This document shows, in pieces, positions 1 through 64,000 of a DNA stretch of 64,000 nucleotides. The DNA comes from Salipiger pallidus. GTDB taxonomy: Bacteria > Pseudomonadota > Alphaproteobacteria > Rhodobacterales > Rhodobacteraceae. The stretch spans positions 186,274 to 250,273 of the forward strand of contig NZ_BMJV01000005.1 in the NCBI RefSeq assembly GCF_014643635.1, read 5' to 3'. The notes under the pieces were generated by a model, which saw only the letters and a program-made list of their open reading frames with translations, did not search any database and was not told the origin of the DNA. A program made the position numbers and the translations under genes. Within the stretch, counting starts at the first letter, position 1. Each line of letters begins with the position of its first letter.

Positions 1-568
1 CACCGCCATCGCCACCGCCGTGGGCACGGCGGCGTCCATCGCGCTTTTTCGCTACGACTTCCCCGGCAAGCGGGTGCTGCAGGTGCTGCTGTTCCCTCCC
101 ATCGCCATACCGTGGCTCATCACCGGGACCGCTATGCTGGTGTTCTTCTTCTCCATCGGCATCGGGCGCGGCACGCCCGCGGTCATCATCGGCCACGTCG
201 CGCTGGCGCTGCCTTACGTCATCGTCACCGTCACCGCGCGGCTGTCGGCCTTCGACGTGACGCTGGAAGAGGCGGCGCGCTCCATGGGCGCGGGCCAGTG
301 GACGGTGCTGCGCCGGGTCACGCTGCCCTTCATCGCACCGGGCATCGTTGCGGGCGGGCTCTTTGCCTTTGCGGTCAGCTTCGATCAGTTCGTGGTGAGC
401 TACTTCCTGTCCAAACCGGGCGACACCACCCTTCCGGTGCTGATCTACACCGCCATCCGCAAGGGCTTCACCCCCGAGATCAACGCCATCTCGACCATCA
501 TCATCACCGTCTCCATGGCGGTCATGTTCCTTGCCGCGCGCAAATCGAACTTCGGAGGAGACCGCTGA
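1..568 (+). CDS. ABC transporter inner-membrane permease, polyamine (PotC) type, 5' end outside window
   Basis: C-terminal part of a binding-protein-dependent permease; the open frame runs off the left edge, so the true start is not visible. Hydrophobic segments alternate with the cytoplasmic EAA loop (LEEAARSMGAGQW followed by RRVTLPFIAPGI), the contact point for the ATPase. The pattern matches the PotC/spermidine-putrescine permease group. The stop codon overlaps the ATG of the ATPase gene (ATGA), so the two are translationally coupled. The substrate could be a polyamine or a similar small organic cation; the partner genes that would narrow this down lie outside the window. Confidence 0.85.
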   Translation, partial: TAIATAVGTAASIALFRYDFPGKRVLQVLLFPPIAIPWLITGTAMLVFFFSIGIGRGTPAVIIGHVALALPYVIVTVTARLSAFDVTLEEAARSMGAGQWTVLRRVTLPFIAPGIVAGGLFAFAVSFDQFVVSYFLSKPGDTTLPVLIYTAIRKGFTPEINAISTIIITVSMAVMFLAARKSNFGGDR

Positions 569-1581
569 TGTCGCAGGTCGAAACCACTCGGGTCACCAAG
601 AGCTTCGGGAAGACGAAGGCACTCGACGACGTGTCTCTGACTTTTGACGACGGCGGGTTCTTTGCCCTCCTGGGCCCATCGGGGTCGGGCAAGACCACGC
701 TGCTCCGGACCATCGCGGGGTTTCATTTCCCCGACAGTGGCAGCATCCGCGTCGGCGAGCGAAACGTCGAGAAGGTGCCCGTGGAAAAGCGCGACATCGG
801 CATGATGTTCCAGAATTACGCGCTGTTTCCCAACCTCAGCGTGGCCGACAACATCGGCTTTGGCCTCAGGGTGCGCAAGGTCGGCGCGACCGAGGAAAAG
901 CGCCGCATCGCGGAGGCGCTCGAACTGGTGCAGCTGCGCGATCTGGGGAACCGCATGCCCGCGCAGCTGTCGGGCGGGCAGCGCCAGAGGGTTGCGCTGG
1001 CGCGGGCGTTCGTCACGCGCCCGAAGGTGCTGCTGCTGGACGAGCCATTGTCGGCGCTCGACAAGTCGCTGCGCATCGACATGCAGGTGGAACTGAAGCG
1101 TATCCAGCGCGAGGTGGGCATCACCACGATCTTCGTCACCCACGATCAGGAAGAGGCGCTGACCCTTGCCGACCGTATCGGCATCTTGCGCGATGGCCGC
1201 CTCGTGCAGGCCGGTCCCCCGCGCGAGGTCTACGACCGCCCCGCCACCGCCTTCGCCGCAGGTTTTCTCGGGGATGCCAACTGGATCCCCGAGGCATTGC
1301 TTGGCGGGCTGGCCCTGCCTGCGGCGCTGCCGTTCGGCCCGACCCGCTATGCCACGCGCCCCGAGGCGCTGACGATCTCGGCCACGCGGCCCGAGGGCAA
1401 CGCCCTGCCCGCGCGGCTGGTCAGCCGGGTCTTTGCCGGCGCCATGGCGACGCTGCTTCTGGACGTCGCCGGGGAGCCTTGGAAGCTCATCGCCCGTGAC
1501 CGCGACATCCCTGCCGTGGCCGAGGGACAAGAGGTCTGGCTTGGCTGGGCGGCGGGCGATACGCTTGCCGTCGCCGCCTGA
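568..1581 (+). CDS. ABC transporter ATP-binding protein, PotA/polyamine type
   Basis: A 337-aa ATPase that energises the permease just upstream. All hallmarks are intact: Walker A (GPSGSGKTT, about residues 38-46), the Q-loop (MMFQNYALFP), signature LSGGQRQRVALARAF, Walker B (VLLLDEPLSALD) and the switch histidine (THDQEEAL). The last ~100 residues form a TOBE-like extension, as in PotA/FbpC subunits. The ATG at 568 was chosen because it overlaps the permease stop and the conserved domain begins right after it; a longer frame exists upstream but is only read-through of the permease gene. Confidence 0.9.
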   Translation: MSQVETTRVTKSFGKTKALDDVSLTFDDGGFFALLGPSGSGKTTLLRTIAGFHFPDSGSIRVGERNVEKVPVEKRDIGMMFQNYALFPNLSVADNIGFGLRVRKVGATEEKRRIAEALELVQLRDLGNRMPAQLSGGQRQRVALARAFVTRPKVLLLDEPLSALDKSLRIDMQVELKRIQREVGITTIFVTHDQEEALTLADRIGILRDGRLVQAGPPREVYDRPATAFAAGFLGDANWIPEALLGGLALPAALPFGPTRYATRPEALTISATRPEGNALPARLVSRVFAGAMATLLLDVAGEPWKLIARDRDIPAVAEGQEVWLGWAAGDTLAVAA

Positions 1582-1718
1582 GGTTTTAACTGTGACGGAG
1601 GCGCCCGACACTTGCGCCTCGGCGGACACTTCGGGCAACACGGCTCAGGCCTGACTGGCGCGCAGGCCCTTGGACAGCATGACGATCAGGCCGCCCCGCG
1701 CCCGACCCGGAGGACCCC

Positions 1719-2243
1719 ATGACCGACCATCTTCTCGTCATTGACATGCAGCCGGGCTTTGGCCATCCCGAAAGCCCGTGGTGCACCCCCGGCTATGCGC
1801 GTGTGGCGGACAACATCGCTCAACTTCTGCCCACGTTTCAGGACCGGGTTCTCTTCACCCGCTTCCTGCCGCCGCTGACGCCCAACGGCGCTTGGGTGCC
1901 CTATTACGAGGCATGGCCCTTTGCGCTCGACCCCGAGCAACGCTGGCTGTGGGAGCTCGACCCGCGGTTCACTGGTGGTACGGTGCAGAGTCATCGCTTT
2001 GCCAAGTGGCGCGAGGCGGCACCACTGGTCCCCGAGGATGCGACGCTGGTGATCGCCGGAGTCGCGACGGATTGCTGCGTACTCGGCACCGCAATCGAGG
2101 CGGTGGACGACGGCCGCCGCGTGCGCCTCGTGGCCGACGCCTGCTCGGCAGGCTCAGAGGCGCTGCACGAAGCGGCGCTGACGGTGATGCGCGACCGCGC
2201 GCCAATGCTGACGATCACCGACACCGCCACAGAGGCAAGATAA
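1719..2243 (+). CDS. Isochorismatase-fold cysteine hydrolase
   Basis: A 174-aa protein of the isochorismatase-like family, whose members hydrolyse nicotinamide, N-carbamoylsarcosine, ureidoacrylate and related amides through an Asp-Lys-Cys triad. Candidate residues are Asp9 (VIDMQ), Lys96 (RFAKW) and Cys120 in GVATDCCVLGTA. The start is supported by GGAGG about 7 nt upstream. The gene is 137 bp after the polyamine-type ATPase and may share its transcript. The substrate cannot be read from the sequence. The family includes N-carbamoylsarcosine amidase, which would fit the amidohydrolases downstream, but that is only a possibility. A 7-bp tandem repeat starts directly after the stop codon. Confidence 0.8.
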   Translation: MTDHLLVIDMQPGFGHPESPWCTPGYARVADNIAQLLPTFQDRVLFTRFLPPLTPNGAWVPYYEAWPFALDPEQRWLWELDPRFTGGTVQSHRFAKWREAAPLVPEDATLVIAGVATDCCVLGTAIEAVDDGRRVRLVADACSAGSEALHEAALTVMRDRAPMLTITDTATEAR

Positions 2244-2337
2244 GGCTCAGGGCTCAGGGCTCAGGGCTCAGGGCTCAGGGCTCAGGGCTCAGGGCTCAGG
2301 GCTCAGGGCTCAGGGCTCAGGGCTCAGGGCTCAGGGC
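2244..2337 (+). repeat. Tandem repeat, 13 copies of GGCTCAG
   Basis: Perfect head-to-tail array of the heptamer GGCTCAG beginning immediately after the TAA of the isochorismatase-fold gene; 13 full copies (2244-2334) plus GGC. There are no spacers, so it is not a CRISPR. The unit length is not a multiple of three and the array is outside any credible gene. The remaining sequence to 2485 shows nothing recognisable. Confidence 0.95.
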
Positions 2338-2485
2338 ATGTGCGCGGCGGGTCCGTTGCAAGCAAGGCGTTTGACGAAGCTCCCATCGCGAACTCATTGC
2401 GCCCTTTCGGCCCTCACATCGACCGGAGCGGATGAGTTCGCCTCCTCGACGGCCTCGCCCCAATCGCCGACAAAGCAAGGGGATG

Positions 2486-4963
2486 TCAGCGCTTGTCCAG
2501 CAACCGAGGCGCCTTCGTCAGCCCTGATGCGTCCGGCCAGCCCGTCCCGGCGAAGCGCGAGCCACAGAGGTAGCGGTTCGCCCCGGTGTTCATCACTTCG
2601 ATCCGCAGCCTGTGCGGCCCTTCGGCCACGCGCCCCAGCGGCACATGGTAGGGCGCATGGTGGCATCCTCCCACAAGCGCCCCGTCCAGTGACACCCGCG
2701 CCGCGCAGGCCAGCTCCGGTAAGGCAAGGACCAACTCCTGATCCCGGTCAGTGTGAAATGTCGTCTCGTAGCACCCGCAGCCAGAGAACGCCTGGTCCCC
2801 CTGCACCTGCCAGCCAGCCCCGACCGAAACCGCCCGGGCCGTACCAGTGGTCGCTAGGGTCCATCCGCCGTTCAGCACCATCACCTCGGTCAGTGGCTTG
2901 GCCCCGAGCGCCAGGGTCGATCCAGCCACCGCAGCGGCGTCAGGCTTCAGCCGAAGGCGATGCACCTGTTGCGGCGCGAGTCGGAGCGTCGCCCGCTGCA
3001 CAGGGCGGTGAGCATGATCCCCTGCGCGCAGGCAAAACCCGCTCTCGAAAGCCAGCGCTACCTCGCAGGGCGCGTCGCCTTCGTTGAACAACACCAGACG
3101 CCACCAACCGTCCGCATCCCGTCCGCAAGACAGCTGCCTGAGGCCTGGCACGGCCTCTGCCAGCGGTACTCCGGTGCATTCGCTCAAGAGCGTGCGTAGA
3201 ACCACGCCTTCGGGTGGCGGGCCGTCCTCGACCCAAATTCGAGCCCTCAGCACGTCGATCCGGTCCGCAGACGCCGCGGTTTGCAGGTGGGTGACTTCGG
3301 GCAGGACGAGCCCCACGATCTCGGCACCGTCCAACATCACGGCCTCACCGGCGGTCATCCGCCACAGCCCCGCTTCGTCGATCACGAGAGGCCGCACACC
3401 AGCCTCTGTGAGCGCCCGACACCACGCTCCGAAACGGGTCGCGTGAGCATGCCGTGGCCCCTCGGCCAAGGCCGTCTCGTAGGGGTAGAGGATCGCGATA
3501 CGAGGGCATTTCGCGTTTTCAAGAAATACCGAAAGCTCTGCCATCTCCCGCGCCAGCGCGGGCATCACCGGCCACCATGGCTGGAAATTGTACCCTGGCG
3601 CAAAGTCGAAACGCAGGTTGTCGAGAGCACTGTCCCGCGCATCTCCGTCGTTTTCATAAAGCGCATGAAGAATGATCCGCGACGCTCCCAGCAGATGCAG
3701 GCGGATCATCTGGGCGCGCAGGGCTGCAGGCGTCAACTCCCACTGGCCGCTTGCCCTTACGTCCGAGCGTTCAGACGTCAGGTAAAGCTCGACCTCACAG
3801 CCCGTGCGGCCCGAGGCATGGGCGATCCCAAAACCCAACAGCGGCGCAAGCTGCGCCTCGAGGTTGTTGGCATCCACCGCCGTCACATCACGATAGCGGT
3901 CGGTGCCGAAGAAATCCGCGGCCATGGCAGCGCGAGGGTCAATGCTGGTGAAGCCGCCGCTCAAGTCGAACGAGGCGATATGCGGCAAGATCTCGTGCCC
4001 CGAGAGCTGCAGGCCGTAGACATCGCAGAACCTCCGCAGCGCGCCGAGGAAAGCGGTCTGCATCCGCCCCGTGACCGCCCGGTAAATGCGGCTTCGGATT
4101 GCGGGTGCCTCCGGCAGATCCCTGAGCAGCGCCAGCAGTTGCGGACCAAGCGGTCCATGGGCCTCGATCTCGGCCTGCAGCGCGTCAGACCATGCAAGGC
4201 TGTTTCGGAGGTTTCCGAAACGCTCCGGCCAATCGTAGAGCACCGGCGCAGGCTGGTCGAAGAACAGCCGGTCCAAAGTCCCGCCCATGTGGCCCGCACA
4301 GGCTGACGCGTAGGGGGTAAGGCCGACCTCGACAAAGCGCCTGCCCGCCTCTGGTGACAGGTAATCCGGGATGCGCGAGGTCGAGCTCCGGGCAGCAAGG
4401 AAGACGGTCCAGCGCGTGCCCTCGGGCAGGCCTTCAGCGCGGACCGTGGCGCCCTCGGGGCCTGACGTGGCCAGCCGCACTTGGGCGGTGATGTCCTCGG
4501 GGCCATGGGGGCGCTCAGCCACTGCGGCGACGATCTTCCACCCCATCCAGAGCGGGGTCCCATCCTCATGCATCCAGTGCCGCGCCGCCGGGCCAAGGCT
4601 TGCGCCCAGCGTGGCCTCGATCTCGTCCACGCCAAGCTCAGCCCCGGTGCCACCGGCCCAGAACAGATGCCGTTCACGCAGATGCTCCGCGCCGTCCACG
4701 ATGCGCCCGCCCGCATGGCCGCTGATCCAGGCGTAATCATCGTAGAGCCCGGCCTTTAGGCCAAGCTCCGACATGATCTCCACTGCGGTGGCATAGGCGC
4801 GCAGCCAGCCGACTGAGAGGTAGATCTCGCGCGACAAGGACAGCCGAGCCTGAATGTAGATCCGCACGAACCCGGCATCGCGAAAGCTGCGCAGCTGGTC
4901 GCGCATGTCCTTCTCGGTCGGCAGGCGCGACCAGAACCAGTAGGCGTCAAGCCGCGTCTTCAT
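2486..4963 (-). CDS. Large glycoside-hydrolase-like protein (GH106-like appearance)
   Basis: An 825-aa protein with no signal peptide, so probably cytoplasmic. The N-terminal half looks like a TIM-barrel glycosidase: LDAYWFWSRLPTEKDM at the start, then a LGLKAGLYDDYAWISGHAGG stretch that resembles the Y-D-E/D-x-x-W-x-S-G segment of GH106-like rhamnosidases and relatives. The last ~130 residues resemble a galactose-binding jelly-roll (CGCYETTFHTD, HHAPYHVPLG, HRLRIEVMNTGANRY). Family assignment is by pattern only and the sugar is unknown. It is the last gene of the minus-strand operon, starting 2 bp after the gamma-glutamyltransferase-like stop codon. Confidence 0.55.
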   Translation of the reverse strand: MKTRLDAYWFWSRLPTEKDMRDQLRSFRDAGFVRIYIQARLSLSREIYLSVGWLRAYATAVEIMSELGLKAGLYDDYAWISGHAGGRIVDGAEHLRERHLFWAGGTGAELGVDEIEATLGASLGPAARHWMHEDGTPLWMGWKIVAAVAERPHGPEDITAQVRLATSGPEGATVRAEGLPEGTRWTVFLAARSSTSRIPDYLSPEAGRRFVEVGLTPYASACAGHMGGTLDRLFFDQPAPVLYDWPERFGNLRNSLAWSDALQAEIEAHGPLGPQLLALLRDLPEAPAIRSRIYRAVTGRMQTAFLGALRRFCDVYGLQLSGHEILPHIASFDLSGGFTSIDPRAAMAADFFGTDRYRDVTAVDANNLEAQLAPLLGFGIAHASGRTGCEVELYLTSERSDVRASGQWELTPAALRAQMIRLHLLGASRIILHALYENDGDARDSALDNLRFDFAPGYNFQPWWPVMPALAREMAELSVFLENAKCPRIAILYPYETALAEGPRHAHATRFGAWCRALTEAGVRPLVIDEAGLWRMTAGEAVMLDGAEIVGLVLPEVTHLQTAASADRIDVLRARIWVEDGPPPEGVVLRTLLSECTGVPLAEAVPGLRQLSCGRDADGWWRLVLFNEGDAPCEVALAFESGFCLRAGDHAHRPVQRATLRLAPQQVHRLRLKPDAAAVAGSTLALGAKPLTEVMVLNGGWTLATTGTARAVSVGAGWQVQGDQAFSGCGCYETTFHTDRDQELVLALPELACAARVSLDGALVGGCHHAPYHVPLGRVAEGPHRLRIEVMNTGANRYLCGSRFAGTGWPDASGLTKAPRLLDKR

Positions 4964-4965
4964 GC

Positions 4966-6555
4966 TCAGAAGGCCAGCGCGAGCCCGTCCTTGCGCGGGT
5001 CGGACCCGGCTACGTACCCTGCGTCCGTGCGCTGGATCAGCTGCGCGCCACCAAAGCCGAAGACCGCATCGGGGCTTTCGCGCTTCAGCTCGTGGCCCAT
5101 TGTGGTCAGTTGCGCGGCAAGCCCTTCGTCAAAGGTGCTCTCGATGGCGACGCCGCGGCCTGCGGTCACCCGCCAGCGCGGCGCATCGGCTGCCGCCTGC
5201 GGGTTCTGGCCGAAGCCGAGCACGCGCAGCGCCATCTGCAGGTGCCCCTGCGCCTGCATCGGGCCGCCCATGACGCCGAAGGACATGGCAGGCTGGCCCT
5301 TCGCGTCGGTGGCAAAGCAGGGAATGATGGTCTGGAACGGTTTCTTGCGCGGGGCGACCACGTTGACGTGGGCAGGATCAAGCGAAAAGCCCGCGCCACG
5401 GTTCTGCATCGAGATCCCCCAGTCCGGCACCACTGCGCCCGAGCCGAAGCCCATGAAGTTCGACTGGATGAAGGACACCATGCGCCCGTCGCGGTCGGCG
5501 GTGGACAGGTAGACCGTACCGCCCAGTTTCGGGGTTCCGTGGCCCGGATCACCCGCCTTTGACGGATCGATTAGCGCGGCGCGCTTCGCGAGGTAGTCGG
5601 GCGTCAGGAAGTCGGCGGGCGTGTGGCGCATGTGGCCCAAGTCAGCGATATGTTCGTAGGCGTCCACAAGGCCCAGCTTCACCGCCTCGATGGCAAGGTG
5701 CATGGTGGCGGGATCGTCAGGGGCGCCGTCCTTCCAGCCCAGCCGGTCCAGCACGCCCAAGGAGATGAGCGCCCCGAGCCCCTGCCCGTTCGGCGGGATC
5801 TCGTGGATCCTGTAGCCTGCGAATTCGGTCGAGATCGGGGCAACCCATTCCGCCTCGTGGGCGGCCAGATCGTCGACGCTCAGCACAGCGCCATTGGCCT
5901 TGGCGGCGGCGGCGATGACCTCGGCCACCTCACCGCGATAGAAGGCCTCTCCCTCGGTGGCGACGATGGCGCGCAGTGTGCGGGCGTGACCCGGCAGACG
6001 CATTCGCTGGCCCGCCAGCGGCGCCGTGCCGCCGTGCAGGAAGCAGCCCGCAAACCCGGGTTGGCTGCCCAGCTGCTTCGCACCGTTGGCCCAGAGTTTC
6101 GCGATGACCGGAGACACCGGGAAGCCTTCCTCCGCGATCCGGATGGCGGGGGCGGCAAGCTGCTCGAGCGGCAGGGTGCCAAAGCGTCTCCACAGCGCGA
6201 TCCAGCCCGAGACCGCCCCCGGCACGGTCACCGAATCCCAGCCGCGCTGGGGCATGATATCGGCGCCGGCGAAGCGCTCGGGCGTCCAGCCCTCGGGCGA
6301 GCGGCCCGAGGCATTCAGCCCGTGCAGTTCCGCACCGTCCCAGACCAGCGCGTAGCCGTCCGAGCCAAGCCCGCAGCCCGTGGGCTCCACCACCGTCAGC
6401 ACCATGGCTGCCGCGATCGCCGCGTCCACTGCCGTGCCGCCCGCGTGCAGCATCGCCATGCCCGCCTGTGCCGCCAGCGGCTGCGAGGTGGCAACGGCGC
6501 TATCGCCCATGACGGGCTGGCGGACGGAAGCGTAAGGCAGGGTCGGATCAATCAC
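4966..6555 (-). CDS. Gamma-glutamyltransferase-family hydrolase
   Basis: A 529-aa Ntn-hydrolase of the gamma-glutamyltranspeptidase family, which cleaves or transfers gamma-glutamyl groups after self-processing at a threonine. The large-subunit signature (LAAQAGMAMLHAGGTAVDAAIAAA) and the processing region (LGGTVYLSTADRDG) are clear, placing the nucleophile at Thr347; the region ending FGSG and the later MGGPMQAQGH follow as expected. Unlike periplasmic Ggt there is no signal peptide, suggesting a cytoplasmic enzyme acting on an imported compound. It is tightly spaced with the glycosidase-like gene downstream and 45 bp from the FAD oxidoreductase upstream. Confidence 0.88.
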   Translation of the reverse strand: MIDPTLPYASVRQPVMGDSAVATSQPLAAQAGMAMLHAGGTAVDAAIAAAMVLTVVEPTGCGLGSDGYALVWDGAELHGLNASGRSPEGWTPERFAGADIMPQRGWDSVTVPGAVSGWIALWRRFGTLPLEQLAAPAIRIAEEGFPVSPVIAKLWANGAKQLGSQPGFAGCFLHGGTAPLAGQRMRLPGHARTLRAIVATEGEAFYRGEVAEVIAAAAKANGAVLSVDDLAAHEAEWVAPISTEFAGYRIHEIPPNGQGLGALISLGVLDRLGWKDGAPDDPATMHLAIEAVKLGLVDAYEHIADLGHMRHTPADFLTPDYLAKRAALIDPSKAGDPGHGTPKLGGTVYLSTADRDGRMVSFIQSNFMGFGSGAVVPDWGISMQNRGAGFSLDPAHVNVVAPRKKPFQTIIPCFATDAKGQPAMSFGVMGGPMQAQGHLQMALRVLGFGQNPQAAADAPRWRVTAGRGVAIESTFDEGLAAQLTTMGHELKRESPDAVFGFGGAQLIQRTDAGYVAGSDPRKDGLALAF

Positions 6556-6600
6556 GGGCTTGGGTCCTTCTCTATCATCGAGGTCAGTTCGGCGGCCTGC

Positions 6601-7902
6601 TCAGGAAGGCGCCTCGGTCTCGAGACGGTCACGGAATTCGCTCCAAGGCAACCACATATAGGGGCCAATGGGCGCGAAGGCGCGCATGGGCACCGGGTCC
6701 GGCTGCGTGACGGGCACCACAAATTCGGCCTCGGTGGTGCGGCCGGCAAGGAAGCGCCCCAGCTCGTAGCCGAAGGCGGTGGTCAGAGCCACGCCGCGCC
6801 CGTTGCAGGCGATGGGCGCCCAGAGGCCATCATTCAACCGATACAGGCGCGGCAAACTGTCGAGCGTGATCGCCACGGTGCCCGTCCACGCATATTCGGC
6901 GCGCACCTTGCCGAGGCCGGGCAGGAAGCGCTCGAAGCGTTTCTCGAACCGGCGGCGGGTGCGGGCCATGCGCCCCGGCCCCGGGTAGACGAGGCCACCG
7001 CCCACGATGCGCCCATCGGGCGACCAGCGGGCCGCGAAAAGGTGCCGGCGGGTGTCGGCCACCGGGGCGCGGGCGGGCAAGATGCGCGCCTGCGTCTCGG
7101 CGTCAAAGCGCTGGGTGGCGATCTGGAAGCTGCGGGTGGGAATGATCGAGCGGTCCACGGCGGCACACAGCGGCCCCACCATAGCGTTCGAGGTCAGCAC
7201 CACCTGCCCCGCCCGCACCCGGCCCGAAGCGGTCCTGACCGCCCATCCGATGCCGTCGCGCTCAATCCCCGTCACCGGGGAGCGGGCGAGGATCTGCACC
7301 CCGGCCCCAAGGCAGGCGCGCACCAGCCCGCGCACATAGGCCAGCGGGTTCACCTGCCCGCCGGTGGGGATGTGCATGGCGCCGTGGTAGCCGTCCATCC
7401 CGGTCTTGGCATGGGTGGCCTCGGCATCCAGAAGCTCCACGTCGAAGCCCAGATCGCGCCATTCGGACACCTGCGCCGCATTGGCAGCCAGCGCGGCACG
7501 GCTGTGGGCCGGTTGCAGCCAGCCGGTCTGCTCGGCACCGTCAATGCCGTGCTCGCGCACCAGATCGAACAGACGCGTGCCAGACCCGCCGATCATCCGG
7601 CTAAACGCCTCACCACGCGGCTTGCCGAAGGTCGCCATGGCATTCTTTGGCGACAGCGCCTTCTTGAGCGTCGGCACCACGAAGCCGGTATTGCGCCCGG
7701 AGGCGCCGAACCCCGGCTCGGACGCCTCGATGAGCGCAACCGAATGCCCCTCGGCGGCCAGCGTAAGCGCGGTGTTGAGGCCGAGATACCCCGCCCCCAC
7801 CAGCGCGAAATCCACCGTGATCTCGCCCTCAAGACGCGGCAGGTCCGGACCGGAAGGGGTGATCGCGGACCACAGGGAGTGTTTGAAGGTTTCCTCAACC
7901 AT
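6601..7902 (-). CDS. FAD-dependent amine/amino-acid oxidoreductase (DAO family)
   Basis: A 433-aa flavoprotein of the DAO/PuuB-like group, which oxidises secondary or primary amines. The FAD-binding Rossmann motif is at residues about 31-60 (VDFALVGAGYLGLNTALTLAAEG), followed by GFGASGRNTGF, typical of glycine/sarcosine and gamma-glutamylputrescine oxidases. The C-terminal GRGVALTTAFGYELGRFLAG completes the FAD site. It is in operon with the creatininase-like gene (12 bp upstream) and the gamma-glutamyltransferase-like gene, so it may oxidise an amine released by those hydrolases. Exact substrate unknown. Confidence 0.85.
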   Translation of the reverse strand: MVEETFKHSLWSAITPSGPDLPRLEGEITVDFALVGAGYLGLNTALTLAAEGHSVALIEASEPGFGASGRNTGFVVPTLKKALSPKNAMATFGKPRGEAFSRMIGGSGTRLFDLVREHGIDGAEQTGWLQPAHSRAALAANAAQVSEWRDLGFDVELLDAEATHAKTGMDGYHGAMHIPTGGQVNPLAYVRGLVRACLGAGVQILARSPVTGIERDGIGWAVRTASGRVRAGQVVLTSNAMVGPLCAAVDRSIIPTRSFQIATQRFDAETQARILPARAPVADTRRHLFAARWSPDGRIVGGGLVYPGPGRMARTRRRFEKRFERFLPGLGKVRAEYAWTGTVAITLDSLPRLYRLNDGLWAPIACNGRGVALTTAFGYELGRFLAGRTTEAEFVVPVTQPDPVPMRAFAPIGPYMWLPWSEFRDRLETEAPS

Positions 7903-7914
7903 AAAGGTGCCTTT

Positions 7915-8724
7915 TCAGCCAGCGAGGGGCGCCATGCCCCCGGTCTTGCCAGTGCGCAGCGGCGCACGGGCGAAATCATCGTAGAAGGCGGCAAGCCGGG
8001 CCACCGTGACTTCGAGCATCGCCTCACCGTTGCGCAGGTCAGCCGCGCCGGGATCACCGTAATAACCGCAGTCGTCCGGCTGGAAGACCGGCGGCCAGAT
8101 CGCCCCTGCGGTGGTGATGGGATCACCCGCGCTGTCCGAGGCCATCCACGGCTGGGTGCAGCGGGGCGGATAGCCCTGCCCAGCGTTCTCATCCACAAGC
8201 CCAAGCGCCATCAGAAGCGCGGTTTCGTATTCGCAGGCGTGGCCCGCTCGGTCTAGCCCGCCCTTCAGCATCGGCACCCAGTCGGCCTGTGATGGGGCAA
8301 AGTAGTTCACTGCTCCAACCGCGTGGCCGTCGGTCACCATCTCACCGATAAGGCTGCGCAGGGGCGCTTCGTTGCCGCCATGGCCGTTGACGAAAAGCAC
8401 GCGGTTGAACCCGGTGTCGAGCACGGAGCGCGCGAGGTCATGCAGCACCGCCAGATAGGTGGTCAGCCGCAGCGACAGCGTCCCGGCCCAAGCCCCGTGA
8501 TGGGGCGAAAAGCCGGACGCCACGGCCGGGGCCACGACAACCGGCACCCCTGCCCGCTCCGCTGCACGTTCCGCCACGGCCGCGCTCAGCAGCGTGTCGC
8601 AGCCGACGGGAAGATGATCGCCATGCTGCTCGGTCGCGCCGGTGGGAATGACCACCAGCGCGCCCAACTCACGCAGCCCGGCAAGCTCCTGCCGTGTCAG
8701 GGAATGCCAGAGCCGTGCCATCAC
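7915..8724 (-). CDS. Creatininase-family metal-dependent amidohydrolase
   Basis: A 269-aa member of the creatinine amidohydrolase family, enzymes that open cyclic or linear amides with a two-metal centre. The ligands are visible: TEQHGDHLPVGCD (Glu32, His34, Asp36, Asp43 region), SGFSPHHGAWAGT, and NGHGGNEAP. The length is normal for the family. The start codon overlaps the stop of the cupin gene by 4 bp, so the two are coupled. Family members act on creatinine, on 3-dehydro-scyllo-inosose derivatives and on peptides such as mycofactocin precursors, so the name does not settle the substrate. Confidence 0.87.
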   Translation of the reverse strand: MMARLWHSLTRQELAGLRELGALVVIPTGATEQHGDHLPVGCDTLLSAAVAERAAERAGVPVVVAPAVASGFSPHHGAWAGTLSLRLTTYLAVLHDLARSVLDTGFNRVLFVNGHGGNEAPLRSLIGEMVTDGHAVGAVNYFAPSQADWVPMLKGGLDRAGHACEYETALLMALGLVDENAGQGYPPRCTQPWMASDSAGDPITTAGAIWPPVFQPDDCGYYGDPGAADLRNGEAMLEVTVARLAAFYDDFARAPLRTGKTGGMAPLAG

Positions 8725-9098
8725 ATGTCGCCATGTTCCTTGGACGGGTTGGCGCAGACCGCGACAACCAGCCCAGCTTCGCCGATGATGTGGCGGTAGC
8801 GGTAGGATTTGGGCAGGTACATCGCGTCACCCTGCTTGAAGATCCGCTCTTCGCCAGTTTCCTCGACGATCTGGCGCGACCAGCCCTGCAGGCAGTAAAG
8901 CACCACCTGGTTCTCGCCGTTGCCCTCTACCATCACGTCGAAGTTCGGCATGTAGGTGGTGATGTGGAACGAGAACGAGCAGCCATTCTGGTTCTTGGTG
9001 ATGAGCCGGTGAGAGAATTCCTTGCCTTCGTGCACCCAGGTCAGCGGCACGTCTTCCTGACGGGCCCACTGGATTGTGTCTTCAAGCGCTTTGGTCAC
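8721..9098 (-). CDS. Ectoine-synthase-like cupin protein
   Basis: A 125-aa single-domain cupin resembling EctC: SFSFHITTYMPNFDVMVEGN, VLYCLQGWSRQIVEETGE, FKQGDAMYLPKSYRYRHI and a closing VAVCANPSKEH follow the EctC order. No ectA, ectB or ectD is nearby, so it is an orphan, and it may catalyse a related cyclisation or ring-opening reaction, or act on another metabolite. The start chosen is the GTG at 9098, preceded by AAAAGGAC at good spacing; a GTG 12 codons further upstream is possible. It is the first gene of the left-hand operon, divergent from the GntR gene. Confidence 0.75.
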   Translation of the reverse strand: MTKALEDTIQWARQEDVPLTWVHEGKEFSHRLITKNQNGCSFSFHITTYMPNFDVMVEGNGENQVVLYCLQGWSRQIVEETGEERIFKQGDAMYLPKSYRYRHIIGEAGLVVAVCANPSKEHGDM

Positions 9099-9161
9099 GG
9101 GAATGTCCTTTTCTGATGGGAGCGGCGCGGCCACGTCCCCGAGTCGTTTGGGTATTTGGTG

Positions 9162-9171
9162 TAATATATCT
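9162..9171 (-). promoter_or_regulatory. Candidate GntR operator, left operon (weak copy)
   Basis: TAATATATCT, 8 of 10 matches to the palindrome TGATATATCA seen at four other promoters in this block. It lies 64 bp upstream of the cupin start in the divergent region shared with the GntR gene. Confidence 0.5.
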
Positions 9172-9295
9172 GAGAAATCTTACAGGAATTGTCCAGTACA
9201 ACCGGCCCCGAATTGCTCTTTGCTGGCGTGAGATGCCCGAAAAGAATGCACCCGGGCGCGTCGCTGACAAAAGGGCGGAAGAGAGCGCAATGCAA

Positions 9296-9324
9296 TTGAA
9301 CCAGAAAGAACTTTTGATATATCA
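9296..9324 (+). promoter_or_regulatory. Promoter of the GntR gene with overlapping TGATATATCA operator
   Basis: TTGAAC (9296-9301), 16 bp, then TATATC (9318-9323) is a plausible sigma70 promoter. A perfect TGATATATCA palindrome (9315-9324) covers the -10 element, the layout expected for autorepression by the regulator encoded just downstream. Confidence 0.6.
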
Positions 9325-9363
9325 GGGAAAACATCTTTTTCGACACAACCGGAGATACTGCCC

Positions 9364-10113
9364 GTGAGCCAACTTGCCGAGACGTCTCCGAAGAGCGCCA
9401 CCAAGCCCGCGGCCAAAGCCAAGGCTGGGGCCGTCAAGAAGACCACGAAGCGCCAGTCGCTGACGGAACAGGTCTATGCCCAGTTGCGCCGCGAGATCCT
9501 CAGCTGCACGCTTAAACCGGGCACGGACCTGTCGGAGGCCGAGCTGGCGGAGCGCTTTGACGTCTCCAAAACCCCGGTGCGCGAGGCCCTCGCGGCGCTG
9601 CGCCTCGACGGGCTGATCCGCACCTTCCCGCGCCGTGGCTACCAGGTGGCACCGATCACCTTTGGCGACATGAACGAGCTTTTCGACGTGCGCACGATCC
9701 TCGAATCGGGCGCCGCCGAGATGGCCGCCAGCCGTGTGACCGACGAAGAGCTTGATCGCCTCACCCAACTGGCGGTTGCCTCCTACGATGTGAGCGCCCA
9801 GACCACGCTTGCGGAGTTCATCACGAAGAACCGCGACTTCCACCTTGCGATCGCCCGTGCGTCGCGGAACGAACGGCTCTACCAGATGCTGGAGCGGCAG
9901 ATCGACGAGCTTGAGCGGTTCTTTTACCTCGGCGCGACCTTGCGCGACGTGAACACCGAAACCAACGAGGAACACAAGGAAATCGTCGAGGTTCTTGCCC
10001 GGCGCGACCCCGAAGCCGCGCGCCAGATTCTGGTTCACCACAACGATGTTACCCGCAAGGGCCTGATCACCACGCTGGCCAGCAGTCCCAGCTTCGGAAC
10101 GGTCTCTCTTTAA
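9364..10113 (+). CDS. GntR-family transcriptional regulator, FCD (FadR-like) subfamily
   Basis: A 249-aa regulator starting with GTG. A basic, Lys/Ala-rich leader of about 30 residues precedes the winged-helix domain (residues ~32-95: LTEQVYAQLRREIL, AELAERFDVSKTPVREALAAL, GLIRTFPRRGYQV), followed by an all-helical FCD ligand-binding domain (~105-230, with FHLAIARASRNERLYQML). FCD regulators usually sense small acids or metabolites of the genes they control. Its central, divergent position and the TGATATATCA copies at its own and neighbouring promoters point to a local repressor of the whole block. Confidence 0.9.
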   Translation: MSQLAETSPKSATKPAAKAKAGAVKKTTKRQSLTEQVYAQLRREILSCTLKPGTDLSEAELAERFDVSKTPVREALAALRLDGLIRTFPRRGYQVAPITFGDMNELFDVRTILESGAAEMAASRVTDEELDRLTQLAVASYDVSAQTTLAEFITKNRDFHLAIARASRNERLYQMLERQIDELERFFYLGATLRDVNTETNEEHKEIVEVLARRDPEAARQILVHHNDVTRKGLITTLASSPSFGTVSL

Positions 10114-10164
10114 GCACATTGCCCGGCGCCCGCGGGTTTTGCGGCCCGCGTGTGTCGGAAAGCA

Positions 10165-10192
10165 TTGGCAACATCCGTGATATATCTATAAA
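10165..10192 (+). promoter_or_regulatory. Promoter of the racemase-hydantoinase-SDR operon with GntR operator
   Basis: TTGGCA (10165-10170), 16 bp, TATAAA (10187-10192). TGATATATCT (10178-10187), a 9/10 match to the shared palindrome, fills the spacer and touches the -10 element, so bound regulator should block RNA polymerase. The racemase ATG is 41 bp downstream. Confidence 0.62.
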
Positions 10193-10232
10193 ATACCTAA
10201 ACAAACATAGAAGCCATATCAGAGACCGTCCG

Positions 10233-10898
10233 ATGACCCGCATCTTCATCCTGAACCCCAACAGCAGCGCCAGCGTCACCGACGCCATGGCGCACTCCGT
10301 TGACCTCGTGAAGGACGGGCTCTGGGCCGAGCCAGTCTTCGGCACCCTCGAGGGTGGCCCCGCCGGCATCGAAAGCCAGGCCGACATCGACACGGTTATC
10401 CCGCCCCTGCTGGACCGGATTGCCGCGGAAGAGGCCGACGCCTACGTGATCGGCTGCTTTTCGGATCCCGGCCTTGCGGTGGCCAAGGCGAACTCGGCCG
10501 CGCCCGTGGTCGGCATCGCCGAAGCTGCCTATGGGGAGGCCGTGCAGCTTGGCGTGCCCTTCGGCGTGGTATCCATCGTGCAGGCCTCCATCGGCCGTCA
10601 CGCCAAGGCCATCGATGCGCTTGGCTACACGCCCTTCCTTGCCGGTGACCGGTCGCTCGACATCGGCGTGACGGAAATGGATCAGGCCGACCGCGCGATT
10701 GCCCGCATCACCGAGATCGGGACCGAGCTGCGCGACATCGACGGCGCGCGGTCGCTGATCCTCGGCTGTGCCTCCATGGGCGTTTACCGCGCCGAGATCG
10801 AACGCCGGCTCGGCCTGCCGGTCATCGACCCGGTACAGGCCGGCGCACTCAGGGCGCAGATGCTGCTGACCCTGAACTACCCCAAGACCCCGCACTGA
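10233..10898 (+). CDS. Aspartate/glutamate/hydantoin racemase family protein
   Basis: A 221-aa cofactor-independent racemase-fold protein (HyuE/Asp-Glu racemase superfamily). The two acid-base cysteines are present: Cys75 (VIGCFSDPG) and Cys179 (LILGCASMG), spaced as in hydantoin racemases. The N-terminal FILNPNSSASVTDAM is the family phosphate/carboxylate-binding start. A longer in-frame start exists upstream but would run through the operator, so the ATG at 10233 is preferred. First gene of an operon with the hydantoinase-like and SDR genes. It may racemise a hydantoin or amino acid, or act as a maleate-isomerase-type enzyme. Confidence 0.85.
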   Translation: MTRIFILNPNSSASVTDAMAHSVDLVKDGLWAEPVFGTLEGGPAGIESQADIDTVIPPLLDRIAAEEADAYVIGCFSDPGLAVAKANSAAPVVGIAEAAYGEAVQLGVPFGVVSIVQASIGRHAKAIDALGYTPFLAGDRSLDIGVTEMDQADRAIARITEIGTELRDIDGARSLILGCASMGVYRAEIERRLGLPVIDPVQAGALRAQMLLTLNYPKTPH

Positions 10899-10914
10899 AT
10901 GAAAAGGACCTCCC

Positions 10915-12264
10915 ATGTTTGATCTGCTCCTCAAGGGCTCGGTGGTCCTGCCCGACCGCATCATCGAAGACGGCTGGGTCGCGGTACGCGGCGAGCGCAT
11001 CGGCGCCATCGGCACCGGCGAAGCGCCTCAGGCCACCAAGATGATCGACGCCGGCACCGACTGGATCATCCCCGGTATCGTCGACGGTCAGACCCACGCC
11101 ACCAGCTACAAGGGCCTTCCCGGATTCGAGGCGACGTCGCAATCAGCCTTGGCGGGCGGCATCACCACCATGGTGGACATGCCCTACGACAACCCCGACC
11201 CGCTGAACACTCTCGAGCGGTTCGATGCCAAGGTGCAGGCAGTCCACGATTATTCCCATTGCGACGTGGCGCTTTACGGCACCGTGGCCCCGGGTCAGGG
11301 CACCGATCTCATGCAGCCGCTCGCCGACCGGGGAATCTGCGCCTTCAAGCTGTCGCTGATCGAAAGCCACCCGGTGCGCTTCCCGCGCATCCCGGCGGAC
11401 GAGATCCTCGACATCCTCACCGCCTCGGTGCCCACCGGCCTGCCCGTGGGCCTGCACAACGAAGATCAGGAGATCGTCCGCGCGATGATCGAGCGGCACA
11501 AGGCCCAAGGCCTTACCCGCCCCGAGCACAACGAAACCTCGCGCCCCGAGGTGGCCGAGCTCAGCGCAACCGCGCAGTTCATGGAGTTGGGCGCGGCCAC
11601 CGGCGCGCATGTGCATATCGTGCACCTCTCGTCGCCGCGTGGGCTGCAGATGATCGCCGAGTATGCGGCGCGCGGCGTGCGCGCCACCGGCGAGCTATGC
11701 GTGCACTACCTGCATTTCGACGCCGCCCGTGACATCGAACGGCTTGGCGCGCGCATGAAGGTGTCACCCCCCATCCGTTCGGGCATGATCGAGGACCTGT
11801 GGCAGGCCTGCGAAGACGGCCTTCCCGCCCTCATTTCCTCGGATCATTCGAGCTGGCCCATCGACAACAAGCTGGCGGCTTCCATCTTTGACGCAGGCGC
11901 GGGCATTCCCGGGCTTGAGACGCTGGGGCCGTCTTTTTACACGGACGCCGCCGAACGCTACGGCGAAGAGGGTGCCGTCCGCCGCCTCGTGGACTACATG
12001 TGCCTCAAGCCCGCGGAATTCTTCGGGCTGGCGCCGCGCAAGGGCGCCATTGCCGCCGGGGCAGACGCGGATCTTGTCGTGCTCAAGCGCGGCCCGAAGC
12101 CGTTCGACGCCTCGCAGACCCGTGACGGGCTCAACTGGAGCCCCTATGACGGCGAAACATTCACTGCCTCCGTCGCCACCACCGTGCGGCGCGGGGAAAT
12201 CGCCTGGGATGGCGCGCAGATCCTGTCAACGGCAGGCAGCGGCGCCTTCATCCCGCGCAACTGA
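10915..12264 (+). CDS. Allantoinase/dihydropyrimidinase-like cyclic amidohydrolase, altered metal site
   Basis: A 449-aa protein of the dihydroorotase/allantoinase/hydantoinase superfamily, enzymes that open cyclic amide rings. Lys145 (FKLSL, normally carboxylated), His181 (GLHNEDQ), His237 (HIVHLSS) and Asp310 (LISSDHSSW) are at the right places. The first metal motif, normally Asp-x-His-x-His, reads Asp57-Gly-Gln59-Thr-His61: the first histidine is glutamine. Activity may need one metal only or be changed. It lies between the racemase (16 bp upstream) and the SDR (15 bp downstream), the arrangement of a ring-opening pathway. Confidence 0.85.
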   Translation: MFDLLLKGSVVLPDRIIEDGWVAVRGERIGAIGTGEAPQATKMIDAGTDWIIPGIVDGQTHATSYKGLPGFEATSQSALAGGITTMVDMPYDNPDPLNTLERFDAKVQAVHDYSHCDVALYGTVAPGQGTDLMQPLADRGICAFKLSLIESHPVRFPRIPADEILDILTASVPTGLPVGLHNEDQEIVRAMIERHKAQGLTRPEHNETSRPEVAELSATAQFMELGAATGAHVHIVHLSSPRGLQMIAEYAARGVRATGELCVHYLHFDAARDIERLGARMKVSPPIRSGMIEDLWQACEDGLPALISSDHSSWPIDNKLAASIFDAGAGIPGLETLGPSFYTDAAERYGEEGAVRRLVDYMCLKPAEFFGLAPRKGAIAAGADADLVVLKRGPKPFDASQTRDGLNWSPYDGETFTASVATTVRRGEIAWDGAQILSTAGSGAFIPRN

Positions 12265-12279
12265 TAAAGGAAGTACCCT

Positions 12280-13062
12280 ATGGATCTCGGGATCACCGAC
12301 AAACGCGCCCTCGTGCTGGCCTCCTCCCGGGGCCTTGGCCTCGGCATCGCCGAAGCGCTGGTGGCCGAAGGCGTCCACGTCATGCTGACCGGTCGCAACG
12401 AAGCCGCGCTCAAGGAAGCCTCGGAGCGTCTGACCGCCGCCGGTCCCGGCCGCGCGGTCTTTGCCGTGGTGGATATGAGCGCCCCTGACGCGGCGGACAC
12501 CGTGGTGACGGCGGCCATCGACGCGCTTGGCGGCGTCGACATCCTCGTCAACAACACCGGCGGCCCGAAGCCCGGCCCGATCACCGCATCGACCGGCTGG
12601 ACCGATGCCTTCGACACCATGGTCGAGCGCGTCATCTCCGTGACCAACCTGCTGCTGCCGCACATGCGCGAGCGGGGCTGGGGCCGCATCCTGACGCTGA
12701 CCTCGTCGGGCGTGGAACAGCCGATCCCCAACCTTGGCATGTCCAACACCCTGCGCGCGGCGCTGCTGGGCTGGTCCAAGACGCTGGCCTCGGAAGTGGC
12801 GGGCGACGGCGTGACCTCGAACATCCTGCTGCCGGGCCGCATCCATACCGACCGGGTGGACGAGCTGGACGCCAACGCCGCCAAGCGCCAAGGCAAGACC
12901 CCCGAGGAGGTCGCCACCGCATCGCGCGCCACAATCCCCGCGGGCCGTTACGGCAAGGTTGAGGAATTTGCCGCCGTCGCCGCTTTCCTCGTGAGCGACA
13001 AGGCCTCCTACGTCACCGGCGCCAAGTTCCGCTGCGATGGCGGCATGATCCGGTCCATCTGA
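12280..13062 (+). CDS. Short-chain dehydrogenase/reductase-like protein, divergent active site
   Basis: A 260-aa Rossmann-fold SDR. The nucleotide-binding loop is atypical (LASSRGLGLGIAEAL rather than TGxxxGIG), and NNTGG (about 91-95) and the Ser142/143 region (LTLTSSGVEQ) are present. At the place of the catalytic Tyr-x-x-x-Lys is Ser155-Asn-Thr-Leu-Arg159, so both key residues are replaced. This matches a known SDR subgroup related to beta-ketoacyl-ACP reductase whose tetrad is imperfect. It is the third gene of the racemase operon; a strong terminator follows. Confidence 0.85.
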   Translation: MDLGITDKRALVLASSRGLGLGIAEALVAEGVHVMLTGRNEAALKEASERLTAAGPGRAVFAVVDMSAPDAADTVVTAAIDALGGVDILVNNTGGPKPGPITASTGWTDAFDTMVERVISVTNLLLPHMRERGWGRILTLTSSGVEQPIPNLGMSNTLRAALLGWSKTLASEVAGDGVTSNILLPGRIHTDRVDELDANAAKRQGKTPEEVATASRATIPAGRYGKVEEFAAVAAFLVSDKASYVTGAKFRCDGGMIRSI

Positions 13063-13166
13063 CCGGCTGATCTTCCCGGCGGGCGTATTCTCCCTTTGCG
13101 CCCCCGGTTGCCGCGCCTTTACCCGCGCGGCGATCGAGCGTGGCTCCCTTTCGCTTCGGGTCACTC

Positions 13167-13198
13167 GGGCGGCCCCATGTGCAGGGGCCGCCCTTTTT
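13167..13198 (+). terminator. Rho-independent terminator of the racemase-SDR operon
   Basis: GGGCGGCCCC / GGGGCCGCCC perfect 10-bp stem, 7-nt loop, then TTTTT; about 105 bp after the SDR stop. Confidence 0.9.
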
Positions 13199-13253
13199 CT
13201 TTGCCTATTGGCAGGTTGACCTCATCAGGCAGGGCACAGGATCAGCGCGATGC

Positions 13254-13283
13254 AAAAAAAGGCCGCCGGTAGCCCCGGCGGCC
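13254..13283 (-). terminator. Rho-independent terminator of the DapA-like gene
   Basis: On the minus strand GGCCGCCGG / CCGGCGGCC (9-bp stem, 5-nt loop) is followed by seven Ts; it lies 28 bp past the stop codon of the DapA-like gene. Confidence 0.9.
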
Positions 13284-13311
13284 ATTCAACGTCTCAGTCA
13301 GGCAGGGCGGC

Positions 13312-14235
13312 TCAGGCCAGCTCGGCCAGCCGCTTTTCAAGCCGCGCAAGCGTGCGGTCCAGCTCGGCCATGTCGGCGGCCTCGAGCTTCGGCCCCGGGC
13401 GGCGCACGAAGGGCGACGCGATGGCACCGCGGCGGAACAGCACTTCCTTGCGGAAGGCAAGGCCGAGGCCCGGCTGAGTCTCGAGGCGGATCAGCGGCAG
13501 ATGCGCGTCGAAGATGTCCTCGACCGCGTCACGCTTGCCGATCTTGCAGCCTTCGACCACCTGCGCCAGCATCTCGGGGAAGGCATAGCCGGTCATCGCA
13601 CCGTCGGCACCACGCTCCATCTCCTGCGGCAGGAACAGACCGCCGTTGCCTACAAGGATCGACACCCGGCCAGCGCCTGCCTCTTCGGCCGTGCGCAGCG
13701 CGCCGAGCTTGGCCAGACCCGGCCAGTCCTCGTGTTTCAGCATGACGATCTGCGGGTTCTCCGCAAAGATCTGCAGCAGGCAATCCACCGAGAACTGCAC
13801 ACCAAGCGCCAGCGGGAAATCCTGAAGCACCACCGGAACATCCGGCCCCAGCGCTTCGCAGACCATGCGGTAGTAGCCGGTCAGCTGCGCATCGGTGCGC
13901 AGGTTCGGCGTGGGAGCGACCATGACGCCCGCGGCGCCCCGCTCCATCGCCTGCAGGCTGAGCGAGCGCAGTGCCACGAGGCCCGGCGCAGACACGCCCA
14001 CGACCACCGGAACACGCCCTGCCACGGTGGCCAGCACGGTGTCGAGGAAGCTGAGCGATTCCTCGGGGGTAAGCTTGGCCGCCTCGCCCATCATGCCCAG
14101 CACCGTCAGCCCCGACGCGCCCTTCTCGAGGTAGAACTCGGTGAGGCGCTTCGCGCTTTCGAGGTCCAGCGCGCCGTCCGCCGTGAACGGCGTCGCGGAA
14201 ATGACGAAAACGCCGCTCGTCTGGTTGTCGATCAT
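13312..14235 (-). CDS. Dihydrodipicolinate synthase (DapA)-family aldolase/lyase
   Basis: A 307-aa Schiff-base TIM-barrel aldolase. The family GMMGEAAKLTPEE motif (about 47-59) and the Schiff-base lysine Lys167 (VMLKHED) are present. The usual catalytic tyrosine position (L-Y-N-x-P in DapA) reads L-Gln138-Asp-Phe-Pro, so this is not lysine biosynthetic DapA but a catabolic branch such as the keto-deoxy-sugar, hydroxyproline or related aldolase/dehydratase lines. The start at 14235 has AAGGAG about 7 nt upstream; an upstream in-frame ATG lacks this. It is transcribed away from the flavoprotein gene, with a GntR operator between them. Confidence 0.85.
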   Translation of the reverse strand: MIDNQTSGVFVISATPFTADGALDLESAKRLTEFYLEKGASGLTVLGMMGEAAKLTPEESLSFLDTVLATVAGRVPVVVGVSAPGLVALRSLSLQAMERGAAGVMVAPTPNLRTDAQLTGYYRMVCEALGPDVPVVLQDFPLALGVQFSVDCLLQIFAENPQIVMLKHEDWPGLAKLGALRTAEEAGAGRVSILVGNGGLFLPQEMERGADGAMTGYAFPEMLAQVVEGCKIGKRDAVEDIFDAHLPLIRLETQPGLGLAFRKEVLFRRGAIASPFVRRPGPKLEAADMAELDRTLARLEKRLAELA

Positions 14236-14434
14236 TGGTCTTCTCCTTTGCAGCCCCCCCCGGGGCATTCATCACGTATCCGCGCCGCGGGGCAGCCTCA
14301 ACCTCCCGGCCAATCGGCCACGTAGAAGCGTCGACCGACGCCGACGGAGCACAACTGCCCGTCTTGCAAGCATCTGCCGGGAATCCGGGGTCCGCGTGCC
14401 GTGGCGGATCTGGACATGATCATAAGAATATATT

Positions 14435-14444
14435 TGATATATCA
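14435..14444 (+). promoter_or_regulatory. GntR operator between DapA-like and flavoprotein genes
   Basis: Perfect TGATATATCA palindrome in the 254-bp divergent intergenic region, 46 bp before the flavoprotein ATG. On the minus strand TTGTGA-17 bp-TATGAT overlaps it and could drive the DapA-like gene. Confidence 0.62.
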
Positions 14445-14489
14445 CAAGCAATACCAAACGCGCTTAGCGCGCAATTTCCGGAGCCAGGC

Positions 14490-16442
14490 ATGACCCAGAG
14501 CGACTTTTCGAGGCTGACGCAGCCCATCACCATCGGCGGCTGCGAGATCCGCAACCGCATCGTCATGACCGGCCATGGCACCGGCATGCCGACCGACGGG
14601 ACCCCCAACGACCAAATGGTTGCCTATTATGAGGAACGGGCGAAGGGCGAGGTCGGGCTGATCATGCTCGGCACCCAGCAGGTGCATCCGTCGTCGCCGG
14701 GCATCACCGGCCTTCTCACTTGCTATGACGACCGCATTATTCCCGGCCTGAAGCGCGTGGCCGACGCGGTGCACAAGCACGGCGGGCGCATCTTCGGCTA
14801 CCTCGGACACATGGGCATGGCCTCCTCGGCCCGGCCCGTGGCGCTGTGGTCCGCCTCGGCCACCTACGAGCAGAAGTTCGGCGAGGTCGCGCACGAGATG
14901 ACGCGGGCCGAAATCGCCGAGCTGGTGGCCAGCTTTGCCGCAGCCGCCCGCCGCAACCTCACCGCCGGGATGGACGGGATCGAGGTGCATTGCGGCCATG
15001 GCCTGTTGCTCATGCAGTACCTGTCGCCGCACACCAATTTCCGTACCGACGAATATGGCGGCTCGGTCGAGAACCGCACCCGCTTCCCCCGCGAGGTGCT
15101 GGCCGCCGTCCGCGCCGAGATAGGCCCCGACGTGCCCCTTGGCATCCGGGTGTCCGGCGACGAGCTGGTGCCCGGCGGCCTCACGGTCGAGGACATGGAA
15201 GAGATCTGCACCCTGCTCGTAGAGGCGGGCGATCTTGATTACATCGACGTGAGCGCGGGCACCGATGGCGATCTTGTGTCCAACATGCTGCACGAGCCAC
15301 CAATGGGCCTGCCGCCCGCGCCCTATGCGTCCGTGGCTGGGCGGATCAAGGCCGCCTGCCCCGGCGTCGCAATCCTGCACGCCACCCGCATTCACACCGC
15401 CGCCGAGGCCGAAGCGCTTCTGGCGCGGGGCGATGCGGACATGGCCGGGATGGTGCGACCGCTCATCGCGGACCCGCACCTGCCCGCAAAGGCGCGGCGC
15501 GGCGATGCGGACCGAGTGACCCCTTGCGTAGCCTGCGAACAGGCATGCTTTGGCCGCCTCTACCGGGGCCGCCACATATCCTGCGTGGGCAATCCCACCA
15601 CGGGCCGCGAGCAACGCTGGTACGGTCTGCCGCAGGCCACGCCAAAGCGTGTCACCATCATTGGCGCAGGCCCCTCGGGGATGGAGGCGGCGCGCATTGC
15701 CGCCCTGCGCGGCCACACTGTGACACTGCACGATGAGCACGACGTGCTCGGGGGGCGGATGAACGTCGCCCGCCTGCCCTCGTGGCGGTCGGAATGGGGC
15801 CGCATGGTGGCCCACAAGGCGTCCGAGATCGATAAACTGGGCGTGATGCTGAAGCTGGCCGCCCGCGCCGATCTGGACACCATCCGCGCCGATGCGCCGG
15901 ACGTGGTGCTGCTGGCCTGTGGCTCAAAGCCCAACCCACTCAAGATGCCTGGGATCGAGACCGCGCCGGTGGTCATCGTCGACGACGCGGTGAAGGCCCC
16001 CGAGATCTGCGGCAAGCGTGTGCTGATCATCGACAACATGAACCGCACCCCCGGCACCGCCTGCGCGCTGCATCTTGCCGAACGCGGCCACGAGGTCAGC
16101 ATCGCGACGCAAGGCCTGCATGCCGGCCACCAGCTGGTGATCCAGAACCTGACCCTCTTCCACCGCCGCGCCGCCGAGATGGGCGTCAATTGCCTGACCT
16201 CCGTGCGCCCGGTGCGCTTCGACGGCGGCAGCGTAACGCTTCACAACGTCTTCAGCCGCAAGGATCTGCCGCCCATAGAGGTCGACACCATCGTCGTCGC
16301 CGACCCCGGCCTGCCCCGCAACGAACTGTTCGAACCGCTGGAAACCGCCGGAATCAACGTCCGCGCCATCGGCGATGCTTATGCCCCGCGCGACATCGAG
16401 GCGGCGTTTCTCGACGGTTACGAGGCGGCGATCGCGCTCTGA
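14490..16442 (+). CDS. Fe-S flavoprotein of the old-yellow-enzyme/trimethylamine-dehydrogenase class
   Basis: A 650-aa two-part oxidoreductase. Residues ~1-340 form the FMN TIM barrel (NRIVMTGHGTGM, then the substrate-loop histidine region GIEVHCGHGLLLMQYLSP and NRTRFPREVL). A [4Fe-4S] motif follows with Cys346, Cys349, Cys353 and Cys365. Residues ~390-650 form the nucleotide-binding domain (VTIIGAGPSGMEAARIAALRG). The family includes 2,4-dienoyl-CoA reductase, trimethylamine dehydrogenase and N-methylproline-type demethylases. In this catabolic setting oxidative N-demethylation or C-N cleavage is a reasonable guess. The ATG at 14490 was chosen over a longer frame because the fold begins there and the operator lies just upstream. 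Confidence 0.85.
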   Translation: MTQSDFSRLTQPITIGGCEIRNRIVMTGHGTGMPTDGTPNDQMVAYYEERAKGEVGLIMLGTQQVHPSSPGITGLLTCYDDRIIPGLKRVADAVHKHGGRIFGYLGHMGMASSARPVALWSASATYEQKFGEVAHEMTRAEIAELVASFAAAARRNLTAGMDGIEVHCGHGLLLMQYLSPHTNFRTDEYGGSVENRTRFPREVLAAVRAEIGPDVPLGIRVSGDELVPGGLTVEDMEEICTLLVEAGDLDYIDVSAGTDGDLVSNMLHEPPMGLPPAPYASVAGRIKAACPGVAILHATRIHTAAEAEALLARGDADMAGMVRPLIADPHLPAKARRGDADRVTPCVACEQACFGRLYRGRHISCVGNPTTGREQRWYGLPQATPKRVTIIGAGPSGMEAARIAALRGHTVTLHDEHDVLGGRMNVARLPSWRSEWGRMVAHKASEIDKLGVMLKLAARADLDTIRADAPDVVLLACGSKPNPLKMPGIETAPVVIVDDAVKAPEICGKRVLIIDNMNRTPGTACALHLAERGHEVSIATQGLHAGHQLVIQNLTLFHRRAAEMGVNCLTSVRPVRFDGGSVTLHNVFSRKDLPPIEVDTIVVADPGLPRNELFEPLETAGINVRAIGDAYAPRDIEAAFLDGYEAAIAL

Positions 16443-16505
16443 CAGGGCGCGATGCGCTATGGAATGCCTAAAGATACATCAATGCGAGCCTTTTGATGCG
16501 TCTTC

Positions 16506-16515
16506 TGATATATCA
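16506..16515 (+). promoter_or_regulatory. GntR operator upstream of the amino-acid ABC importer
   Basis: Perfect TGATATATCA palindrome 113 bp before the binding-protein start, in a 185-bp intergenic stretch that is AT-rich compared with its surroundings. A looser copy (AGATACATCA-like) lies about 35 bp upstream. Confidence 0.6.
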
Positions 16516-16627
16516 CATCGAATATTCTATTGCGCGCTGGTTTCGGCTCCGCCTAGCTGAAGTGGTTAGAACCAAGGGTCGCCCCGCAAGGGCGCCCGCC
16601 ATCCCGACAGAGAGCCCGGAGACATCC

Positions 16628-17488
16628 ATGACCCACTTCCGCAAGACCGCGAGCGCCATCGCCATGACCCTCGCGCTGGTCGCGCCTATGGCGCAGGCGC
16701 AGGACTTCTCGACCTCGGACCTCGAGGTGAGCCTCGATTTTCCGCAGCCTTGGCCGCTGGAGAACCTCATCGAGGACGGCAAGCTGATCATCGCCACCAC
16801 CGGCAAGACCGCGGGCGAGACCTTCATCGGCGAGAACGGTGAACTTCAGGGCGCGCGCATCGACCTGTGGACCAAGATGGCCGAGGACCTCGGCCTTGAG
16901 CCGGAATTCGTGCGCGTCGACTGGGCGGGCGTGATGCCGGGCCTTGCGGCCAACCGTTTCGATCTTGGCTGCGAAGGCGCAAGCTGGAACAACGACCGCC
17001 TGACCTCGAACGACTTCTTCCTGACGCGCCCGGTCAAGGTCGCGATCCACGTCGCGGTGGTGAAGAAGGACAGTGACTATGACAGCCTCGACGATCTCGC
17101 GGGCGTCAAGATCGGCGGCGTGAAGGGTGAGATGGAGCTCAAGCACCTTGTGGAGGCCACCGGCCACGCCGAAGAGGACGCGCTTGGCCTGCCCGGCGTG
17201 ACCGAATCCCGCCTCGCGCTGATGAACGGCCAGATCGACGCCTACGGCACCGGCCTGCACGCGGCCACCGCGCTGCTGGAAAGCGAAGGCGGCGACCAGT
17301 TCAAGATCCTCTCCACACCCACCTCGGTCGGTGTCGGCGGTTTCTGCGTCAACGCGCGCGAACCCGACCTGCTCACCGCCGTGAACTTCCTGCTCGCCAA
17401 GTATCGCACCGACGGCACCATCCGCGAGCTGAACGACAAGTGGGGCCTGCCCGACACCTCCGACATGCTGTCGGTCGTCGGCTACTGA
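16628..17488 (+). CDS. Polar amino-acid ABC transporter, periplasmic binding protein (family 3)
   Basis: A 286-aa protein with a clear signal peptide (FRKTASAIAMTLALVAPMAQAQ, cleavage about residue 23). The mature part has the family-3 signature order: GKLIIATTGKTAGETF, the LWTKMAEDLGLEPEFVRVDWAGVMPGL region, RFDLGCEG, and a C-terminal LLAKYRTDGTIRELNDKWG. It captures an amino-acid-like ligand for the two permeases downstream. The ATG at 16628 begins the signal peptide; the longer frame upstream would start inside the promoter region. Confidence 0.9.
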   Translation: MTHFRKTASAIAMTLALVAPMAQAQDFSTSDLEVSLDFPQPWPLENLIEDGKLIIATTGKTAGETFIGENGELQGARIDLWTKMAEDLGLEPEFVRVDWAGVMPGLAANRFDLGCEGASWNNDRLTSNDFFLTRPVKVAIHVAVVKKDSDYDSLDDLAGVKIGGVKGEMELKHLVEATGHAEEDALGLPGVTESRLALMNGQIDAYGTGLHAATALLESEGGDQFKILSTPTSVGVGGFCVNAREPDLLTAVNFLLAKYRTDGTIRELNDKWGLPDTSDMLSVVGY

Positions 17489-17527
17489 TCCGGCGATCCG
17501 GACCCTGACCTGACAAGAGGACGGCCA

Positions 17528-18199
17528 ATGGATTTCGACCTTTCCGTATGGATGACGCGCGGACCCTATATTCTGCGCGGGCTCTACGAAACCCTCGTGC
17601 TGTTGGCGGGCGTGCTTGTCATCAGCGCACCACTGGCCGTCCTCACCGGGCTGGCGCTCGAAGCGCGCTCGCGCTGGCTGCGCCTGCCTGCCCTCGGGCT
17701 CAGCTGGCTGATCCGCGGTGTGCCGCCGCTGATCATCCTGTTCATCGCCTATTACGTCCTCCCCGTGGTGCTTGATATCCGGATGGACTCGCTGACCGCC
17801 GCCGTGGCGGGCTTTGTGCTCTACAACACCTTCATCATGGGCGAAGTGGTCGCCGCCGGGCTTCGGTCCGTGCCAAAGGGCCAGCACGAAGCCATCGCCG
17901 CCGCAGGTCTGCCGTGGTTCCGGTCGCTGCGCCGGATCATCCTGCCGCAGGCCATGCCCACGATCATCCCGCCTTACGTCTCCTACTCCATGGACATGGT
18001 GAAGGGCACCGCACTGGCGGGCGCCATCGGCGTCACCGAGATGGTGACCCGCGCCAACCAGGCCATCGTCGCCACCAACCGGCCCTTCGAGATCCTGATC
18101 GGGGTGGCCATCATCTACGGCATCATCGACGCCTTCCTGATCGCGCTGCAGATGTGGTCGGAACGGCGCTGGGATCACAAGGGGCACCTTTCCGCATGA
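17528..18199 (+). CDS. Polar amino-acid ABC transporter permease 1 (HisM/HisQ type)
   Basis: A 223-aa inner-membrane permease of the His/Glu/Gln/Arg/opine family. Several hydrophobic spans are visible (TLVLLAGVLVISAPLAVLTG, PPLIILFIAYYVLPVVL), with the EAA loop QHEAIAAAGLPWFRSLRRIILPQAMP near residues 118-143. The ribosome site AAGAGGA is well placed. The stop overlaps the start of the second permease by 4 bp, as expected for a heterodimeric pore. Confidence 0.9.
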   Translation: MDFDLSVWMTRGPYILRGLYETLVLLAGVLVISAPLAVLTGLALEARSRWLRLPALGLSWLIRGVPPLIILFIAYYVLPVVLDIRMDSLTAAVAGFVLYNTFIMGEVVAAGLRSVPKGQHEAIAAAGLPWFRSLRRIILPQAMPTIIPPYVSYSMDMVKGTALAGAIGVTEMVTRANQAIVATNRPFEILIGVAIIYGIIDAFLIALQMWSERRWDHKGHLSA

Positions 18200-18849
18200 G
18201 CTTTGATCCGACCCTCATTGTCGAGGCCTGGCCGCAGCTGATGCGCGGGCTTGAAACCACCGTCTGGCTGTTCCTTGCGGTAATGATCCTGTGCACCCCG
18301 CTGTCGCTGCTGGTGGCGCTGGCGCGACTGTCGCGCCGCCGCTGGCTGTCCCGGGCAGCGGGCACCTATGTCAACGTGATCCGCGCCCTGCCGCTGCTGG
18401 TCATCCTGTTCTTCACCTTCTACGGCCTGCCGTCCCTGGGCATCTTCGTGTCGCCCTTCACCGCCGCGCTTGGGGGCATGGTGCTGGTCACCACCGCCTA
18501 CCTTGCCGAGGATCTGCGCGCCGGGCTCATGGCCGTGCCCCGTGGCCAGTTCGAGGCTGCCGATGCGCTTGGCCTGCCGCAGGCGCGCTTCGTGCGCCGG
18601 GTGCTGATTCCGCAGGCACTGCCGATCATGTGCGGCCCCTATTTCACCCGCGCCATCGTCACGGTGAAGGCCACTTCCATCGCCTCACTGGTGGCCGTGT
18701 CGGAACTGACCTCGGCCAGCATGGCCAAGGTCACCGAAACCTACCGCGCCATGGAATACCTCGCCTTCGCCGCCGTCGCCTACATCCTGCTCAGCGCGCT
18801 CATCGCCGTGGTGCAGGCCGTGGTCCAGCGCCGTGTGCGCTTGCCCTGA
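18196..18849 (+). CDS. Polar amino-acid ABC transporter permease 2
   Basis: A 217-aa partner permease with the same layout: an N-terminal hydrophobic span ([20 protein letters not shown]), [17 protein letters not shown], and the EAA loop [26 protein letters not shown]. The ATG at 18196 overlaps the stop of permease 1 (ATGA), which decides the start against the long shadow frame upstream. It forms the transmembrane pore with permease 1. Confidence 0.9.
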
Positions 18850-18889
18850 CATCGGCGATCCCCATGCGCCCCCTCTTCCGAGGTCCCTG

Positions 18890-19702
18890 ATGAAAGATAC
18901 CGTCATGCATCCCGAGCCTGCCACCGTCGTCGACCACCAATCCAAGCGCATGCTGGAACTGATCGGCCTGCGAAAGAGCTTCGGCGCGAACCAGGTGCTG
19001 AAGGGGGTCGACCTGTCGATGAACCAAGGCGAAGTGGTGTCGATCATCGGCGCCTCGGGGTCCGGCAAGTCCACCCTCCTGCGCTGCATCAACTGGCTGG
19101 AGACCCCCGACAAGGGATCGACCATCATGGTCGACGGCCGGCAGGTGGGCCATGATGACCCGGCTCGCGCCTCTCGCCGCGACCTCGCCCGCCGGCGCAC
19201 CGAGATCGGCATGGTGTTCCAGCACTTCAACCTTTTCCCCAACATGACTGCCATCGAGAACGTCATGGAGGCGCCCCTTGCCCACGGTCGCGGCACGAAA
19301 CCGGAAATCCGCGCGCTGGCCGAGGAACTCCTTGCCCGCGTAGGCCTGTCCGAGCGCATGACCCACCATCCCAGCCAGCTGTCGGGCGGCCAGCAGCAGC
19401 GCGTCGCCATCGCCCGTGCACTAGCCATGAAGCCCAAACTGATGCTCTTCGACGAGGTGACCTCGGCGCTCGACCCCGAGCTGGTGGACGAGGTGCTCAA
19501 AGTAATGAAAGGGCTGGCAGAGGACGGCATGACCATGCTTTTCGTCACCCACGAGATGGCCTTTGCCGAGGATGTGAGCGACCGTATCATCTTCATGGCC
19601 GATGGCGCGATCCTCGAAGAAGGCCCGCCGTCCGAGGTCCTGCGCAAGCCCCGCCATGACCGCACCCGTTCGTTCCTCTCCCGCGCCATGCGCGGCATGT
19701 GA
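18890..19702 (+). CDS. Polar amino-acid ABC transporter ATP-binding protein (GlnQ type)
   Basis: A 270-aa ATPase with intact Walker A ([15 protein letters not shown]), Q-loop ([12 protein letters not shown]), [15 protein letters not shown] signature, Walker B ([16 protein letters not shown]) and switch histidine (VTHEMAFA). It belongs to the GlnQ/HisP group and completes the importer. The start at 18890 gives a 20-residue leader before the conserved core; ATGs at 18905 or 18950 are alternatives. A decayed second ATPase gene begins about 40 bp downstream. Confidence 0.9.
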
Positions 19703-19740
19703 GGGCCCAGAATCTCGACACCGCTCCCGCCACTGGAGCC

Positions 19741-20265
19741 CTCATCCAATTCCGCGCCCTCGAGAAGCCCCTTGGACAGCAATGCGGGCTGCGCGGCATC
19801 GACCACACCGTAAAGCGCGGCGAGGTGCTGGCGATCATCCATGAAGAGGGTTCGGGCAAGACCACGCCGCTGCGCTAAGTCAACCTCCTGATCGTTCCCA
19901 AAAAGGGCCGCATTCACTGGCGCGGTCAGGAGGTCGCTGGCATCAGCGCGGAGCTGTCCGCCTGACCATGAAAGAACACGAGCTGCGGCCCTACCGCCGA
20001 AGTCTCGGAATGCTGTTCCAGCAAATCAACGTCGTCCCGCACATGTCCGCGCTCGGGGCCATCATGGAGACCCCGGTCTCCGCCCAGGGCCGCCCCAGGG
20101 CCGAGGTTAAGGCGGAGGCCGAGGCGCTCATGGCCAAGGTCCGTTTGTTGCACCGCGCCTCTGCCCATCCGAACTAGATGGCGGGCGGCGAGCAGCAGTG
20201 CGCCGTCATCGCGGGCGCTGGCGATGAAGCCCTAGGCGATGCTCTTCGACGACGAGACGTCGCGC
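19741..20265 (+). pseudogene. Decayed polar amino-acid ABC transporter ATPase
   Basis: Translated in pieces this is a GlnQ-type ATPase: IQFRALEKPLGQQCGLRGID, a damaged Walker A (HEEGSGKTTPLR followed at once by a stop), an ELRPYRRSLGMLFQQINVVPHMS Q-loop segment in another frame, an altered signature (MAGGEQQCAV instead of LSGGQQQRV) after a TAG, and RALAMKP-stop-AMLFDDETS in a third frame. Several stops and frame changes make it non-functional. It is probably a remnant of a second transporter, not a copy of the intact ATPase beside it, since the sequence differs throughout. Confidence 0.85.
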
Positions 20266-21012
20266 TTCAGGTAGCGCACACAGCCATTCTTTGGCCGCCG
20301 CCGTCATCCCGATACGGACACGCGCCGGCAGGACGTCGCCTATGCCGCCGCGACCGGTCCTGTGCCCAGCCGTGGCTGAGGGGTGAACCGTCCACGCTCA
20401 GCGAGGAGGCGACGCTCAACTGGAGACGGGGACTTCAAGCGGTCATCGGATCGCTTGACGAGCTGATTTACGCTGCACGTCAGGTACTTAGAGAAGACGG
20501 ACTGTCCACTGGTAACCCAGATGCACTGCGCACGCAGGGCACTTACAAGGGACGGGGAACTTGCGCCATTTGTCGTCTCATGGGTCAGATGCACTGCGCA
20601 TCGCCCCATCCTCTGGATTTCAACAGTGCCCTGTTCACCCTGAGAGAACTTTAAGTGTTAGTCGACGCCTCGCCCCCTCGGGTACCGACAATCAGATCAG
20701 CCTCATCGAGAGTGGTCGGCTCATGTTGACCGCCGACGCGCGGTTCGCCAAGCCTGCAGGTCCCGTCAGCAAGGTCGACTACTGACAGATGACCGCCTCT
20801 ATGGTACGTTTCAGGGACGGCCGTCGGTATATCAAAATCACGAAGCCCCGAATTGGGCCACTCAGACCAATATTCGGTTCGTGCGCTTCGAGGTCTGACG
20901 ACGACATTTGGATATTGCCGCGCGGATCCTAAAGCAGCTTTGGCTGATGCCAGTCTGGGACTGCGCGTGATGGGTGACTGAATCCCGTTTCCGCACATAT
21001 CTAGTCCAAACG
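20266..21012 (+). other. Non-coding or heavily decayed stretch
   Basis: No open frame here has convincing domain motifs or a ribosome site, and no family was recognised in six frames. A 15-bp exact direct repeat (CAGATGCACTGCGCA at 20518 and 20586) is the only local structure noticed. A weak 8/10 match to the GntR palindrome occurs at about 20824. Confidence 0.5.
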
Positions 21013-21042
21013 AAAAGAGCCGCACGATTGCTCGTGCGGCTC
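21013..21042 (-). terminator. Rho-independent terminator of the DUF892 gene
   Basis: Minus-strand GAGCCGCACG / CGTGCGGCTC (perfect 10-bp stem, 6-nt loop) followed by TTTT, 23 bp after the stop codon. Confidence 0.9.
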
Positions 21043-21064
21043 CAATTGCAAGGCGCATGTCACG

Positions 21065-21565
21065 TCAGGACGCGGCTTCCTTGTTGACCCCGCCCTTCAT
21101 GGCGATTTCGGTCATCCGGCGGTCACCTTCATAGGTTTCATCAAGGCATTTCTTGAGAACGGCGGCGTCATTGTCGAGGCCAAGTCGGTTGGCAAACGCA
21201 GCGAGCGTGCCGTAGCCCGCGAGTGCATAATGCACCATACGCTGATATTGCGGAATGATCGCGGCATCACGCACGTCAGCGTCGGTAATGTCATTCGACA
21301 GACCATGCGCACGCGCCTCCTTCACAAGGCCCTCCATGCCCTTGCAGTGCTCTGCGTTCGGCTTGATGCCATGTTCATTGCACAGCTTCTCGATCTCGGC
21401 CAAGCCGTCGGCGATACCGTTGCCGCCATCAATCAGCGCTTCCGATAGAGCCTTGTCCTGGGCTGCGCGACCCAGTTCCGTCACCACGGGCAAGGACTGC
21501 GTGTTGGCGCTCCAGATGTCCTGCAGCTGGTCCAGGTAGATGTCCTTGAGCGAATTCATGGCCAT
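21065..21565 (-). CDS. DUF892 (YciE/YciF-like) ferritin-like protein
   Basis: A 166-aa helical protein with the family opening MNSLKDIYLDQLQDIWSANTQ and helical repeats with Glu/His residues (EIEKLCNEHG, DADVRDAAIIPQYQRMVHYA, YGTLAAFANRLG) that form a ferritin-like di-metal bundle. These proteins are stress-linked and their biochemical role is unsettled. It is a single-gene unit with its own terminator and the only intact gene within the decayed region, which argues that it is retained by selection. Confidence 0.88.
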   Translation of the reverse strand: MAMNSLKDIYLDQLQDIWSANTQSLPVVTELGRAAQDKALSEALIDGGNGIADGLAEIEKLCNEHGIKPNAEHCKGMEGLVKEARAHGLSNDITDADVRDAAIIPQYQRMVHYALAGYGTLAAFANRLGLDNDAAVLKKCLDETYEGDRRMTEIAMKGGVNKEAAS

Positions 21566-21897
21566 TTCGATGTCCTTTGCTTTGCTTCACTCCCCAACCT
21601 GAGAACGTCGACTAAGGTTCCTTTGGTCAGTCCGATTTGCACCTGTCGCGGATGCGACACCCGCCTAATGCGCGCAGCGCTCGACAAAGTGGTCCAGCCC
21701 GCCGCAGCCCCTGATCGACTAGGTGAGAGGTGCCCTGTCGCAAACCTTGGCGGCGGTCGCACAGGGCGCCTTCTGAGCCAAGGTCAGGCCGCCGTGGAAG
21801 GCACGTCTGACCCGCCCAAGATCTACTGGCGGTTCATCACGGCCGACCCTCAATCGCCACCATCATGAAATCGGCTGCTGTCTGAGGCGTGACCTTT
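21566..21897 (+). other. Intergenic stretch without a recognisable gene
   Basis: 332 bp upstream of the DUF892 gene (its promoter must lie at the left end on the minus strand) and downstream of the ammonia-lyase remnant. Short open frames have no recognisable motifs. Confidence 0.5.
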
Positions 21898-22683
21898 TCA
21901 AGCTGTTCGTGCCCCGCGAAAAGGGGCCGAACCCAGAGGGGGCACGCGGGACCGGATCCAGTCCGGCACCTGCTCAGGGCCGACCGCAGGCGCGAATGCC
22001 CTAAGCGCATCATCGGGTAGCGCCGGGGCGATGCCGCCGCCTAGACGCGCCAGAACGGCAAGTATCCTGTTCTCGTTCACTCGGGCCACTGCTGTGCACA
22101 GTGCGATCATCACGCTCGAGCAGTTGCCCCCGTACGGCGCGAGGGACGCGGGAAGGCTGCCTGCCAGCGGGTTAGAAAGGCAATCGATACACCGCTCGGA
22201 GATGCCCCCGAACTGCCCAGCAAGCACTGAAAGCCGTCCGCAAGCCAGCGCAACCGCTGCACCGATGGCGGTTCCCCGGATAAAGTCCTCGGGGGCGTCC
22301 GGGTGGCCGGCAACGCCGGGGCTCTCGCTGACATCACGCAGGTCCCGCGAGATCACCCCGGCGATCTGTGCAAGCTTGTCCCGAACCGCGCCTTGAATTT
22401 GCAGCATGACGCGCAGCGACAGGGGGGCTTGGGCGGAAAACAGGTTCCCAGTTGGCTTCATGGCGTCGCCCCGACTGCGCAGGACCTTGGCCACGCGCGC
22501 CACACCCAGCATCTTGCGAAACATGCAGGTGCTCGTGGGAAAGGGTTCGGGCTGGCGGTCCAGCACGTCTTGGGTGAAGGCACCCGCAGCATCTGGCCAG
22601 TCGGCTAGATCCCACAGCCCGCGATGGGCGAGGAAAGCCATCGCTGTGCCGCAATAGGTGCCATTGATGAGGTTGCGGCACTC
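21898..22683 (-). pseudogene. C-terminal remnant of an aromatic amino-acid ammonia-lyase (HutH-like)
   Basis: The frame reads RNLINGTYCGTAMAFLAHRG, matching the LLNGT segment of histidine/phenylalanine ammonia-lyases, then PLSLRVMLQIQGAVRDKLAQ (PYSLRC-x-PQV-x-GA in HutH), FGGISERCIDCLSNP (ISERR) and NCSSVMIALCTAVARVNENRIL (NSG-x-MIAQ). A TAG lies just before this part, and the N-terminal half with the Ala-Ser-Gly triad that forms the MIO cofactor is absent. Without it the protein cannot be an active lyase. Expected length is about 500 aa; about 260 remain. Confidence 0.75.
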
Positions 22684-22769
22684 CTAAGCGCAAGCCGCAG
22701 CGACGTCCGTCCGATACGTTTCTGTGGGTCAGGCGCGCTGAACGCCACGCCGTTCAGGAATATGTCGGA

Positions 22770-23186
22770 CTACGCGCACGGAGCCCGTGCGAGGCCAACC
22801 CTTTGGCACATGCTCCCCGAAAGCTCCTGCGGAGACTTGTCCTCGTAGCCCTCAACGCCGAGGGTCTCTATCCGGCGCATGCCGGGCTCCTTCGCCTCAC
22901 CCTTGGCCCTAACGCGCACGGTCAGACCGCAGATGATGTTCTGAAGGGCGGTGCGGGATGGCGCCAGCCCGCATGACTGGAGCGCCATGGACACGTGATA
23001 CATTCGGAATTCGCGCAGGGCACTCACCGCGATTGACTGCTGCTCCGACATGGTCTTGATATGCGCGCCCGCGTTTTGTGGTGCCAAGCCCTTGGAACCT
23101 TCGGCGAATGCCAAGGCGCGGTCCCATTGCGCCAACGCGTTGGCTCGTAAAAGCCAGTGCCAACAACCAACAGCAATGTTGCACAC
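22770..23186 (-). pseudogene. Fragment of a ProV/OpuAA-type (glycine betaine) ABC ATPase
   Basis: The frame contains MYHVSMALQSCGLAPSRTAL (ProV: ISMVFQSFGLLPHRTVL), LTVRVRAKGEAK and GVEGYEDKSPQELSGSMCQR, an altered copy of the ELSGGMQQRVGLARAL signature. Walker A upstream and Walker B downstream are missing, so only the middle of the ATPase is left. The spacing and the HRT-like Q-loop segment are typical of osmoprotectant transporters. Confidence 0.72.
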
Positions 23187-24087
<901 letters not shown>

Positions 24088-24864
24088 ATGAAGACCTCCT
24101 CGACGCTCGCGCTTGGTCTCGGCCTTGCCGCAACCGCCTCTGCGGCAACACGAACTCTTCCCCCCGGTAGGCTGCTCATCGGCACCAGCGGCTTGCCCCC
24201 CCCCCGACCATGTACAACGAAATGGCCGATCTCACGGTCATCGAAACCCACCTCTCCACCAAGATCTCCAAGAATCTCAGGTTTCAGTCGGAAATAACGG
24301 TTCTGGACTGGTGGGGGCATGCTTACCGCTATGCTGGCGGGCCGGTTCGACATGGTTTCTTCTTCCGTGAGCCGCACCCACAAGCGCGTCGAACCCGCCG
24401 ATTTCTTCGTCACGCAAGTCTATGTCGCCAACGGCGTCGGCGTGGCCGTACACACAGCAAACACCGACATCACCTCGTAGGATGACATCTGCGGCAAGAC
24501 GTTCGGCATAATGAAGGGCACCGTGCAGACCGCCAAGGTGGTCGATGCCTATCGCGAGAAGTGCGTCGGCAACCCTGCGGAATTCCCCGGCTGGACCGAG
24601 ATGCTGCTCGACCTGCGAAACAAGCGGGTCGGCCTGCTGGTGGGCAACTCCATAACGCCCGCTGACCTCATCGAATCCACCGACCGCCCGCTAAAGATGC
24701 CAATCGAGTCCCTGTCCGCGTCGGGCAACGCTCTGGTGGTTCAGCCCGAGGCAGAGGCGCTGACCTCCGAGATCGACAGCCTGCTGCCCTCGTAGCGCGA
24801 TGATGGAGCGCTCAAGGCTCTGACTAAAAAATGGGTCGACACCGCCCTGAACCCCGACAACTGA
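24088..24864 (+). pseudogene. Decayed amino-acid ABC transporter binding protein (family 3)
   Basis: Starts with an intact signal peptide (MKTSSTLALGLGLAATASAA), then shifts frame within the first 60 codons. It resumes as MLAGRFDMVSSSVSRTHKRV, FFVTQVYVANGVGVAV and DDICGKTFGIMKGTVQTAKV. An in-frame TAG at 24478-24480 stands where family members have Trp (TSWDDLCGK), and a second TAG precedes RDDGALKALTKKWVDTALNP. The remainder is a recognisable extracellular solute-binding fold, but a frame change and two nonsense codons rule out function. Confidence 0.85.
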
Positions 24865-25082
24865 GCCGGGGCAGCGCCGCCGATTCCCCCCTTGGCAGGA
24901 GGCCGCTGGAAACGCCTGGTGCCGGGTTCGCATCCTTGCCGCTTTCCAGTCGCTGAATACGTCAGCTCGGGGGCCTCGGACACTCATGGCGGCAACGAGC
25001 CGATACAAGTTGCATCGTTGCGGCATCCTGCACCGCTGACCTCGGCCTATCTCGAGCAAGCGCCGCGGCGGAATAATGGCTG

Positions 25083-25517
25083 GTGGATGACCTCAATGCT
25101 GAGGCCCGCAGCCACTTCGGGCGGGTGGATGCCAACACCCGTGGTACGCTGAAGCATGGCGCGCGGGCGGCCTTCCTCGATCCCTGCCTGCCGAACGTCA
25201 CGCTCATCATCGGCACTGGGGGGCTGCGGCTGAAACCGCGCGTGAGACCCGCTGTCGAGCTGGCGGATGGCCATGTGATCGAGGCAGCCTCCGAGATCAT
25301 GCTCGACTGCGGCGCGGTTGCCACCAAGGCACTTCTGCGCAACTGCAGCGGCCCGGAGAATGCACTGCGGTCCAGAGCTGAGGCTGAACGGATGCGCATT
25401 GCCGATGCGTCGACCATGCCTCGCATCCCGTCGGCCGCGCTGCATTTTAGCACCATAACGATCGCCGCCTACGCCGGACGGTTCATCGACGCCGACCACT
25501 CGCGCATTGCCCGGTGA
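25083..25517 (+). pseudogene. Fragment of a GMC (choline-dehydrogenase-like) oxidoreductase
   Basis: The 144-codon frame reads RGTLKHGARAAFLDPCLPNV, LIIGTGGLRLKPRVRPAVEL and IEAASEIMLDCGAVATKALL, matching the middle of GMC flavoenzymes (R-x-S-A-x-x-x-FL-x-P, PNL-x-x-x-T, REVILSAGA-x-x-SPQLL). Neither the N-terminal FAD-binding motif nor the C-terminal catalytic His region is present, so it is a remnant. In line with the ProV-like fragment, it may derive from osmolyte (choline/betaine) metabolism. Confidence 0.65.
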
Positions 25518-25654
25518 ATGCTCGGCCCGGAGCGACGGATAGCGTCCGAACGTTACGCTCTGCACCTTCGCTATCCTTCGTCAACTTCAGATCCTGAGAC
25601 CGCACCCATGCGGGTGCTGCAGTCCCACGTCACATCGCGCCAGCCAAATATAAT

Positions 25655-25670
25655 TTGAATTGCAAATCAA
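25655..25670 (+). promoter_or_regulatory. Candidate MarR operator
   Basis: TTGAATTGCAAATCAA, an inverted repeat with only one mismatched pair (TTGA-x-TTGCAA-x-TCAA), 25 bp before the MarR start codon. This size and AT-rich palindrome are typical of MarR/EmrR autoregulatory sites. Confidence 0.6.
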
Positions 25671-25695
25671 ATCACTTTTCGTCAGACAGCTACCC

Positions 25696-26181
25696 ATGAC
25701 AAATCCGCCAGCTTCCTCCCGCGCCCGCTTCGGGCTGCGTTTTTCTCTGCTCGCGCGCCGCTGGCGCCGGGCCATTGATGCACATCTGGCCGAGGCCGGG
25801 CTGACCGACGCAACCTGGGTGCCACTCGTACACCTGCAGGAGACCGGAGGCGGCATCACCCAGAAGGCGCTGGCGCTGCTGGTGGGCGTCGACGGGTCCA
25901 GCCTCGTGCGGATCATCGACATCCTCGCCCGTGAGGGTCTCGTGGAACGGCGCGCCGAACCATCGGACGGGCGCGCCCGGCTGATCCACCTGACGGAGGC
26001 CGGACAGGCCCGCGTCGCGGAGATCCGGGCCGAGCTTGTCCGCGCCGAAACACACATCCTCGCCGACCTGCGCGACGAAGACATCGACGCCATGACCGCC
26101 CTGCTGGGCCAGATCGACGCACGGCTCGAAGAGGACGAGGCAGCACGCGATGCCGCAAAGCGAAAGGACCGCAGCCCATGA
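25696..26181 (+). CDS. MarR-family transcriptional regulator
   Basis: A 161-aa winged-helix regulator. The helix-turn-helix and wing are GGITQKALALLVGVDGSSLVRIIDILAREGLVERR followed by the DGRAR wing (DxRxx in MarR). Flanking helices make the dimer interface. The ATG at 25696 starts the conserved part; an in-frame ATG 12 codons earlier lies inside the operator. The stop overlaps the FUSC gene start by 4 bp, so it probably controls that efflux protein, as EmrR-like regulators do. Confidence 0.9.
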   Translation: MTNPPASSRARFGLRFSLLARRWRRAIDAHLAEAGLTDATWVPLVHLQETGGGITQKALALLVGVDGSSLVRIIDILAREGLVERRAEPSDGRARLIHLTEAGQARVAEIRAELVRAETHILADLRDEDIDAMTALLGQIDARLEEDEAARDAAKRKDRSP

Positions 26182-27293
26182 CCGATCTTTCCAAGACACC
26201 GCGCCACCTGTCCTCCCGCCGGGAGGCTCTGCGGCATCTCTTCGCCCCCGACCATCTTGCGGCTGGTTTCCGGCTGGGGCCGCAGCCCTATCTGCGCAAC
26301 TCGCTGCTGGCCGGGTTCCAGGCAGGGATCACGGCGGCCATCGCGCTGCCGCTGGTGCTGCTATCCCCTTGGGCGCACATGGTGGGATTCGCGGCACTTG
26401 GCGGCATGGTGGCACTGTTCGGGCGGTTCGACACCACCGCGGGACGGCTGCGGGTCGTGACGCTCGCGGCTCTGACGCAGATCGCAATGGTCATGGTGCT
26501 AAGCCTGGTGTCCCTGTCGCCCTCGCCGTGGCTGCACCTCGGCGCACTGACGCTGGCCTGCGGCCTCGCTTACCTTGTGGCAATCTCGGGGCGCTTCGGG
26601 CCTCCGGGGGCGCTGATCTTCGTCTTTGCAGGCGGCGCTGCGCTTGTCCCGGCCTCCGGGCTTGGCGACGTCGCCGAGCGCAGCATAGCCACTGCGGTGG
26701 TCGCCACGCTTGCCTTCGTGGTCTGCCTTGCCACGGAATGGCTGCGCCAGCGTCCCACGCCTGAACGTCCGCTGCCCGTGGAGCCGCTGCGCCCCATGTC
26801 CCACCGCCTGATTGCCTCTGGACGCATCATGGCCGGCTGCGCCGTCGCGCTGGTGGTAAGCCACCTGTGGGGCGCGAGCCACCCGGTCTGGGCGGGCATG
26901 GGCGCGCTGCTGGTTTTGCAGGGGCCTTTCCTGCACATCAACATGCACCGGGCGCAGCAACGGATGGCGGGGGCCGTGGTGGGCTCCCTGCTGGCATGGG
27001 TGATCCTTGCGCAAGAGCCAGGTCCGATGGTCATCATCGCGCTGATCTTCGTGCTTCAGATGTGCACCGAGCTGGTCATCGGCGCGAACTACTGGCTGGG
27101 GCAGATCTTTGTCACGCCCATGGCACTGATCATGAGCTACCTCGCCGCGCCGGGCCTGTCAGGCGCGCAGATGGCCCCTGAACGGGTACTCGATTCGCTT
27201 CTGGGCGTGGTGATCGGCATCGCGGCGGCGGTGCTGCTGTCCACCTTAGACGACCGGCACCACCTTGCGGCAGTCAGGACCAAGGGCGCCTGA
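26178..27293 (+). CDS. FUSC-family membrane protein (fusaric-acid-resistance-like efflux)
   Basis: A 371-aa inner-membrane protein with two clusters of hydrophobic helices (about 45-165 and 215-355), the two-repeat layout of FUSC/AaeB-type aromatic-acid exporters. The second repeat contains HPVWAGMGALLVLQGPFLHIN and ANYWLGQIFVTPMALIMSYLA, a segment conserved in these proteins. It is shorter than AaeB (about 650 aa), as in many FUSC proteins. No separate membrane-fusion protein is adjacent. Likely derepressed by a ligand of the MarR protein. Confidence 0.85.
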   Translation: MTDLSKTPRHLSSRREALRHLFAPDHLAAGFRLGPQPYLRNSLLAGFQAGITAAIALPLVLLSPWAHMVGFAALGGMVALFGRFDTTAGRLRVVTLAALTQIAMVMVLSLVSLSPSPWLHLGALTLACGLAYLVAISGRFGPPGALIFVFAGGAALVPASGLGDVAERSIATAVVATLAFVVCLATEWLRQRPTPERPLPVEPLRPMSHRLIASGRIMAGCAVALVVSHLWGASHPVWAGMGALLVLQGPFLHINMHRAQQRMAGAVVGSLLAWVILAQEPGPMVIIALIFVLQMCTELVIGANYWLGQIFVTPMALIMSYLAAPGLSGAQMAPERVLDSLLGVVIGIAAAVLLSTLDDRHHLAAVRTKGA

Positions 27294-27399
27294 CGCCGCC
27301 CGGTTCAGGGATCCAACGGCACGCCGCACCGGATCATCGATGCCGGACTTCAGGTTCCGCTGGCCTGCTGCATGGAAACCGGGGCACACATATGGATGC

Positions 27400-27487
27400 A
27401 AAGAGCCAAAGAGCCAAAGAGCCAAAGAGCCAAAGAGCCAAAGAGCCAAAGAGCCAAAGAGCCAAAGAGCCAAAGAGCCAAAGAGCC
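27400..27487 (+). repeat. Tandem repeat, 11 copies of AAAGAGCC
   Basis: Perfect octamer array about 106 bp after the FUSC stop; no spacers. Read on the minus strand the unit is GGCTCTTT, sharing GGCTC with the heptamer repeat at 2244. The intergenic stretch 27294-27637 holds this array and one terminator and nothing else I can identify. Confidence 0.95.
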
Positions 27488-27522
27488 AAAGGCGACCAAC
27501 TCCGCACCTCCCCGTCAATGAA

Positions 27523-27556
27523 AAAACCCGCCGGGCGATGGCCGCGGCGGGGTTTT
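27523..27556 (-). terminator. Bidirectional terminator between FUSC and peroxiredoxin genes
   Basis: AAAACCCGCCG ... CGGCGGGGTTTT forms a GC stem flanked by A and T tracts, so it can end transcripts of the plus-strand FUSC gene and of the minus-strand peroxiredoxin gene. Confidence 0.8.
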
Positions 27557-27637
27557 CCTTTTCTTGCTGCCCGTCATGGCAGACGGCGCGGCCCCCTTTT
27601 CAGGGCAGCAGCTCCGTGCCACCGGGGCAAAGCCCGA

Positions 27638-28180
27638 TCACTCGGCGGCGACAACCTGCTTGAGGTGCTTCATCAGGTTCTCGGGCGAGGATTCGCCATA
27701 GGGATCCTCGGGGCAGTTGTCCACCAGGCCCGGCTCTTCGAACCATGCCTCGATCACGCCATTGTTGACGATGGCCGCATACCGCCAGGAGCGGACGCCG
27801 AAGCCGAGGTTTTCCTTGGAGACCAGCATGCCCATCTTGCGGGTGAATTCACCCGAGCCGTCCGGGATCACCTTCACGTTCTTGATGCCTTGAGCTTTGG
27901 CCCATTGGTTCATCACGAAGCTGTCGTTGACCGACAGGCAGTAGATCTCGTCGATACCCTGCGCCTTGAAGTCCTCGAAGCCCTTCTCGAAGCCCGGCAG
28001 CTGGTAGGTCGAGCAGGTCGGGGTGAACGCACCCGGGAGCGAGAACAGGATCACGCGCTTGCCGGCGAAGAAATCATCGGTGGTCTTGTCTTCCCAGCGG
28101 AAGGGGTTCGGGCCTTCGATGCTCTCGTCGCGGACGCGGGTGTGGAAGGTGACCTGGGGGAGTTTCACGTTGGTTTTCAT
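27638..28180 (-). CDS. Peroxiredoxin, Prx5-type
   Basis: A 180-aa thiol peroxidase that reduces hydrogen peroxide and alkyl hydroperoxides. The peroxidatic cysteine is Cys56 in PGAFTPTCSTYQLPG, with the Pro-x-x-x-Thr-x-x-Cys motif intact and the conserved Arg in FGVRSWRYA. A second cysteine, Cys156 (DNCPEDPYG), could resolve the disulfide or be glutathionylated. The ATG at 28180 has AGGAG 9 nt upstream; the longer frame has no ribosome site. It is monocistronic. The 258 bp upstream to aroB show no other gene. Confidence 0.92.
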   Translation of the reverse strand: MKTNVKLPQVTFHTRVRDESIEGPNPFRWEDKTTDDFFAGKRVILFSLPGAFTPTCSTYQLPGFEKGFEDFKAQGIDEIYCLSVNDSFVMNQWAKAQGIKNVKVIPDGSGEFTRKMGMLVSKENLGFGVRSWRYAAIVNNGVIEAWFEEPGLVDNCPEDPYGESSPENLMKHLKQVVAAE

Positions 28181-28438
28181 AACTCTAGCTCCTGTCGAAA
28201 ACACTGTCTTGTGCCAGCCGGGAACTGGCTCCTCCTCCCGTGTGCCCGAGGCGGGTGGGCCACCCCGGACGGGGCGGTTTTGAGTTCTCATGCCCGAAAT
28301 GTCGAGTCCCGGATTCAGGAAATGGCGCGGGAAATTGCCGCATCGCGGCGCGCTGCCCGAAGCACGTGCCTCGCCGCCGCCACTGCCTGCAAAGGTCGCA
28401 GCGTGAAGACGCCCGGGGCATCTCTGGGCCTCTAGGTG

Positions 28439-29557
28439 TCAGCCAGAGAGCCCCTCGCGCAGGACGTCCAGCACCACGTCACGGGGCACGTCGCGGGTGA
28501 CGAACGCCTGCCCGATCCCCCGTGCCATGATGAAGCCGATGGCGCCGTCGACGACCTTCTTGTCCTGGCCCATGAGCTCGAACAAACCTTCGGCATCCGG
28601 CAGATCGCCGGGGATGTCCGCAAGATCTGTCTTCATGCCCATGCGAGACAGGTGGGCGCGCAGGCGGGACGGGTCTTCCTGCGGGCAAAGGCCCAGCCGC
28701 GACGACACCTCAAAGGCCAGCGTGCAGCCGATGGCCACCCCCTCCCCGTGCAGCAGCCGGTCGGAATAGCCCGTGGCCGCCTCGAGCGCATGGCAGAACG
28801 TGTGCCCGAGGTTGAGCAGCGCGCGGTCGCCCTGCTCGGTCTCGTCGCGCACCACGATGTCAGCCTTCATCTCGACGGAACGGGTGACGGCATAGGTTAG
28901 AGCCTCGCGGTCGCGCCCGGTGATGGCGTCGGCATTGGCCTCGAGCCAGTCAAAGAATGCTGCGTCCCCCAGCAGGCCGTATTTCACCACCTCGCCGTAG
29001 CCGGCAAGGAAATCGCGCTGCGTGAGTGTGCCCAGAACGGCAATGTCGGCCAGCACCAGAGACGGCTGGTGGAACGCCCCGATAAGGTTCTTGCCCGCCG
29101 GAGAGTTGATCCCCGTCTTGCCGCCCACCGAGCTATCGACCTGCGCCAGAAGCGAGGTCGGCACTTGGACAAAGCGCACGCCGCGCCGCAGGATCGCGGC
29201 GGCGAAGCCCACGAGATCCCCGATCACGCCGCCACCCAAGGCCACGACCACATCGCGCCGTTCGACCTTTTGCGCCAGGAGCCATTCGGTCACCCGCTCA
29301 AGCTGGGCCCAGCACTTGGTGGATTCGCCCGCCGGAAGGGTCAGCGCCTCCGAGGAGACGCCCTCTGCCTCGAGCGCGCCCTGCAGCGTGGCAAGGTGAT
29401 GCGAGGCTACGGTGGCATCGGTGACGATCGCCACGCGCTTGCGGTGCAGCAGCGGCGCGATCTCGGCCCCGGCCTGCGCCAGCAGCCCTGCGCCGATGCG
29501 CACGTCGTAGGCACGGTCCCCGAGGGCCACGTGAACGGTTCCGGTCATGCCAGTCAT
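28439..29557 (-). CDS. aroB: 3-dehydroquinate synthase
   Basis: A 372-aa enzyme of the shikimate pathway, converting DAHP to 3-dehydroquinate with NAD+ and a divalent metal. The NAD site GGGVIGDLVGFAAAI, the substrate loop QVPTSLLAQVDSSVGGKTGIN and the metal ligands E (GYGEVVKYG) and H (LNLGHTFCHALE, then LLHGEGVAIG) are all present. The start overlaps the aroK stop by 4 bp, so the pair is co-translated, as is usual in alphaproteobacteria. Confidence 0.97.
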   Translation of the reverse strand: MTGMTGTVHVALGDRAYDVRIGAGLLAQAGAEIAPLLHRKRVAIVTDATVASHHLATLQGALEAEGVSSEALTLPAGESTKCWAQLERVTEWLLAQKVERRDVVVALGGGVIGDLVGFAAAILRRGVRFVQVPTSLLAQVDSSVGGKTGINSPAGKNLIGAFHQPSLVLADIAVLGTLTQRDFLAGYGEVVKYGLLGDAAFFDWLEANADAITGRDREALTYAVTRSVEMKADIVVRDETEQGDRALLNLGHTFCHALEAATGYSDRLLHGEGVAIGCTLAFEVSSRLGLCPQEDPSRLRAHLSRMGMKTDLADIPGDLPDAEGLFELMGQDKKVVDGAIGFIMARGIGQAFVTRDVPRDVVLDVLREGLSG

Positions 29558-30144
29558 CCCTCTTTCAATACGTCGTCGCGGGCCTTGAGCGCCTCAATCA
29601 CCCGCTGCGCCATGCCCTCGACGGTCTTGCCCTGCTCGGACGGCACGGCGATGTCCGCCAGCGCATAGACCGGCACCCGGGCTTCATAGATCTCGCGCAG
29701 GGTTTCCTTGGGGTTGTCGGTGCGCAGCAGGGGTCGGGTGTCCTTGTGGCGCACTCGGTTCCACAGCACGTTCAGCGGCGCATCAAGCCACACCGCCACG
29801 CCCCGGTCGGTGATCGCCGTGCGGTTGGCCTCTTGCATATAGGCCCCGCCTCCGGTGGACAGCACCGACGGCGTGCCGTCGAGCAGCCGGGAAATCACCT
29901 GGGCTTCCTTGCGGCGAAAGAACGCCTCTCCGTCGCGTTCGAAGATCTCGGCAATGCTGCGAGCTGCGGCGATCTCGATCTCGGCGTCCGAATCGCGGAA
30001 GGGAACATTCAGCGCCTGCGCGAGCGCCTTGCCCACCGCCGTCTTGCCGGCCCCCATCATTCCGACGAGAACCACGGTCTTTTTCAGCTTGAGTGCCTGC
30101 ACGCTGTTATCCTGCACCCTTGTATCTCGGCCATCCATCGCCAA
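29554..30144 (-). CDS. aroK: Shikimate kinase
   Basis: A 196-aa P-loop kinase phosphorylating shikimate at the 3-hydroxyl. Walker A (GMMGAGKTAVGK), the shikimate-binding DSDAEIE, the FFRRKEAQVI Arg region, STGGGAYMQ and the lid RHKDTRPLLR are all present. About 20 extra residues precede the core; an in-frame ATG two codons later is an alternative start. It is divergent from the small membrane protein at 30234, sharing an 89-bp promoter region. Confidence 0.96.
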   Translation of the reverse strand: MAMDGRDTRVQDNSVQALKLKKTVVLVGMMGAGKTAVGKALAQALNVPFRDSDAEIEIAAARSIAEIFERDGEAFFRRKEAQVISRLLDGTPSVLSTGGGAYMQEANRTAITDRGVAVWLDAPLNVLWNRVRHKDTRPLLRTDNPKETLREIYEARVPVYALADIAVPSEQGKTVEGMAQRVIEALKARDDVLKEG

Positions 30145-30233
30145 TTTTCACTTTGAGGCCGTGAATGACGTGAGTTTGTCGAAAAGGCTAGGTATAAGTT
30201 CGGAAAAAGGCACGAGGCAGGACGACAAAACGC

Positions 30234-30383
30234 ATGGGAACACTACTGAAATGGCTGTTCATCCTTCTGGTCATCGGCGGGATCGCGCTCGTGGGCTATG
30301 CCTACGTTGGCCCGTTCTTCGGGGCTGACTTCTCGCCGCCCCAGACCGAGATTCGTCAGCCCGTGGAGCTCGATGCGAACTAG
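30234..30383 (+). CDS. 49-aa predicted single-span membrane protein
   Basis: Small open frame MGTLLKWLFILLVIGGIALV, continuing with GYAYVGPFFGADFSPP and ending QPVELDAN. One strong N-terminal transmembrane helix is followed by a short polar tail. Its 3' end overlaps the start of the secreted-protein gene at 30373, so the two are probably co-transcribed and coupled. I do not recognise the family. The operon position between aroK and xerD and the clean hydrophobic profile support a real gene. Confidence 0.65.
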   Translation: MGTLLKWLFILLVIGGIALVGYAYVGPFFGADFSPPQTEIRQPVELDAN

Positions 30384-32049
30384 GACCCGCCTTCTTGCCG
30401 GAGCCGCGCTTGGCCTCGGGATCGCTGCGGCGACCGGGGCAATGGCTCAGGAGCGCCCGGCGCGCAGCGATCCGGATCGTCCCATGTCGGTGATCGACTG
30501 GCTGGACGAACAGGCCTCGGGCGCGGGGCAGACCGCTGTTCCCCCGCAGGGACAGGGCAGCGCGCCTGCAAACCGCCCGGGCGGCCGCGTTGGTGCGCCC
30601 GGTCCCTACCCGGTCCTGCCTTTCCCGCGCCTTGATGAGCCGCCCGTCGCCTCATCCGGCACCAGCCCGGCGGTCGAGGTCCTGACCCTTGGCGACCAGC
30701 TGCCCGACGCGGTCGGACTGCTGCCCATGTCCGTCACCGGCCTGCCGCGCAACCTTTGGCGCGGCAGTGAGGCCGCCGACCTCGTGCCGCTCATCGGCGC
30801 TGTCGAACCTGCGGTACCGGCCCTGTCGGCGCTGCTCTTCACGTTGCTTCTGGCCGAAGCCGACGCACCACACGGCTCCGGAGAGCGCAGCGATTTCCTT
30901 GCCGCGCGGCTGGACCGGCTGCTGGAGGAAGGGGCCATCGACCCCGGCCTTGCGCTGGCCGAACGGGCCAACGGGTCGATGAACCCGGAGATCTTCGCGC
31001 GCTGGTTCGACCTTGCGCTTCTGGCGGGCTCGGCGGAACCGGCCTGCGAGACGCTGGATGATCGCCCTTCCCTTGCCGACGACATGGCCACCCGCGTGTA
31101 CTGTGATGCACGCATGGGAAACTGGGATCACGCCGCCACGGTGATGGGCACTGCCAACGCCCTTGGCCAGCTCTCCGACCGTGATGCGGAACTGCTGACC
31201 CGCTTCCTTGATCCCGATCTCGTGGAAGGTGCGGCGCCCGTGGTGCCGCCAGCCCAGCCGACGCCCCTGCAATTCCGCCTCTTCGAAGCGGTGGGCGAAG
31301 CGTTGCCCACCCAGCCCCTGCCGCGCGAATTCGCGGCCGCCGATCTGAGCGGCAACAGCGGCTGGCGGGCGCAGATCATCGCTGCAGAACGGCTGGCGGC
31401 GCGCGGTGCCGTGTCGGCCAACCGCCTGCTGGGCATATATACCGACCGCAGGCCTGCCGCGTCGGGCGGCATCTGGGACCGGGTGGCAGCGGTGCAGGCT
31501 CTGGAATCGGCGCTGGCCACGAATCGCCCCGACCGCGTCGGCCCGGCCCTTGTGCGGGCATGGCCGCAGATGCGCAGCGCTGGCCTGCTGGTTCCGTTCT
31601 CTGAACTTTTCGGAGAAGCGCTGGCCGATATGCCTCTTGAAGGACGGGCCGCCGGCATCGCACGCAACGCCGCCTTGCTCGGCACCGATTACGAACTTGC
31701 CGCGAAGGAAATCGCCGCCACTGGCGTGCTGCCTGAACGGCTCGAAGTGGCGACCGGGCTGGCACGCGGAGAGGCCCCGCAAGATCCGCCCGACGATGCC
31801 ATGACCGCCGCCGTCTCGGCCGCGTGGAGCGATCCTACCCCGCCCCCGGCGCTGGCGCGGATGCTCCAGCAGGGCCGCCTTGGCGAGGCGGTGCTGCGGG
31901 CCATGGCTCTGTTCGACACTGGGGCCGAGGGCAACTACGATCAGGTCACCGACGCGCTGGCGGTGCTGCGCTCCGTGGGCCTCGAGGACACGGCGCGGCG
32001 CGCGGCGCTTCAGCTGCTTCTCCTCGACGCCGAAGGCGCCCTGCGATGA
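30373..32049 (+). CDS. Secreted or periplasmic protein of unknown function, Ala-rich
   Basis: A 558-aa protein with a classical signal peptide (MRTRTRLLAGAALGLGIAAA, then TGAMAQE, cleavage about residue 27) and a Pro/Gly-rich linker before residue ~110. The rest looks largely helical, with repeats of the type found in helical-hairpin scaffolds, but no named domain was recognised. The start at 30373 overlaps the small membrane gene and begins the signal peptide; the frame upstream would bury it. The stop overlaps the xerD start by 4 bp, so the three genes form one operon. A similar gene in this position occurs in related bacteria, from general knowledge. Confidence 0.7.
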   Translation: MRTRTRLLAGAALGLGIAAATGAMAQERPARSDPDRPMSVIDWLDEQASGAGQTAVPPQGQGSAPANRPGGRVGAPGPYPVLPFPRLDEPPVASSGTSPAVEVLTLGDQLPDAVGLLPMSVTGLPRNLWRGSEAADLVPLIGAVEPAVPALSALLFTLLLAEADAPHGSGERSDFLAARLDRLLEEGAIDPGLALAERANGSMNPEIFARWFDLALLAGSAEPACETLDDRPSLADDMATRVYCDARMGNWDHAATVMGTANALGQLSDRDAELLTRFLDPDLVEGAAPVVPPAQPTPLQFRLFEAVGEALPTQPLPREFAAADLSGNSGWRAQIIAAERLAARGAVSANRLLGIYTDRRPAASGGIWDRVAAVQALESALATNRPDRVGPALVRAWPQMRSAGLLVPFSELFGEALADMPLEGRAAGIARNAALLGTDYELAAKEIAATGVLPERLEVATGLARGEAPQDPPDDAMTAAVSAAWSDPTPPPALARMLQQGRLGEAVLRAMALFDTGAEGNYDQVTDALAVLRSVGLEDTARRAALQLLLLDAEGALR

Positions 32050-32978
32050 GCGCCGCCAACTGGATCGGTGCTTTCCTCGAGGCGCAAGTTGCCGAACGCG
32101 GGGCGTCTGGCAATACCGTGGCCGCCTATACCCGTGACCTGACCGATTTCACCTCATGGCTGGCCGAGGACGGGATGGCGCTCGACACCGCGCAGCGCGG
32201 AGACGTCGAACGCTACCTGATCCATTGCGAGGCCATCGGGCTGGCCAAGGCCACCCGCGCCCGGCGGCTGTCGGCGATCAAGCAGGTCTACCGCTTTGCC
32301 TTCGAGGAAGGCCTGCGCGAGGACAACCCCGCGATCCAGGTCACCGGCCCGGGCAAGACCAAACGCCTGCCCAAGACCCTGTCCGTGGCCGAGGTCGACA
32401 GGCTTCTGGTCGCCGCCGAGAACCACGGCCGCACCGAGGACGACCGCCGCCGCAACGGCTGCCTGCTGCAGCTGCTTTATGCCACGGGCATGCGGGTGAG
32501 CGAGCTGGTGACCCTGCCGGTGTCTGCCGCAAGGGGCGATCCACGCATGTTGCTGATCCGCGGCAAGGGCGGCAAGGAACGCATGGTGCCCCTGTCGCCC
32601 CCCGCCCGCGAGGCCCTGTCGGCTTGGCTACTTCGGCGCGATGCGGCGCAGGAGGCAGCGCAGATACGCACTCCTACACGGTCCCCCTCGACGCATCTCT
32701 TTCCGTCGCGCGGCAAGGCCGGACACCTCACCCGCCATGCCTTTTACGTCCTGATCAAGGACATCGCGGTGGCGGCGGGCGTGTCGCCGGACGGGGTGAC
32801 CCCGCACACCCTGCGCCACGCCTTCGCCACCCACCTGCTCGAGAACGGTGCCGACCTGCGGGCGATCCAGACCTTCCTCGGCCACGCGGATGTCGCCACC
32901 ACCGAGATCTACACCCACGTGCTCGAGGCGCGGCTGCGCGAGCTGGTGCTTGACCACCACCCGCTCGCCCGGGACTGA
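32046..32978 (+). CDS. xerD: Site-specific tyrosine recombinase XerD
   Basis: A 310-aa recombinase resolving chromosome dimers at dif together with XerC. The N-terminal SAM-like domain (GASGNTVAAYTRDLTDF) is followed by the catalytic domain with Arg (ATGMRVSELV), Lys (GKGGKER), His-x-x-Arg (HTLRHAFATHLL), a second His (LGHADVATTEIY) and the Tyr nucleophile (IYTHV). The ATG at 32046 overlaps the upstream stop. Chromosomal context without phage genes or att sites favours XerD over a phage integrase. Confidence 0.93.
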   Translation: MSAANWIGAFLEAQVAERGASGNTVAAYTRDLTDFTSWLAEDGMALDTAQRGDVERYLIHCEAIGLAKATRARRLSAIKQVYRFAFEEGLREDNPAIQVTGPGKTKRLPKTLSVAEVDRLLVAAENHGRTEDDRRRNGCLLQLLYATGMRVSELVTLPVSAARGDPRMLLIRGKGGKERMVPLSPPAREALSAWLLRRDAAQEAAQIRTPTRSPSTHLFPSRGKAGHLTRHAFYVLIKDIAVAAGVSPDGVTPHTLRHAFATHLLENGADLRAIQTFLGHADVATTEIYTHVLEARLRELVLDHHPLARD

Positions 32979-33023
32979 CACGCGCCCCCAGCCGTGATGG
33001 CCGGCGTCCCACACGGAACGTTG

Positions 33024-33045
33024 CAAGAGTTTTGCGAAACTCTTG
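33024..33045 (+). repeat. Inverted repeat (hairpin) after xerD
   Basis: CAAGAGTTT / AAACTCTTG, perfect 9-bp stem with TGCG loop, in the 175-bp gap between xerD and the CorC-type gene. It lacks a clear T-tract, so a terminator role is possible but unproven. Confidence 0.5.
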
Positions 33046-33153
33046 ACCTGCCTTCGGCACCGCACAGCATTCCCGGAGGGCGGCCTTGAACCCGCCCCTC
33101 GCCCTCCCCATAACCACTTAAACCCACGCGCAAAGACGCCACAGGAAGACACG

Positions 33154-34485
33154 ATGGACCCCAGCACCGCCGCCACCGCGACAGACGCCGCCCTCTACAT
33201 CACCGGGGGCGCGATCCTCGTGCTGATCCTCATGTCTGCCTTCTTCTCGGGCTCGGAAACCGCGCTGACCGCTGCCTCGCGCGGCAAGCTGCGTGCCAGC
33301 CAGGACCGAGGATCAAAGGGCGCCAAGACTGCGCTCGACATCACCGAGGACAGCGAGCGGCTGATCGGCTCAGTCCTCTTGGGCAACAACCTCGTCAATA
33401 TCCTTGCCACCTCGCTGGCAACCTCGCTCTTCACCACGCTCTTCGGCGACAGCGGCGTGGCGCTGGCAACGCTCATCATGACCCTTCTGGTGCTGATCTT
33501 CGCGGAGGTGCTGCCGAAGACCTACGCCATCACCAACCCCGAGGCCGCCGCCTCGCGGGTGTCGGGCGCGATTCGCGTCATCATCCTCGTGTTTTCGCCC
33601 ATCGTGGGCGCGATCCGTGCCATCGTGCGGGTCATCCTGCGGCTTTTCGGTGTGCGCACCGACCCTGACAGCCAGATCCTTGCGGTTCGCGAAGAGATCG
33701 CCGGCGCGCTGCACCTCGGGCATTCCGAGGGCGTGGTGGAGAAGGAAGACCGCGACCGCATCCTCGGCGCCCTCGACCTTGCAGAGCGCACCATCGAGGA
33801 GATCATGCTGCACCGGTCCAACATCGAGATGATCGATGCCGACCAGAGCCCCCGCGAGATCCTCAAGCAGTGCCTCGAAAGCAACTACACCCGCCTGCCC
33901 ATCTTCCGCGGCGAGCAGGAAAACATCATCGGCGTGGCCCATGCCAAGGACCTCATGCGCGCCATGTACGACACCATCGACCAGGCCGGGGACCGCGCTG
34001 CCGAAGCGCTCGAGGAATTCCGCATCACCGACGTGATGATGAAGCCCTACTTCGTCCCTGACACCACCACGCTGGCCGACCAGATGCGGAACTTCCTGCG
34101 CAAGCACACCCACTTCGCCCTGGTGGTGGATGAGTATGGCTCGCTAGAGGGGCTCCTGACGCTCGAGGACATCCTCGAAGAGATCGTGGGCGAGATCACC
34201 GACGAACACGACCCCGAAGCCGAACACCAGATCAGCGCCGGTGAGGACGGCTGGTATTGGCTCGATGGGTCGATGACGATCCGCGATCTCAACCGGGCCA
34301 CGGAATGGGCACTGCCGGATGACGAGGCGAACACCATCGCCGGGCTCGTGATCCACGAAGCTCAGACCATCCCCACCGTGGGCCAGCGCTTCAGCTTCCA
34401 CGGTTTCCGTTTCGAGGTCATGGCCCGCGAGCACAACCGCATCACTCGGCTGCGCGTGCGTCCCCTTGCCCCGCTCGCGGGCTAA
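33154..34485 (+). CDS. HlyC/CorC-type membrane protein (CNNM + CBS pair + CorC_HlyC)
   Basis: A 443-aa protein: N-terminal DUF21/CNNM membrane domain (about 15-190, with SAFFSGSETALTAASRGKL and ILTSLATSL-like helices), a CBS pair (about 205-335, from IMLHRSNIEMIDADQSPREI to the VVDEYGSLEGLLTLEDILEE segment) and a C-terminal CorC_HlyC domain (DGSMTIRDLNRATEWALPDD). The group is linked to magnesium/cobalt homeostasis, although some members are called hemolysin-related. The ATG at 33154 has AGGAAG upstream. The 3' end overlaps the convergent kinase gene by 44 bp. Confidence 0.9.
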   Translation: MDPSTAATATDAALYITGGAILVLILMSAFFSGSETALTAASRGKLRASQDRGSKGAKTALDITEDSERLIGSVLLGNNLVNILATSLATSLFTTLFGDSGVALATLIMTLLVLIFAEVLPKTYAITNPEAAASRVSGAIRVIILVFSPIVGAIRAIVRVILRLFGVRTDPDSQILAVREEIAGALHLGHSEGVVEKEDRDRILGALDLAERTIEEIMLHRSNIEMIDADQSPREILKQCLESNYTRLPIFRGEQENIIGVAHAKDLMRAMYDTIDQAGDRAAEALEEFRITDVMMKPYFVPDTTTLADQMRNFLRKHTHFALVVDEYGSLEGLLTLEDILEEIVGEITDEHDPEAEHQISAGEDGWYWLDGSMTIRDLNRATEWALPDDEANTIAGLVIHEAQTIPTVGQRFSFHGFRFEVMAREHNRITRLRVRPLAPLAG

Positions 34486-35626
34486 GCGGCCGGCGCGCGG
34501 TGTCCTGCGCGGCCAAGACCGGATCGATCGGCATCTCGGCACGCAGGACAAAGCCTGACGGCTCGCGCCCCTGAACCAGCGTGCCCCCCACCTGGGCGGC
34601 CGCCGCCTCCATCAACCGGCCCCCGAGGGCGGTCGAGGCCAGCGTGTCAGTGCGCGTTTCCAGAATTCGCGCCGCCCCGTTGTCGCTGCATTCGAACCGC
34701 ATGCGGTTGTCGCCGATCTGTTCCAGCCTGAAGCGGATGATCAGCTCGTCCCCGTCCACCGGGTCGGCATATTTTGACGTGTTCGCGGCGAACTCATTGG
34801 CCACCACCCCAAGCGCCGCTGCCACCCGGCTGTCCACCTCGAGCGCGTCCGCCTCGAGCTCGATGCGGATCTCCGCCGCAGCATGGCGCTGAAGCAGATG
34901 CGACACCCGGTCGAGAAACTTGTCAATCCGCACATGGTGCATCTTCGAGGTGAGGTTAAGCTCTGCATGCAGCTGCGCGATTGAATCGACCCGCCGCCCG
35001 ATGGCGTCGAGCGCGTCGCGCGCCTCTTCATTGGACAGGCGCGAGCGATAGAGCCGGATGGTCGAGGCAACGGTCTGCAGCGAATTCTTGACCCGATGGT
35101 CGATCTCTTCGCGCAGCACCTCCTTGTTGCGCAGCGCGCGCTGCAGGTCGAGCTGACGCATCACCTGGCGGCTCATTACGGTCAGCAGCTGGGTTTGCTG
35201 CTCGGTCAACTTGCGCGGTTTGTTGTCGAGAACACAAAGCGTGCCGATGGGATATCCAGCCCGGGTGACCAGAGGGGCGCCGGCATAGAAGCGCATGGCA
35301 CCGAGAACGCCGCAGCACAGCGGATTGTCGGCGCTGCGATCATCGGCAAGGGTGTCCTCGATCACCAGCAGCCCGTCGTTCAGGATGGCGTGGGAACAGA
35401 TCGCCTGGTCAAGCGGCGTCTCGCTCGGCTCAAAGCCGTGACGGGCCCGGAACCACTGACGGTCCTCGTCCACGAGGCTGATCAGGACCACGGGCACGTC
35501 CAGCATCACCGCCAGCAGGTCAACCACCTCGTCGAAGTCCGGGTCGCGCGGGGTATCAAGCACCCCGAAGCTGCGCAGTTCCTCCAGTCGGAGGTCTTCG
35601 TTCTCAGGCGTCTGCGCCAGCGTCAT
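34442..35626 (-). CDS. GAF-domain sensor histidine kinase (HisKA_2 type)
   Basis: A 394-aa soluble kinase without membrane spans. A GAF sensor (about 20-155: FDEVVDLLAVMLDVPVVLIS, MRFYAGAPLVT, GTLCVLDN) precedes the phosphoacceptor helix EEIDHRVKNSLQTVASTIRL, whose histidine lies in the HRVKN box of HisKA_2/HWE kinases. An ATPase domain with VVANEFAANTSKYAD and ALGGRLMEAAAAQVGGTL follows. Such kinases often feed the general stress response or light/redox signalling in alphaproteobacteria. No cognate response regulator is adjacent. Confidence 0.88.
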   Translation of the reverse strand: MTLAQTPENEDLRLEELRSFGVLDTPRDPDFDEVVDLLAVMLDVPVVLISLVDEDRQWFRARHGFEPSETPLDQAICSHAILNDGLLVIEDTLADDRSADNPLCCGVLGAMRFYAGAPLVTRAGYPIGTLCVLDNKPRKLTEQQTQLLTVMSRQVMRQLDLQRALRNKEVLREEIDHRVKNSLQTVASTIRLYRSRLSNEEARDALDAIGRRVDSIAQLHAELNLTSKMHHVRIDKFLDRVSHLLQRHAAAEIRIELEADALEVDSRVAAALGVVANEFAANTSKYADPVDGDELIIRFRLEQIGDNRMRFECSDNGAARILETRTDTLASTALGGRLMEAAAAQVGGTLVQGREPSGFVLRAEMPIDPVLAAQDTARRPLSPRAGQGDARAAE

Positions 35627-35873
35627 AACAGTTATCCCAAGACCATGCAGAGCCCGGAACCATAGCCCACATCAACCTGGGGTCAATCCACAACGGCCCT
35701 AACGGGAAGCGCCTGCCTGCACAGCTCCAACGGCTGCGCGCCGGCTCGTCCCCCGCGGGCACTCCCGGTCACAGGCCGGCGCCTCGGTGCCCGGCCCCGC
35801 GCCAACCGGCACTGGTGGCCGGGAGGGGCCTGCATCCCGCGAACAAAAATCCCACGCCGGAGACAGGCTGAGC

Positions 35874-35879
35874 TATAAT
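35874..35879 (+). promoter_or_regulatory. TATAAT -10 element just before the MobA-like gene
   Basis: A perfect TATAAT ends 8 bp before the ATG at 35888. If used, transcription would begin at or near the start codon, giving a leaderless mRNA. No good -35 hexamer is visible. The rest of 35627-35887 shows no gene. Confidence 0.35.
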
Positions 35880-35887
35880 CATAACCC

Positions 35888-36508
35888 ATGGGAGGAATAG
35901 CCGTACTGATTCCCGCCGCCGGTGCCAGTCGCCGGATGCGCGGAACCGACAAGCTTTTGATGGATGTCGCGGGCGAGCCGCTGCTGCGCCGCCAGGCGCG
36001 GCTGGCGCTTGCCGCTGCGCAGCACGTCTGCGTGGCCCTGCCGGGTGCCGCCAGTGACCACGCCGCCCCCCGCGCCGAGGCGCTGCGCGGCCTTGCCGTG
36101 CAGATCGTGGAAGTGGCCGATGCCGATCTGGGTATGTCCTCGGCCCTGCGCCGCGGCGTCGCAATGCTGCCGCCCGGCCACGATGGGGTGATGATCCTGC
36201 CCGCGGACATGCCCGATATCGAGGCCGAAGACCTCTCTTGCGTGATCGACGCCTTCTTCGGCATGCCGTGCCCCACGGTGCAGCAGGCCACCAGCGAAGA
36301 CGGTGTGCCCGGCCACCCGGTCCTCTTCCCCGCTGACTGCATCCCAAGCTTCCTCTCCCTTGCGGGAGACCGGGGCGCCCGCACGGTGCTCGCCGCCAAC
36401 CGACACCGGGTCAGGTATGTGCCGCTGCCGGGATCAAGGGCGCTCGTCGACCTAGACACTCCCGAGGCATGGCAGGCCTGGAGCGCCGCTCGCAACGCCG
36501 CGGAGTGA
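35888..36508 (+). CDS. MobA-like nucleotidyltransferase (molybdenum-cofactor cytidylyl/guanylyltransferase type)
   Basis: A 206-aa NTP-transferase with the family nucleotide-binding start VLIPAAGASRRMRGTDKLLM, the LGMSSALRRGVAML segment and the metal-binding Asp in MILPADMPDI. These are MocA/MobA traits: transfer of CMP or GMP to molybdopterin. No xanthine-dehydrogenase-family genes are next to it, so the cofactor client is unknown. A GGAGG-like run falls inside the first codons and not before them, consistent with an unusual or leaderless start. Confidence 0.85.
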   Translation: MGGIAVLIPAAGASRRMRGTDKLLMDVAGEPLLRRQARLALAAAQHVCVALPGAASDHAAPRAEALRGLAVQIVEVADADLGMSSALRRGVAMLPPGHDGVMILPADMPDIEAEDLSCVIDAFFGMPCPTVQQATSEDGVPGHPVLFPADCIPSFLSLAGDRGARTVLAANRHRVRYVPLPGSRALVDLDTPEAWQAWSAARNAAE

Positions 36509-36618
36509 CCACCGCGAACGGTGCAGAATGGGCCGGAGCGTGGCCCTGCCCTTCTACTCTTTTCCAAAGACGCCAACAGCCCGATCGATCCGCCGCAGCG
36601 GCACCGATCAAAGGCGCA

Positions 36619-37890
36619 TCACGCGCCGTCCGGTCGCACGAGGATCGCCCGGAAGTCGTTGACGTTTGTGCCCGACGGGCCAGGCACAAAAAGCGCGTCC
36701 AGGCGGTCAAAAGCTCCCCACGCATCGTTGCGGGCCAGCAAGGTCATGGCATCCTCGCCGCCCTCGCGCAGCCGTGCCGCCATCGTTCCGTCGGCAAAGG
36801 CACCGGCGTTGTCCTCGGTGCCGTCGATACCGTCGGTATCGGCCGCCAGGGCATGGATGCCCTGCTGGCCGTCGATGGCATGCAGGAAAGACAGCAGGAA
36901 CGCCGTGTTGCGCCCGCCTCGCCCGCCACTGCCGCGCAGGGTCACCGTGGTCTCGCCCCCGGACAGCAGCACGACCGGTGCCGGCACGGGACGGCCCCGG
37001 CTCGCCACCTCGCGGGCGATGGCGGCGTGGACAAGCCCCACGTCCTTTGCCTCGCCCTCGATGGCATCTGACAGGATGACCGCCGGGATTCCGCCCTCAT
37101 CGGCCTTGCGTGCCGCCGCCTCGAGAGACAGCCGGGCAGACGCGACGACCATTACCTCGTTGCGCGCAAAGCAGGCATCTTCCGGCACCGGTGCGGCTGA
37201 TGCCTCGCTACGGATATGCGCCAGCACCCTGTCCGATACGTCAATGTTCCACGCCTCGATCATTGCCAGCGCCGCGCGCGCATCCACATGGTCCGGCACC
37301 GTCGGACCCGAGGCCACCTGCGCCGGATCGTCACCTGGCACATCCGAAACCACGAGGCTGACCACCTTTGCCGGCGCGCAGGCGGCGGCAAGGCGCCCCC
37401 CCTTGATGCGGCTTGCGTGCTTGCGGATGGCGTTCATCACCCCGATCGGCGCCCCTGACGCCAGAAGCGCCCGGTTCAGCGCCTGCTCATCCTCGAGGGT
37501 CAGCCCCTCGGGCGGTGCCGGCAGCAGGGCCGAACCGCCACCACAGACAAGCGCCACCACCAGGTCATCCTCGGTCAGCCCCGCAACCGCGCCGAACAGC
37601 GCTTCGGTCGCCTCGAGGCCTGCCGCGTCGGGCACGGGGTGCGCCGCTTCAAGCACGCGCAGATGCTTGCACGGGGTGGCATAGCCGTAGCGGGTGACAA
37701 CCACCCCCTCGACGGGCGCGTCCCAGAGCCGCTCGAAGGCCGAGGCCAGCTGTGCCGCCCCCTTGCCCAGACCGATCACCACCGTGCGCCCCTTCGGCTT
37801 TGCCGGCATCGCCTCGGCCAGGGCCAGCTCCGGATCAGCAGCCGCGATTGCGGCCTCGTAAAGCCCCGTCAGAAATGCCTGTTCGTCCAT
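36619..37890 (-). CDS. Glycerate 2-kinase / MOFRL-family protein (GckA/TtuD type)
   Basis: A 423-aa protein with the GckA layout: N-terminal domain (VVIGLGKGAAQLASAFERLW, ALVCGGGSALLPAP, NAIRKHASRIKGGRLA, VSDVPGDDPAQVASGP) and C-terminal MOFRL domain (LLSGGETTVTLRGSGGRGGR, ADTDGIDGTEDNAGA). The family phosphorylates glycerate to 2-phosphoglycerate, although older entries call it hydroxypyruvate reductase. It feeds glyoxylate or serine-cycle carbon into glycolysis. The CoA-ligase-like gene that starts at 39624 runs in the same direction, with only 24 bp between its stop and this gene's start. Confidence 0.9.
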   Translation of the reverse strand: MDEQAFLTGLYEAAIAAADPELALAEAMPAKPKGRTVVIGLGKGAAQLASAFERLWDAPVEGVVVTRYGYATPCKHLRVLEAAHPVPDAAGLEATEALFGAVAGLTEDDLVVALVCGGGSALLPAPPEGLTLEDEQALNRALLASGAPIGVMNAIRKHASRIKGGRLAAACAPAKVVSLVVSDVPGDDPAQVASGPTVPDHVDARAALAMIEAWNIDVSDRVLAHIRSEASAAPVPEDACFARNEVMVVASARLSLEAAARKADEGGIPAVILSDAIEGEAKDVGLVHAAIAREVASRGRPVPAPVVLLSGGETTVTLRGSGGRGGRNTAFLLSFLHAIDGQQGIHALAADTDGIDGTEDNAGAFADGTMAARLREGGEDAMTLLARNDAWGAFDRLDALFVPGPSGTNVNDFRAILVRPDGA

Positions 37891-37914
37891 CTTGTGCCTT
37901 CCCTGGTTTCGTCC

Positions 37915-39624
37915 TCACTCCCCGGCCGCGCGGTTGCGCGGCCCGGACGCATGGGCACCTCTGCCCGCGTCCGGTCGGAGGACAAGCTCGAACTCCCCCG
38001 GCTTGCCTCCTTCAGCGATGACGTGATCCTGCACCGAGTGCAGGGCGGGCACAACCGATGCAACCTGTTCCTTGCCCAGTCCCAACGATCGCAGCATGAC
38101 TTCGGCCTCTCCCCCGCGCAGGGGCAGCAGGGCGATGCTGCGCTCCGGCCCGTGGCTCAGCGTCAGGACATAGCCATAGGTCCGATCAAGCGAGAGCCGC
38201 ATCCTCAGTTCGGGTCCAGCGCTGGCGGTCGCAGGCAGCGGATCAAGGCCCTGCCCGGCCAGCATGGCCCTCACCTGGCCTTCATCCATAGGCACCGCTG
38301 GCGTATCAGCCGGCGGCACGAACAGTGGCGACGCGTGGCGCTGGATACCGCCCAGCTTGACACAGGCCCGAAGTGCCTCGAACGCGGCCGACAACCCTGC
38401 CAGCGGGATCAGCTGGTGGGCCAGAAGCGCCTCGGCCTGTGGCTCCGGCATGCCTTCGGGCAAGGCCGAAACCACGGCAAGAGGCATCTCGACGGTCTGC
38501 TTGGCAAGGATCGCCGCCTCGATGACCTTCGCCCAGATGTCGCTGTCGCAGCGATCGGCGCGCGGGTGATCGATCACCAGCAACGTCAAAACCGCCCGGC
38601 CCGACATCGCCTCGGCGATCAGCCGGGCGATGCGCGCGACCGGCAGCGCCGCAGCCTGCTGCGCATCCAGCGGATTGGCCAGTACGGCATCGCGCCCAAG
38701 ATCGCTGCGCAGCGCCTCGAGCTGTAGGTCGGTGAAAGCCGGGAAGCTCAGGCCGCGCGACTGGCCCAGTTCACGGATCAGCCCGGCGGCGCATCCCGAC
38801 ACCGACAGCGCCGAGATCTGCGGCGCTGGCATGACACCCATAACGTGGAGCATCTTGAGCGCTTCGAGCAGGCCCTCGGGCGTGCGCACCCGAGCGGCGC
38901 CAGCCCGGGCCAGAAGTGCCGCCGCGCCGTCTTCTTCACCGGCCCGCAGTACAACGATGGACTTGCCCAGCCGTTCTGCAACCTGGGCCATCTCAAGGAA
39001 CATCTCGGGGCTGCCGAGGTCCTCGCCCTGGATGCCGAGGGCCGTCACCCGGGGGTCCTCGAGAAGCGCGCGGCCGAGCATCGCCATGCGGGTCTGCGCC
39101 GGCCCGGGATGGGCCACCGCGATGCAGGCGATGGGCAGGCCGCGCCGATGCATCGACAGGGTCTGGGCAAGACTGGCACTGCGCGAGATGATGGCGACGC
39201 CGCGCTTGACCGGCCGTAGCCCGTGCGCGCCGTTCCAAAGAGGCAGCCGTTCCAGCGCGTTGATCATGCCCCGGCAATCGGGCCCGAGCAACGGCATCTC
39301 GCCCGCCGCGGCGGCCAGCGCCTCGGCATCCGCCTTGCCCTGGCAGATCGCGCCGCCTGCTCCCTTGGCAGAAAGCCCGGCCACCGCCTCGACGGCGGCG
39401 CCCTGCGCCAGCCCGATGATGGCCGCGTCCGGCCCCGCTGGCAGGTGCCCAATGTCGTCGAATGCACGCAGCCCTGCCACGTGCCCCGCACCGGGCACCA
39501 CCGGCCAGATGTCCCAGACATACCCCATGGAGCGGATGTTACTGATGATGTCGTGGCACCAGGCCTCTGGTCCGACAAGGGCGACGGACCGTGGGCCAAG
39601 CAGCCTGGAAAAGTCTCTGGTCAT
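37915..39624 (-). CDS. Acyl-CoA synthetase (NDP-forming)-like protein lacking the catalytic His
   Basis: A 569-aa relative of ADP-forming acetyl-CoA/feruloyl-CoA synthetases. The CoA-binding start (FSRLLGPRSVALVGPEAWCH), the LLGPDCRGMIN segment (LGPNCLGLI in active enzymes) and a KSIVVLRAGEEDG strand are recognisable. At the usual S-H-T-G loop carrying the phosphorylated histidine the sequence is ARAG, and the C-terminal ATP-grasp part is reduced to a short piece (ELRMRLSLDRTYGYVLTL). It probably no longer makes CoA esters and may be a binding or regulatory protein. The ATG at 39624 was chosen because the fold begins there. Confidence 0.7.
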   Translation of the reverse strand: MTRDFSRLLGPRSVALVGPEAWCHDIISNIRSMGYVWDIWPVVPGAGHVAGLRAFDDIGHLPAGPDAAIIGLAQGAAVEAVAGLSAKGAGGAICQGKADAEALAAAAGEMPLLGPDCRGMINALERLPLWNGAHGLRPVKRGVAIISRSASLAQTLSMHRRGLPIACIAVAHPGPAQTRMAMLGRALLEDPRVTALGIQGEDLGSPEMFLEMAQVAERLGKSIVVLRAGEEDGAAALLARAGAARVRTPEGLLEALKMLHVMGVMPAPQISALSVSGCAAGLIRELGQSRGLSFPAFTDLQLEALRSDLGRDAVLANPLDAQQAAALPVARIARLIAEAMSGRAVLTLLVIDHPRADRCDSDIWAKVIEAAILAKQTVEMPLAVVSALPEGMPEPQAEALLAHQLIPLAGLSAAFEALRACVKLGGIQRHASPLFVPPADTPAVPMDEGQVRAMLAGQGLDPLPATASAGPELRMRLSLDRTYGYVLTLSHGPERSIALLPLRGGEAEVMLRSLGLGKEQVASVVPALHSVQDHVIAEGGKPGEFELVLRPDAGRGAHASGPRNRAAGE

Positions 39625-39804
39625 GTGCCATCCCATCCCGATCAAAGGCTTGATAATTCTCATATAGGGGCGGGCCCCCTCGGGAACAGTTGCCCTCGCG
39701 ATGATGTCAGGGCGAGCGTTTTCCACCGACCGCTCCGACCAACCTCGAAGTTGGCACGGAACATCGGCGGAATTGCGACAGTTCTGCGCGCAAAAGTTGA
39801 ACCG

Positions 39805-40272
39805 TTAACGCAACCTACCGGCCATCCGTGCAAGATCGTAGCCGTACCATTCAAGAATGGTGCGCGCCGCGCCAAGCCGCTCGCCCGGGGCACCGCCGCG
39901 GTCCATGATCCACACTTGGCTGCCAGCGGGATCGCCTACGGCAGCAGTGCGGTTGTCCGCGTCGATCCAGTGCACCCAGAGCTGCCGCGCGCCGGTATCG
40001 TAGCGCCCCGGAGCAAGCCGCGACAGCGGCGACACCTCGCCGCCCAACGACAGGCTGCCCCCCGTGAACCTCACCCGCGTGCCCGGAGCCACCCCTGCCC
40101 CTTCGATCACCGTCCAGTCCCCCGCGAGCCGGGCATCGGTCACGTCGGACTGACTGGCCACTGGATAGGTCGGATTGCGAAGCGGAATGGGCGAGACCGG
40201 AAGCGTACCGCGCGGTGCATTGCACGCCCCGAGCATGACAACCAGCAGCATGAGGGCAAGGCGGTTTCTCAT
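39805..40272 (-). CDS. Predicted lipoprotein, lipocalin-like
   Basis: A 155-aa protein with a lipoprotein signal (MRNRLALMLLVVMLGAC, lipobox LGAC with Cys17), so likely membrane-anchored in the periplasm. The mature part is beta-rich: LAGDWTVIEGAGVAPGTRVR, QLWVHWIDADNRTAAVGDP, SQVWIMDRGG. This pattern suggests a small lipocalin/calycin-type barrel. The SGNH hydrolase stop upstream overlaps its start by 4 bp, so the two are coupled. Confidence 0.75.
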   Translation of the reverse strand: MRNRLALMLLVVMLGACNAPRGTLPVSPIPLRNPTYPVASQSDVTDARLAGDWTVIEGAGVAPGTRVRFTGGSLSLGGEVSPLSRLAPGRYDTGARQLWVHWIDADNRTAAVGDPAGSQVWIMDRGGAPGERLGAARTILEWYGYDLARMAGRLR

Positions 40273-40895
40273 GACAGGATCCCTCGGACGGTGTTCGCCA
40301 TGATCGCGCCGAAGCGCTCATGCTCGGGCACCTCCCAGTGCACCCCGTCCCCGTCCGACACGCAAACATGCGCCCCGGCTTCAAGGAATGCCGCTCCGTG
40401 ACGTGCGGCCACGTCCTGCAGATGCCGCTCGAGACCCGTTTGGCGGCTCTCGGCGCCGGTAAAGACATCCCGAAGCGTCCCGGTTTCGCGCACTGGCGCG
40501 GGGCTTATCACGAGGGTCCGGCGATGCACGCCCTCGGCCTGTGCGGCGAGCACGATGCGCTCGACCGAACGGGCGATCTCGTAGGCGGTGACCCCGTAGC
40601 GCGGCTTGAGGTCGTTGGTGCCCAGCATCACGATCAGCAGATCGATGGGCTTGTGGCTGTGCAGGATGGCGGGAAGCACCTTGATACCGTTGCGCTCGCC
40701 TCCCTCGACCACGTCGTCATGCACGGTGGTGCGGCCCGGAAGACCTTCGCTCATGACCTCGTGATCGGGCCCCAGAAGCCGGGCCATGACATCGGGCCAG
40801 CGCTGCCCGCGCGGATGGCGCAGGGATTGGCCGGCGATGGTCATGGGCATGGTGCCATGGGTGTTACTGTCGCCGTAGCACAGGATGACGCTCAT
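40269..40895 (-). CDS. SGNH/GDSL-family hydrolase
   Basis: A 208-aa esterase-fold protein. Block I is VILCYGDSNTHGTMP (Ser9), block II is the SEGLPGRTT Gly, block III is MLGTNDLK with the Asn, and the Asp-His pair is SDGDGVHWEVPEH. This type is related to arylesterases and acyl-CoA thioesterase/lysophospholipase enzymes. No signal peptide. The start is set at 40895 by GGAGG upstream; the longer frame begins in the 145-bp gap. Substrate unknown. Confidence 0.88.
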   Translation of the reverse strand: MSVILCYGDSNTHGTMPMTIAGQSLRHPRGQRWPDVMARLLGPDHEVMSEGLPGRTTVHDDVVEGGERNGIKVLPAILHSHKPIDLLIVMLGTNDLKPRYGVTAYEIARSVERIVLAAQAEGVHRRTLVISPAPVRETGTLRDVFTGAESRQTGLERHLQDVAARHGAAFLEAGAHVCVSDGDGVHWEVPEHERFGAIMANTVRGILS

Positions 40896-41040
40896 CGTTT
40901 CCTCCCGGGGAAGTGGTCGCCGGACGGTGCGGCACCGCGCGGCAGGGCGCAAGGCCCGCAACGACAGAATGTCCCACGACCCGGGTTTCGTTTACCGGCT
41001 GGAAACCTTCTGCCCCGATACCTGTCGCAGGAGGACCATC

Positions 41041-41313
41041 ATGCAGATTGTTGGCACGGCACCGACGACAGCGACACTGATCACCCTGCCGGCGCGCGGC
41101 GCGCCGCCCCTCTTGGCTGCCGGACACGTGGAGCCGGAGCACGTGGCATCGCGACCGGCAAGGCAGCTCAGGCGGTTACGGCAGCGCTATCTGCACCAGG
41201 ACATGATACTCGGCACGGAGGGCTTCATCGAAGAAGCTACCCTGTCGCCCGGTTTCTCCGTTATCTTTCAGGTCAGCGCCCATGCGTCGCTGACGCGGCA
41301 GCCACGGCCCTGA
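41041..41313 (+). CDS. Small protein of unknown function (90 aa)
   Basis: Open frame MQIVGTAPTTATLITLPARG onward, with a good AGGAGG ribosome site 6 nt before the ATG. It continues with an Arg-rich RQLRRLRQRYLHQD and a hydrophobic FSVIFQVSAH. No family recognised. The ribosome site and the gap it fills between divergent neighbours are the only support; it could be non-coding. Confidence 0.4.
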   Translation: MQIVGTAPTTATLITLPARGAPPLLAAGHVEPEHVASRPARQLRRLRQRYLHQDMILGTEGFIEEATLSPGFSVIFQVSAHASLTRQPRP

Positions 41314-41356
41314 TCTCGCCCTGACTGAAACACCGATCAGGATCCTGCCCGTAGCC

Positions 41357-42073
41357 CTAGCCGCGGAAGCCGGTTGCGACCACGAATTTCTCGGAGGAGT
41401 CCGCCCGACTTGCCGGGGGCTTCACGTTGGCGACCTTTTCGAAGCGCTTCTTGAGAAGGGCCTGAAGCCCCTGCTCTGCCCCGCCCGCAAGCACCTTGGC
41501 GACAAAGGTGCCGCCCGGCTCGAGCACGTCGAAGGCCAGCTCCGCCGCTGCCTCGCACAGCGAGATGATGCGCAGGTGGTCCGTCTGCTTGTGCCCCGAA
41601 GACGAGGCCGCCATGTCCGACATCACCACGTGCGCGGTGCCGCCAAGCCATTCCTTGACCTTGTCATCGGCACCTTCGTCCATGAAATCGAGCTGGTGGA
41701 TCTCGGCGCCGGGGATCGGGATGACCTCCTGCAGGTCCACCCCGAGGACAAAGCCCTGCGCCTTGCCGGACCGCTCGCCCAGCGCGTTGACGCGGGGCAC
41801 CGCCACCTGGCACCAGCCGCCGGGTGCACAGCCAAGGTCCACCACCCGTGCGCCCGGCACGAGGAAGCGAAACTTCTCGTCCAGCTCGAGGATCTTGAAC
41901 GCCGCGCGTCCACGATAGCCTTCGTCCTTGGCGCGCTTCACATACGGGTCGTTCAGCTGCCGCTGCAGCCAGCGGGTCGAGGACGTGGTCCGCCCCCGTG
42001 CCGTCTTGACCTTGACCTTGAGATCGCGCTGCCCGCGTCCGGAGGTGTTCTTTCCCGTCGGCTTCTTCGCCAT
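41357..42073 (-). CDS. rlmE: 23S rRNA (uridine-2'-O-)-methyltransferase
   Basis: A 238-aa RlmE/FtsJ enzyme methylating U2552 of 23S rRNA. The SAM motif [15 protein letters not shown] is followed by the Lys-Asp-Lys-Glu tetrad: Lys in [13 protein letters not shown], Asp in [13 protein letters not shown], Lys in [11 protein letters not shown] and Glu in [11 protein letters not shown]. The basic N-terminal extension ([20 protein letters not shown]) is usual in alphaproteobacteria. The ATG at 42073 matches this start; the longer frame reads into the upstream gap. Confidence 0.95.
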
Positions 42074-42318
42074 GTCTGCGTCCCCGCCTTTGGGGCCGGC
42101 ACGCTCGCGCCGACCTGTGTTCGCGGCTGCAATGCCCGCTGGGGCGCGATAGTGCAAGGGTTTGCGCCGTTCTCCAAGGCCCCTTGCCAGCCGCCCGCAA
42201 TTGACGATCCAGCCCGGCAATGCGATGTTTCCCACCATCATCGGCCACACCGGAGCAACCGGCGGGCCACGAGAGGCCGGAGCGGGCGGATGTGCAGACC
42301 AGTGACGCGGGGGCGCCC

Positions 42319-43338
42319 ATGCGCGTGACTGCGGTGACATGCGTGAAGAACGAAGGCCCCTTCCTACTGGAATGGGTGGCCTACAACCGCCTGATCGGCG
42401 TGACGCATTTCCTGTTCTACACCAACGATTGCAGCGACGGCACCGACGCGCTTCTGGATGCCATGGGCGACTACGGCGTCACACGCCTGCCCAACCCCGC
42501 CGAGGGCCGCAACTACCAGATGGAGGCACTCAAACATGCGGCCCGCCATCCGCTGGTGACCGGCGCGGACTGGGTGTGGGTGGCCGATGTGGATGAGTTT
42601 CTGAACATACATGCGGGCGACCATACCCTTCCCGCGCTAATAGAGGCCTGCGGCGATCCGCAGGCGGTCTCGGTCACGTTCCAGTTCTTCGCCAATGACG
42701 GCATCGAAACCTACGAGGACCGCCCTGTCATCGAGCAGTTCACCCACACCCACAATCCCGACCTGTGGTGCGCTGAGACCGCCATCGAGGTCAAGACGCT
42801 GGTGCGCCGTGATTTCCCGCTGCACTACTACGGCGCGCATCGGCCATTCTGTCGCGACAGGCCGCGGGTGGCGCCGCCGGTCTGGACCGACGGGTCGGGC
42901 CGCCCAGTGCCACCGAAATTCCTCAAGGCCGCCAATCCGCGCCGCATGCGCAAGTTTCCTGCAGCGGGCGCACGGCACCATGCCACGCTGAACCACTACG
43001 CGCTGCGCTCTCTCGACAGCTATATCGTCAAGAACGACCGGGGCGACGTGAACCGCGAGGGGCGTGCCTTCGGTGACACCTACTGGCGCGAACGTAACGA
43101 CAGCGCGTGGGAAGACCAGTCTATCCTCCGCCACCTGCCCGCGCTCCACGCAGCATTGGCCAAGATGAAGTGCGGCCCCCTCGGGGCGCTGCACGAGGCC
43201 AGTGTCGCCGCCCACCGCGCCCGGCGCGATGCACTGCTGACCGACCCCGCCTTTGCGAAGATGCACGGACAGTTGAAGGCGCTTCCCCCATATCCTCCCG
43301 GCGAACCCGAGCTGATGACAGAACTGGGACTTGCCTAG
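42319..43338 (+). CDS. Glycosyltransferase-like protein (Glyco_tranf_2_4 domain)
   Basis: A 339-aa member of the GT2-related family with the start [39 protein letters not shown] and the DxD-like metal site [14 protein letters not shown]. Such proteins transfer sugars onto surface glycans or proteins. No signal peptide or membrane span. The ATG at 42319 is used because the conserved domain starts at residue 1. The sulfotransferase gene begins directly after the stop. One of three related transferases in this cluster. Confidence 0.85.
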
Positions 43339-43974
43339 ATGGCCGTGAAGCTCATCAATCTTGGCCTGCCCAAGACAGGCACCACCACCCTTGGCGTCGC
43401 ACTCGAGAAGTCGGGCTGGCTGGTGGCAGACTTCAAGCTGCGCCGCCGGACCTGTCCGGAGAAGGACATCGCCGGCAGCTTCGTGGGGCGCCAGCTCTAC
43501 GAGGGCTACTACGGTTCGGGTGATCCGCTGGAGCGGCTGGGCAGCTTCGACGCACTGACCGAGATCTCGGTGCTGAACCGCGATCTGTGCCTCTGGCCGC
43601 AGACCGATTTCGGGCTGATCCAGAGCCTGCGCGACCGGCACCCGGACCTGCGGTTCGTCGCGTCGTGGCGCGACCCGGAAGAGGCCGCGCATTCCATGCT
43701 GCGCTGGTCAGATCTTGGCACGAACCGGCTGCCTGGCGGCAATGTTCCTGGCCTTCCCAAGGGGTTTGGCGATACCCGCCTGCAACGAGCCACGTGGATC
43801 GCGCAGCATTACGCCTTCCTGCGGCATCTCTTTGCCGATGATCCGCGGTTCCTCGAATACGACATCGCCGATCCGCAGGCTCCGGCCAGAATCTCGGCCC
43901 ACATCGGGGTCGAGTTGCCATGGTGGGGACAGGCGAACGAGAACACGTCGGTCCGGACCGGATCCGCCACGTGA
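43339..43974 (+). CDS. Sulfotransferase-family protein
   Basis: A 211-aa protein with the PAPS-binding P-loop NLGLPKTGTTTLGVALEKSG (residues 7-26) and a 3'-phosphate-type segment FVASWRDPEEAAHSMLRW. It probably transfers sulfate to a glycan or small molecule. It starts at the base following the stop of the first glycosyltransferase, and its own stop overlaps the GTG of the fusion gene by 4 bp. The C-terminus is shorter than in typical 250-300 aa sulfotransferases. Confidence 0.83.
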   Translation: MAVKLINLGLPKTGTTTLGVALEKSGWLVADFKLRRRTCPEKDIAGSFVGRQLYEGYYGSGDPLERLGSFDALTEISVLNRDLCLWPQTDFGLIQSLRDRHPDLRFVASWRDPEEAAHSMLRWSDLGTNRLPGGNVPGLPKGFGDTRLQRATWIAQHYAFLRHLFADDPRFLEYDIADPQAPARISAHIGVELPWWGQANENTSVRTGSAT

Positions 43975-46370
43975 GGATCATCGTGCATATCGGCCCCGAC
44001 GCCGCAGCGACGGACCGCCTTCAGCAGGTGCTGCAGGCCAGGCACGAAGACCTTCGGGCCAACGGCGTGCTCCACGCCCAGGCGCCGGGGGCCAGGAACC
44101 ATACGCGGCTGTTCATGGCGGTATCGGACCCTGGAGCGGTGGATGCCCTGCGCTTCAACCGGGGTTACATGCTGCCCGGCAAACAGGCCGAGCTTCGGGA
44201 CGACCTGCGCCAGCGGCTGATGCAAGAAGTCGAGATAGCGTCACCGGACCTGCTGATCCTGTCTGCGCATCAGCTTGGGTCCGGCCTGTCATCGCGAAGC
44301 GAATTCAAGGCGCTGCGCGACCTGCTTTCTCCCATATCCCAAGACATCACCCTTGTGGCTCATCTGGACGATCCCGCGCGCATGCTGGTCCGTCGCTACG
44401 GGGCGCAACTCCTTGAAGGGCGCAACCGGTCCCTTGCGCTCGAGCTTGGTGTTGCCCGCGCGCAGGACTGGTGGCAGTCGGCGCTTCGGACCCGTCCGGC
44501 GATTGATCCGCAGGCGGGACAATTCGCCGAGGCGCAGGGCGCGGTGTTCTGGCTGGATTTTGCCCGGATGCAGCATGAATGGGAAACCGTGTTCGGCAAG
44601 GGGGCGATGCGCCTGCGCAGTCTCGACCTGACGCGCCTTTACGGTCCCGATGCCGCGCAGGAGATGTGCGAAGCCTTCGGCATATCCGGCGCCGTCGGCC
44701 CCGCCACACCGGAACGTCCCCCCGCCCCCATGTCTGCCGCGTGGATGACCCGGTGCCGGCTGATGAACGACGCGCTCCTGCGGCTTCTGGCGCAGCGCGG
44801 CACGTTCCTGCCCCGACCGCTCTGGCGCAAGCTGCTGGGCGAGATCAAGGTACACGGGCGAGGCATCGCACCCGGTAGCCTCGGCGCCATTTCGGAGCGT
44901 TTTGCCGACGACATCACCGCGCTTTGCGCACAGCATCCCGGGCTGAACCCGGCGGCGATGGCCCCCGATGCGCCGCTGCCGTCTTGGACCGAGACGGACC
45001 CGACTTTGGGATTTCGCGCCACCCAGTACCTGCTGGCCTTCCGCAAGCGGATCGAGAAAGCCTCGGCCGAAGAAAGCCTGCTGCGGGCACCAGAACTTGC
45101 GCAGCTGCGCGCCGCGCAGACGCCGCGCCCGCAACAGGCCCGCCCGATCCGGGCAAAGCCTCCCGAGGCCCCACCGGTGCCTGCGCTCGGGCCCGATGCC
45201 GAGCGGCACATGCCCGCCTCGGCCCGGCAGGCTTATGCCCGGCTGGCAAGGTCTCCCTATGCACCGCACGACCGCCTGGGGCAGATCGACGAGGAACAGC
45301 GCCTACCGCCCTACGATGCCGCGCCGCGCGCCGCCTTGCCAGAGGGCAGCAGCGGCACGGTGATCATCGCCTGCATGAAGAACGAAGCCCCCTATATCGC
45401 CGAATGGGTGGCCCATCACCGCGCCCTCGGCGTGGACGGCTTCCTTGTCTACACCAACGACTGCGATGATGGCACCGCCGAGATCCTCGACCGCTTGCAA
45501 CAGATGGGTGTGGTGGAGCACCGGCGCAACGATGACTGGCAGGGCAAATCACCGCAACAATGGGCACTCGACCGGGCGCTGACCGACCCGCTGGTGCAGC
45601 AGGCAGCGTGGATCATTCACATCGACGTGGACGAGTTCATCAACGTGCGCTGCGGCAACGGCACGTTGGGGGACCTGCTGGCGCGGGTGCCGGACGCCAC
45701 CAATATCGCGATGACATGGCGCCTTTTCGGCAACGACGGTGTGCGGCGGCTGGAGGACCGCCTCGTCATTGACCAGTTCGAGGCCTGCGCCCCGAAATTC
45801 TGCCCCAAGCCCCACACTGCTTGGGGCTTCAAATCCATGATCCGCAATATCGGAGCCTACGGCAAGCTGTCCTGCCACCGGCCCAACAAGCTGGCCGAGG
45901 GCGCCGAAACACGCGTGCGCTGGGTCAACGGCTCGGGCGAGGACATGACCGCCGAGGCCCTGCGCAACGGCTGGAGGTCGTCGAAGAAGACCATCGGCTA
46001 CGACCTCGTGCAGCTCAACCACTACCCCCTGCGCAGCGCCGAGAGCTTTCTCGTCAAACGCCAGAGAGGCCGCGCGCTGCACGTGGACCGCACCATCGGG
46101 CTCAACTACTGGATCCGCATGGACTGGTCCGGGGCCCGCGACATCACCATAAAGCGCAACCTTCCCCGGGTACGAGCCGAGTATGAGCGGCTGCTGGCGG
46201 ACCCCGAGCTTGGGCGGCTGCATGTGGCGGGCTTTGACTGGCACCGGGCCAAGGCGGCCGAGCTGCGGACCATCCCCGAATTTGCCGAGCTCTTCGAACA
46301 GGCGCAGAGCCTCAACCTGACGGCCACCGAACGCGCGGCCTATTCGCTTGCGCTTGACATGGAGAGCTGA
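43971..46370 (+). CDS. Fusion: degenerate sulfotransferase-like domain + Glyco_tranf_2_4
   Basis: A 799-aa protein. Residues 1-~300 look like a sulfotransferase-type P-loop domain (VRIIVHIGPDAAATDRLQQV), but the Lys-Thr-Gly-Thr-Thr PAPS loop is lost. A Pro-rich linker occupies about 390-440. From about 463 a glycosyltransferase domain like its neighbours follows: VIIACMKNEAPYIAEWVAHH, VYTNDCDDGTAEILD, IIHIDVDEFINVR. GTG at 43971 was chosen because it overlaps the previous stop (GTGA); an ATG 17 codons upstream is an alternative. Confidence 0.78.
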   Translation: MRIIVHIGPDAAATDRLQQVLQARHEDLRANGVLHAQAPGARNHTRLFMAVSDPGAVDALRFNRGYMLPGKQAELRDDLRQRLMQEVEIASPDLLILSAHQLGSGLSSRSEFKALRDLLSPISQDITLVAHLDDPARMLVRRYGAQLLEGRNRSLALELGVARAQDWWQSALRTRPAIDPQAGQFAEAQGAVFWLDFARMQHEWETVFGKGAMRLRSLDLTRLYGPDAAQEMCEAFGISGAVGPATPERPPAPMSAAWMTRCRLMNDALLRLLAQRGTFLPRPLWRKLLGEIKVHGRGIAPGSLGAISERFADDITALCAQHPGLNPAAMAPDAPLPSWTETDPTLGFRATQYLLAFRKRIEKASAEESLLRAPELAQLRAAQTPRPQQARPIRAKPPEAPPVPALGPDAERHMPASARQAYARLARSPYAPHDRLGQIDEEQRLPPYDAAPRAALPEGSSGTVIIACMKNEAPYIAEWVAHHRALGVDGFLVYTNDCDDGTAEILDRLQQMGVVEHRRNDDWQGKSPQQWALDRALTDPLVQQAAWIIHIDVDEFINVRCGNGTLGDLLARVPDATNIAMTWRLFGNDGVRRLEDRLVIDQFEACAPKFCPKPHTAWGFKSMIRNIGAYGKLSCHRPNKLAEGAETRVRWVNGSGEDMTAEALRNGWRSSKKTIGYDLVQLNHYPLRSAESFLVKRQRGRALHVDRTIGLNYWIRMDWSGARDITIKRNLPRVRAEYERLLADPELGRLHVAGFDWHRAKAAELRTIPEFAELFEQAQSLNLTATERAAYSLALDMES

Positions 46371-46373
46371 ACC

Positions 46374-47069
46374 ATGACCGACGCTGCCCCCCGCAATCCC
46401 TACATCAGCTCCCGGGGCCTCCGGATCCCCAAGCATCCGCAGATCACGACCGGCCGCATCCGTGGTGCCCTGCGCACCGGCACCTACGAGCGCAAGGAAT
46501 GCGATGCGGTGTCGCGGGTGGTGCATGAAGGCGACGTGGTGCTCGAGCTTGGGGGCGGCATTGGCTATGTCTCGTCCCTGCTGTCGGTCAACCGCAAGGT
46601 CGCGCGGGTGGTCAGCTACGAGGCAAACCCCCGCCTACTGCCTTACATCGCCAGCGTCCACGAAGCCAACGGCGTCACCAACGTCGAAATGCGCAACGCT
46701 CTTCTGACCGCGCAGGGCGGCGACCCGGTCGACTTTCACCTACGCTCGAACTTTCTGGCCTCGTCAATGCACCGGGGAAGTGATCCCGACAGCATCATCG
46801 AAACCGTGCCAGTCCCCCGCCATCGGCTGGACGACGTGCTGACCGAGCTATGCCCCGACGTGCTGGTCTGCGACATCGAAGGCTTCGAGGCCGAGCTTCT
46901 GCCCGCCGGAGACTGGTCCTGCCTGCGCTGTGCGGTGATCGAACTGCACCCCCAGTGGATCGGAGCCACGGGCGTGCGCGCGGTGTTCGACGCCATGCAC
47001 GGCGCCGGGCTCACCTATTTCCCGAAGGCCTCCGAGGGCAAGGTCGTCACCTTCCGGCGGGACTTTTGA
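46374..47069 (+). CDS. FkbM-family SAM-dependent methyltransferase
   Basis: A 231-aa methyltransferase with the SAM-binding DVVLELGGGIGYVSSLLS, the second motif VVSYEANPRLLPYI and the FkbM C-terminal pattern VLVCDIEGFEAELLPAGDW. The family O-methylates sugars and polyketides, here probably a residue of the glycan built by the neighbouring transferases. It is 3 bp after the fusion gene and 2 bp before the next transferase. Confidence 0.9.
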   Translation: MTDAAPRNPYISSRGLRIPKHPQITTGRIRGALRTGTYERKECDAVSRVVHEGDVVLELGGGIGYVSSLLSVNRKVARVVSYEANPRLLPYIASVHEANGVTNVEMRNALLTAQGGDPVDFHLRSNFLASSMHRGSDPDSIIETVPVPRHRLDDVLTELCPDVLVCDIEGFEAELLPAGDWSCLRCAVIELHPQWIGATGVRAVFDAMHGAGLTYFPKASEGKVVTFRRDF

Positions 47070-47071
47070 AG

Positions 47072-48127
47072 ATGCAGATCACCGCGGTTCTGTGCGTGCG
47101 CAACGAGGGCGCCTTCCTGCTGGACTGGCTGGCCCATCACATGGCCTGCGGAATCACTCACGTGGTGGCCCTGTCCAACGATTGCGACGACGGCACCGAC
47201 GCGATGCTCGACCGGCTGGCAAGCCTCGGCCACGTCACGCATATCCGCAACGACGGCCCCCATGGAACCGGCGGCATCCAGTTCACCGGGTTGAAACTGG
47301 CTGACGAGGCAAAGGCGGTACGCGCGGCCGACTGGCTTCTGCCACTCGACATCGACGAGTTCGTCAACGTCCACGTGGGCGACCGCACCCTGCCCGCGCT
47401 GATCGCAGCCCTGCCGAAGGCGGATGCCATAACGCTCACCTGGCGGCTTTTCGGCAATGCCGGGATCCTGCGCCACGAGGACCGCCCAATCCCCGAGCTG
47501 TTCACCCGTGCCGCGCCCCGTGCCATGGGCTGGCCCTGGCGGGCAGCGATGTTCAAGACCCTCTACCGCAACACGGGTGCCTATGGAAAACTCGGTGTCC
47601 ACAGGCCCCGTGCGCCCGACCCCACCGGCGCGGATGCAGCGCGCTGGTTCGATGGTGAAGGCCGCGAGCTGCCCCCGCGCTATCGCCGCAAGGGGATCTT
47701 CTCGCACTACGGACGCTCAAACCACGGGCTCGTGCAGCTCAACCACTACCCGCTCGGGTCGATGGAGAACTACGTGCTCAAATCCGCGCGCGGTCGTGCG
47801 GTGCATTCCGGCGACAAGCTCGGGCTGGATTACTGGGTGGAACGCAACCTCAACCAGGAAGAAGATCCCTCAATCCTTGGCCTGTCCCCCGCCGTGCGGC
47901 CCCTGCGCGCGGCCTTTGGGAGAGACGAAACCCTTGCGAGACTGCATGCCGGCGCAATCCGCTGGCGGCAGGAGCGCTTTGCACAGCTGATGCTGGACGA
48001 GCAGAGCCGCACCCTCATGGGGCGCCTGATGATGACCCCGCCAAGCCGCCCGCTGTCACCGGAGGCGGCTGCCGCCCTGCAGGCCCACGCACGCGCCGCG
48101 CAACAGATCTCGCCAGAGGACGATTGA
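47072..48127 (+). CDS. Glycosyltransferase-like protein (Glyco_tranf_2_4), third copy
   Basis: A 351-aa protein of the same family: MQITAVLCVRNEGAFLLDWL, VVALSNDCDDGTDAMLD, and the acceptor-side LLPLDIDEFVNVHVGDRTL. Later segments also match the other two copies (LTWRLFGNAGILRHEDRPI, HGLVQLNHYPLGSMENYVLK), so the three arose by duplication. The ATG at 47072 follows the methyltransferase stop by 2 bp. Confidence 0.87.
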   Translation: MQITAVLCVRNEGAFLLDWLAHHMACGITHVVALSNDCDDGTDAMLDRLASLGHVTHIRNDGPHGTGGIQFTGLKLADEAKAVRAADWLLPLDIDEFVNVHVGDRTLPALIAALPKADAITLTWRLFGNAGILRHEDRPIPELFTRAAPRAMGWPWRAAMFKTLYRNTGAYGKLGVHRPRAPDPTGADAARWFDGEGRELPPRYRRKGIFSHYGRSNHGLVQLNHYPLGSMENYVLKSARGRAVHSGDKLGLDYWVERNLNQEEDPSILGLSPAVRPLRAAFGRDETLARLHAGAIRWRQERFAQLMLDEQSRTLMGRLMMTPPSRPLSPEAAAALQAHARAAQQISPEDD

Positions 48128-48297
48128 CGCGCCAAAACCCGAACCCCCAACATAAAACGCCCTTAACAGCTCGCAAAAGCACCCCGCTTTTAGCATAATT
48201 GCGCCCCAAACGACCGCCATTTTTTCGATCAATACAGGCAAGCCCCAGGGTCCGGACGACAGGCTCACCACCGGGGAACAAAAATCGGCAGGCATCC

Positions 48298-49233
48298 ATG
48301 CAGGACCAGACAGATCTTTCTTCCGTCGATCTTACCGGGCTCCGGCGTGGGCAGTGGATCAATGCGGTGTCGCAGATCGGCGAAGCCGACGGGTTCTCCG
48401 AACCGCTGGGCAAGCGCCATCATGCCGTCTTCGTGGAGCGGGGCGACACCCTGCTGGTGAGCTTCGAATCCCTTCCCGGGATCGAGGCGCTGTCGGAAAC
48501 GTCCAAGCCGCTGGGCTGGGAGGTTTCCGGCCAGACAGGTTGGTCGACGCTGACCCTTGTCTCGTCGCGTGACACGTGGTTCCGGGACGGGCGCGTCTAT
48601 GCCTTCTTCGATCAACTGCTGGACGACGGGTTCTTCGACGATTTCGAAACGGTGATCTTTTACGGGGCGGGCCCCTGCGGCTATGCCGCCGCTGCCTATT
48701 CCGTCGCCGCCCCCGGCGCGCGGGTGGTCATGCTGGCACCTCAGGCCACCCTTGATCCGCGGGTCACGGAATGGGACGAGCGCTTCACCGAGATGCGCCG
48801 CCTCAACTTCACCTCACGCTACGGCTACGCACCGGACATGGTAGAGGGCGCGGAAACGGCCTGGCTGCTTTACGATCCGCGCGAACGGCTCGACGCGATG
48901 CACGCGGCGCTGTTCCACCGGCCCAACGTAAACCGCCTGCGCCTGCCGTTCATGGGCAGCGCGCTGCAGGCGGACCTGCTCGAGCTCGACCTGATCGTGC
49001 CGCTGCTCGAGGCCGTCGCCGGAGACAGCCTGGACGATCTGGCATTCGCCCGCATGATGCGCCGACGCCGGGATTACACGCCCTACCTGCGCAAGCTACT
49101 GGCACGGCTGGAATCCGATGGCCGCCAGGCCCTGGCCATGACGCTGTGCGAGAACGTGACCCGGCGGCTCGATGCCCCGCGGTTCCGCCGCCGGCTCGAG
49201 GCGATCCGCGCCGACCTCACCGAAGAGGCCTAG
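48298..49233 (+). CDS. Alpha/beta-hydrolase-fold-like protein without the usual nucleophile
   Basis: A 311-aa protein. The strand-turn-helix VIFYGAGPCGYAAAAYSVAA lies where hydrolases have G-x-S-x-G-G-Y; the serine position is occupied by Gly. It continues with ARVVMLAPQATLDPRVTEWD, similar to the core of esterase-like proteins found beside glycan or sulfation genes. It is probably inactive as a hydrolase, or acts as a binding protein. It starts 170 bp after the last transferase, and its 3' end overlaps the convergent acyltransferase by 4 bp. Confidence 0.6.
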   Translation: MQDQTDLSSVDLTGLRRGQWINAVSQIGEADGFSEPLGKRHHAVFVERGDTLLVSFESLPGIEALSETSKPLGWEVSGQTGWSTLTLVSSRDTWFRDGRVYAFFDQLLDDGFFDDFETVIFYGAGPCGYAAAAYSVAAPGARVVMLAPQATLDPRVTEWDERFTEMRRLNFTSRYGYAPDMVEGAETAWLLYDPRERLDAMHAALFHRPNVNRLRLPFMGSALQADLLELDLIVPLLEAVAGDSLDDLAFARMMRRRRDYTPYLRKLLARLESDGRQALAMTLCENVTRRLDAPRFRRRLEAIRADLTEEA

Positions 49234-50084
49234 CCGGCGATTGCCCGCAGCGCCCGCACCCGGGCGGGCGGGATGGTGGCCACCTCGACCGCCGTGAAGA
49301 CGTGCAGCGTGTTCATCTGCCGGTCGATCACCGCATGATCGCTGACCCAGCCGCCCATTCCCAGGTAAGTGCGCAGCAAAGGTGGAATCGCCCGCAGCGC
49401 CGCGCGCGGATCGCCTGCCCCGGTATCGCCCCCCACACCATGACCGGCTCCCGGTCGGTTTGCGGCATCCGTAGCCGGTCCACCGCCTTGGTCCGGCCCG
49501 GTGACAGCGCCGAACCGGATCCGTTCAGGCGCGCGCTCTTGGATCTGCCAGCGCTCGGGCGCCGTGTGATGGCTGCGCAGCCGGGCGAAGGCAGCCCTGT
49601 AGGGCTGAGGATCGGTTCCGGGGAAGCTGGCGCAGCCGAACAAGAGCTGCGTCGCACCCATGTCGACCAGCGCGGTGATCGCGCCCCAGGACAGCCTCAG
49701 GATATCCGCATCCCCGGCCCCCGGCCGGATGCAGAACCGCCCAAGTTCCAGCGACGGGCCATCGAAGCCTGCGGCGAGGTGATCAAGATTGTAATATTGC
49801 GCCGAATAGCTTCCGCTGATGTCCGCGCCGCTGCGCATCCTGAAATAGCGGAAACACGCCACCAGCGTCCCCGACGCGATCTCTTCGATCAGGACATGGT
49901 GGCAGCGCGCGTCCATGGCATCACGATCCACGCCGCCGCCGGGGCCGAAGAAGGCCAGTCCCCGCAGGGCCTGCGCCGCCGCCACATCCCCATCGCCTGC
50001 GGCTTCGCGGACCCGGTAGCGCCCGCGTTCCAGCGGCAACGCCCTGCCCGCGTCCTCGATACCGATGGACTGCCGGGAGGGCAT
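49230..50084 (-). CDS. olsB: Ornithine-acyl-[ACP] N-acyltransferase (OlsB-like)
   Basis: A 284-aa GNAT-fold acyltransferase of the OlsB group, which forms lyso-ornithine lipid from ornithine and an acyl-ACP 3-hydroxy fatty acid. Family segments: RYRVREAAGDGDVAAAQALR, CHHVLIEEIASGTLVACFRY, SGSYSAQYYNLDHLAG, SLELGRFCIRPG and GWVSDHAVIDRQMNTLHVFT. A Gly/Pro-rich insertion occupies about 195-225. No OlsA partner is next to it. It lies 7 bp downstream of bamE. Confidence 0.85.
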   Translation of the reverse strand: MPSRQSIGIEDAGRALPLERGRYRVREAAGDGDVAAAQALRGLAFFGPGGGVDRDAMDARCHHVLIEEIASGTLVACFRYFRMRSGADISGSYSAQYYNLDHLAAGFDGPSLELGRFCIRPGAGDADILRLSWGAITALVDMGATQLLFGCASFPGTDPQPYRAAFARLRSHHTAPERWQIQERAPERIRFGAVTGPDQGGGPATDAANRPGAGHGVGGDTGAGDPRAALRAIPPLLRTYLGMGGWVSDHAVIDRQMNTLHVFTAVEVATIPPARVRALRAIAG

Positions 50085-50091
50085 GCGGCCC

Positions 50092-50553
50092 CTACTCTTG
50101 CGCGAACTGGCTGAGGGTCAGGCCGCCAATGTTGCCGAAGAGCTTGCGGATAAAGCTGATCTCGCCGTCGGTGGTGCGAGTGATGCGGCGCGACAGCGGC
50201 ACCACGTTGCCGTCCTCAAGACCGTAGCGCGACACGTTCTGAACCACGCCGGCGCCATCGAAGTTGATTGCGACGATCTCGCGGTTCACCACCTCGGGGG
50301 CCTGCCACGCAAAGGTGCGGACCTCGGATTCGATGTAGTAGTAGCCGCTTTCGTTCAGCACGCCGGAGGTCGTCGGCACGCCCACAACCTCCTGGACGGT
50401 GGTGCGGGTATCGACTCCGGGTACGATCTGCTGCAGATCGCTTTCGGACGGGGTATAGCCATGGGTGCGATACTGCGCCGTGCAGGCCGACAGGCCAAGC
50501 GACACCATGACGGCCAGAACGGCGGGCCTTGCGGATCTTGCGAATCTTGTCAT
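50092..50553 (-). CDS. bamE: Outer-membrane assembly lipoprotein BamE (SmpA/OmlA)
   Basis: A 153-aa lipoprotein with a signal ending LSLGLSAC (lipobox LSAC, Cys24). The OmlA core follows: DLQQIVPGVDTRTTVQEVVG, VPTTSGVLNESGYYYIESEV. It belongs to the BAM complex that inserts beta-barrel proteins into the outer membrane. It is divergent from the DUF177 gene, with about 95 bp between the starts. The same order is common in this bacterial group. Confidence 0.92.
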   Translation of the reverse strand: MTRFARSARPAVLAVMVSLGLSACTAQYRTHGYTPSESDLQQIVPGVDTRTTVQEVVGVPTTSGVLNESGYYYIESEVRTFAWQAPEVVNREIVAINFDGAGVVQNVSRYGLEDGNVVPLSRRITRTTDGEISFIRKLFGNIGGLTLSQFAQE

Positions 50554-50648
50554 GGAACTGCGACCTTGCCCTCTTGTCTCTGCCCTTGCGGGTCTTCTAT
50601 CCCCGATTACATAACGAAGCCAAGCCGTTCAAGCAAAGGAAAGCACTC

Positions 50649-51233
50649 ATGAGCAATGCGGCCCAAGGGGCTCAGAGACTGCGCGTCGCCGCGCTGCGCA
50701 ACAACAGCCCTACACCGTTCGACATCCGCCCCGACGATGCCGCACGTACCGCCCTTACCGAAAAGCTGGGCCTGCTGGGCCTGCGGAAGGTGCGCTTCGC
50801 CGGCGAGATCACGCCCGAGGGGCGCGACGCATGGCGGCTCAAGGGCACGCTCGGCGCCACTGTGATGCAGGCCTGCGTGGTGACGCTCGAGCCGGTGGTG
50901 ACCCGGATCGAAGAGCCGGTGGAACGCCTGTGGCAGCCCGAAGAGGACCTGACCCGCACGCCCGAGGGCTCGGAGATCGAGGTGCCTGACGACGATGCCG
51001 ACCCCCTGCCCGACGTCATCGACCTTGGCGCGGTGCTGACCGAGGCGCTGACGCTGGCGCTGCCGCAGTACCCCCATGCCGAGGGTGCCGATGCGGTTAC
51101 ACAGCAGCTGGATTCCGCCGAGGAAGCAGATCGCGAGATCCTTGAGGATCGTCCGAACCCGTTCGCAGCCCTTGCAGGTTTGCGCGACAGCATGCAGACA
51201 GGCGGCGAAGACGACGAAGGTAGCAAGTCCTGA
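50649..51233 (+). CDS. DUF177 (YceD) protein
   Basis: A 194-aa acidic protein with the DUF177 core (GRDAWRLKGTLGATVMQACV, TRIEEPVERLWQPEED, DVIDLGAVLTEALTLALPQY) and an acidic C-terminal tail (EDDEGSKS). YceD-type proteins sit beside rpmF-plsX across bacteria and are linked to 23S rRNA accumulation. The ATG at 50649 has AAGGAAAGC upstream; the longer frame overlaps the bamE promoter. Confidence 0.9.
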   Translation: MSNAAQGAQRLRVAALRNNSPTPFDIRPDDAARTALTEKLGLLGLRKVRFAGEITPEGRDAWRLKGTLGATVMQACVVTLEPVVTRIEEPVERLWQPEEDLTRTPEGSEIEVPDDDADPLPDVIDLGAVLTEALTLALPQYPHAEGADAVTQQLDSAEEADREILEDRPNPFAALAGLRDSMQTGGEDDEGSKS

Positions 51234-51244
51234 GTAAATAAGGC

Positions 51245-51272
51245 TTGCGATTCTGGGGAAAATTCCTATTTT
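51245..51272 (+). promoter_or_regulatory. Probable promoter of rpmF-plsX-fabH
   Basis: TTGCGA (51245-51250), 16 bp, TATTTT (51267-51272), 118 bp before rpmF and directly after the DUF177 stop. Confidence 0.4.
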
Positions 51273-51390
51273 CGCGCCTTCATCGGAATTCCGGGTTGCT
51301 TGCTTCGGTCCTTGGGACTATGAGGCCGGTCACGCCCGAACGGAACGGGCAACCTATTTGCCCCACACACGCGAAAGTCGGAGTTGAGAC

Positions 51391-51597
51391 ATGGCCGTCC
51401 AACAGAACAAAGTATCCAAATCGCGCCGCAACAACCGCCGGGCGCATGATGCCCTCGTTGCCGGCAACCCCAACGAATGCGACAACTGCGGCGAGCTGAA
51501 GCGCCCGCACCACGTCTGCCCGTCCTGCGGTCACTACGCAGAGCGTGAAGTCGTCGCGATGGCCGACGAAGTCGACCTGGACGAAGACGCAGCCTGA
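51391..51597 (+). CDS. rpmF: 50S ribosomal protein L32
   Basis: A 68-aa ribosomal protein with the family start [20 protein letters not shown] and a zinc ribbon of two Cys-x-x-Cys pairs (CDNC and CPSC). The acidic tail (EVDLDEDAA) is typical of alphaproteobacterial L32. It leads the plsX-fabH operon, 23 bp before plsX. Confidence 0.97.
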
Positions 51598-51620
51598 AAC
51601 ATCCCAAAGGCTCGCGCCGC

Positions 51621-52745
51621 ATGACGTCCTCAACCGACATCTCCAAGGCAGGCGAGCCTCTGGTGCTTTCTATCGACGCCATGGGCGGCGATCGCGGGCC
51701 GGCAGCTGTTGTTGCCGGCCTCGCTGCCTTTGCCAAGCGCAACAAGAACGTGCGCTTCCTCGTGCACGGCCCCAAGGCCGAGCTCGATACCCTTGTCGCG
51801 AAACACCGCCATCTTGGCAGCCGGGTGGAAACCCGCGATGCCGAAGGTGTCGTGTCGATGCACGACAAGCCCAGCCACGTCATGCGCAATGGTCAGAACA
51901 CCTCGATGTGGTCTGCCCTTGATGCCGTGCGCAACAAGGAAGCCGCAGTGACCGTGTCCTGCGGCAACACCGGCGCGCTGATGCTGCTGGCCATGGTGCG
52001 CCTGCGCAAGCTGCCCGGCGTCAATCGCCCTGCCATCGCCGTGCTTTGGCCCTCGCGCAACCCGCAGGGGTTCAACGTGATGCTGGACGTGGGCGCGGAT
52101 ATCCGCGCCGATGCGCAGGATCTGCTGAAATACGCCCTCATGGGCACCTCCTACGCCCGCAACGGTCTGTCGCTGGAACGGCCCCGTGTCGGCCTGCTCA
52201 ACGTCGGCACCGAAGAGCACAAGGGCCACGCCGAGCTCAAGCAGGCGCACGAGCTGATCGCGGCCCATGCGGAAGAGAACAATTTCGAATTCGTCGGGTT
52301 CGCCGAAGGCGGAGACCTCTCGGGGGATCGCTGCGACGTGATCGTCACCGACGGCTTCACCGGCAACATCGCGCTCAAGACCGGCGAAGGCACCGCGTCC
52401 CTCATCGGCCAGTTCATGCGCGAAGCCTTTGCCTATTCGCCCCTGTCGCGGGTGGCGGCGCTGCTGGCGCTGACCTCGCTCAAGCGGCTTCAGGCGCGCA
52501 TTGATCCGCGCCGCAAGAATGGCGGCGTGTTCCTCGGGCTCAACGGTACGGTGGTCAAGAGCCACGGTGCCGCCGATGCCACAGGCATAGCCGCAGCCGC
52601 CGAACTGGCGTATGACCTAGCGAAATCAGGATTCGGTGACAGGTTGGCCGCGCGCATTGCGCAGGCAGCCGAGGCCTCCGAGAGTACCGCCGAAGAGCGG
52701 TCGGACCCGGCGAAAGAGCAGCAGAAGGACGGAACGAACCCATGA
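51621..52745 (+). CDS. plsX: Phosphate acyltransferase PlsX
   Basis: A 374-aa enzyme that forms acyl-phosphate from acyl-ACP, the first step of glycerophospholipid synthesis. Family segments: LSIDAMGGDRGPAAVVAGL, VVSMHDKPSHVMRNGQNTSM, VSCGNTGALMLLAM, VIVTDGFTGNIALKTGEG and GVFLGLNGTVVKSHG. Its stop overlaps the fabH start by 4 bp. Transcription likely begins upstream of rpmF. Confidence 0.97.
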   Translation: MTSSTDISKAGEPLVLSIDAMGGDRGPAAVVAGLAAFAKRNKNVRFLVHGPKAELDTLVAKHRHLGSRVETRDAEGVVSMHDKPSHVMRNGQNTSMWSALDAVRNKEAAVTVSCGNTGALMLLAMVRLRKLPGVNRPAIAVLWPSRNPQGFNVMLDVGADIRADAQDLLKYALMGTSYARNGLSLERPRVGLLNVGTEEHKGHAELKQAHELIAAHAEENNFEFVGFAEGGDLSGDRCDVIVTDGFTGNIALKTGEGTASLIGQFMREAFAYSPLSRVAALLALTSLKRLQARIDPRRKNGGVFLGLNGTVVKSHGAADATGIAAAAELAYDLAKSGFGDRLAARIAQAAEASESTAEERSDPAKEQQKDGTNP

Positions 52746-53713
52746 CGATACGGGCACAGGTGGCAGGCATTGGACACTATCTGCCCGAACGCGTCGTTCC
52801 CAACTCGGAGTTCGAAAAGACCCTCGACACCACGGACGAATGGATTCGGTCCCGTTCCGGGATCGAGCGTCGGCATTTTGCCTCAGAGGATGAGACCACA
52901 TCGATTCTCGCGTCCCGCGCCGCAAATGCCGCCCTTGCCGATGCCGGGCTGACGGCTGCGGACATCGACGGTGTGGTTGTCGCCACCTCGACCCCCGACC
53001 TTACCTTCCCCTCCGCTGCCACTATGGTACAGGCACGCATCGGGATGGAGGGTGGCTTTGCCTTTGACATTCAGGCGGTCTGCGCCGGGTTCGTCTATGC
53101 GCTGGCAAACGCCAACGCCCTCATCGTCTCGGGCACCGCCAAGCGAATACTGGTCATCGGGGCCGAGACCTTTTCCCGAATCCTCGACTGGAACGACCGC
53201 TCCACCTGCGTGCTTTTCGGGGATGGCGCCGGTGCCCTGGTGCTTGAGGCCGCCGAGGCCGAGGGCACGCCACAGGATCGCGGCATCCTTGCCGTGGACC
53301 TCAACTCTGACGGGCGCTTCCGCGACCTGCTCTATGTCGACGGCGGCGTCAGCACCAATTCCATCGGCCACCTGCGCATGGAGGGCCGCGAGGTCTTTCG
53401 CCACGCGGTGGAAAAGCTTGCCGCAACCGCCCGCACTTCACTGGGTCGCGCCGGCCTCACCGAGGCGGACGTGGATTGGGTCGTGCCGCACCAGGCCAAT
53501 TCCCGGATCATCACCGGCACCGCCAAAAAGCTCGGGCTACCGCTCGAGCGCGTGGTGATGACGGTTCAGGATCACGGCAACACCTCTGCCGCATCGATTC
53601 CGCTTGCCCTGTCAGTCGCCAAGGCCGAGGAAAAATTCCAGCCCGGCCAGCTTCTGGTGACCGAAGCCATCGGCGGCGGCCTTGCCTGGGGCTCGGTCGT
53701 TCTGCGCTGGTAA
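52742..53713 (+). CDS. fabH: 3-oxoacyl-[ACP] synthase III
   Basis: A 323-aa initiator condensing enzyme of fatty-acid synthesis. The catalytic triad is Cys114 (DIQAVCAGFVYAL), His (WVVPHQANSRII) and Asn (QDHGNTSAASIPLAL). N-terminal RSRSGIERRHFAS and the closing VTEAIGGGLAWGSVVLRW are standard. It is coupled to plsX by a 4-bp overlap and followed by the ihfA promoter. Confidence 0.97.
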   Translation: MTIRAQVAGIGHYLPERVVPNSEFEKTLDTTDEWIRSRSGIERRHFASEDETTSILASRAANAALADAGLTAADIDGVVVATSTPDLTFPSAATMVQARIGMEGGFAFDIQAVCAGFVYALANANALIVSGTAKRILVIGAETFSRILDWNDRSTCVLFGDGAGALVLEAAEAEGTPQDRGILAVDLNSDGRFRDLLYVDGGVSTNSIGHLRMEGREVFRHAVEKLAATARTSLGRAGLTEADVDWVVPHQANSRIITGTAKKLGLPLERVVMTVQDHGNTSAASIPLALSVAKAEEKFQPGQLLVTEAIGGGLAWGSVVLRW

Positions 53714-53765
53714 GCGGATTACCGGGCAAATCCACGGTAAGAGACTCTGTTCCAAGTCCCTGATA

Positions 53766-53793
53766 TTGACTCGGAAATCCCTCCGCCTATGCT
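53766..53793 (+). promoter_or_regulatory. Probable promoter of ihfA
   Basis: TTGACT (53766-53771), 16 bp, TATGCT (53788-53793), 26 bp before the ihfA ATG, in the gap after fabH. Confidence 0.55.
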
Positions 53794-53818
53794 TACTCAA
53801 AACCTGGGAGGGACGGGT

Positions 53819-54121
53819 ATGAGCGAAAAGACACTGACACGCATGGATCTGAGCGAAGCGGTCTTCCGCGAAGTCGGCCTGTCGCGCAATGAAAGCGCCG
53901 AACTGGTCGAGGCGGTCCTGCAACACATGTCCGACGCGCTGGTGCGCGGCGAACAGGTGAAGATATCGTCTTTCGGCACCTTCTCGGTGCGGGACAAGGC
54001 CGCCCGCGTCGGCCGCAATCCCAAGACCGGCGAAGAGGTTCCGATCCAGCCGCGCCGTGTGCTCACCTTCCGCCCGTCCCACCTCATGAAGGACAGGGTT
54101 GCCTCGGGCAACAAGAGCTAA
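53819..54121 (+). CDS. ihfA: Integration host factor subunit alpha
   Basis: A 100-aa DNA-bending protein, the usual IhfA length. [20 protein letters not shown] begins the dimer core, [27 protein letters not shown] forms the beta arm, and [13 protein letters not shown] ends it with the Arg-Pro that intercalates DNA. The ATG at 53819 is preferred over one 10 codons earlier because GGGAGGG precedes it. It lies next to the MerR-like gene, an order conserved in many alphaproteobacteria. Confidence 0.96.
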
Positions 54122-54203
54122 CAGGCGCCGGCGGCGACGCAGTACGACGTTGCCTGCTGCCCGGCGGTAAAAAGAGGCCCCCAAAACCGGGGGATAACAA
54201 CCC

Positions 54204-55706
<1,503 letters not shown>

Positions 55707-55781
55707 TGCAAAAAGGTGAAAAAACGCGCTGAAAGGGCTTGCCCCTGCCTGCAGAACAGGTAAGAAGCCCGAATAACAAGT

Positions 55782-55858
55782 CGGGCTATAGCGCAGCCTG
55801 GTAGCGCGTCCGTCTGGGGGACGGAAGGTCGCAGGTTCGAGTCCTGCTAGCCCGACCA
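55782..55858 (+). tRNA. tRNA-Pro (anticodon GGG)
   Basis: 77-nt cloverleaf: acceptor CGGGCTA/TAGCCCG, D arm with GCGCAGCCTGGTAGCGC, anticodon stem TCCGT/ACGGA with loop CTGGGGG (GGG at positions 34-36), T arm GCAGG-TTCGAGT-CCTGC, discriminator A and encoded CCA (55856-55858). Decodes CCC/CCU proline codons. No integrase or att repeat flanks it. Confidence 0.96.
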
Positions 55859-56003
55859 AATATCCCCTTTATTCCAACGTCTCTCGAGACGTGACTTGTG
55901 TCAGAAAGATCAACCCGCACAAAGGGTTGCTTTTACTCTCCCATTTCCTGCCGGGCCTTGCTAAGGACCTGCGAACCACAGGAACGATACCGGAGCGACG
56001 GGC

Positions 56004-57083
56004 ATGACCGGGGTACTCGCCAGCCAGCAGATCAACGCCCTCATCGCCGATGGGGCCATCACGCCGGGCCAGCCTCTGGCTGACGGTCAGGTGCAACCGG
56101 CCAGCCTTGATCTAAGGCTCGGGACCGAAGCTATTCGCGTGCGCGCGTCCTTCCTTGCCGGCGGCGATCGCACCGTCGCGGCGCGGCTCAACGAGTTTGA
56201 GATGCACCGCGTCGACCTCACCGCGGGGGCCGTGCTCGAGAAGGGTTGCGTTTACGTGGTGCCGCTGCTCGAACATCTCGATCTTCCCGCCGAGGTTGGC
56301 GCCGTTGCCAACGCCAAGAGCTCAACCGGGCGTCTCGATCTTCTGACACGCACGATCACCGACGGCGGAACCGAGTTCGACCGCGTCCGCGAGGGCTATA
56401 GCGGCCCGCTTTATGCGGAGATCTGCCCGCGCAGCTTCTCGGTGCTGGCCCGAACGGGCATGCGTCTCAACCAAATCCGGTTCCGCCGAGGCCAATCCAT
56501 TCTCTCCGACACGGAGCTTCGGACGCTTCACGAGGCCGAGACCCTCGTCACCGGCGGCCCGGCAGTCATTGGACAAGGCCTTGGGTTTTCGGTTGATCTT
56601 GACCCGGCCGAAGGCACGCTGGTGGGCTGGCGCGCCAAGCCCCATACGGGCGTCATCGACCTTGACCGCATCGGGCAATACGATCCGGCAGAGTTCTGGG
56701 ATCCACTCCACACCGACCGGCGGCGCCTGATCCTTGATCCAGATGCCTTCTACATCCTCGTGAGCCGCGAGGCGGTTCACATCCCCCCCGCATACGCCGC
56801 CGAGATGGCCCCCTACCTTGCAATGGTCGGTGAGTTCCGGGTCCACTACGCCGGCTTCTTCGACCCCGGTTTCGGTCATGGTGCCGCCGGTGGGACCGGA
56901 TCAAGGGGGGTGCTGGAGGTTCGTTGCCACGAAGCGCCCTTCGTGCTGGAACATGGGCAGGTCGTGGGGCGGCTCGTCTATGAACGGATGGACGAGCTGC
57001 CACGGCAGCTTTACGGCTCCGGGATTGCGTCCAACTACCAGGGTCAGGGTCTGAAACTGTCCAAACACTTCCGCAGCGCCTGA
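56004..57083 (+). CDS. dcd: Double-length dCTP deaminase (Dcd/dUTPase superfamily)
   Basis: A 359-aa protein, about twice the usual 190 aa, made of two dUTPase-fold halves. The first half has QPASLDLRLGTEAIRVRASF, AVANAKSSTGRLDLLTRTI and YSGPLYAEICPRSFSVLARTGM; the second has DAFYILVSREAVHIPPAYAA, FRVHYAGFFDPGFGHGAAGG and VLEVRCHEAPFVLEHGQVVG. It probably deaminates dCTP to dUTP, supplying dTTP synthesis. Long Dcd proteins of this type are known in alphaproteobacteria. A large hairpin lies over its stop codon. Confidence 0.85.
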   Translation: MTGVLASQQINALIADGAITPGQPLADGQVQPASLDLRLGTEAIRVRASFLAGGDRTVAARLNEFEMHRVDLTAGAVLEKGCVYVVPLLEHLDLPAEVGAVANAKSSTGRLDLLTRTITDGGTEFDRVREGYSGPLYAEICPRSFSVLARTGMRLNQIRFRRGQSILSDTELRTLHEAETLVTGGPAVIGQGLGFSVDLDPAEGTLVGWRAKPHTGVIDLDRIGQYDPAEFWDPLHTDRRRLILDPDAFYILVSREAVHIPPAYAAEMAPYLAMVGEFRVHYAGFFDPGFGHGAAGGTGSRGVLEVRCHEAPFVLEHGQVVGRLVYERMDELPRQLYGSGIASNYQGQGLKLSKHFRSA

Positions 57084-57108
57084 GTGGCCGGCGGCCAATC
57101 CTCAGGCG
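57077..57108 (+). terminator. Hairpin over the convergent 3' ends of the Dcd and GGDEF genes
   Basis: CGCCTGAG / CTCAGGCG outer stem with a TGGC/GCCA inner stem, spanning both stop codons. There is no T-tract, so it may end transcripts only with Rho, or protect 3' ends. Confidence 0.4.
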
Positions 57109-58433
57109 ACAAGAGCGAGCACGACCCTGTCACATCCGACGCGCTCCGCCTCGACGAGGGCGGAAATGGCACGGAAGATGCCCGGCTCCATGCTCGTGTC
57201 ACCCTTGCGGGTGCAAGAGGCACCGGCAGAGACAGTCCACTGATCCGCACCCTCGTCGCCGCTGAGGCCGGACATGGCGCAGTTCCTCAGCTGCTCGGCT
57301 CGCTGCTTGATCCACTCTGCGCTGGCTGCGCGCGACATCACGAGCACCCTCCCCTTCTGCCACATCACCAGCTGTTCGTCCGCGCCTACCTCGGCCCGTA
57401 GCGCAGAGCACATCTGCCGGAACATCTCTTCCGCGGCATCCGGGCCTAGCCGGCGCTGCGCGGCCCCCCACTGGTCGATGCCGATCAGCATCAGGCTCAC
57501 AGCGCTCTGGCTGCCGAAACTGTGCATGAACAGCTCGGCCATCCTGCGGTCGTGGAGGCCGGTCAAGCTGTCACGCTCCAGCGCTCCGGCAACGGAACGG
57601 TCGCGGGACCGATGGCGAAGCCGCCTCTGTTCCGCGTTCTGTGCGATATGGAGCATGGCGATGACTGCCGCGATGGAGGACAGGATCAGCATGAACACCG
57701 CCATGAGTTCCCTTGCCTCGGGATCCGCCATACGCATCGCGATCGACGTCATCACCAGCCAACCGACCCAGAGAAGTGTGGTCACACGGATGGCATGGCC
57801 CACCCGTGACGCGCTGATCACCGATCGCATCATCGGCCGCCGCGCAAAACGCGCCGTCGAGGCAATGCCAAGGCAAAGTAGCGCGATGCTTGTGGACAAG
57901 GACATAGCGCCGCTGATGCGCGGCTCATTGTAGAGGTAGCCCGAGAGGGCAAGAAATGGCAGCGTCATCGACATCATGGACAAGGTGAACGACGCCTGCC
58001 GCAGCCTTGCAAAGCTGAGCTGTCCGACGGCGAGCAGGACGAAGGAAACCGCGGTGTTGGCGCCCATTTCCCCGGGACCGACGGACAACCCACGTTCGTG
58101 CAACACCCGTGACGCGATGGCGGTCACGATGACCGCAAGCCACAGGCTGCCTTCGGGCCGCCCGACGCCGCGCAGGGGATGCTGCAACAGCACCGCCGCC
58201 GCCGACAGCGACATCGCGACCAGTGTAGGGACGGAAAACACCGCCTTGCCGTGAAAGGAATAGAACACCTCGATCCCAAAGAGGTGCCCTTCGAGCGCCA
58301 TTAGGCAGCACAGCCCGACCACCCCGAGGCAGGCGTAGCGCAACCATACCATGCTGCGCAGCCCTGGAAAGATCGCGGCGGCATCATCCCGGGGCGCGTT
58401 GAATAATAGGGTGTCGAGACCTTGCCTGCTCAT
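57102..58433 (-). CDS. Membrane protein with degenerate GGDEF domain
   Basis: A 443-aa protein: six to eight hydrophobic segments in residues ~15-240, then a diguanylate-cyclase-like domain starting DSLTGLHDRRMAELFMHSFG, the family D-x-LT-x-L-x-N/D-R motif. The catalytic GGDEF box is not present; its place (after RAEVGADEQLVMW) reads QKGRV. It therefore probably does not make cyclic-di-GMP but could bind nucleotides or signal otherwise. GTG/ATG alternatives exist; the ATG at 58433 has GGGAGACGAAG upstream, and one 12 codons earlier is less likely. Confidence 0.75.
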   Translation of the reverse strand: MSRQGLDTLLFNAPRDDAAAIFPGLRSMVWLRYACLGVVGLCCLMALEGHLFGIEVFYSFHGKAVFSVPTLVAMSLSAAAVLLQHPLRGVGRPEGSLWLAVIVTAIASRVLHERGLSVGPGEMGANTAVSFVLLAVGQLSFARLRQASFTLSMMSMTLPFLALSGYLYNEPRISGAMSLSTSIALLCLGIASTARFARRPMMRSVISASRVGHAIRVTTLLWVGWLVMTSIAMRMADPEARELMAVFMLILSSIAAVIAMLHIAQNAEQRRLRHRSRDRSVAGALERDSLTGLHDRRMAELFMHSFGSQSAVSLMLIGIDQWGAAQRRLGPDAAEEMFRQMCSALRAEVGADEQLVMWQKGRVLVMSRAASAEWIKQRAEQLRNCAMSGLSGDEGADQWTVSAGASCTRKGDTSMEPGIFRAISALVEAERVGCDRVVLALVA

Positions 58434-59009
58434 CTTCGTCTCCCGAGAGCGCCGCCAACCATCCGGCATGCCCCCGAAGTATAAGGCCGTCTCCCTTTAG
58501 CCTTGCTTAATGCGCGGTCGCGAAAATGATGTCCTCGGCCCGAGCGGTCACAACCGGCCGCTGCGGCGGAGCAAACGGATTGCCCGTCCCGCACGATAGG
58601 AAGCGCTGCCAGCGAGGGACACCCTTGGTTCCGCCACAGGAAGAGCGCGTCGTTAGCTGGCGCAGCACATGGCGCAGGATCATGCTCACGATACGGTTGG
58701 TGTTTATGACAAACCTCCCTCGGCTGCGCACGCGGCGAACGGGGACAGGCGTAGCGCAAAAGAAGTCGAAATCGCTATCAAGCCTCTGTCATGACACGCG
58801 AAACCCAAAAGAACACCTCACAACGTAGTCAGTTCCACCCCTCACCAGCAGTGGCGGCGGGGCGCTCATCAGCGGTAACGGCGTGACGTTGATTTGCCGA
58901 TTTCGGTCCTGTGGCATGAGTACGGCGCGGAACGCGATGTCCGCGTCGGCGGTTGTCCTGCCACGCCGCACCCTTGCGGAAGATCAAATCGTTTAAAAGG
59001 ACGCCAACC
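58434..59009 (-). other. Intergenic stretch without a convincing gene
   Basis: A 74-codon minus-strand frame (58507-58731) and short plus-strand frames are present, but none has a recognisable motif or clear ribosome site. It must contain the promoters of the GGDEF-like gene (minus) and the SH3 gene (plus). Confidence 0.45.
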
Positions 59010-59675
59010 ATGCGCTTCGCCAAGCCACTTCTCCTGTCGACCGGCATCGTCGGCCTTCTCGTCAGCCCCGCCATGGCAGCCCTCAGCGCCAGTGCCACCA
59101 CCGAGCTCAACCTTCGTGCGGGTCCGGGACCCGAATACGCCATCGAATCCGTCATCCCTGCCGCCGGGGATGTCGAAGTTGTCGGCTGCCTCGACGACGG
59201 CGAATGGTGCGAGGTCAGCTTTGACGGCCAGCAGGGTTGGGCCTATGCAGCCTACCTCACCACCCCGGTCGAGGAAGAACCCGTGGTTCTTTACAATGCG
59301 CCGTCCTCGGTAAGCATCGAAACCGTAACCTACGAGGATACGTCCGAAACCGCGACCGGCGCAGCAGCCGGCGGCCTCTGGGGCGCGGCGGCAGGGGCTC
59401 TGCTCATCGGTGGTCCGGCGGCTGCGGCTGCGGGTCTTGTGGCCGGTGCCGGGCTTGGGGGTGCGGCTGAAACCGACGAGACGACCGTGACCTACATTCG
59501 CCAGAACCCGGTCGAACCGGTTTACCTGACCGGTGAAGTCGTCCCGGGCGCAGGTATCCCGCAGGAGGTCGAACTCTACTCCGTTCCGGACAGCGATTAC
59601 AGCTATGTCAACGTCAACCGGCTGCCGGTGGTCGTCGACACTGAAAGCCGCACCATCGTGCAGGTTGTTCGCTGA
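59010..59675 (+). CDS. Secreted SH3-domain protein with glycine-zipper segment and DUF1236-like tail
   Basis: A 221-aa exported protein. Signal peptide (MRFAKPLLLSTGIVGLLVSP, then AMA), then a bacterial SH3 domain (ASATTELNLRAGPGPEYAIE to GWAYAAYLTTP, about 24-88). A Gly/Ala-rich helical stretch (about 120-155) resembles glycine-zipper segments, and a tail (VPGAGIPQEVELYSVPDSDY to VVDTESRTIVQVVR) resembles DUF1236. SH3b proteins bind peptidoglycan or peptides in the periplasm. The ATG at 59010 follows AAAAGGA. A strong terminator is 21 bp downstream. Confidence 0.83.
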   Translation: MRFAKPLLLSTGIVGLLVSPAMAALSASATTELNLRAGPGPEYAIESVIPAAGDVEVVGCLDDGEWCEVSFDGQQGWAYAAYLTTPVEEEPVVLYNAPSSVSIETVTYEDTSETATGAAAGGLWGAAAGALLIGGPAAAAAGLVAGAGLGGAAETDETTVTYIRQNPVEPVYLTGEVVPGAGIPQEVELYSVPDSDYSYVNVNRLPVVVDTESRTIVQVVR

Positions 59676-59696
59676 TCCATCACATTGGTAACGCCG

Positions 59697-59726
59697 AGGC
59701 CGTCTCCCCCGGGGGGCGGCCTTTTT
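59697..59726 (+). terminator. Rho-independent terminator of the SH3-domain gene
   Basis: AGGCCG / CGGCCT stem closing a C/G-rich inner stem (TCTCCCCC/GGGGGG), followed by TTTT. Confidence 0.85.
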
Positions 59727-59732
59727 CAATGA

Positions 59733-60416
59733 TCAGTCGCCGAAAAGCTCGCTCTGATCGGCGCTGTCGTCTTCTTCGTCATTGCTTCCGCCAAGCGACG
59801 TCATACCCGGTGGCGGCCGGTTCTCGAGCAGGCCAGCAGCGCGCAGGTCCTTGAGGCCGGGAAGATCGCGGGCGTTCTCGAGGCCAAAGTGGTCGAGGAA
59901 GCTCTCCGTCACCACGAAGGTCACCGGGCGGCCCGGGGTCATCTTGCGGCGACCGAAACGGATCCATTCCATCTCGAGCAGCTGGTCCACCGTACCCCTA
60001 GACACCGACACCCCGCGGATTTCCTCGATCTCGGCGCGGGTCACCGGCTGGTGGTAGGCGATGATGACAAGGGTCTCGATCGCGGCGCGGCTGAGCTTGC
60101 GCGTCTCGACCGTTTCCTTCTGCATGAGGTAACCGAGGTCGGGTGCCGTCCGCATGGCCCACGCCTCGCCCACGCGCTGCAAGGTGACACCTCGCCCCTG
60201 GTAACGCTGCTTGAGAAGACGCAGCGCCTCGACCGGTTCCGATCCGTGGGGCATGCGGCTCAGAAGCTCGCGCACGCTCACTGGTTCTGCAGAGGCGAAA
60301 AGGATCGCCTCGACCATGCGCTCCTGTTCGTCCATGGGCGGTGCCTCGAACAGGCTCGCCTCGGGTTCATCGCCCTCGGCAGCGGCTCCGGGGGTGAGGT
60401 CATCGTCGTCAGTCAT
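59733..60416 (-). CDS. scpB: Segregation and condensation protein B
   Basis: A 227-aa winged-helix kleisin partner of SMC. Core: QERMVEAILFASAEPVSVRE, GVTLQRVGEAWAMRTAPDLG, AAIETLVIIAYHQPVTRAEI, IEEIRGVSVSRGTVDQLLEM and the FLDHFGLENARDLPGLKDLR end. The ATG at 60416 overlaps the scpA stop by 8 bp, so the pair is coupled. A longer frame upstream is read-through inside scpA. Confidence 0.95.
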   Translation of the reverse strand: MTDDDDLTPGAAAEGDEPEASLFEAPPMDEQERMVEAILFASAEPVSVRELLSRMPHGSEPVEALRLLKQRYQGRGVTLQRVGEAWAMRTAPDLGYLMQKETVETRKLSRAAIETLVIIAYHQPVTRAEIEEIRGVSVSRGTVDQLLEMEWIRFGRRKMTPGRPVTFVVTESFLDHFGLENARDLPGLKDLRAAGLLENRPPPGMTSLGGSNDEEDDSADQSELFGD

Positions 60417-61221
60417 TGGCCTTGCCACTCTTTCGGTCGGTCTTGCGCAGCTCGATGGGCGCGAAATTGTCGGTCTGGCGCAGCTCGGCATGGCCTTCCT
60501 TGACCAGCTCGAGCGAGGCGGCAAAGGTCGAGGCGGTGGCAGAGCGCCATTTAGCCGGATCATCATCCCATCCGTCTGGCAACCAGGAGGAAATGTCGGT
60601 CCACTGTCCGGCAAAGCCCAGCAAGCCGCGCATGCGCCCGAGCGCCTCTTCCATGGTGTAGACCGCATCGCGGTCCATGACGAAGGGGCGGAATTCGTCG
60701 CGGGTCCGGATGCGCGCATAGCCCTGCATCAGGTCCAGAAGCGTCGCGGTGTAGCGCACCCGGCGCACCCGTTCGACGCCCTCGGGAATGCCGCGGGCAA
60801 AGAAATCGCGCCCCAGCCGGTCGCGCGCCATGAGCCGCGCCGCCGCATCGCGCATCGCCTGCAGCCGTTCCAGCTGGTAGGCCAGATGCGCGGCCATCTC
60901 CTCGCCCGAGGGGCCCGCTTCGGTGGGATCGGGGGGCAGCAGAAGGCGCGATTTCAGGAAGGCGAGCCAAGCCGCCATCACGAGGTAATCCGCGGCCAGT
61001 TCAAGCCGCAGCGCGCTCGCTTTTTCCACGAAGGCAAGATACTGGCGCGCCAGCTGCAGGACAGAGACCTTGCGCAGGTCCACCTTCTGGGTGCGCGACA
61101 GGGTCAGCAGCAGATCGAGCGGGCCTTCGAACCCGTCCACATCGACGATGAGCGCCTCGGCAGCAAGGCGGTCGGCGACGCTGAGCGACGCGACATTCGG
61201 TTCGGTCTGGTTTTCGCTCAT
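60409..61221 (-). CDS. scpA: Segregation and condensation protein A (kleisin)
   Basis: A 270-aa kleisin bridging the SMC heads. N-terminal IVDVDGFEGPLDLLLTLSRT-QKVDLRKVSVLQLARQYLAF is the family signature, then the AADYLVMAAWLAFLKSRLLL helices, and a C-terminal winged helix (TASTFAASLELVKEGHAELR). It follows nagZ with a 1-bp overlap and precedes scpB; its stop lies inside scpB. Confidence 0.95.
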   Translation of the reverse strand: MSENQTEPNVASLSVADRLAAEALIVDVDGFEGPLDLLLTLSRTQKVDLRKVSVLQLARQYLAFVEKASALRLELAADYLVMAAWLAFLKSRLLLPPDPTEAGPSGEEMAAHLAYQLERLQAMRDAAARLMARDRLGRDFFARGIPEGVERVRRVRYTATLLDLMQGYARIRTRDEFRPFVMDRDAVYTMEEALGRMRGLLGFAGQWTDISSWLPDGWDDDPAKWRSATASTFAASLELVKEGHAELRQTDNFAPIELRKTDRKSGKAND

Positions 61222-62228
61222 CAGGGGTGCCTGGACAGAAGGCCTTCAAGCTCCGCCTCGAGGGCGGCCATGTCAACAGCACCGGGCGCGATGCGCGCCG
61301 ACAGGGCGGCCTCAGCCCGCAGCTGAGCAGCCTCGGTCATCTCATCTATCAGCGCCATCAGGGGCGCCATCTCGGCCATGTCGCCGTTGCAGTGCAGCGC
61401 GCAGTCGCAGCCCGCGGCAATGGCGGCAGCGCCCCGCTCGGGCACCGTGCCGGACAGGGCCTCCATGGACAGATCGTCGGTCATCAGCAGGCCGCCAAAC
61501 CCGATATCCTCGCGGATAAGGCGGATCATCGAAGGGTCGATTGTGGCCGGTTCAGTGTTGAGCCCCTCGAACACAAGGTGCGCAGTCATCCCCAACGGCA
61601 TCTTTGCCAGCGGGCGGAAGGCGGCGAAATCGACGCGGTCCAGTTCCTCGCGCGGGGCATTGATGCGCGGCAGGTCCTTGTGGCTGTCCATCTGCGCAAG
61701 CCCATGGCCCGGCAGGTGCTTGATCACCGGCAACACGCCGCCATCAAGATGCCCCTGCGCCACGGCAAGGCCGATGCGGGCCACCTCGGCGGCATCCGAG
61801 CCATAGCAGCGATTGCGCAGGAAGGGGTGCGTTTCGGCCCGCGCCACGTCGAGCATCGGCGCACAGTTGCCGTCAATGCCAAGGCTGCGCAACTCTGCGG
61901 CGATGATGCGATAGCGCAGGCGCATGGCCTCGGCAGCGTTGTCGCTGTAGCGCAGCACATCGTCAAGCGGCGGCAGCCAATCGCGCGCGAGCGGCGGGCG
62001 CAGGCGCTGCACCCGGCCACCCTCTTGGTCGATGAAGATCGGCGCATCGCGGCCCACGCTGTCGCGCAGATCATCGCAAAGCGCCTTCACTTGGTGCGAC
62101 GTCTCGAGGTTGCGGGCAAAAAGGATGAAGCCGAAGGGATTGGACTCATGGAAGAACTGACGCTCCCCGCTGGTCAGCACGGGGCCCGACGGTCCAAGAA
62201 TGGCTGCTCCGAAACGGCGGCGCGTCAA
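61221..62228 (-). CDS. nagZ: Beta-N-acetylhexosaminidase NagZ
   Basis: A 335-aa GH3 enzyme of peptidoglycan recycling that removes GlcNAc from anhydro-muropeptides in the cytoplasm. Motifs: IDQEGGRVQRLRPP, VARAETHPFLRNRCY, VIKHLPGHGLAQMDSHKDLP with the His-Asp region, and GGLLMTDDLSMEAL with the nucleophile Asp. The chosen start is a TTG at 62228 overlapping the SPOR-protein stop (TTGA); a TTG seven codons upstream is possible. No standard ATG fits. Confidence 0.9.
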   Translation of the reverse strand: MTRRRFGAAILGPSGPVLTSGERQFFHESNPFGFILFARNLETSHQVKALCDDLRDSVGRDAPIFIDQEGGRVQRLRPPLARDWLPPLDDVLRYSDNAAEAMRLRYRIIAAELRSLGIDGNCAPMLDVARAETHPFLRNRCYGSDAAEVARIGLAVAQGHLDGGVLPVIKHLPGHGLAQMDSHKDLPRINAPREELDRVDFAAFRPLAKMPLGMTAHLVFEGLNTEPATIDPSMIRLIREDIGFGGLLMTDDLSMEALSGTVPERGAAAIAAGCDCALHCNGDMAEMAPLMALIDEMTEAAQLRAEAALSARIAPGAVDMAALEAELEGLLSRHP

Positions 62229-63265
62229 CGGGTCGTCACCGGGATGCAATCGGCGTTCTCGGCGACGAAGGCCGCGCAGAACCGGCGCGCGTCAGAGATA
62301 TCCTCGAAGCCCGCAGCGCGCAGGCGGTAGAACACCCTGCCCCCGCTGGTGGCCCGTTCGATCACCCGGTCCTTGCCCTCCATGAACTCGCCGAAGCGGC
62401 TGGTGAAGCGATCCCATTCCGACCGGGCGGTTTCAGCGCTGTCATAGGCGCCAAGCTGAGCAAGACGGGTGCCTGCCGGTAAGCTTGCCGGGTCAAGCTC
62501 CTGCACTTCGTTCTGAGGGGGGGCAGAGGTCACGGCGGTGACAGCAGCGGCGACCGGGTCGGTCGACAGCGCGGTGGGGCGCGTCTTGGGGCGCAATGAG
62601 CGAACCAGCGCCCCGGCGGGGGTGTTGCTGGTGATGATAACCGGCTCGGGATCACCTTCTTCTTCGGCGGCAGCGGCTGCTGCCTCGGCTTCCTGTTCGG
62701 CGCCAAGCATGGCCAGAACATCCTCGACGTTTTCGGGCTGCATCTGTGTCTCGTCACTCACCGGCCCAAACGGCGAGGCGTCACCGGCGATCTGGTTGGC
62801 CAGCATTTCCATGGGATCGGAATCGCCATCCGCCATGGCCATCTCGCCTCCGTCCTGGCCAAGCTGCGCGGTGGCATCCGGCGCGGGCTGGGCAGCAACT
62901 GAGGGTTTCGGCAATTCATCGGCGGGCAGGTCGTCATCGCTCAGACCAAAGCGCGCAGGCGCCAGCAGAAGCTTGTCGGGGACAGGGGTCGCAAGGCCGG
63001 TGCCTGCCACGTCATTCACCGCGAGGCCCTGGTGGTCCGCCAGCATTCCGCCCGGGTTTTCGGGGGCAACGCGCATGGGTCCCTCCATGGCCTGCACCAC
63101 TGGGATGCCTGTCACGTCGCGCACGAGAAGCTTGTAGCCCCAGACGCCCACGCCGACGACCAGCGCGAGCGAGATCGCCGCGCCGGCCCAATTGGCCATG
63201 TTCGCTGCTCTGAATCCCTTCGGCGCCTGCTGGTCCGCAGGCCCGTGATAGGTGAATTCCGCCAT
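62225..63265 (-). CDS. SPOR-domain membrane protein
   Basis: A 346-aa inner-membrane protein: short cytoplasmic N-terminus, one transmembrane span (WAGAAISLALVVGVGVWGYK, about 26-45), a long Pro/Ala/Glu-rich periplasmic linker with an Ala-Glu run (EQEAEAAAAAAEEEG) and a C-terminal SPOR domain (GTRLAQLGAYDSAETARSEW to VFYRLRAAGF-EDISDARRFC). SPOR domains bind denuded peptidoglycan at the division site. ATG 63265 is preferred; seven codons earlier another ATG exists. It lies between argS and nagZ. Confidence 0.88.
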   Translation of the reverse strand: MAEFTYHGPADQQAPKGFRAANMANWAGAAISLALVVGVGVWGYKLLVRDVTGIPVVQAMEGPMRVAPENPGGMLADHQGLAVNDVAGTGLATPVPDKLLLAPARFGLSDDDLPADELPKPSVAAQPAPDATAQLGQDGGEMAMADGDSDPMEMLANQIAGDASPFGPVSDETQMQPENVEDVLAMLGAEQEAEAAAAAAEEEGDPEPVIITSNTPAGALVRSLRPKTRPTALSTDPVAAAVTAVTSAPPQNEVQELDPASLPAGTRLAQLGAYDSAETARSEWDRFTSRFGEFMEGKDRVIERATSGGRVFYRLRAAGFEDISDARRFCAAFVAENADCIPVTTR

Positions 63266-63338
63266 GTCTGCCTCGCTGTCCGGCACCCTTGGGCGCCGGC
63301 GGTCTGCCCGTCCACCAATGGCGGCGCGGCGTCTAGGC

Positions 63339-64000
63339 TCAGCGCATTTCGTCCATCGGGGTCACGCCCAAGATACCAAGACCGGCCGAAATGACAACCG
63401 CGACGGACCGGGCGAGCGCGATTTTGCGCTGAGAGGTTTGCGCGTCATCCTGAAGGAAGCGCAGGCCCGGTTCGTCATGGCCGCGGTTCCACAGACCGTG
63501 CAGGTCCGAGGCCAGTTCGTTAAGCCAGATCGCGACCTTGTGGGGCTCATGGCCCTTGGCTGCGATCTCCACGAGGCGCGGCCATTCCCCCAGCTTTTTC
63601 ATCAGCCCCAGCTCTGCCGCGTGGTCGAGCGAGGACAGGTCCTGCGCCTTGAGCGTGGCATCGGACACGTCGACCCCTGCGGCATCGGCCTTGCGCAGCA
63701 CCGAGCAGATCCGGGCATGGGCGTATTGCACGTAGAAGACCGGGTTTTCCTTGGACTGCTCGATCGCCTTGTCGAAGTCGAAGTCGAGGGGCGCGTCGTT
63801 CTTGCGCATCAGCATGACAAAGCGGGTGACGTCCGGGCCCACTTCCTCGACCACGTCACGCAGGGTGACGAAGGTCCCTGCCCGCTTGGACATCTTGAAG
63901 GGCTCGCCGTTCTTGAAGAGTTTCACCAGCTGGATGAGCTTGATGTCGAGGGGCGTCTTGCCATCGGAGAGCGCCGAAACGGCGGCCTTCATTCGCTTGA
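63339..64000 (-). CDS. argS: Arginyl-tRNA synthetase, C-terminal part (5' end outside window)
   Basis: The frame runs off the right edge. Visible part: the KMSKRAGTFVTLRDVVEEVG segment (MSK-type loop), DVTRFVMLMRKNDAPLDFDF, the ENPVFYVQYAHARICSVLRK anticodon-domain start and a C-terminal DALR-type all-helical domain ending SAGLGILGVTPMDEMR. It charges tRNA-Arg. About 220 residues of the expected ~580 are present. Confidence 0.93.
   Translation of the reverse strand, partial: KRMKAAVSALSDGKTPLDIKLIQLVKLFKNGEPFKMSKRAGTFVTLRDVVEEVGPDVTRFVMLMRKNDAPLDFDFDKAIEQSKENPVFYVQYAHARICSVLRKADAAGVDVSDATLKAQDLSSLDHAAELGLMKKLGEWPRLVEIAAKGHEPHKVAIWLNELASDLHGLWNRGHDEPGLRFLQDDAQTSQRKIALARSVAVVISAGLGILGVTPMDEMR

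Follow-up and report, generated by a model that had tools for sequence, protein, structure and literature searches.

We identify a ten-letter mirror-image palindrome, TGATATATCA, at the promoters of a catabolic and uptake gene block in Salipiger pallidus and of the neighbouring regulator gene; judging from its conservation in related bacteria, it is very probably the binding site of that regulator. Our best overall reading, to which we give a probability of about 0.85, is that the FCD-type GntR protein encoded at 9364–10113 is an autoregulated repressor of this block acting through TGATATATCA; within this reading we infer binding, the sign of control, the pathway and the inducer. What we observe directly is the sites and their placement between genes, the family of the regulator, and the conservation of the sites with that regulator and its relatives. 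The arrangement is ordinary, but the site is unusual in lacking the letters characteristic of this regulator family. All positions refer to the window, the whole 64,000-nucleotide stretch that was analysed.

Exact copies of the palindrome lie at 9315–9324, 14435–14444 and 16506–16515. The first is 49 bp upstream of the GTG start of the GntR gene, placing a site in the regulator's own promoter as expected of an autoregulated GntR repressor. The second is in the divergent gap between the DapA-like and flavoprotein genes, and the third is ahead of the importer operon. A further candidate operator matching at 9/10 positions (TGATATATCT, 10178–10187) precedes the racemase operon, and the weakest of the five, a candidate 8/10 copy (TAATATATCT, 9162–9171), is 28 bp upstream of the start assigned to the left operon. 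These coordinates and match grades are exactly those of the initial annotation, which had assigned all five to promoter regions of one catabolic block; given the start codons assigned here, all five are intergenic. Two share the cupin/GntR divergent gap and the other three lie singly upstream of the racemase operon, in the DapA-like/flavoprotein gap and upstream of the importer, while the convergent gap between the SDR and DapA-like genes contains no site. A possible weak second copy upstream of the importer (AGATACATCA, 8/10, 16472–16481) was absent from the earlier list.

The left operon (minus strand) begins with a gene at 8721–9134 whose product we take to be a cupin, with a weak ectoine synthase match (20.9 bits, below the cutoff of 27). 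Family searches assign its other members to a creatininase-family amidohydrolase (7915–8724), an FAD-dependent oxidoreductase of the DAO family (6601–7902; below all NCBIfam cutoffs) and a gamma-glutamyltranspeptidase-family protein (4966–6555). On the plus strand, the racemase operon encodes an Asp/Glu/hydantoin racemase-family protein (10233–10898; by family search, with no NCBIfam match at E 0.001 among the best 25 matches listed), an amidohydrolase (10915–12264) nearest to ErtD, the hydantoin-5-propionate amidohydrolase, and an SDR-family dehydrogenase (12280–13062; family search). A DapA-like protein of the DHDPS family (13312–14268, minus strand; family search) diverges from an old-yellow-enzyme-type flavoprotein (14490–16442, plus strand; nearest TIGR03997, 597 bits, below the cutoff of 793). 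The importer, also on the plus strand, comprises an amino-acid-type ABC substrate-binding protein (16628–17488; best match 70 bits, below the cutoff of 256), two permeases (17528–18199 and, with an approximate start, 18190–18849) and an ATPase (18833–19702, the longest frame, with the true start inside it). The permeases and the ATPase were named by eye from their reading frames, the permeases also from related loci, where homologs of the first adjoin the substrate-binding gene; ATPase rows were left out of the gene comparisons of related loci. A repeat search at 20000–26000 gave nothing of use.

The regulator (249 aa, plus strand) carries an N-terminal GntR winged helix-turn-helix (PF00392, 1.5e-18, 66.7 bits, cutoff 27), which places it in the GntR superfamily, and a C-terminal FCD domain (PF07729, 2.9e-28, 99.2 bits, cutoff 24.3), which places it in the FCD (FadR) subfamily. 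Its AlphaFold model (mean pLDDT 84) has six helices after the wing, the number for the VanR group. The modelled fold therefore fits that group, whose effector domain is described in PMC7797058 as being without the additional helix of the FadR group. Residues N156, H160 and H204 are invariant and H226 nearly so in an 18-sequence alignment; by analogy with metal-binding FCD domains, whose ligands are three His and one Asp/Asn, these four may form a metal site. Lys69 occupies the place of Arg45 of Atu1419 and FadR, the Arg that contacts G. This Lys is present in all 14 orthologs and invariant across the same alignment.

A consensus scan for promoters returned two promoter-like sites, against a shuffle mean of 0.8. 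The 10178 copy sits between TTGGCA and TAAAAT, within the spacer of a sigma70-like promoter, and the 14435 copy overlaps TTGTGA of a minus-strand promoter candidate. The earlier claim that two sites overlap -35/-10 elements thus holds loosely. For the remaining sites the scan gave no clear promoter. Since 14435 overlaps a -35 and others have no clear promoter, position does not fix the sign of control everywhere, and the regulator might bind and activate, or activate some promoters while repressing others. We regard this as unlikely, however, as a protein bound inside the -35/-10 spacer at 10178 should block transcription, and Atu1419, the closest mechanistic precedent, is a repressor (PMC7797058).

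Under the repressor reading, a dimer of the regulator would bind each copy of TGATATATCA and block its own gene, the operon for the racemase, ErtD-like amidohydrolase and SDR, the DapA-like gene, the flavoprotein gene and the amino-acid-type importer, with the left operon presumably blocked more weakly. Metabolism of the imported compound would yield the inducer, probably a carboxylated cyclic amide or an amino-acid derivative formed from it, and binding of this inducer to the FCD domain would release the repressor.

The palindrome is conserved together with the regulator. A site with at most one mismatch is found in 13/14 loci of GntR orthologs (58–86% identity), and in Salipiger mucosus copies stand at the same four promoters. 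The GntR-gene promoter carries an exact copy in both L016 and L017, two related loci that also share the TGATATATCT variant ahead of the racemase operon; the DapA-like/flavoprotein site is exact in L017 and 9/10 in L016, and L017 has an exact copy at the importer promoter. The site is retained in the otherwise diverged promoters of three genomes. Around the weak 9162 copy, a 22-base stretch is identical at 18/22 positions in L016, a close relative with the same divergent layout, where the best of 60 shuffles reached 17. The initial annotation had made its proposal depend on conservation in strains with the same cluster, and both the orthologous loci and the shared promoters in two congeners bear it out.

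The site also follows more distant regulators. Those of about 48% identity adjoin the same enzymes, and in 2/4 genomes this cluster has exact sites at its head. One locus, L025, has only the regulator in common with the window and yet carries a 9/10 site upstream of it. Five loci with regulators of 36–38% identity (L030–L034), at which none of these enzymes was matched, carry a copy with no more than one mismatch upstream of the regulator gene in 5/5 cases, and it is on this basis that we take the site to follow the regulator. Other relatives differ: the regulator of L029 (59% identity) is accompanied by nothing better than an 8/10 copy, and copies with at most one mismatch lie near the gene in only 3/13 plasmid-borne Ser-Lys relatives (43–62% identity) and near neither L247, one of the plasmid-borne Ser-Lys relatives (62%), nor the Ser-Lys regulators L261 and L262 (36–37%). 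The own-genome Ser-Lys paralog (C5:335400, L162) has no site within 450 bp. The regulator is patchily distributed, at 80% identity or more in 3/20 genus genomes; among 295 genomes sampled across the family, with nearly one per genus, there was no match at E 1e-40 except in its own genome, and a class search with the regulator of L031 gave matches in 4/385 genomes, that of S. pallidus included.

These distributions bear on whether TGATATATCA might be the site of a different DNA-binding protein with control over the block as well, be it a global or nucleoid factor or a regulator whose gene lies elsewhere. Among 20 genus genomes we counted 17 exact sites, seven in this cluster and four in a pair of clusters whose enzymes are of the same types and whose regulator has about 48% identity; no GntR link was seen for one exact copy in S. 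pallidus or for four in other genomes of the genus. A global factor should, however, give more than the 0–4 exact copies observed per genome (none in 10/20). The motif moreover lies upstream of the regulator gene itself, accompanies the GntR clade into loci that lack these enzymes and is nearly absent upstream of Ser-Arg FCD relatives, so that a second protein appears improbable. The local GntR regulon first proposed is supported by the orthologous loci and by the site's passage with regulator relatives into such loci.

Whole-genome counts show how far the motif is concentrated. With up to two mismatches, the 64-kb window holds 10 matches, six within the block and four outside, each 8/10; dinucleotide shuffles gave a mean of 3.9 (sd 1.8) and 0/100 reached 10. 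The genome (4,443,326 bases, 23 contigs) contains four exact copies, three of them in the 7.2-kb block, and no exact copy of the backwards pattern used as a control. Any three of four random points would fall within 7.2 kb with a probability of about 3e-5, a figure to be read in light of the motif having been picked by the reader after seeing it. Allowing one mismatch, there are 16 copies, four in the block and 12 elsewhere, against five for the backwards control, so that outside the block the motif's near copies are no less frequent than those of the control. Across 15 whole loci, TGATATATCA ranks first of 1024 palindromic 10-mers against a dinucleotide background (27 seen, 1.06 expected). 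It is most improbable that the eye picked out chance copies or AT-rich stretches of promoters: the motif contains TATAT, overlaps promoter-like hexamers and was chosen after inspection, and its outside near copies are as noted, but the palindrome is retained across loci, tops the 1024 and has 3/4 of its exact genomic copies in one block. Equal abundance of the exact motif at unrelated promoters, which the initial annotation had named as damaging, was not seen.

We surveyed 195 deduplicated FCD relatives for a site within 450 bp upstream with at most one mismatch. TGATATATCA was found at 17/29 loci with Ser-Lys recognition helices, 0/129 Ser-Arg, 1/22 Gly-Arg, 0/12 Gly-Lys and 1/3 others. The 29 Ser-Lys loci comprise the window and orthologs (15, ten with the site) and 14 others, seven with the site; three of those seven (L031, L032, L125) are near-identical. 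In the final tally of 218 deduplicated loci, plasmid loci included, the counts were Ser-Lys 20/44, Ser-Arg 1/133 (L264), Gly-Lys 0/13, Gly-Arg 2/23 (L085, L268), Ser-Leu 1/1 (L109, found through the motif itself) and other 0/4. A one-residue code, in which Lys at the Arg45 place of Atu1419 specifies TGATATATCA and Arg specifies TTGTATACAA, looked strong on the 195 loci and was rejected as a rule. Lys69 is not by itself the switch, since the Arg-type plasmid relative L264 retains two 9/10 sites; L126 (Arg) keeps two 8/10 sites, L041 (Lys) has none, and five other residues rank above Lys69 in mutual information with site presence. Because all Lys-types except L041 form one clade, the association mostly reflects one event, and we claim no single-residue determinant of the operator.

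Other branches carry other palindromes. With at most one mismatch, TTGTCGACAA occurs in 21/22 Gly-Arg loci of the survey and TGACATGTCA in 6/12 of the Gly-Lys branch, often paired about 21–22 or 44 bp apart when two-mismatch copies are counted. The clade holding the window's regulator takes in 42/195 tree members (support 0.90). We judge the chances about even that TGA-type palindromes have replaced the GT...AC operator in this clade, with TGATATATCA used by the Ser-Lys branches and TGACATGTCA by the Gly-Lys one. Were this so, the GntR fold would have a second mode of reading DNA, in which the G lies one position further outward. The data suggest that the GT...AC rule for GntR site prediction misses a clade, and such regulons may therefore be overlooked. 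An uncharacterised, patchily distributed set of catabolic genes now has a testable candidate operator, regulon and regulator family, and the ligand releasing the repressor would point to the substrate of the block.

In the open-licence literature, judged by the matches listed, no GntR operator reading TGATATATCA appeared, searches for GntR with GATATATC or with TGACATGTCA gave nothing on topic, hydantoin racemase with GntR gave nothing relevant, and hydantoin-5-propionate with ergothioneine gave nothing on topic. ErtD of ergothioneine use (NF058538) is the best family for the block's amidohydrolase, at 461 bits, short of the curated cutoff of 600; nine other block proteins matched no further Ert family (NCBIfam, E 0.001, among the best 25 matches listed). 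The initial annotation had called the arrangement typical of FCD regulators. In Suvorova et al. 2015 (PMC4494728), such regulators likewise combine a wHTH with an FCD domain and use palindromic sites, with one or two sites in divergons; the consensus for this FadR subfamily is NyGTNxACNy, however, and the exact copies of TGATATATCA have no GT/AC pair and depart from it, so the usual GT...AC palindrome does not apply here. The same paper states that the residue–base correlations kept only consensus-conforming motifs and names NanR repeats and BioR TTATMKATAA as left out. By Foldseek, the nearest solved folds to the regulator are 7u5q and then PmiR of Pseudomonas aeruginosa (7xp0/7xp1; 7xp1 the match), which differs in having a recognition helix of Arg type; Atu1419 is also near. 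As reported in PMC7797058, Atu1419 of Agrobacterium fabrum (PDB 6z74/6za3) is a VanR-type FCD GntR repressor that resembles the present system in its GntR and FCD domains, its control of catabolic genes and its own promoter, its 10-bp palindrome in three identical copies plus one 8/10 copy, and its sites lying on the -10 or between it and the -35. A tetramer and DNA loop are shown for Atu1419. The operators differ as well: that of Atu1419, ATGTATACAT, is of GT...AC form with Arg45 reading the G at position 3, whereas TGATATATCA has its G at position 2 and the regulator has Lys69 at the aligned place.

To confirm that the 10-bp palindrome TGATATATCA is a shared feature of the block's promoters, as the initial annotation had proposed for a local GntR regulon, we re-scanned the window and recovered all five coordinates (9162, 9315, 10178, 14435 and 16506). 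With up to two mismatches the window holds 10 matches where 3.9 would be expected; four fall outside the ~7.2-kb catabolic block, all of them 8/10 copies. The genome (4,443,326 bases) contains four exact copies, three of them in the block, and zero of the backwards motif used as a control. At up to one mismatch there are 16 copies (four in the block, 12 elsewhere), compared with five for the control. The chance of three out of four random points falling within 7.2 kb is ~3e-5. The sole exact copy outside the block (L001:1501; G000:C1:1022022) has Lrp-like and Rrf2-like genes nearby, as judged by eye. Given the gene starts assigned here, the five sites occupy the four block gaps able to hold promoters; the convergent SDR/DapA-like gap carries no copy.

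Conservation was evaluated by scanning the regulator, encoded at 9364-10113 (+), against bacterial and archaeal genomes. Among the best 80 of 198 relatives, fourteen orthologs (L016-L029) share 58-86% identity, and none of the others exceeds 42% across the matched region. A copy with up to one mismatch occurs at least once at 13 of the 14 ortholog loci, L029 being the only one without. Two of the 14 loci (L020, L021) come from a single genome and two (L026, L027) are close relatives. When palindromes were ranked across 15 whole loci with no motif chosen in advance, TGATATATCA came first of 1024 palindromic 10-mers (27 seen, 1.06 expected, 14 loci); in the 400 bp upstream of the regulator it was second by z-score to the related TAATATATTA. 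All four promoters that carry the window's strong sites also have copies in Salipiger mucosus (L017), and three of them do in S. pentaromativorans (L016). In these two genomes and the window the 10-mer is conspicuous amid weakly conserved flanks, and the racemase promoter variant TGATATATCT is identical in all three.

Exact sites occur in 10 of 20 genus genomes, 17 in total. Seven lie within the block's cluster (three in the window's own genome, three in G303, one in G307), but coordinates identify G303 as the L017 genome and G307 as the L016 genome, and this count is therefore not independent of the ortholog comparison. Four more are in G300 and G306, at clusters that encode a different importer alongside racemase, amidohydrolase and DapA-like proteins; a regulator of ~48% identity is the last gene of the operon in G300 and sits on a separate contig from the cluster in G306. 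One, in G302, is 29 bp upstream of another FCD GntR gene (L109) with Leu at the Lys69 place; this copy, TCTGATATATCAGA (L109:1501 and L245:6556), accompanies a regulator with helix SLTPLRD that sits in a clade of Arg-type regulators. For the remaining five no GntR link was recognised. In G308 (L113:1491-1510) two copies, TGATATATCG and TGATATATCA, adjoin each other 10 bp apart, and no GntR link was recognised there. G311 has a 9/10 copy inside its cluster, and G305 one whose placement is not clear. Shortened copies of the related catabolic cluster adjoin a transposase-like frame (by eye) in G305 (L243:9925-10863) and an annotated IS110 transposase on an Alloyangia pacifica plasmid (L259:5834-6862).

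We further evaluated whether the site follows the regulator or the pathway. Locus L025 has only the regulator in common with the window, and a 9/10 site precedes it. At L030-L034 (36-38% identity) none of the window's enzymes was matched, and the site precedes the regulator gene in all five (exact in L031-L033, 9/10 in L030 and L034). We then surveyed 385 same-class genomes using an alignment of Lys-type regulators picked regardless of the motif, save L109, which was found through it; pooled with the earlier loci, this gave 195 deduplicated regulators. A site with up to one mismatch lies within 450 bp upstream of 17/29 Ser-Lys, 0/129 Ser-Arg, 1/22 Gly-Arg, 0/12 Gly-Lys and 1/3 other (L109) regulators, classed by recognition-helix residues. 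The window and its orthologs make up 15 of the 29, 10 with a site; four Ser-Lys misses are the ~48% regulators, and any sites these have are located at other points of the cluster. With L109 excluded and the tree ignored, Fisher tests of the Ser-Lys association gave p = 1.7e-10, 2.8e-7 and 0.0019 after clustering at 80, 60 and 45% identity. The top palindromes were TTGTATACAA for Ser-Arg, TTGTCGACAA for Gly-Arg and TGACATGTCA for Gly-Lys. Upstream of six Gly-Lys GntR genes (L137, L140, L141, L151, L161, L168), TGACATGTCA-like palindromes, counted with up to two mismatches, are paired ~21-22 or 44 bp apart and are a candidate second operator type.

In a tree built with recognition residues masked, all Lys-types but L041 fall into a single 42-member clade (support 0.90), two members of which are Arg-type; the Ser-Lys association therefore largely reflects one event. 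Plasmid relatives, taken from 23 of the 38 records that matched, served as a second test and gave a weaker result. Among 13 Ser-Lys relatives with 43-62% identity, three have a site with up to one mismatch near the gene, six have 8/10 copies only and four none (including L247, 62%). Two further Ser-Lys relatives at 36-37% have no site near the gene, and the Arg-type L264 has two 9/10 sites. Lys69 is thus neither sufficient nor necessary as a mark of the site, and the operator is clade-bound, drifting or lost inside the clade. On Neorhizobium galegae plasmid pNgVX (L246:5941-6650) the annotation splits the ortholog into a GntR part and an FCD part; this locus has no copy with up to one mismatch.

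We conclude that the local regulon is real and conserved and is very probably autoregulated. Binding at site 10178, located between TTGGCA and TAAAAT, would be expected to prevent transcription, which makes repression the more likely sign. The cupin/GntR gap contains two sites 153 bp apart, which may act separately, one per gene, or form a loop of the kind seen for Atu1419; by analogy with the same protein, one dimer would bind each 10-mer. The block encodes an ErtD-like amidohydrolase (461 bits, cutoff 600), members of the racemase, creatininase and DAO families, SDR, DapA-like and OYE-type proteins and an amino-acid-type importer, which suggests a degradation pathway for a cyclic amide or an amino-acid derivative. 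The left operon closes with an 825-aa protein (2486-4963), by eye perhaps a glycoside hydrolase.

The regulator carries GntR and FCD domains (Pfam), and in its AlphaFold model (mean pLDDT 84) the wing is followed by six helices, as in the VanR group. Among solved structures its fold is closest to 7u5q, PmiR and Atu1419, and four putative metal ligands are conserved. In the model Lys69 begins the recognition helix, at the place aligned with Arg45 of Atu1419. In Atu1419 this Arg reads the third base of ATGTATACAT, a G, and binding was abolished when that base pair was replaced (PMC7797058). Many GntR motifs match the consensus GT...AC, according to a 2015 comparative study, whose residue-base correlations were restricted to conforming motifs (PMC4494728). 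The layout of the regulon is ordinary, but its predicted operator falls outside the family consensus.
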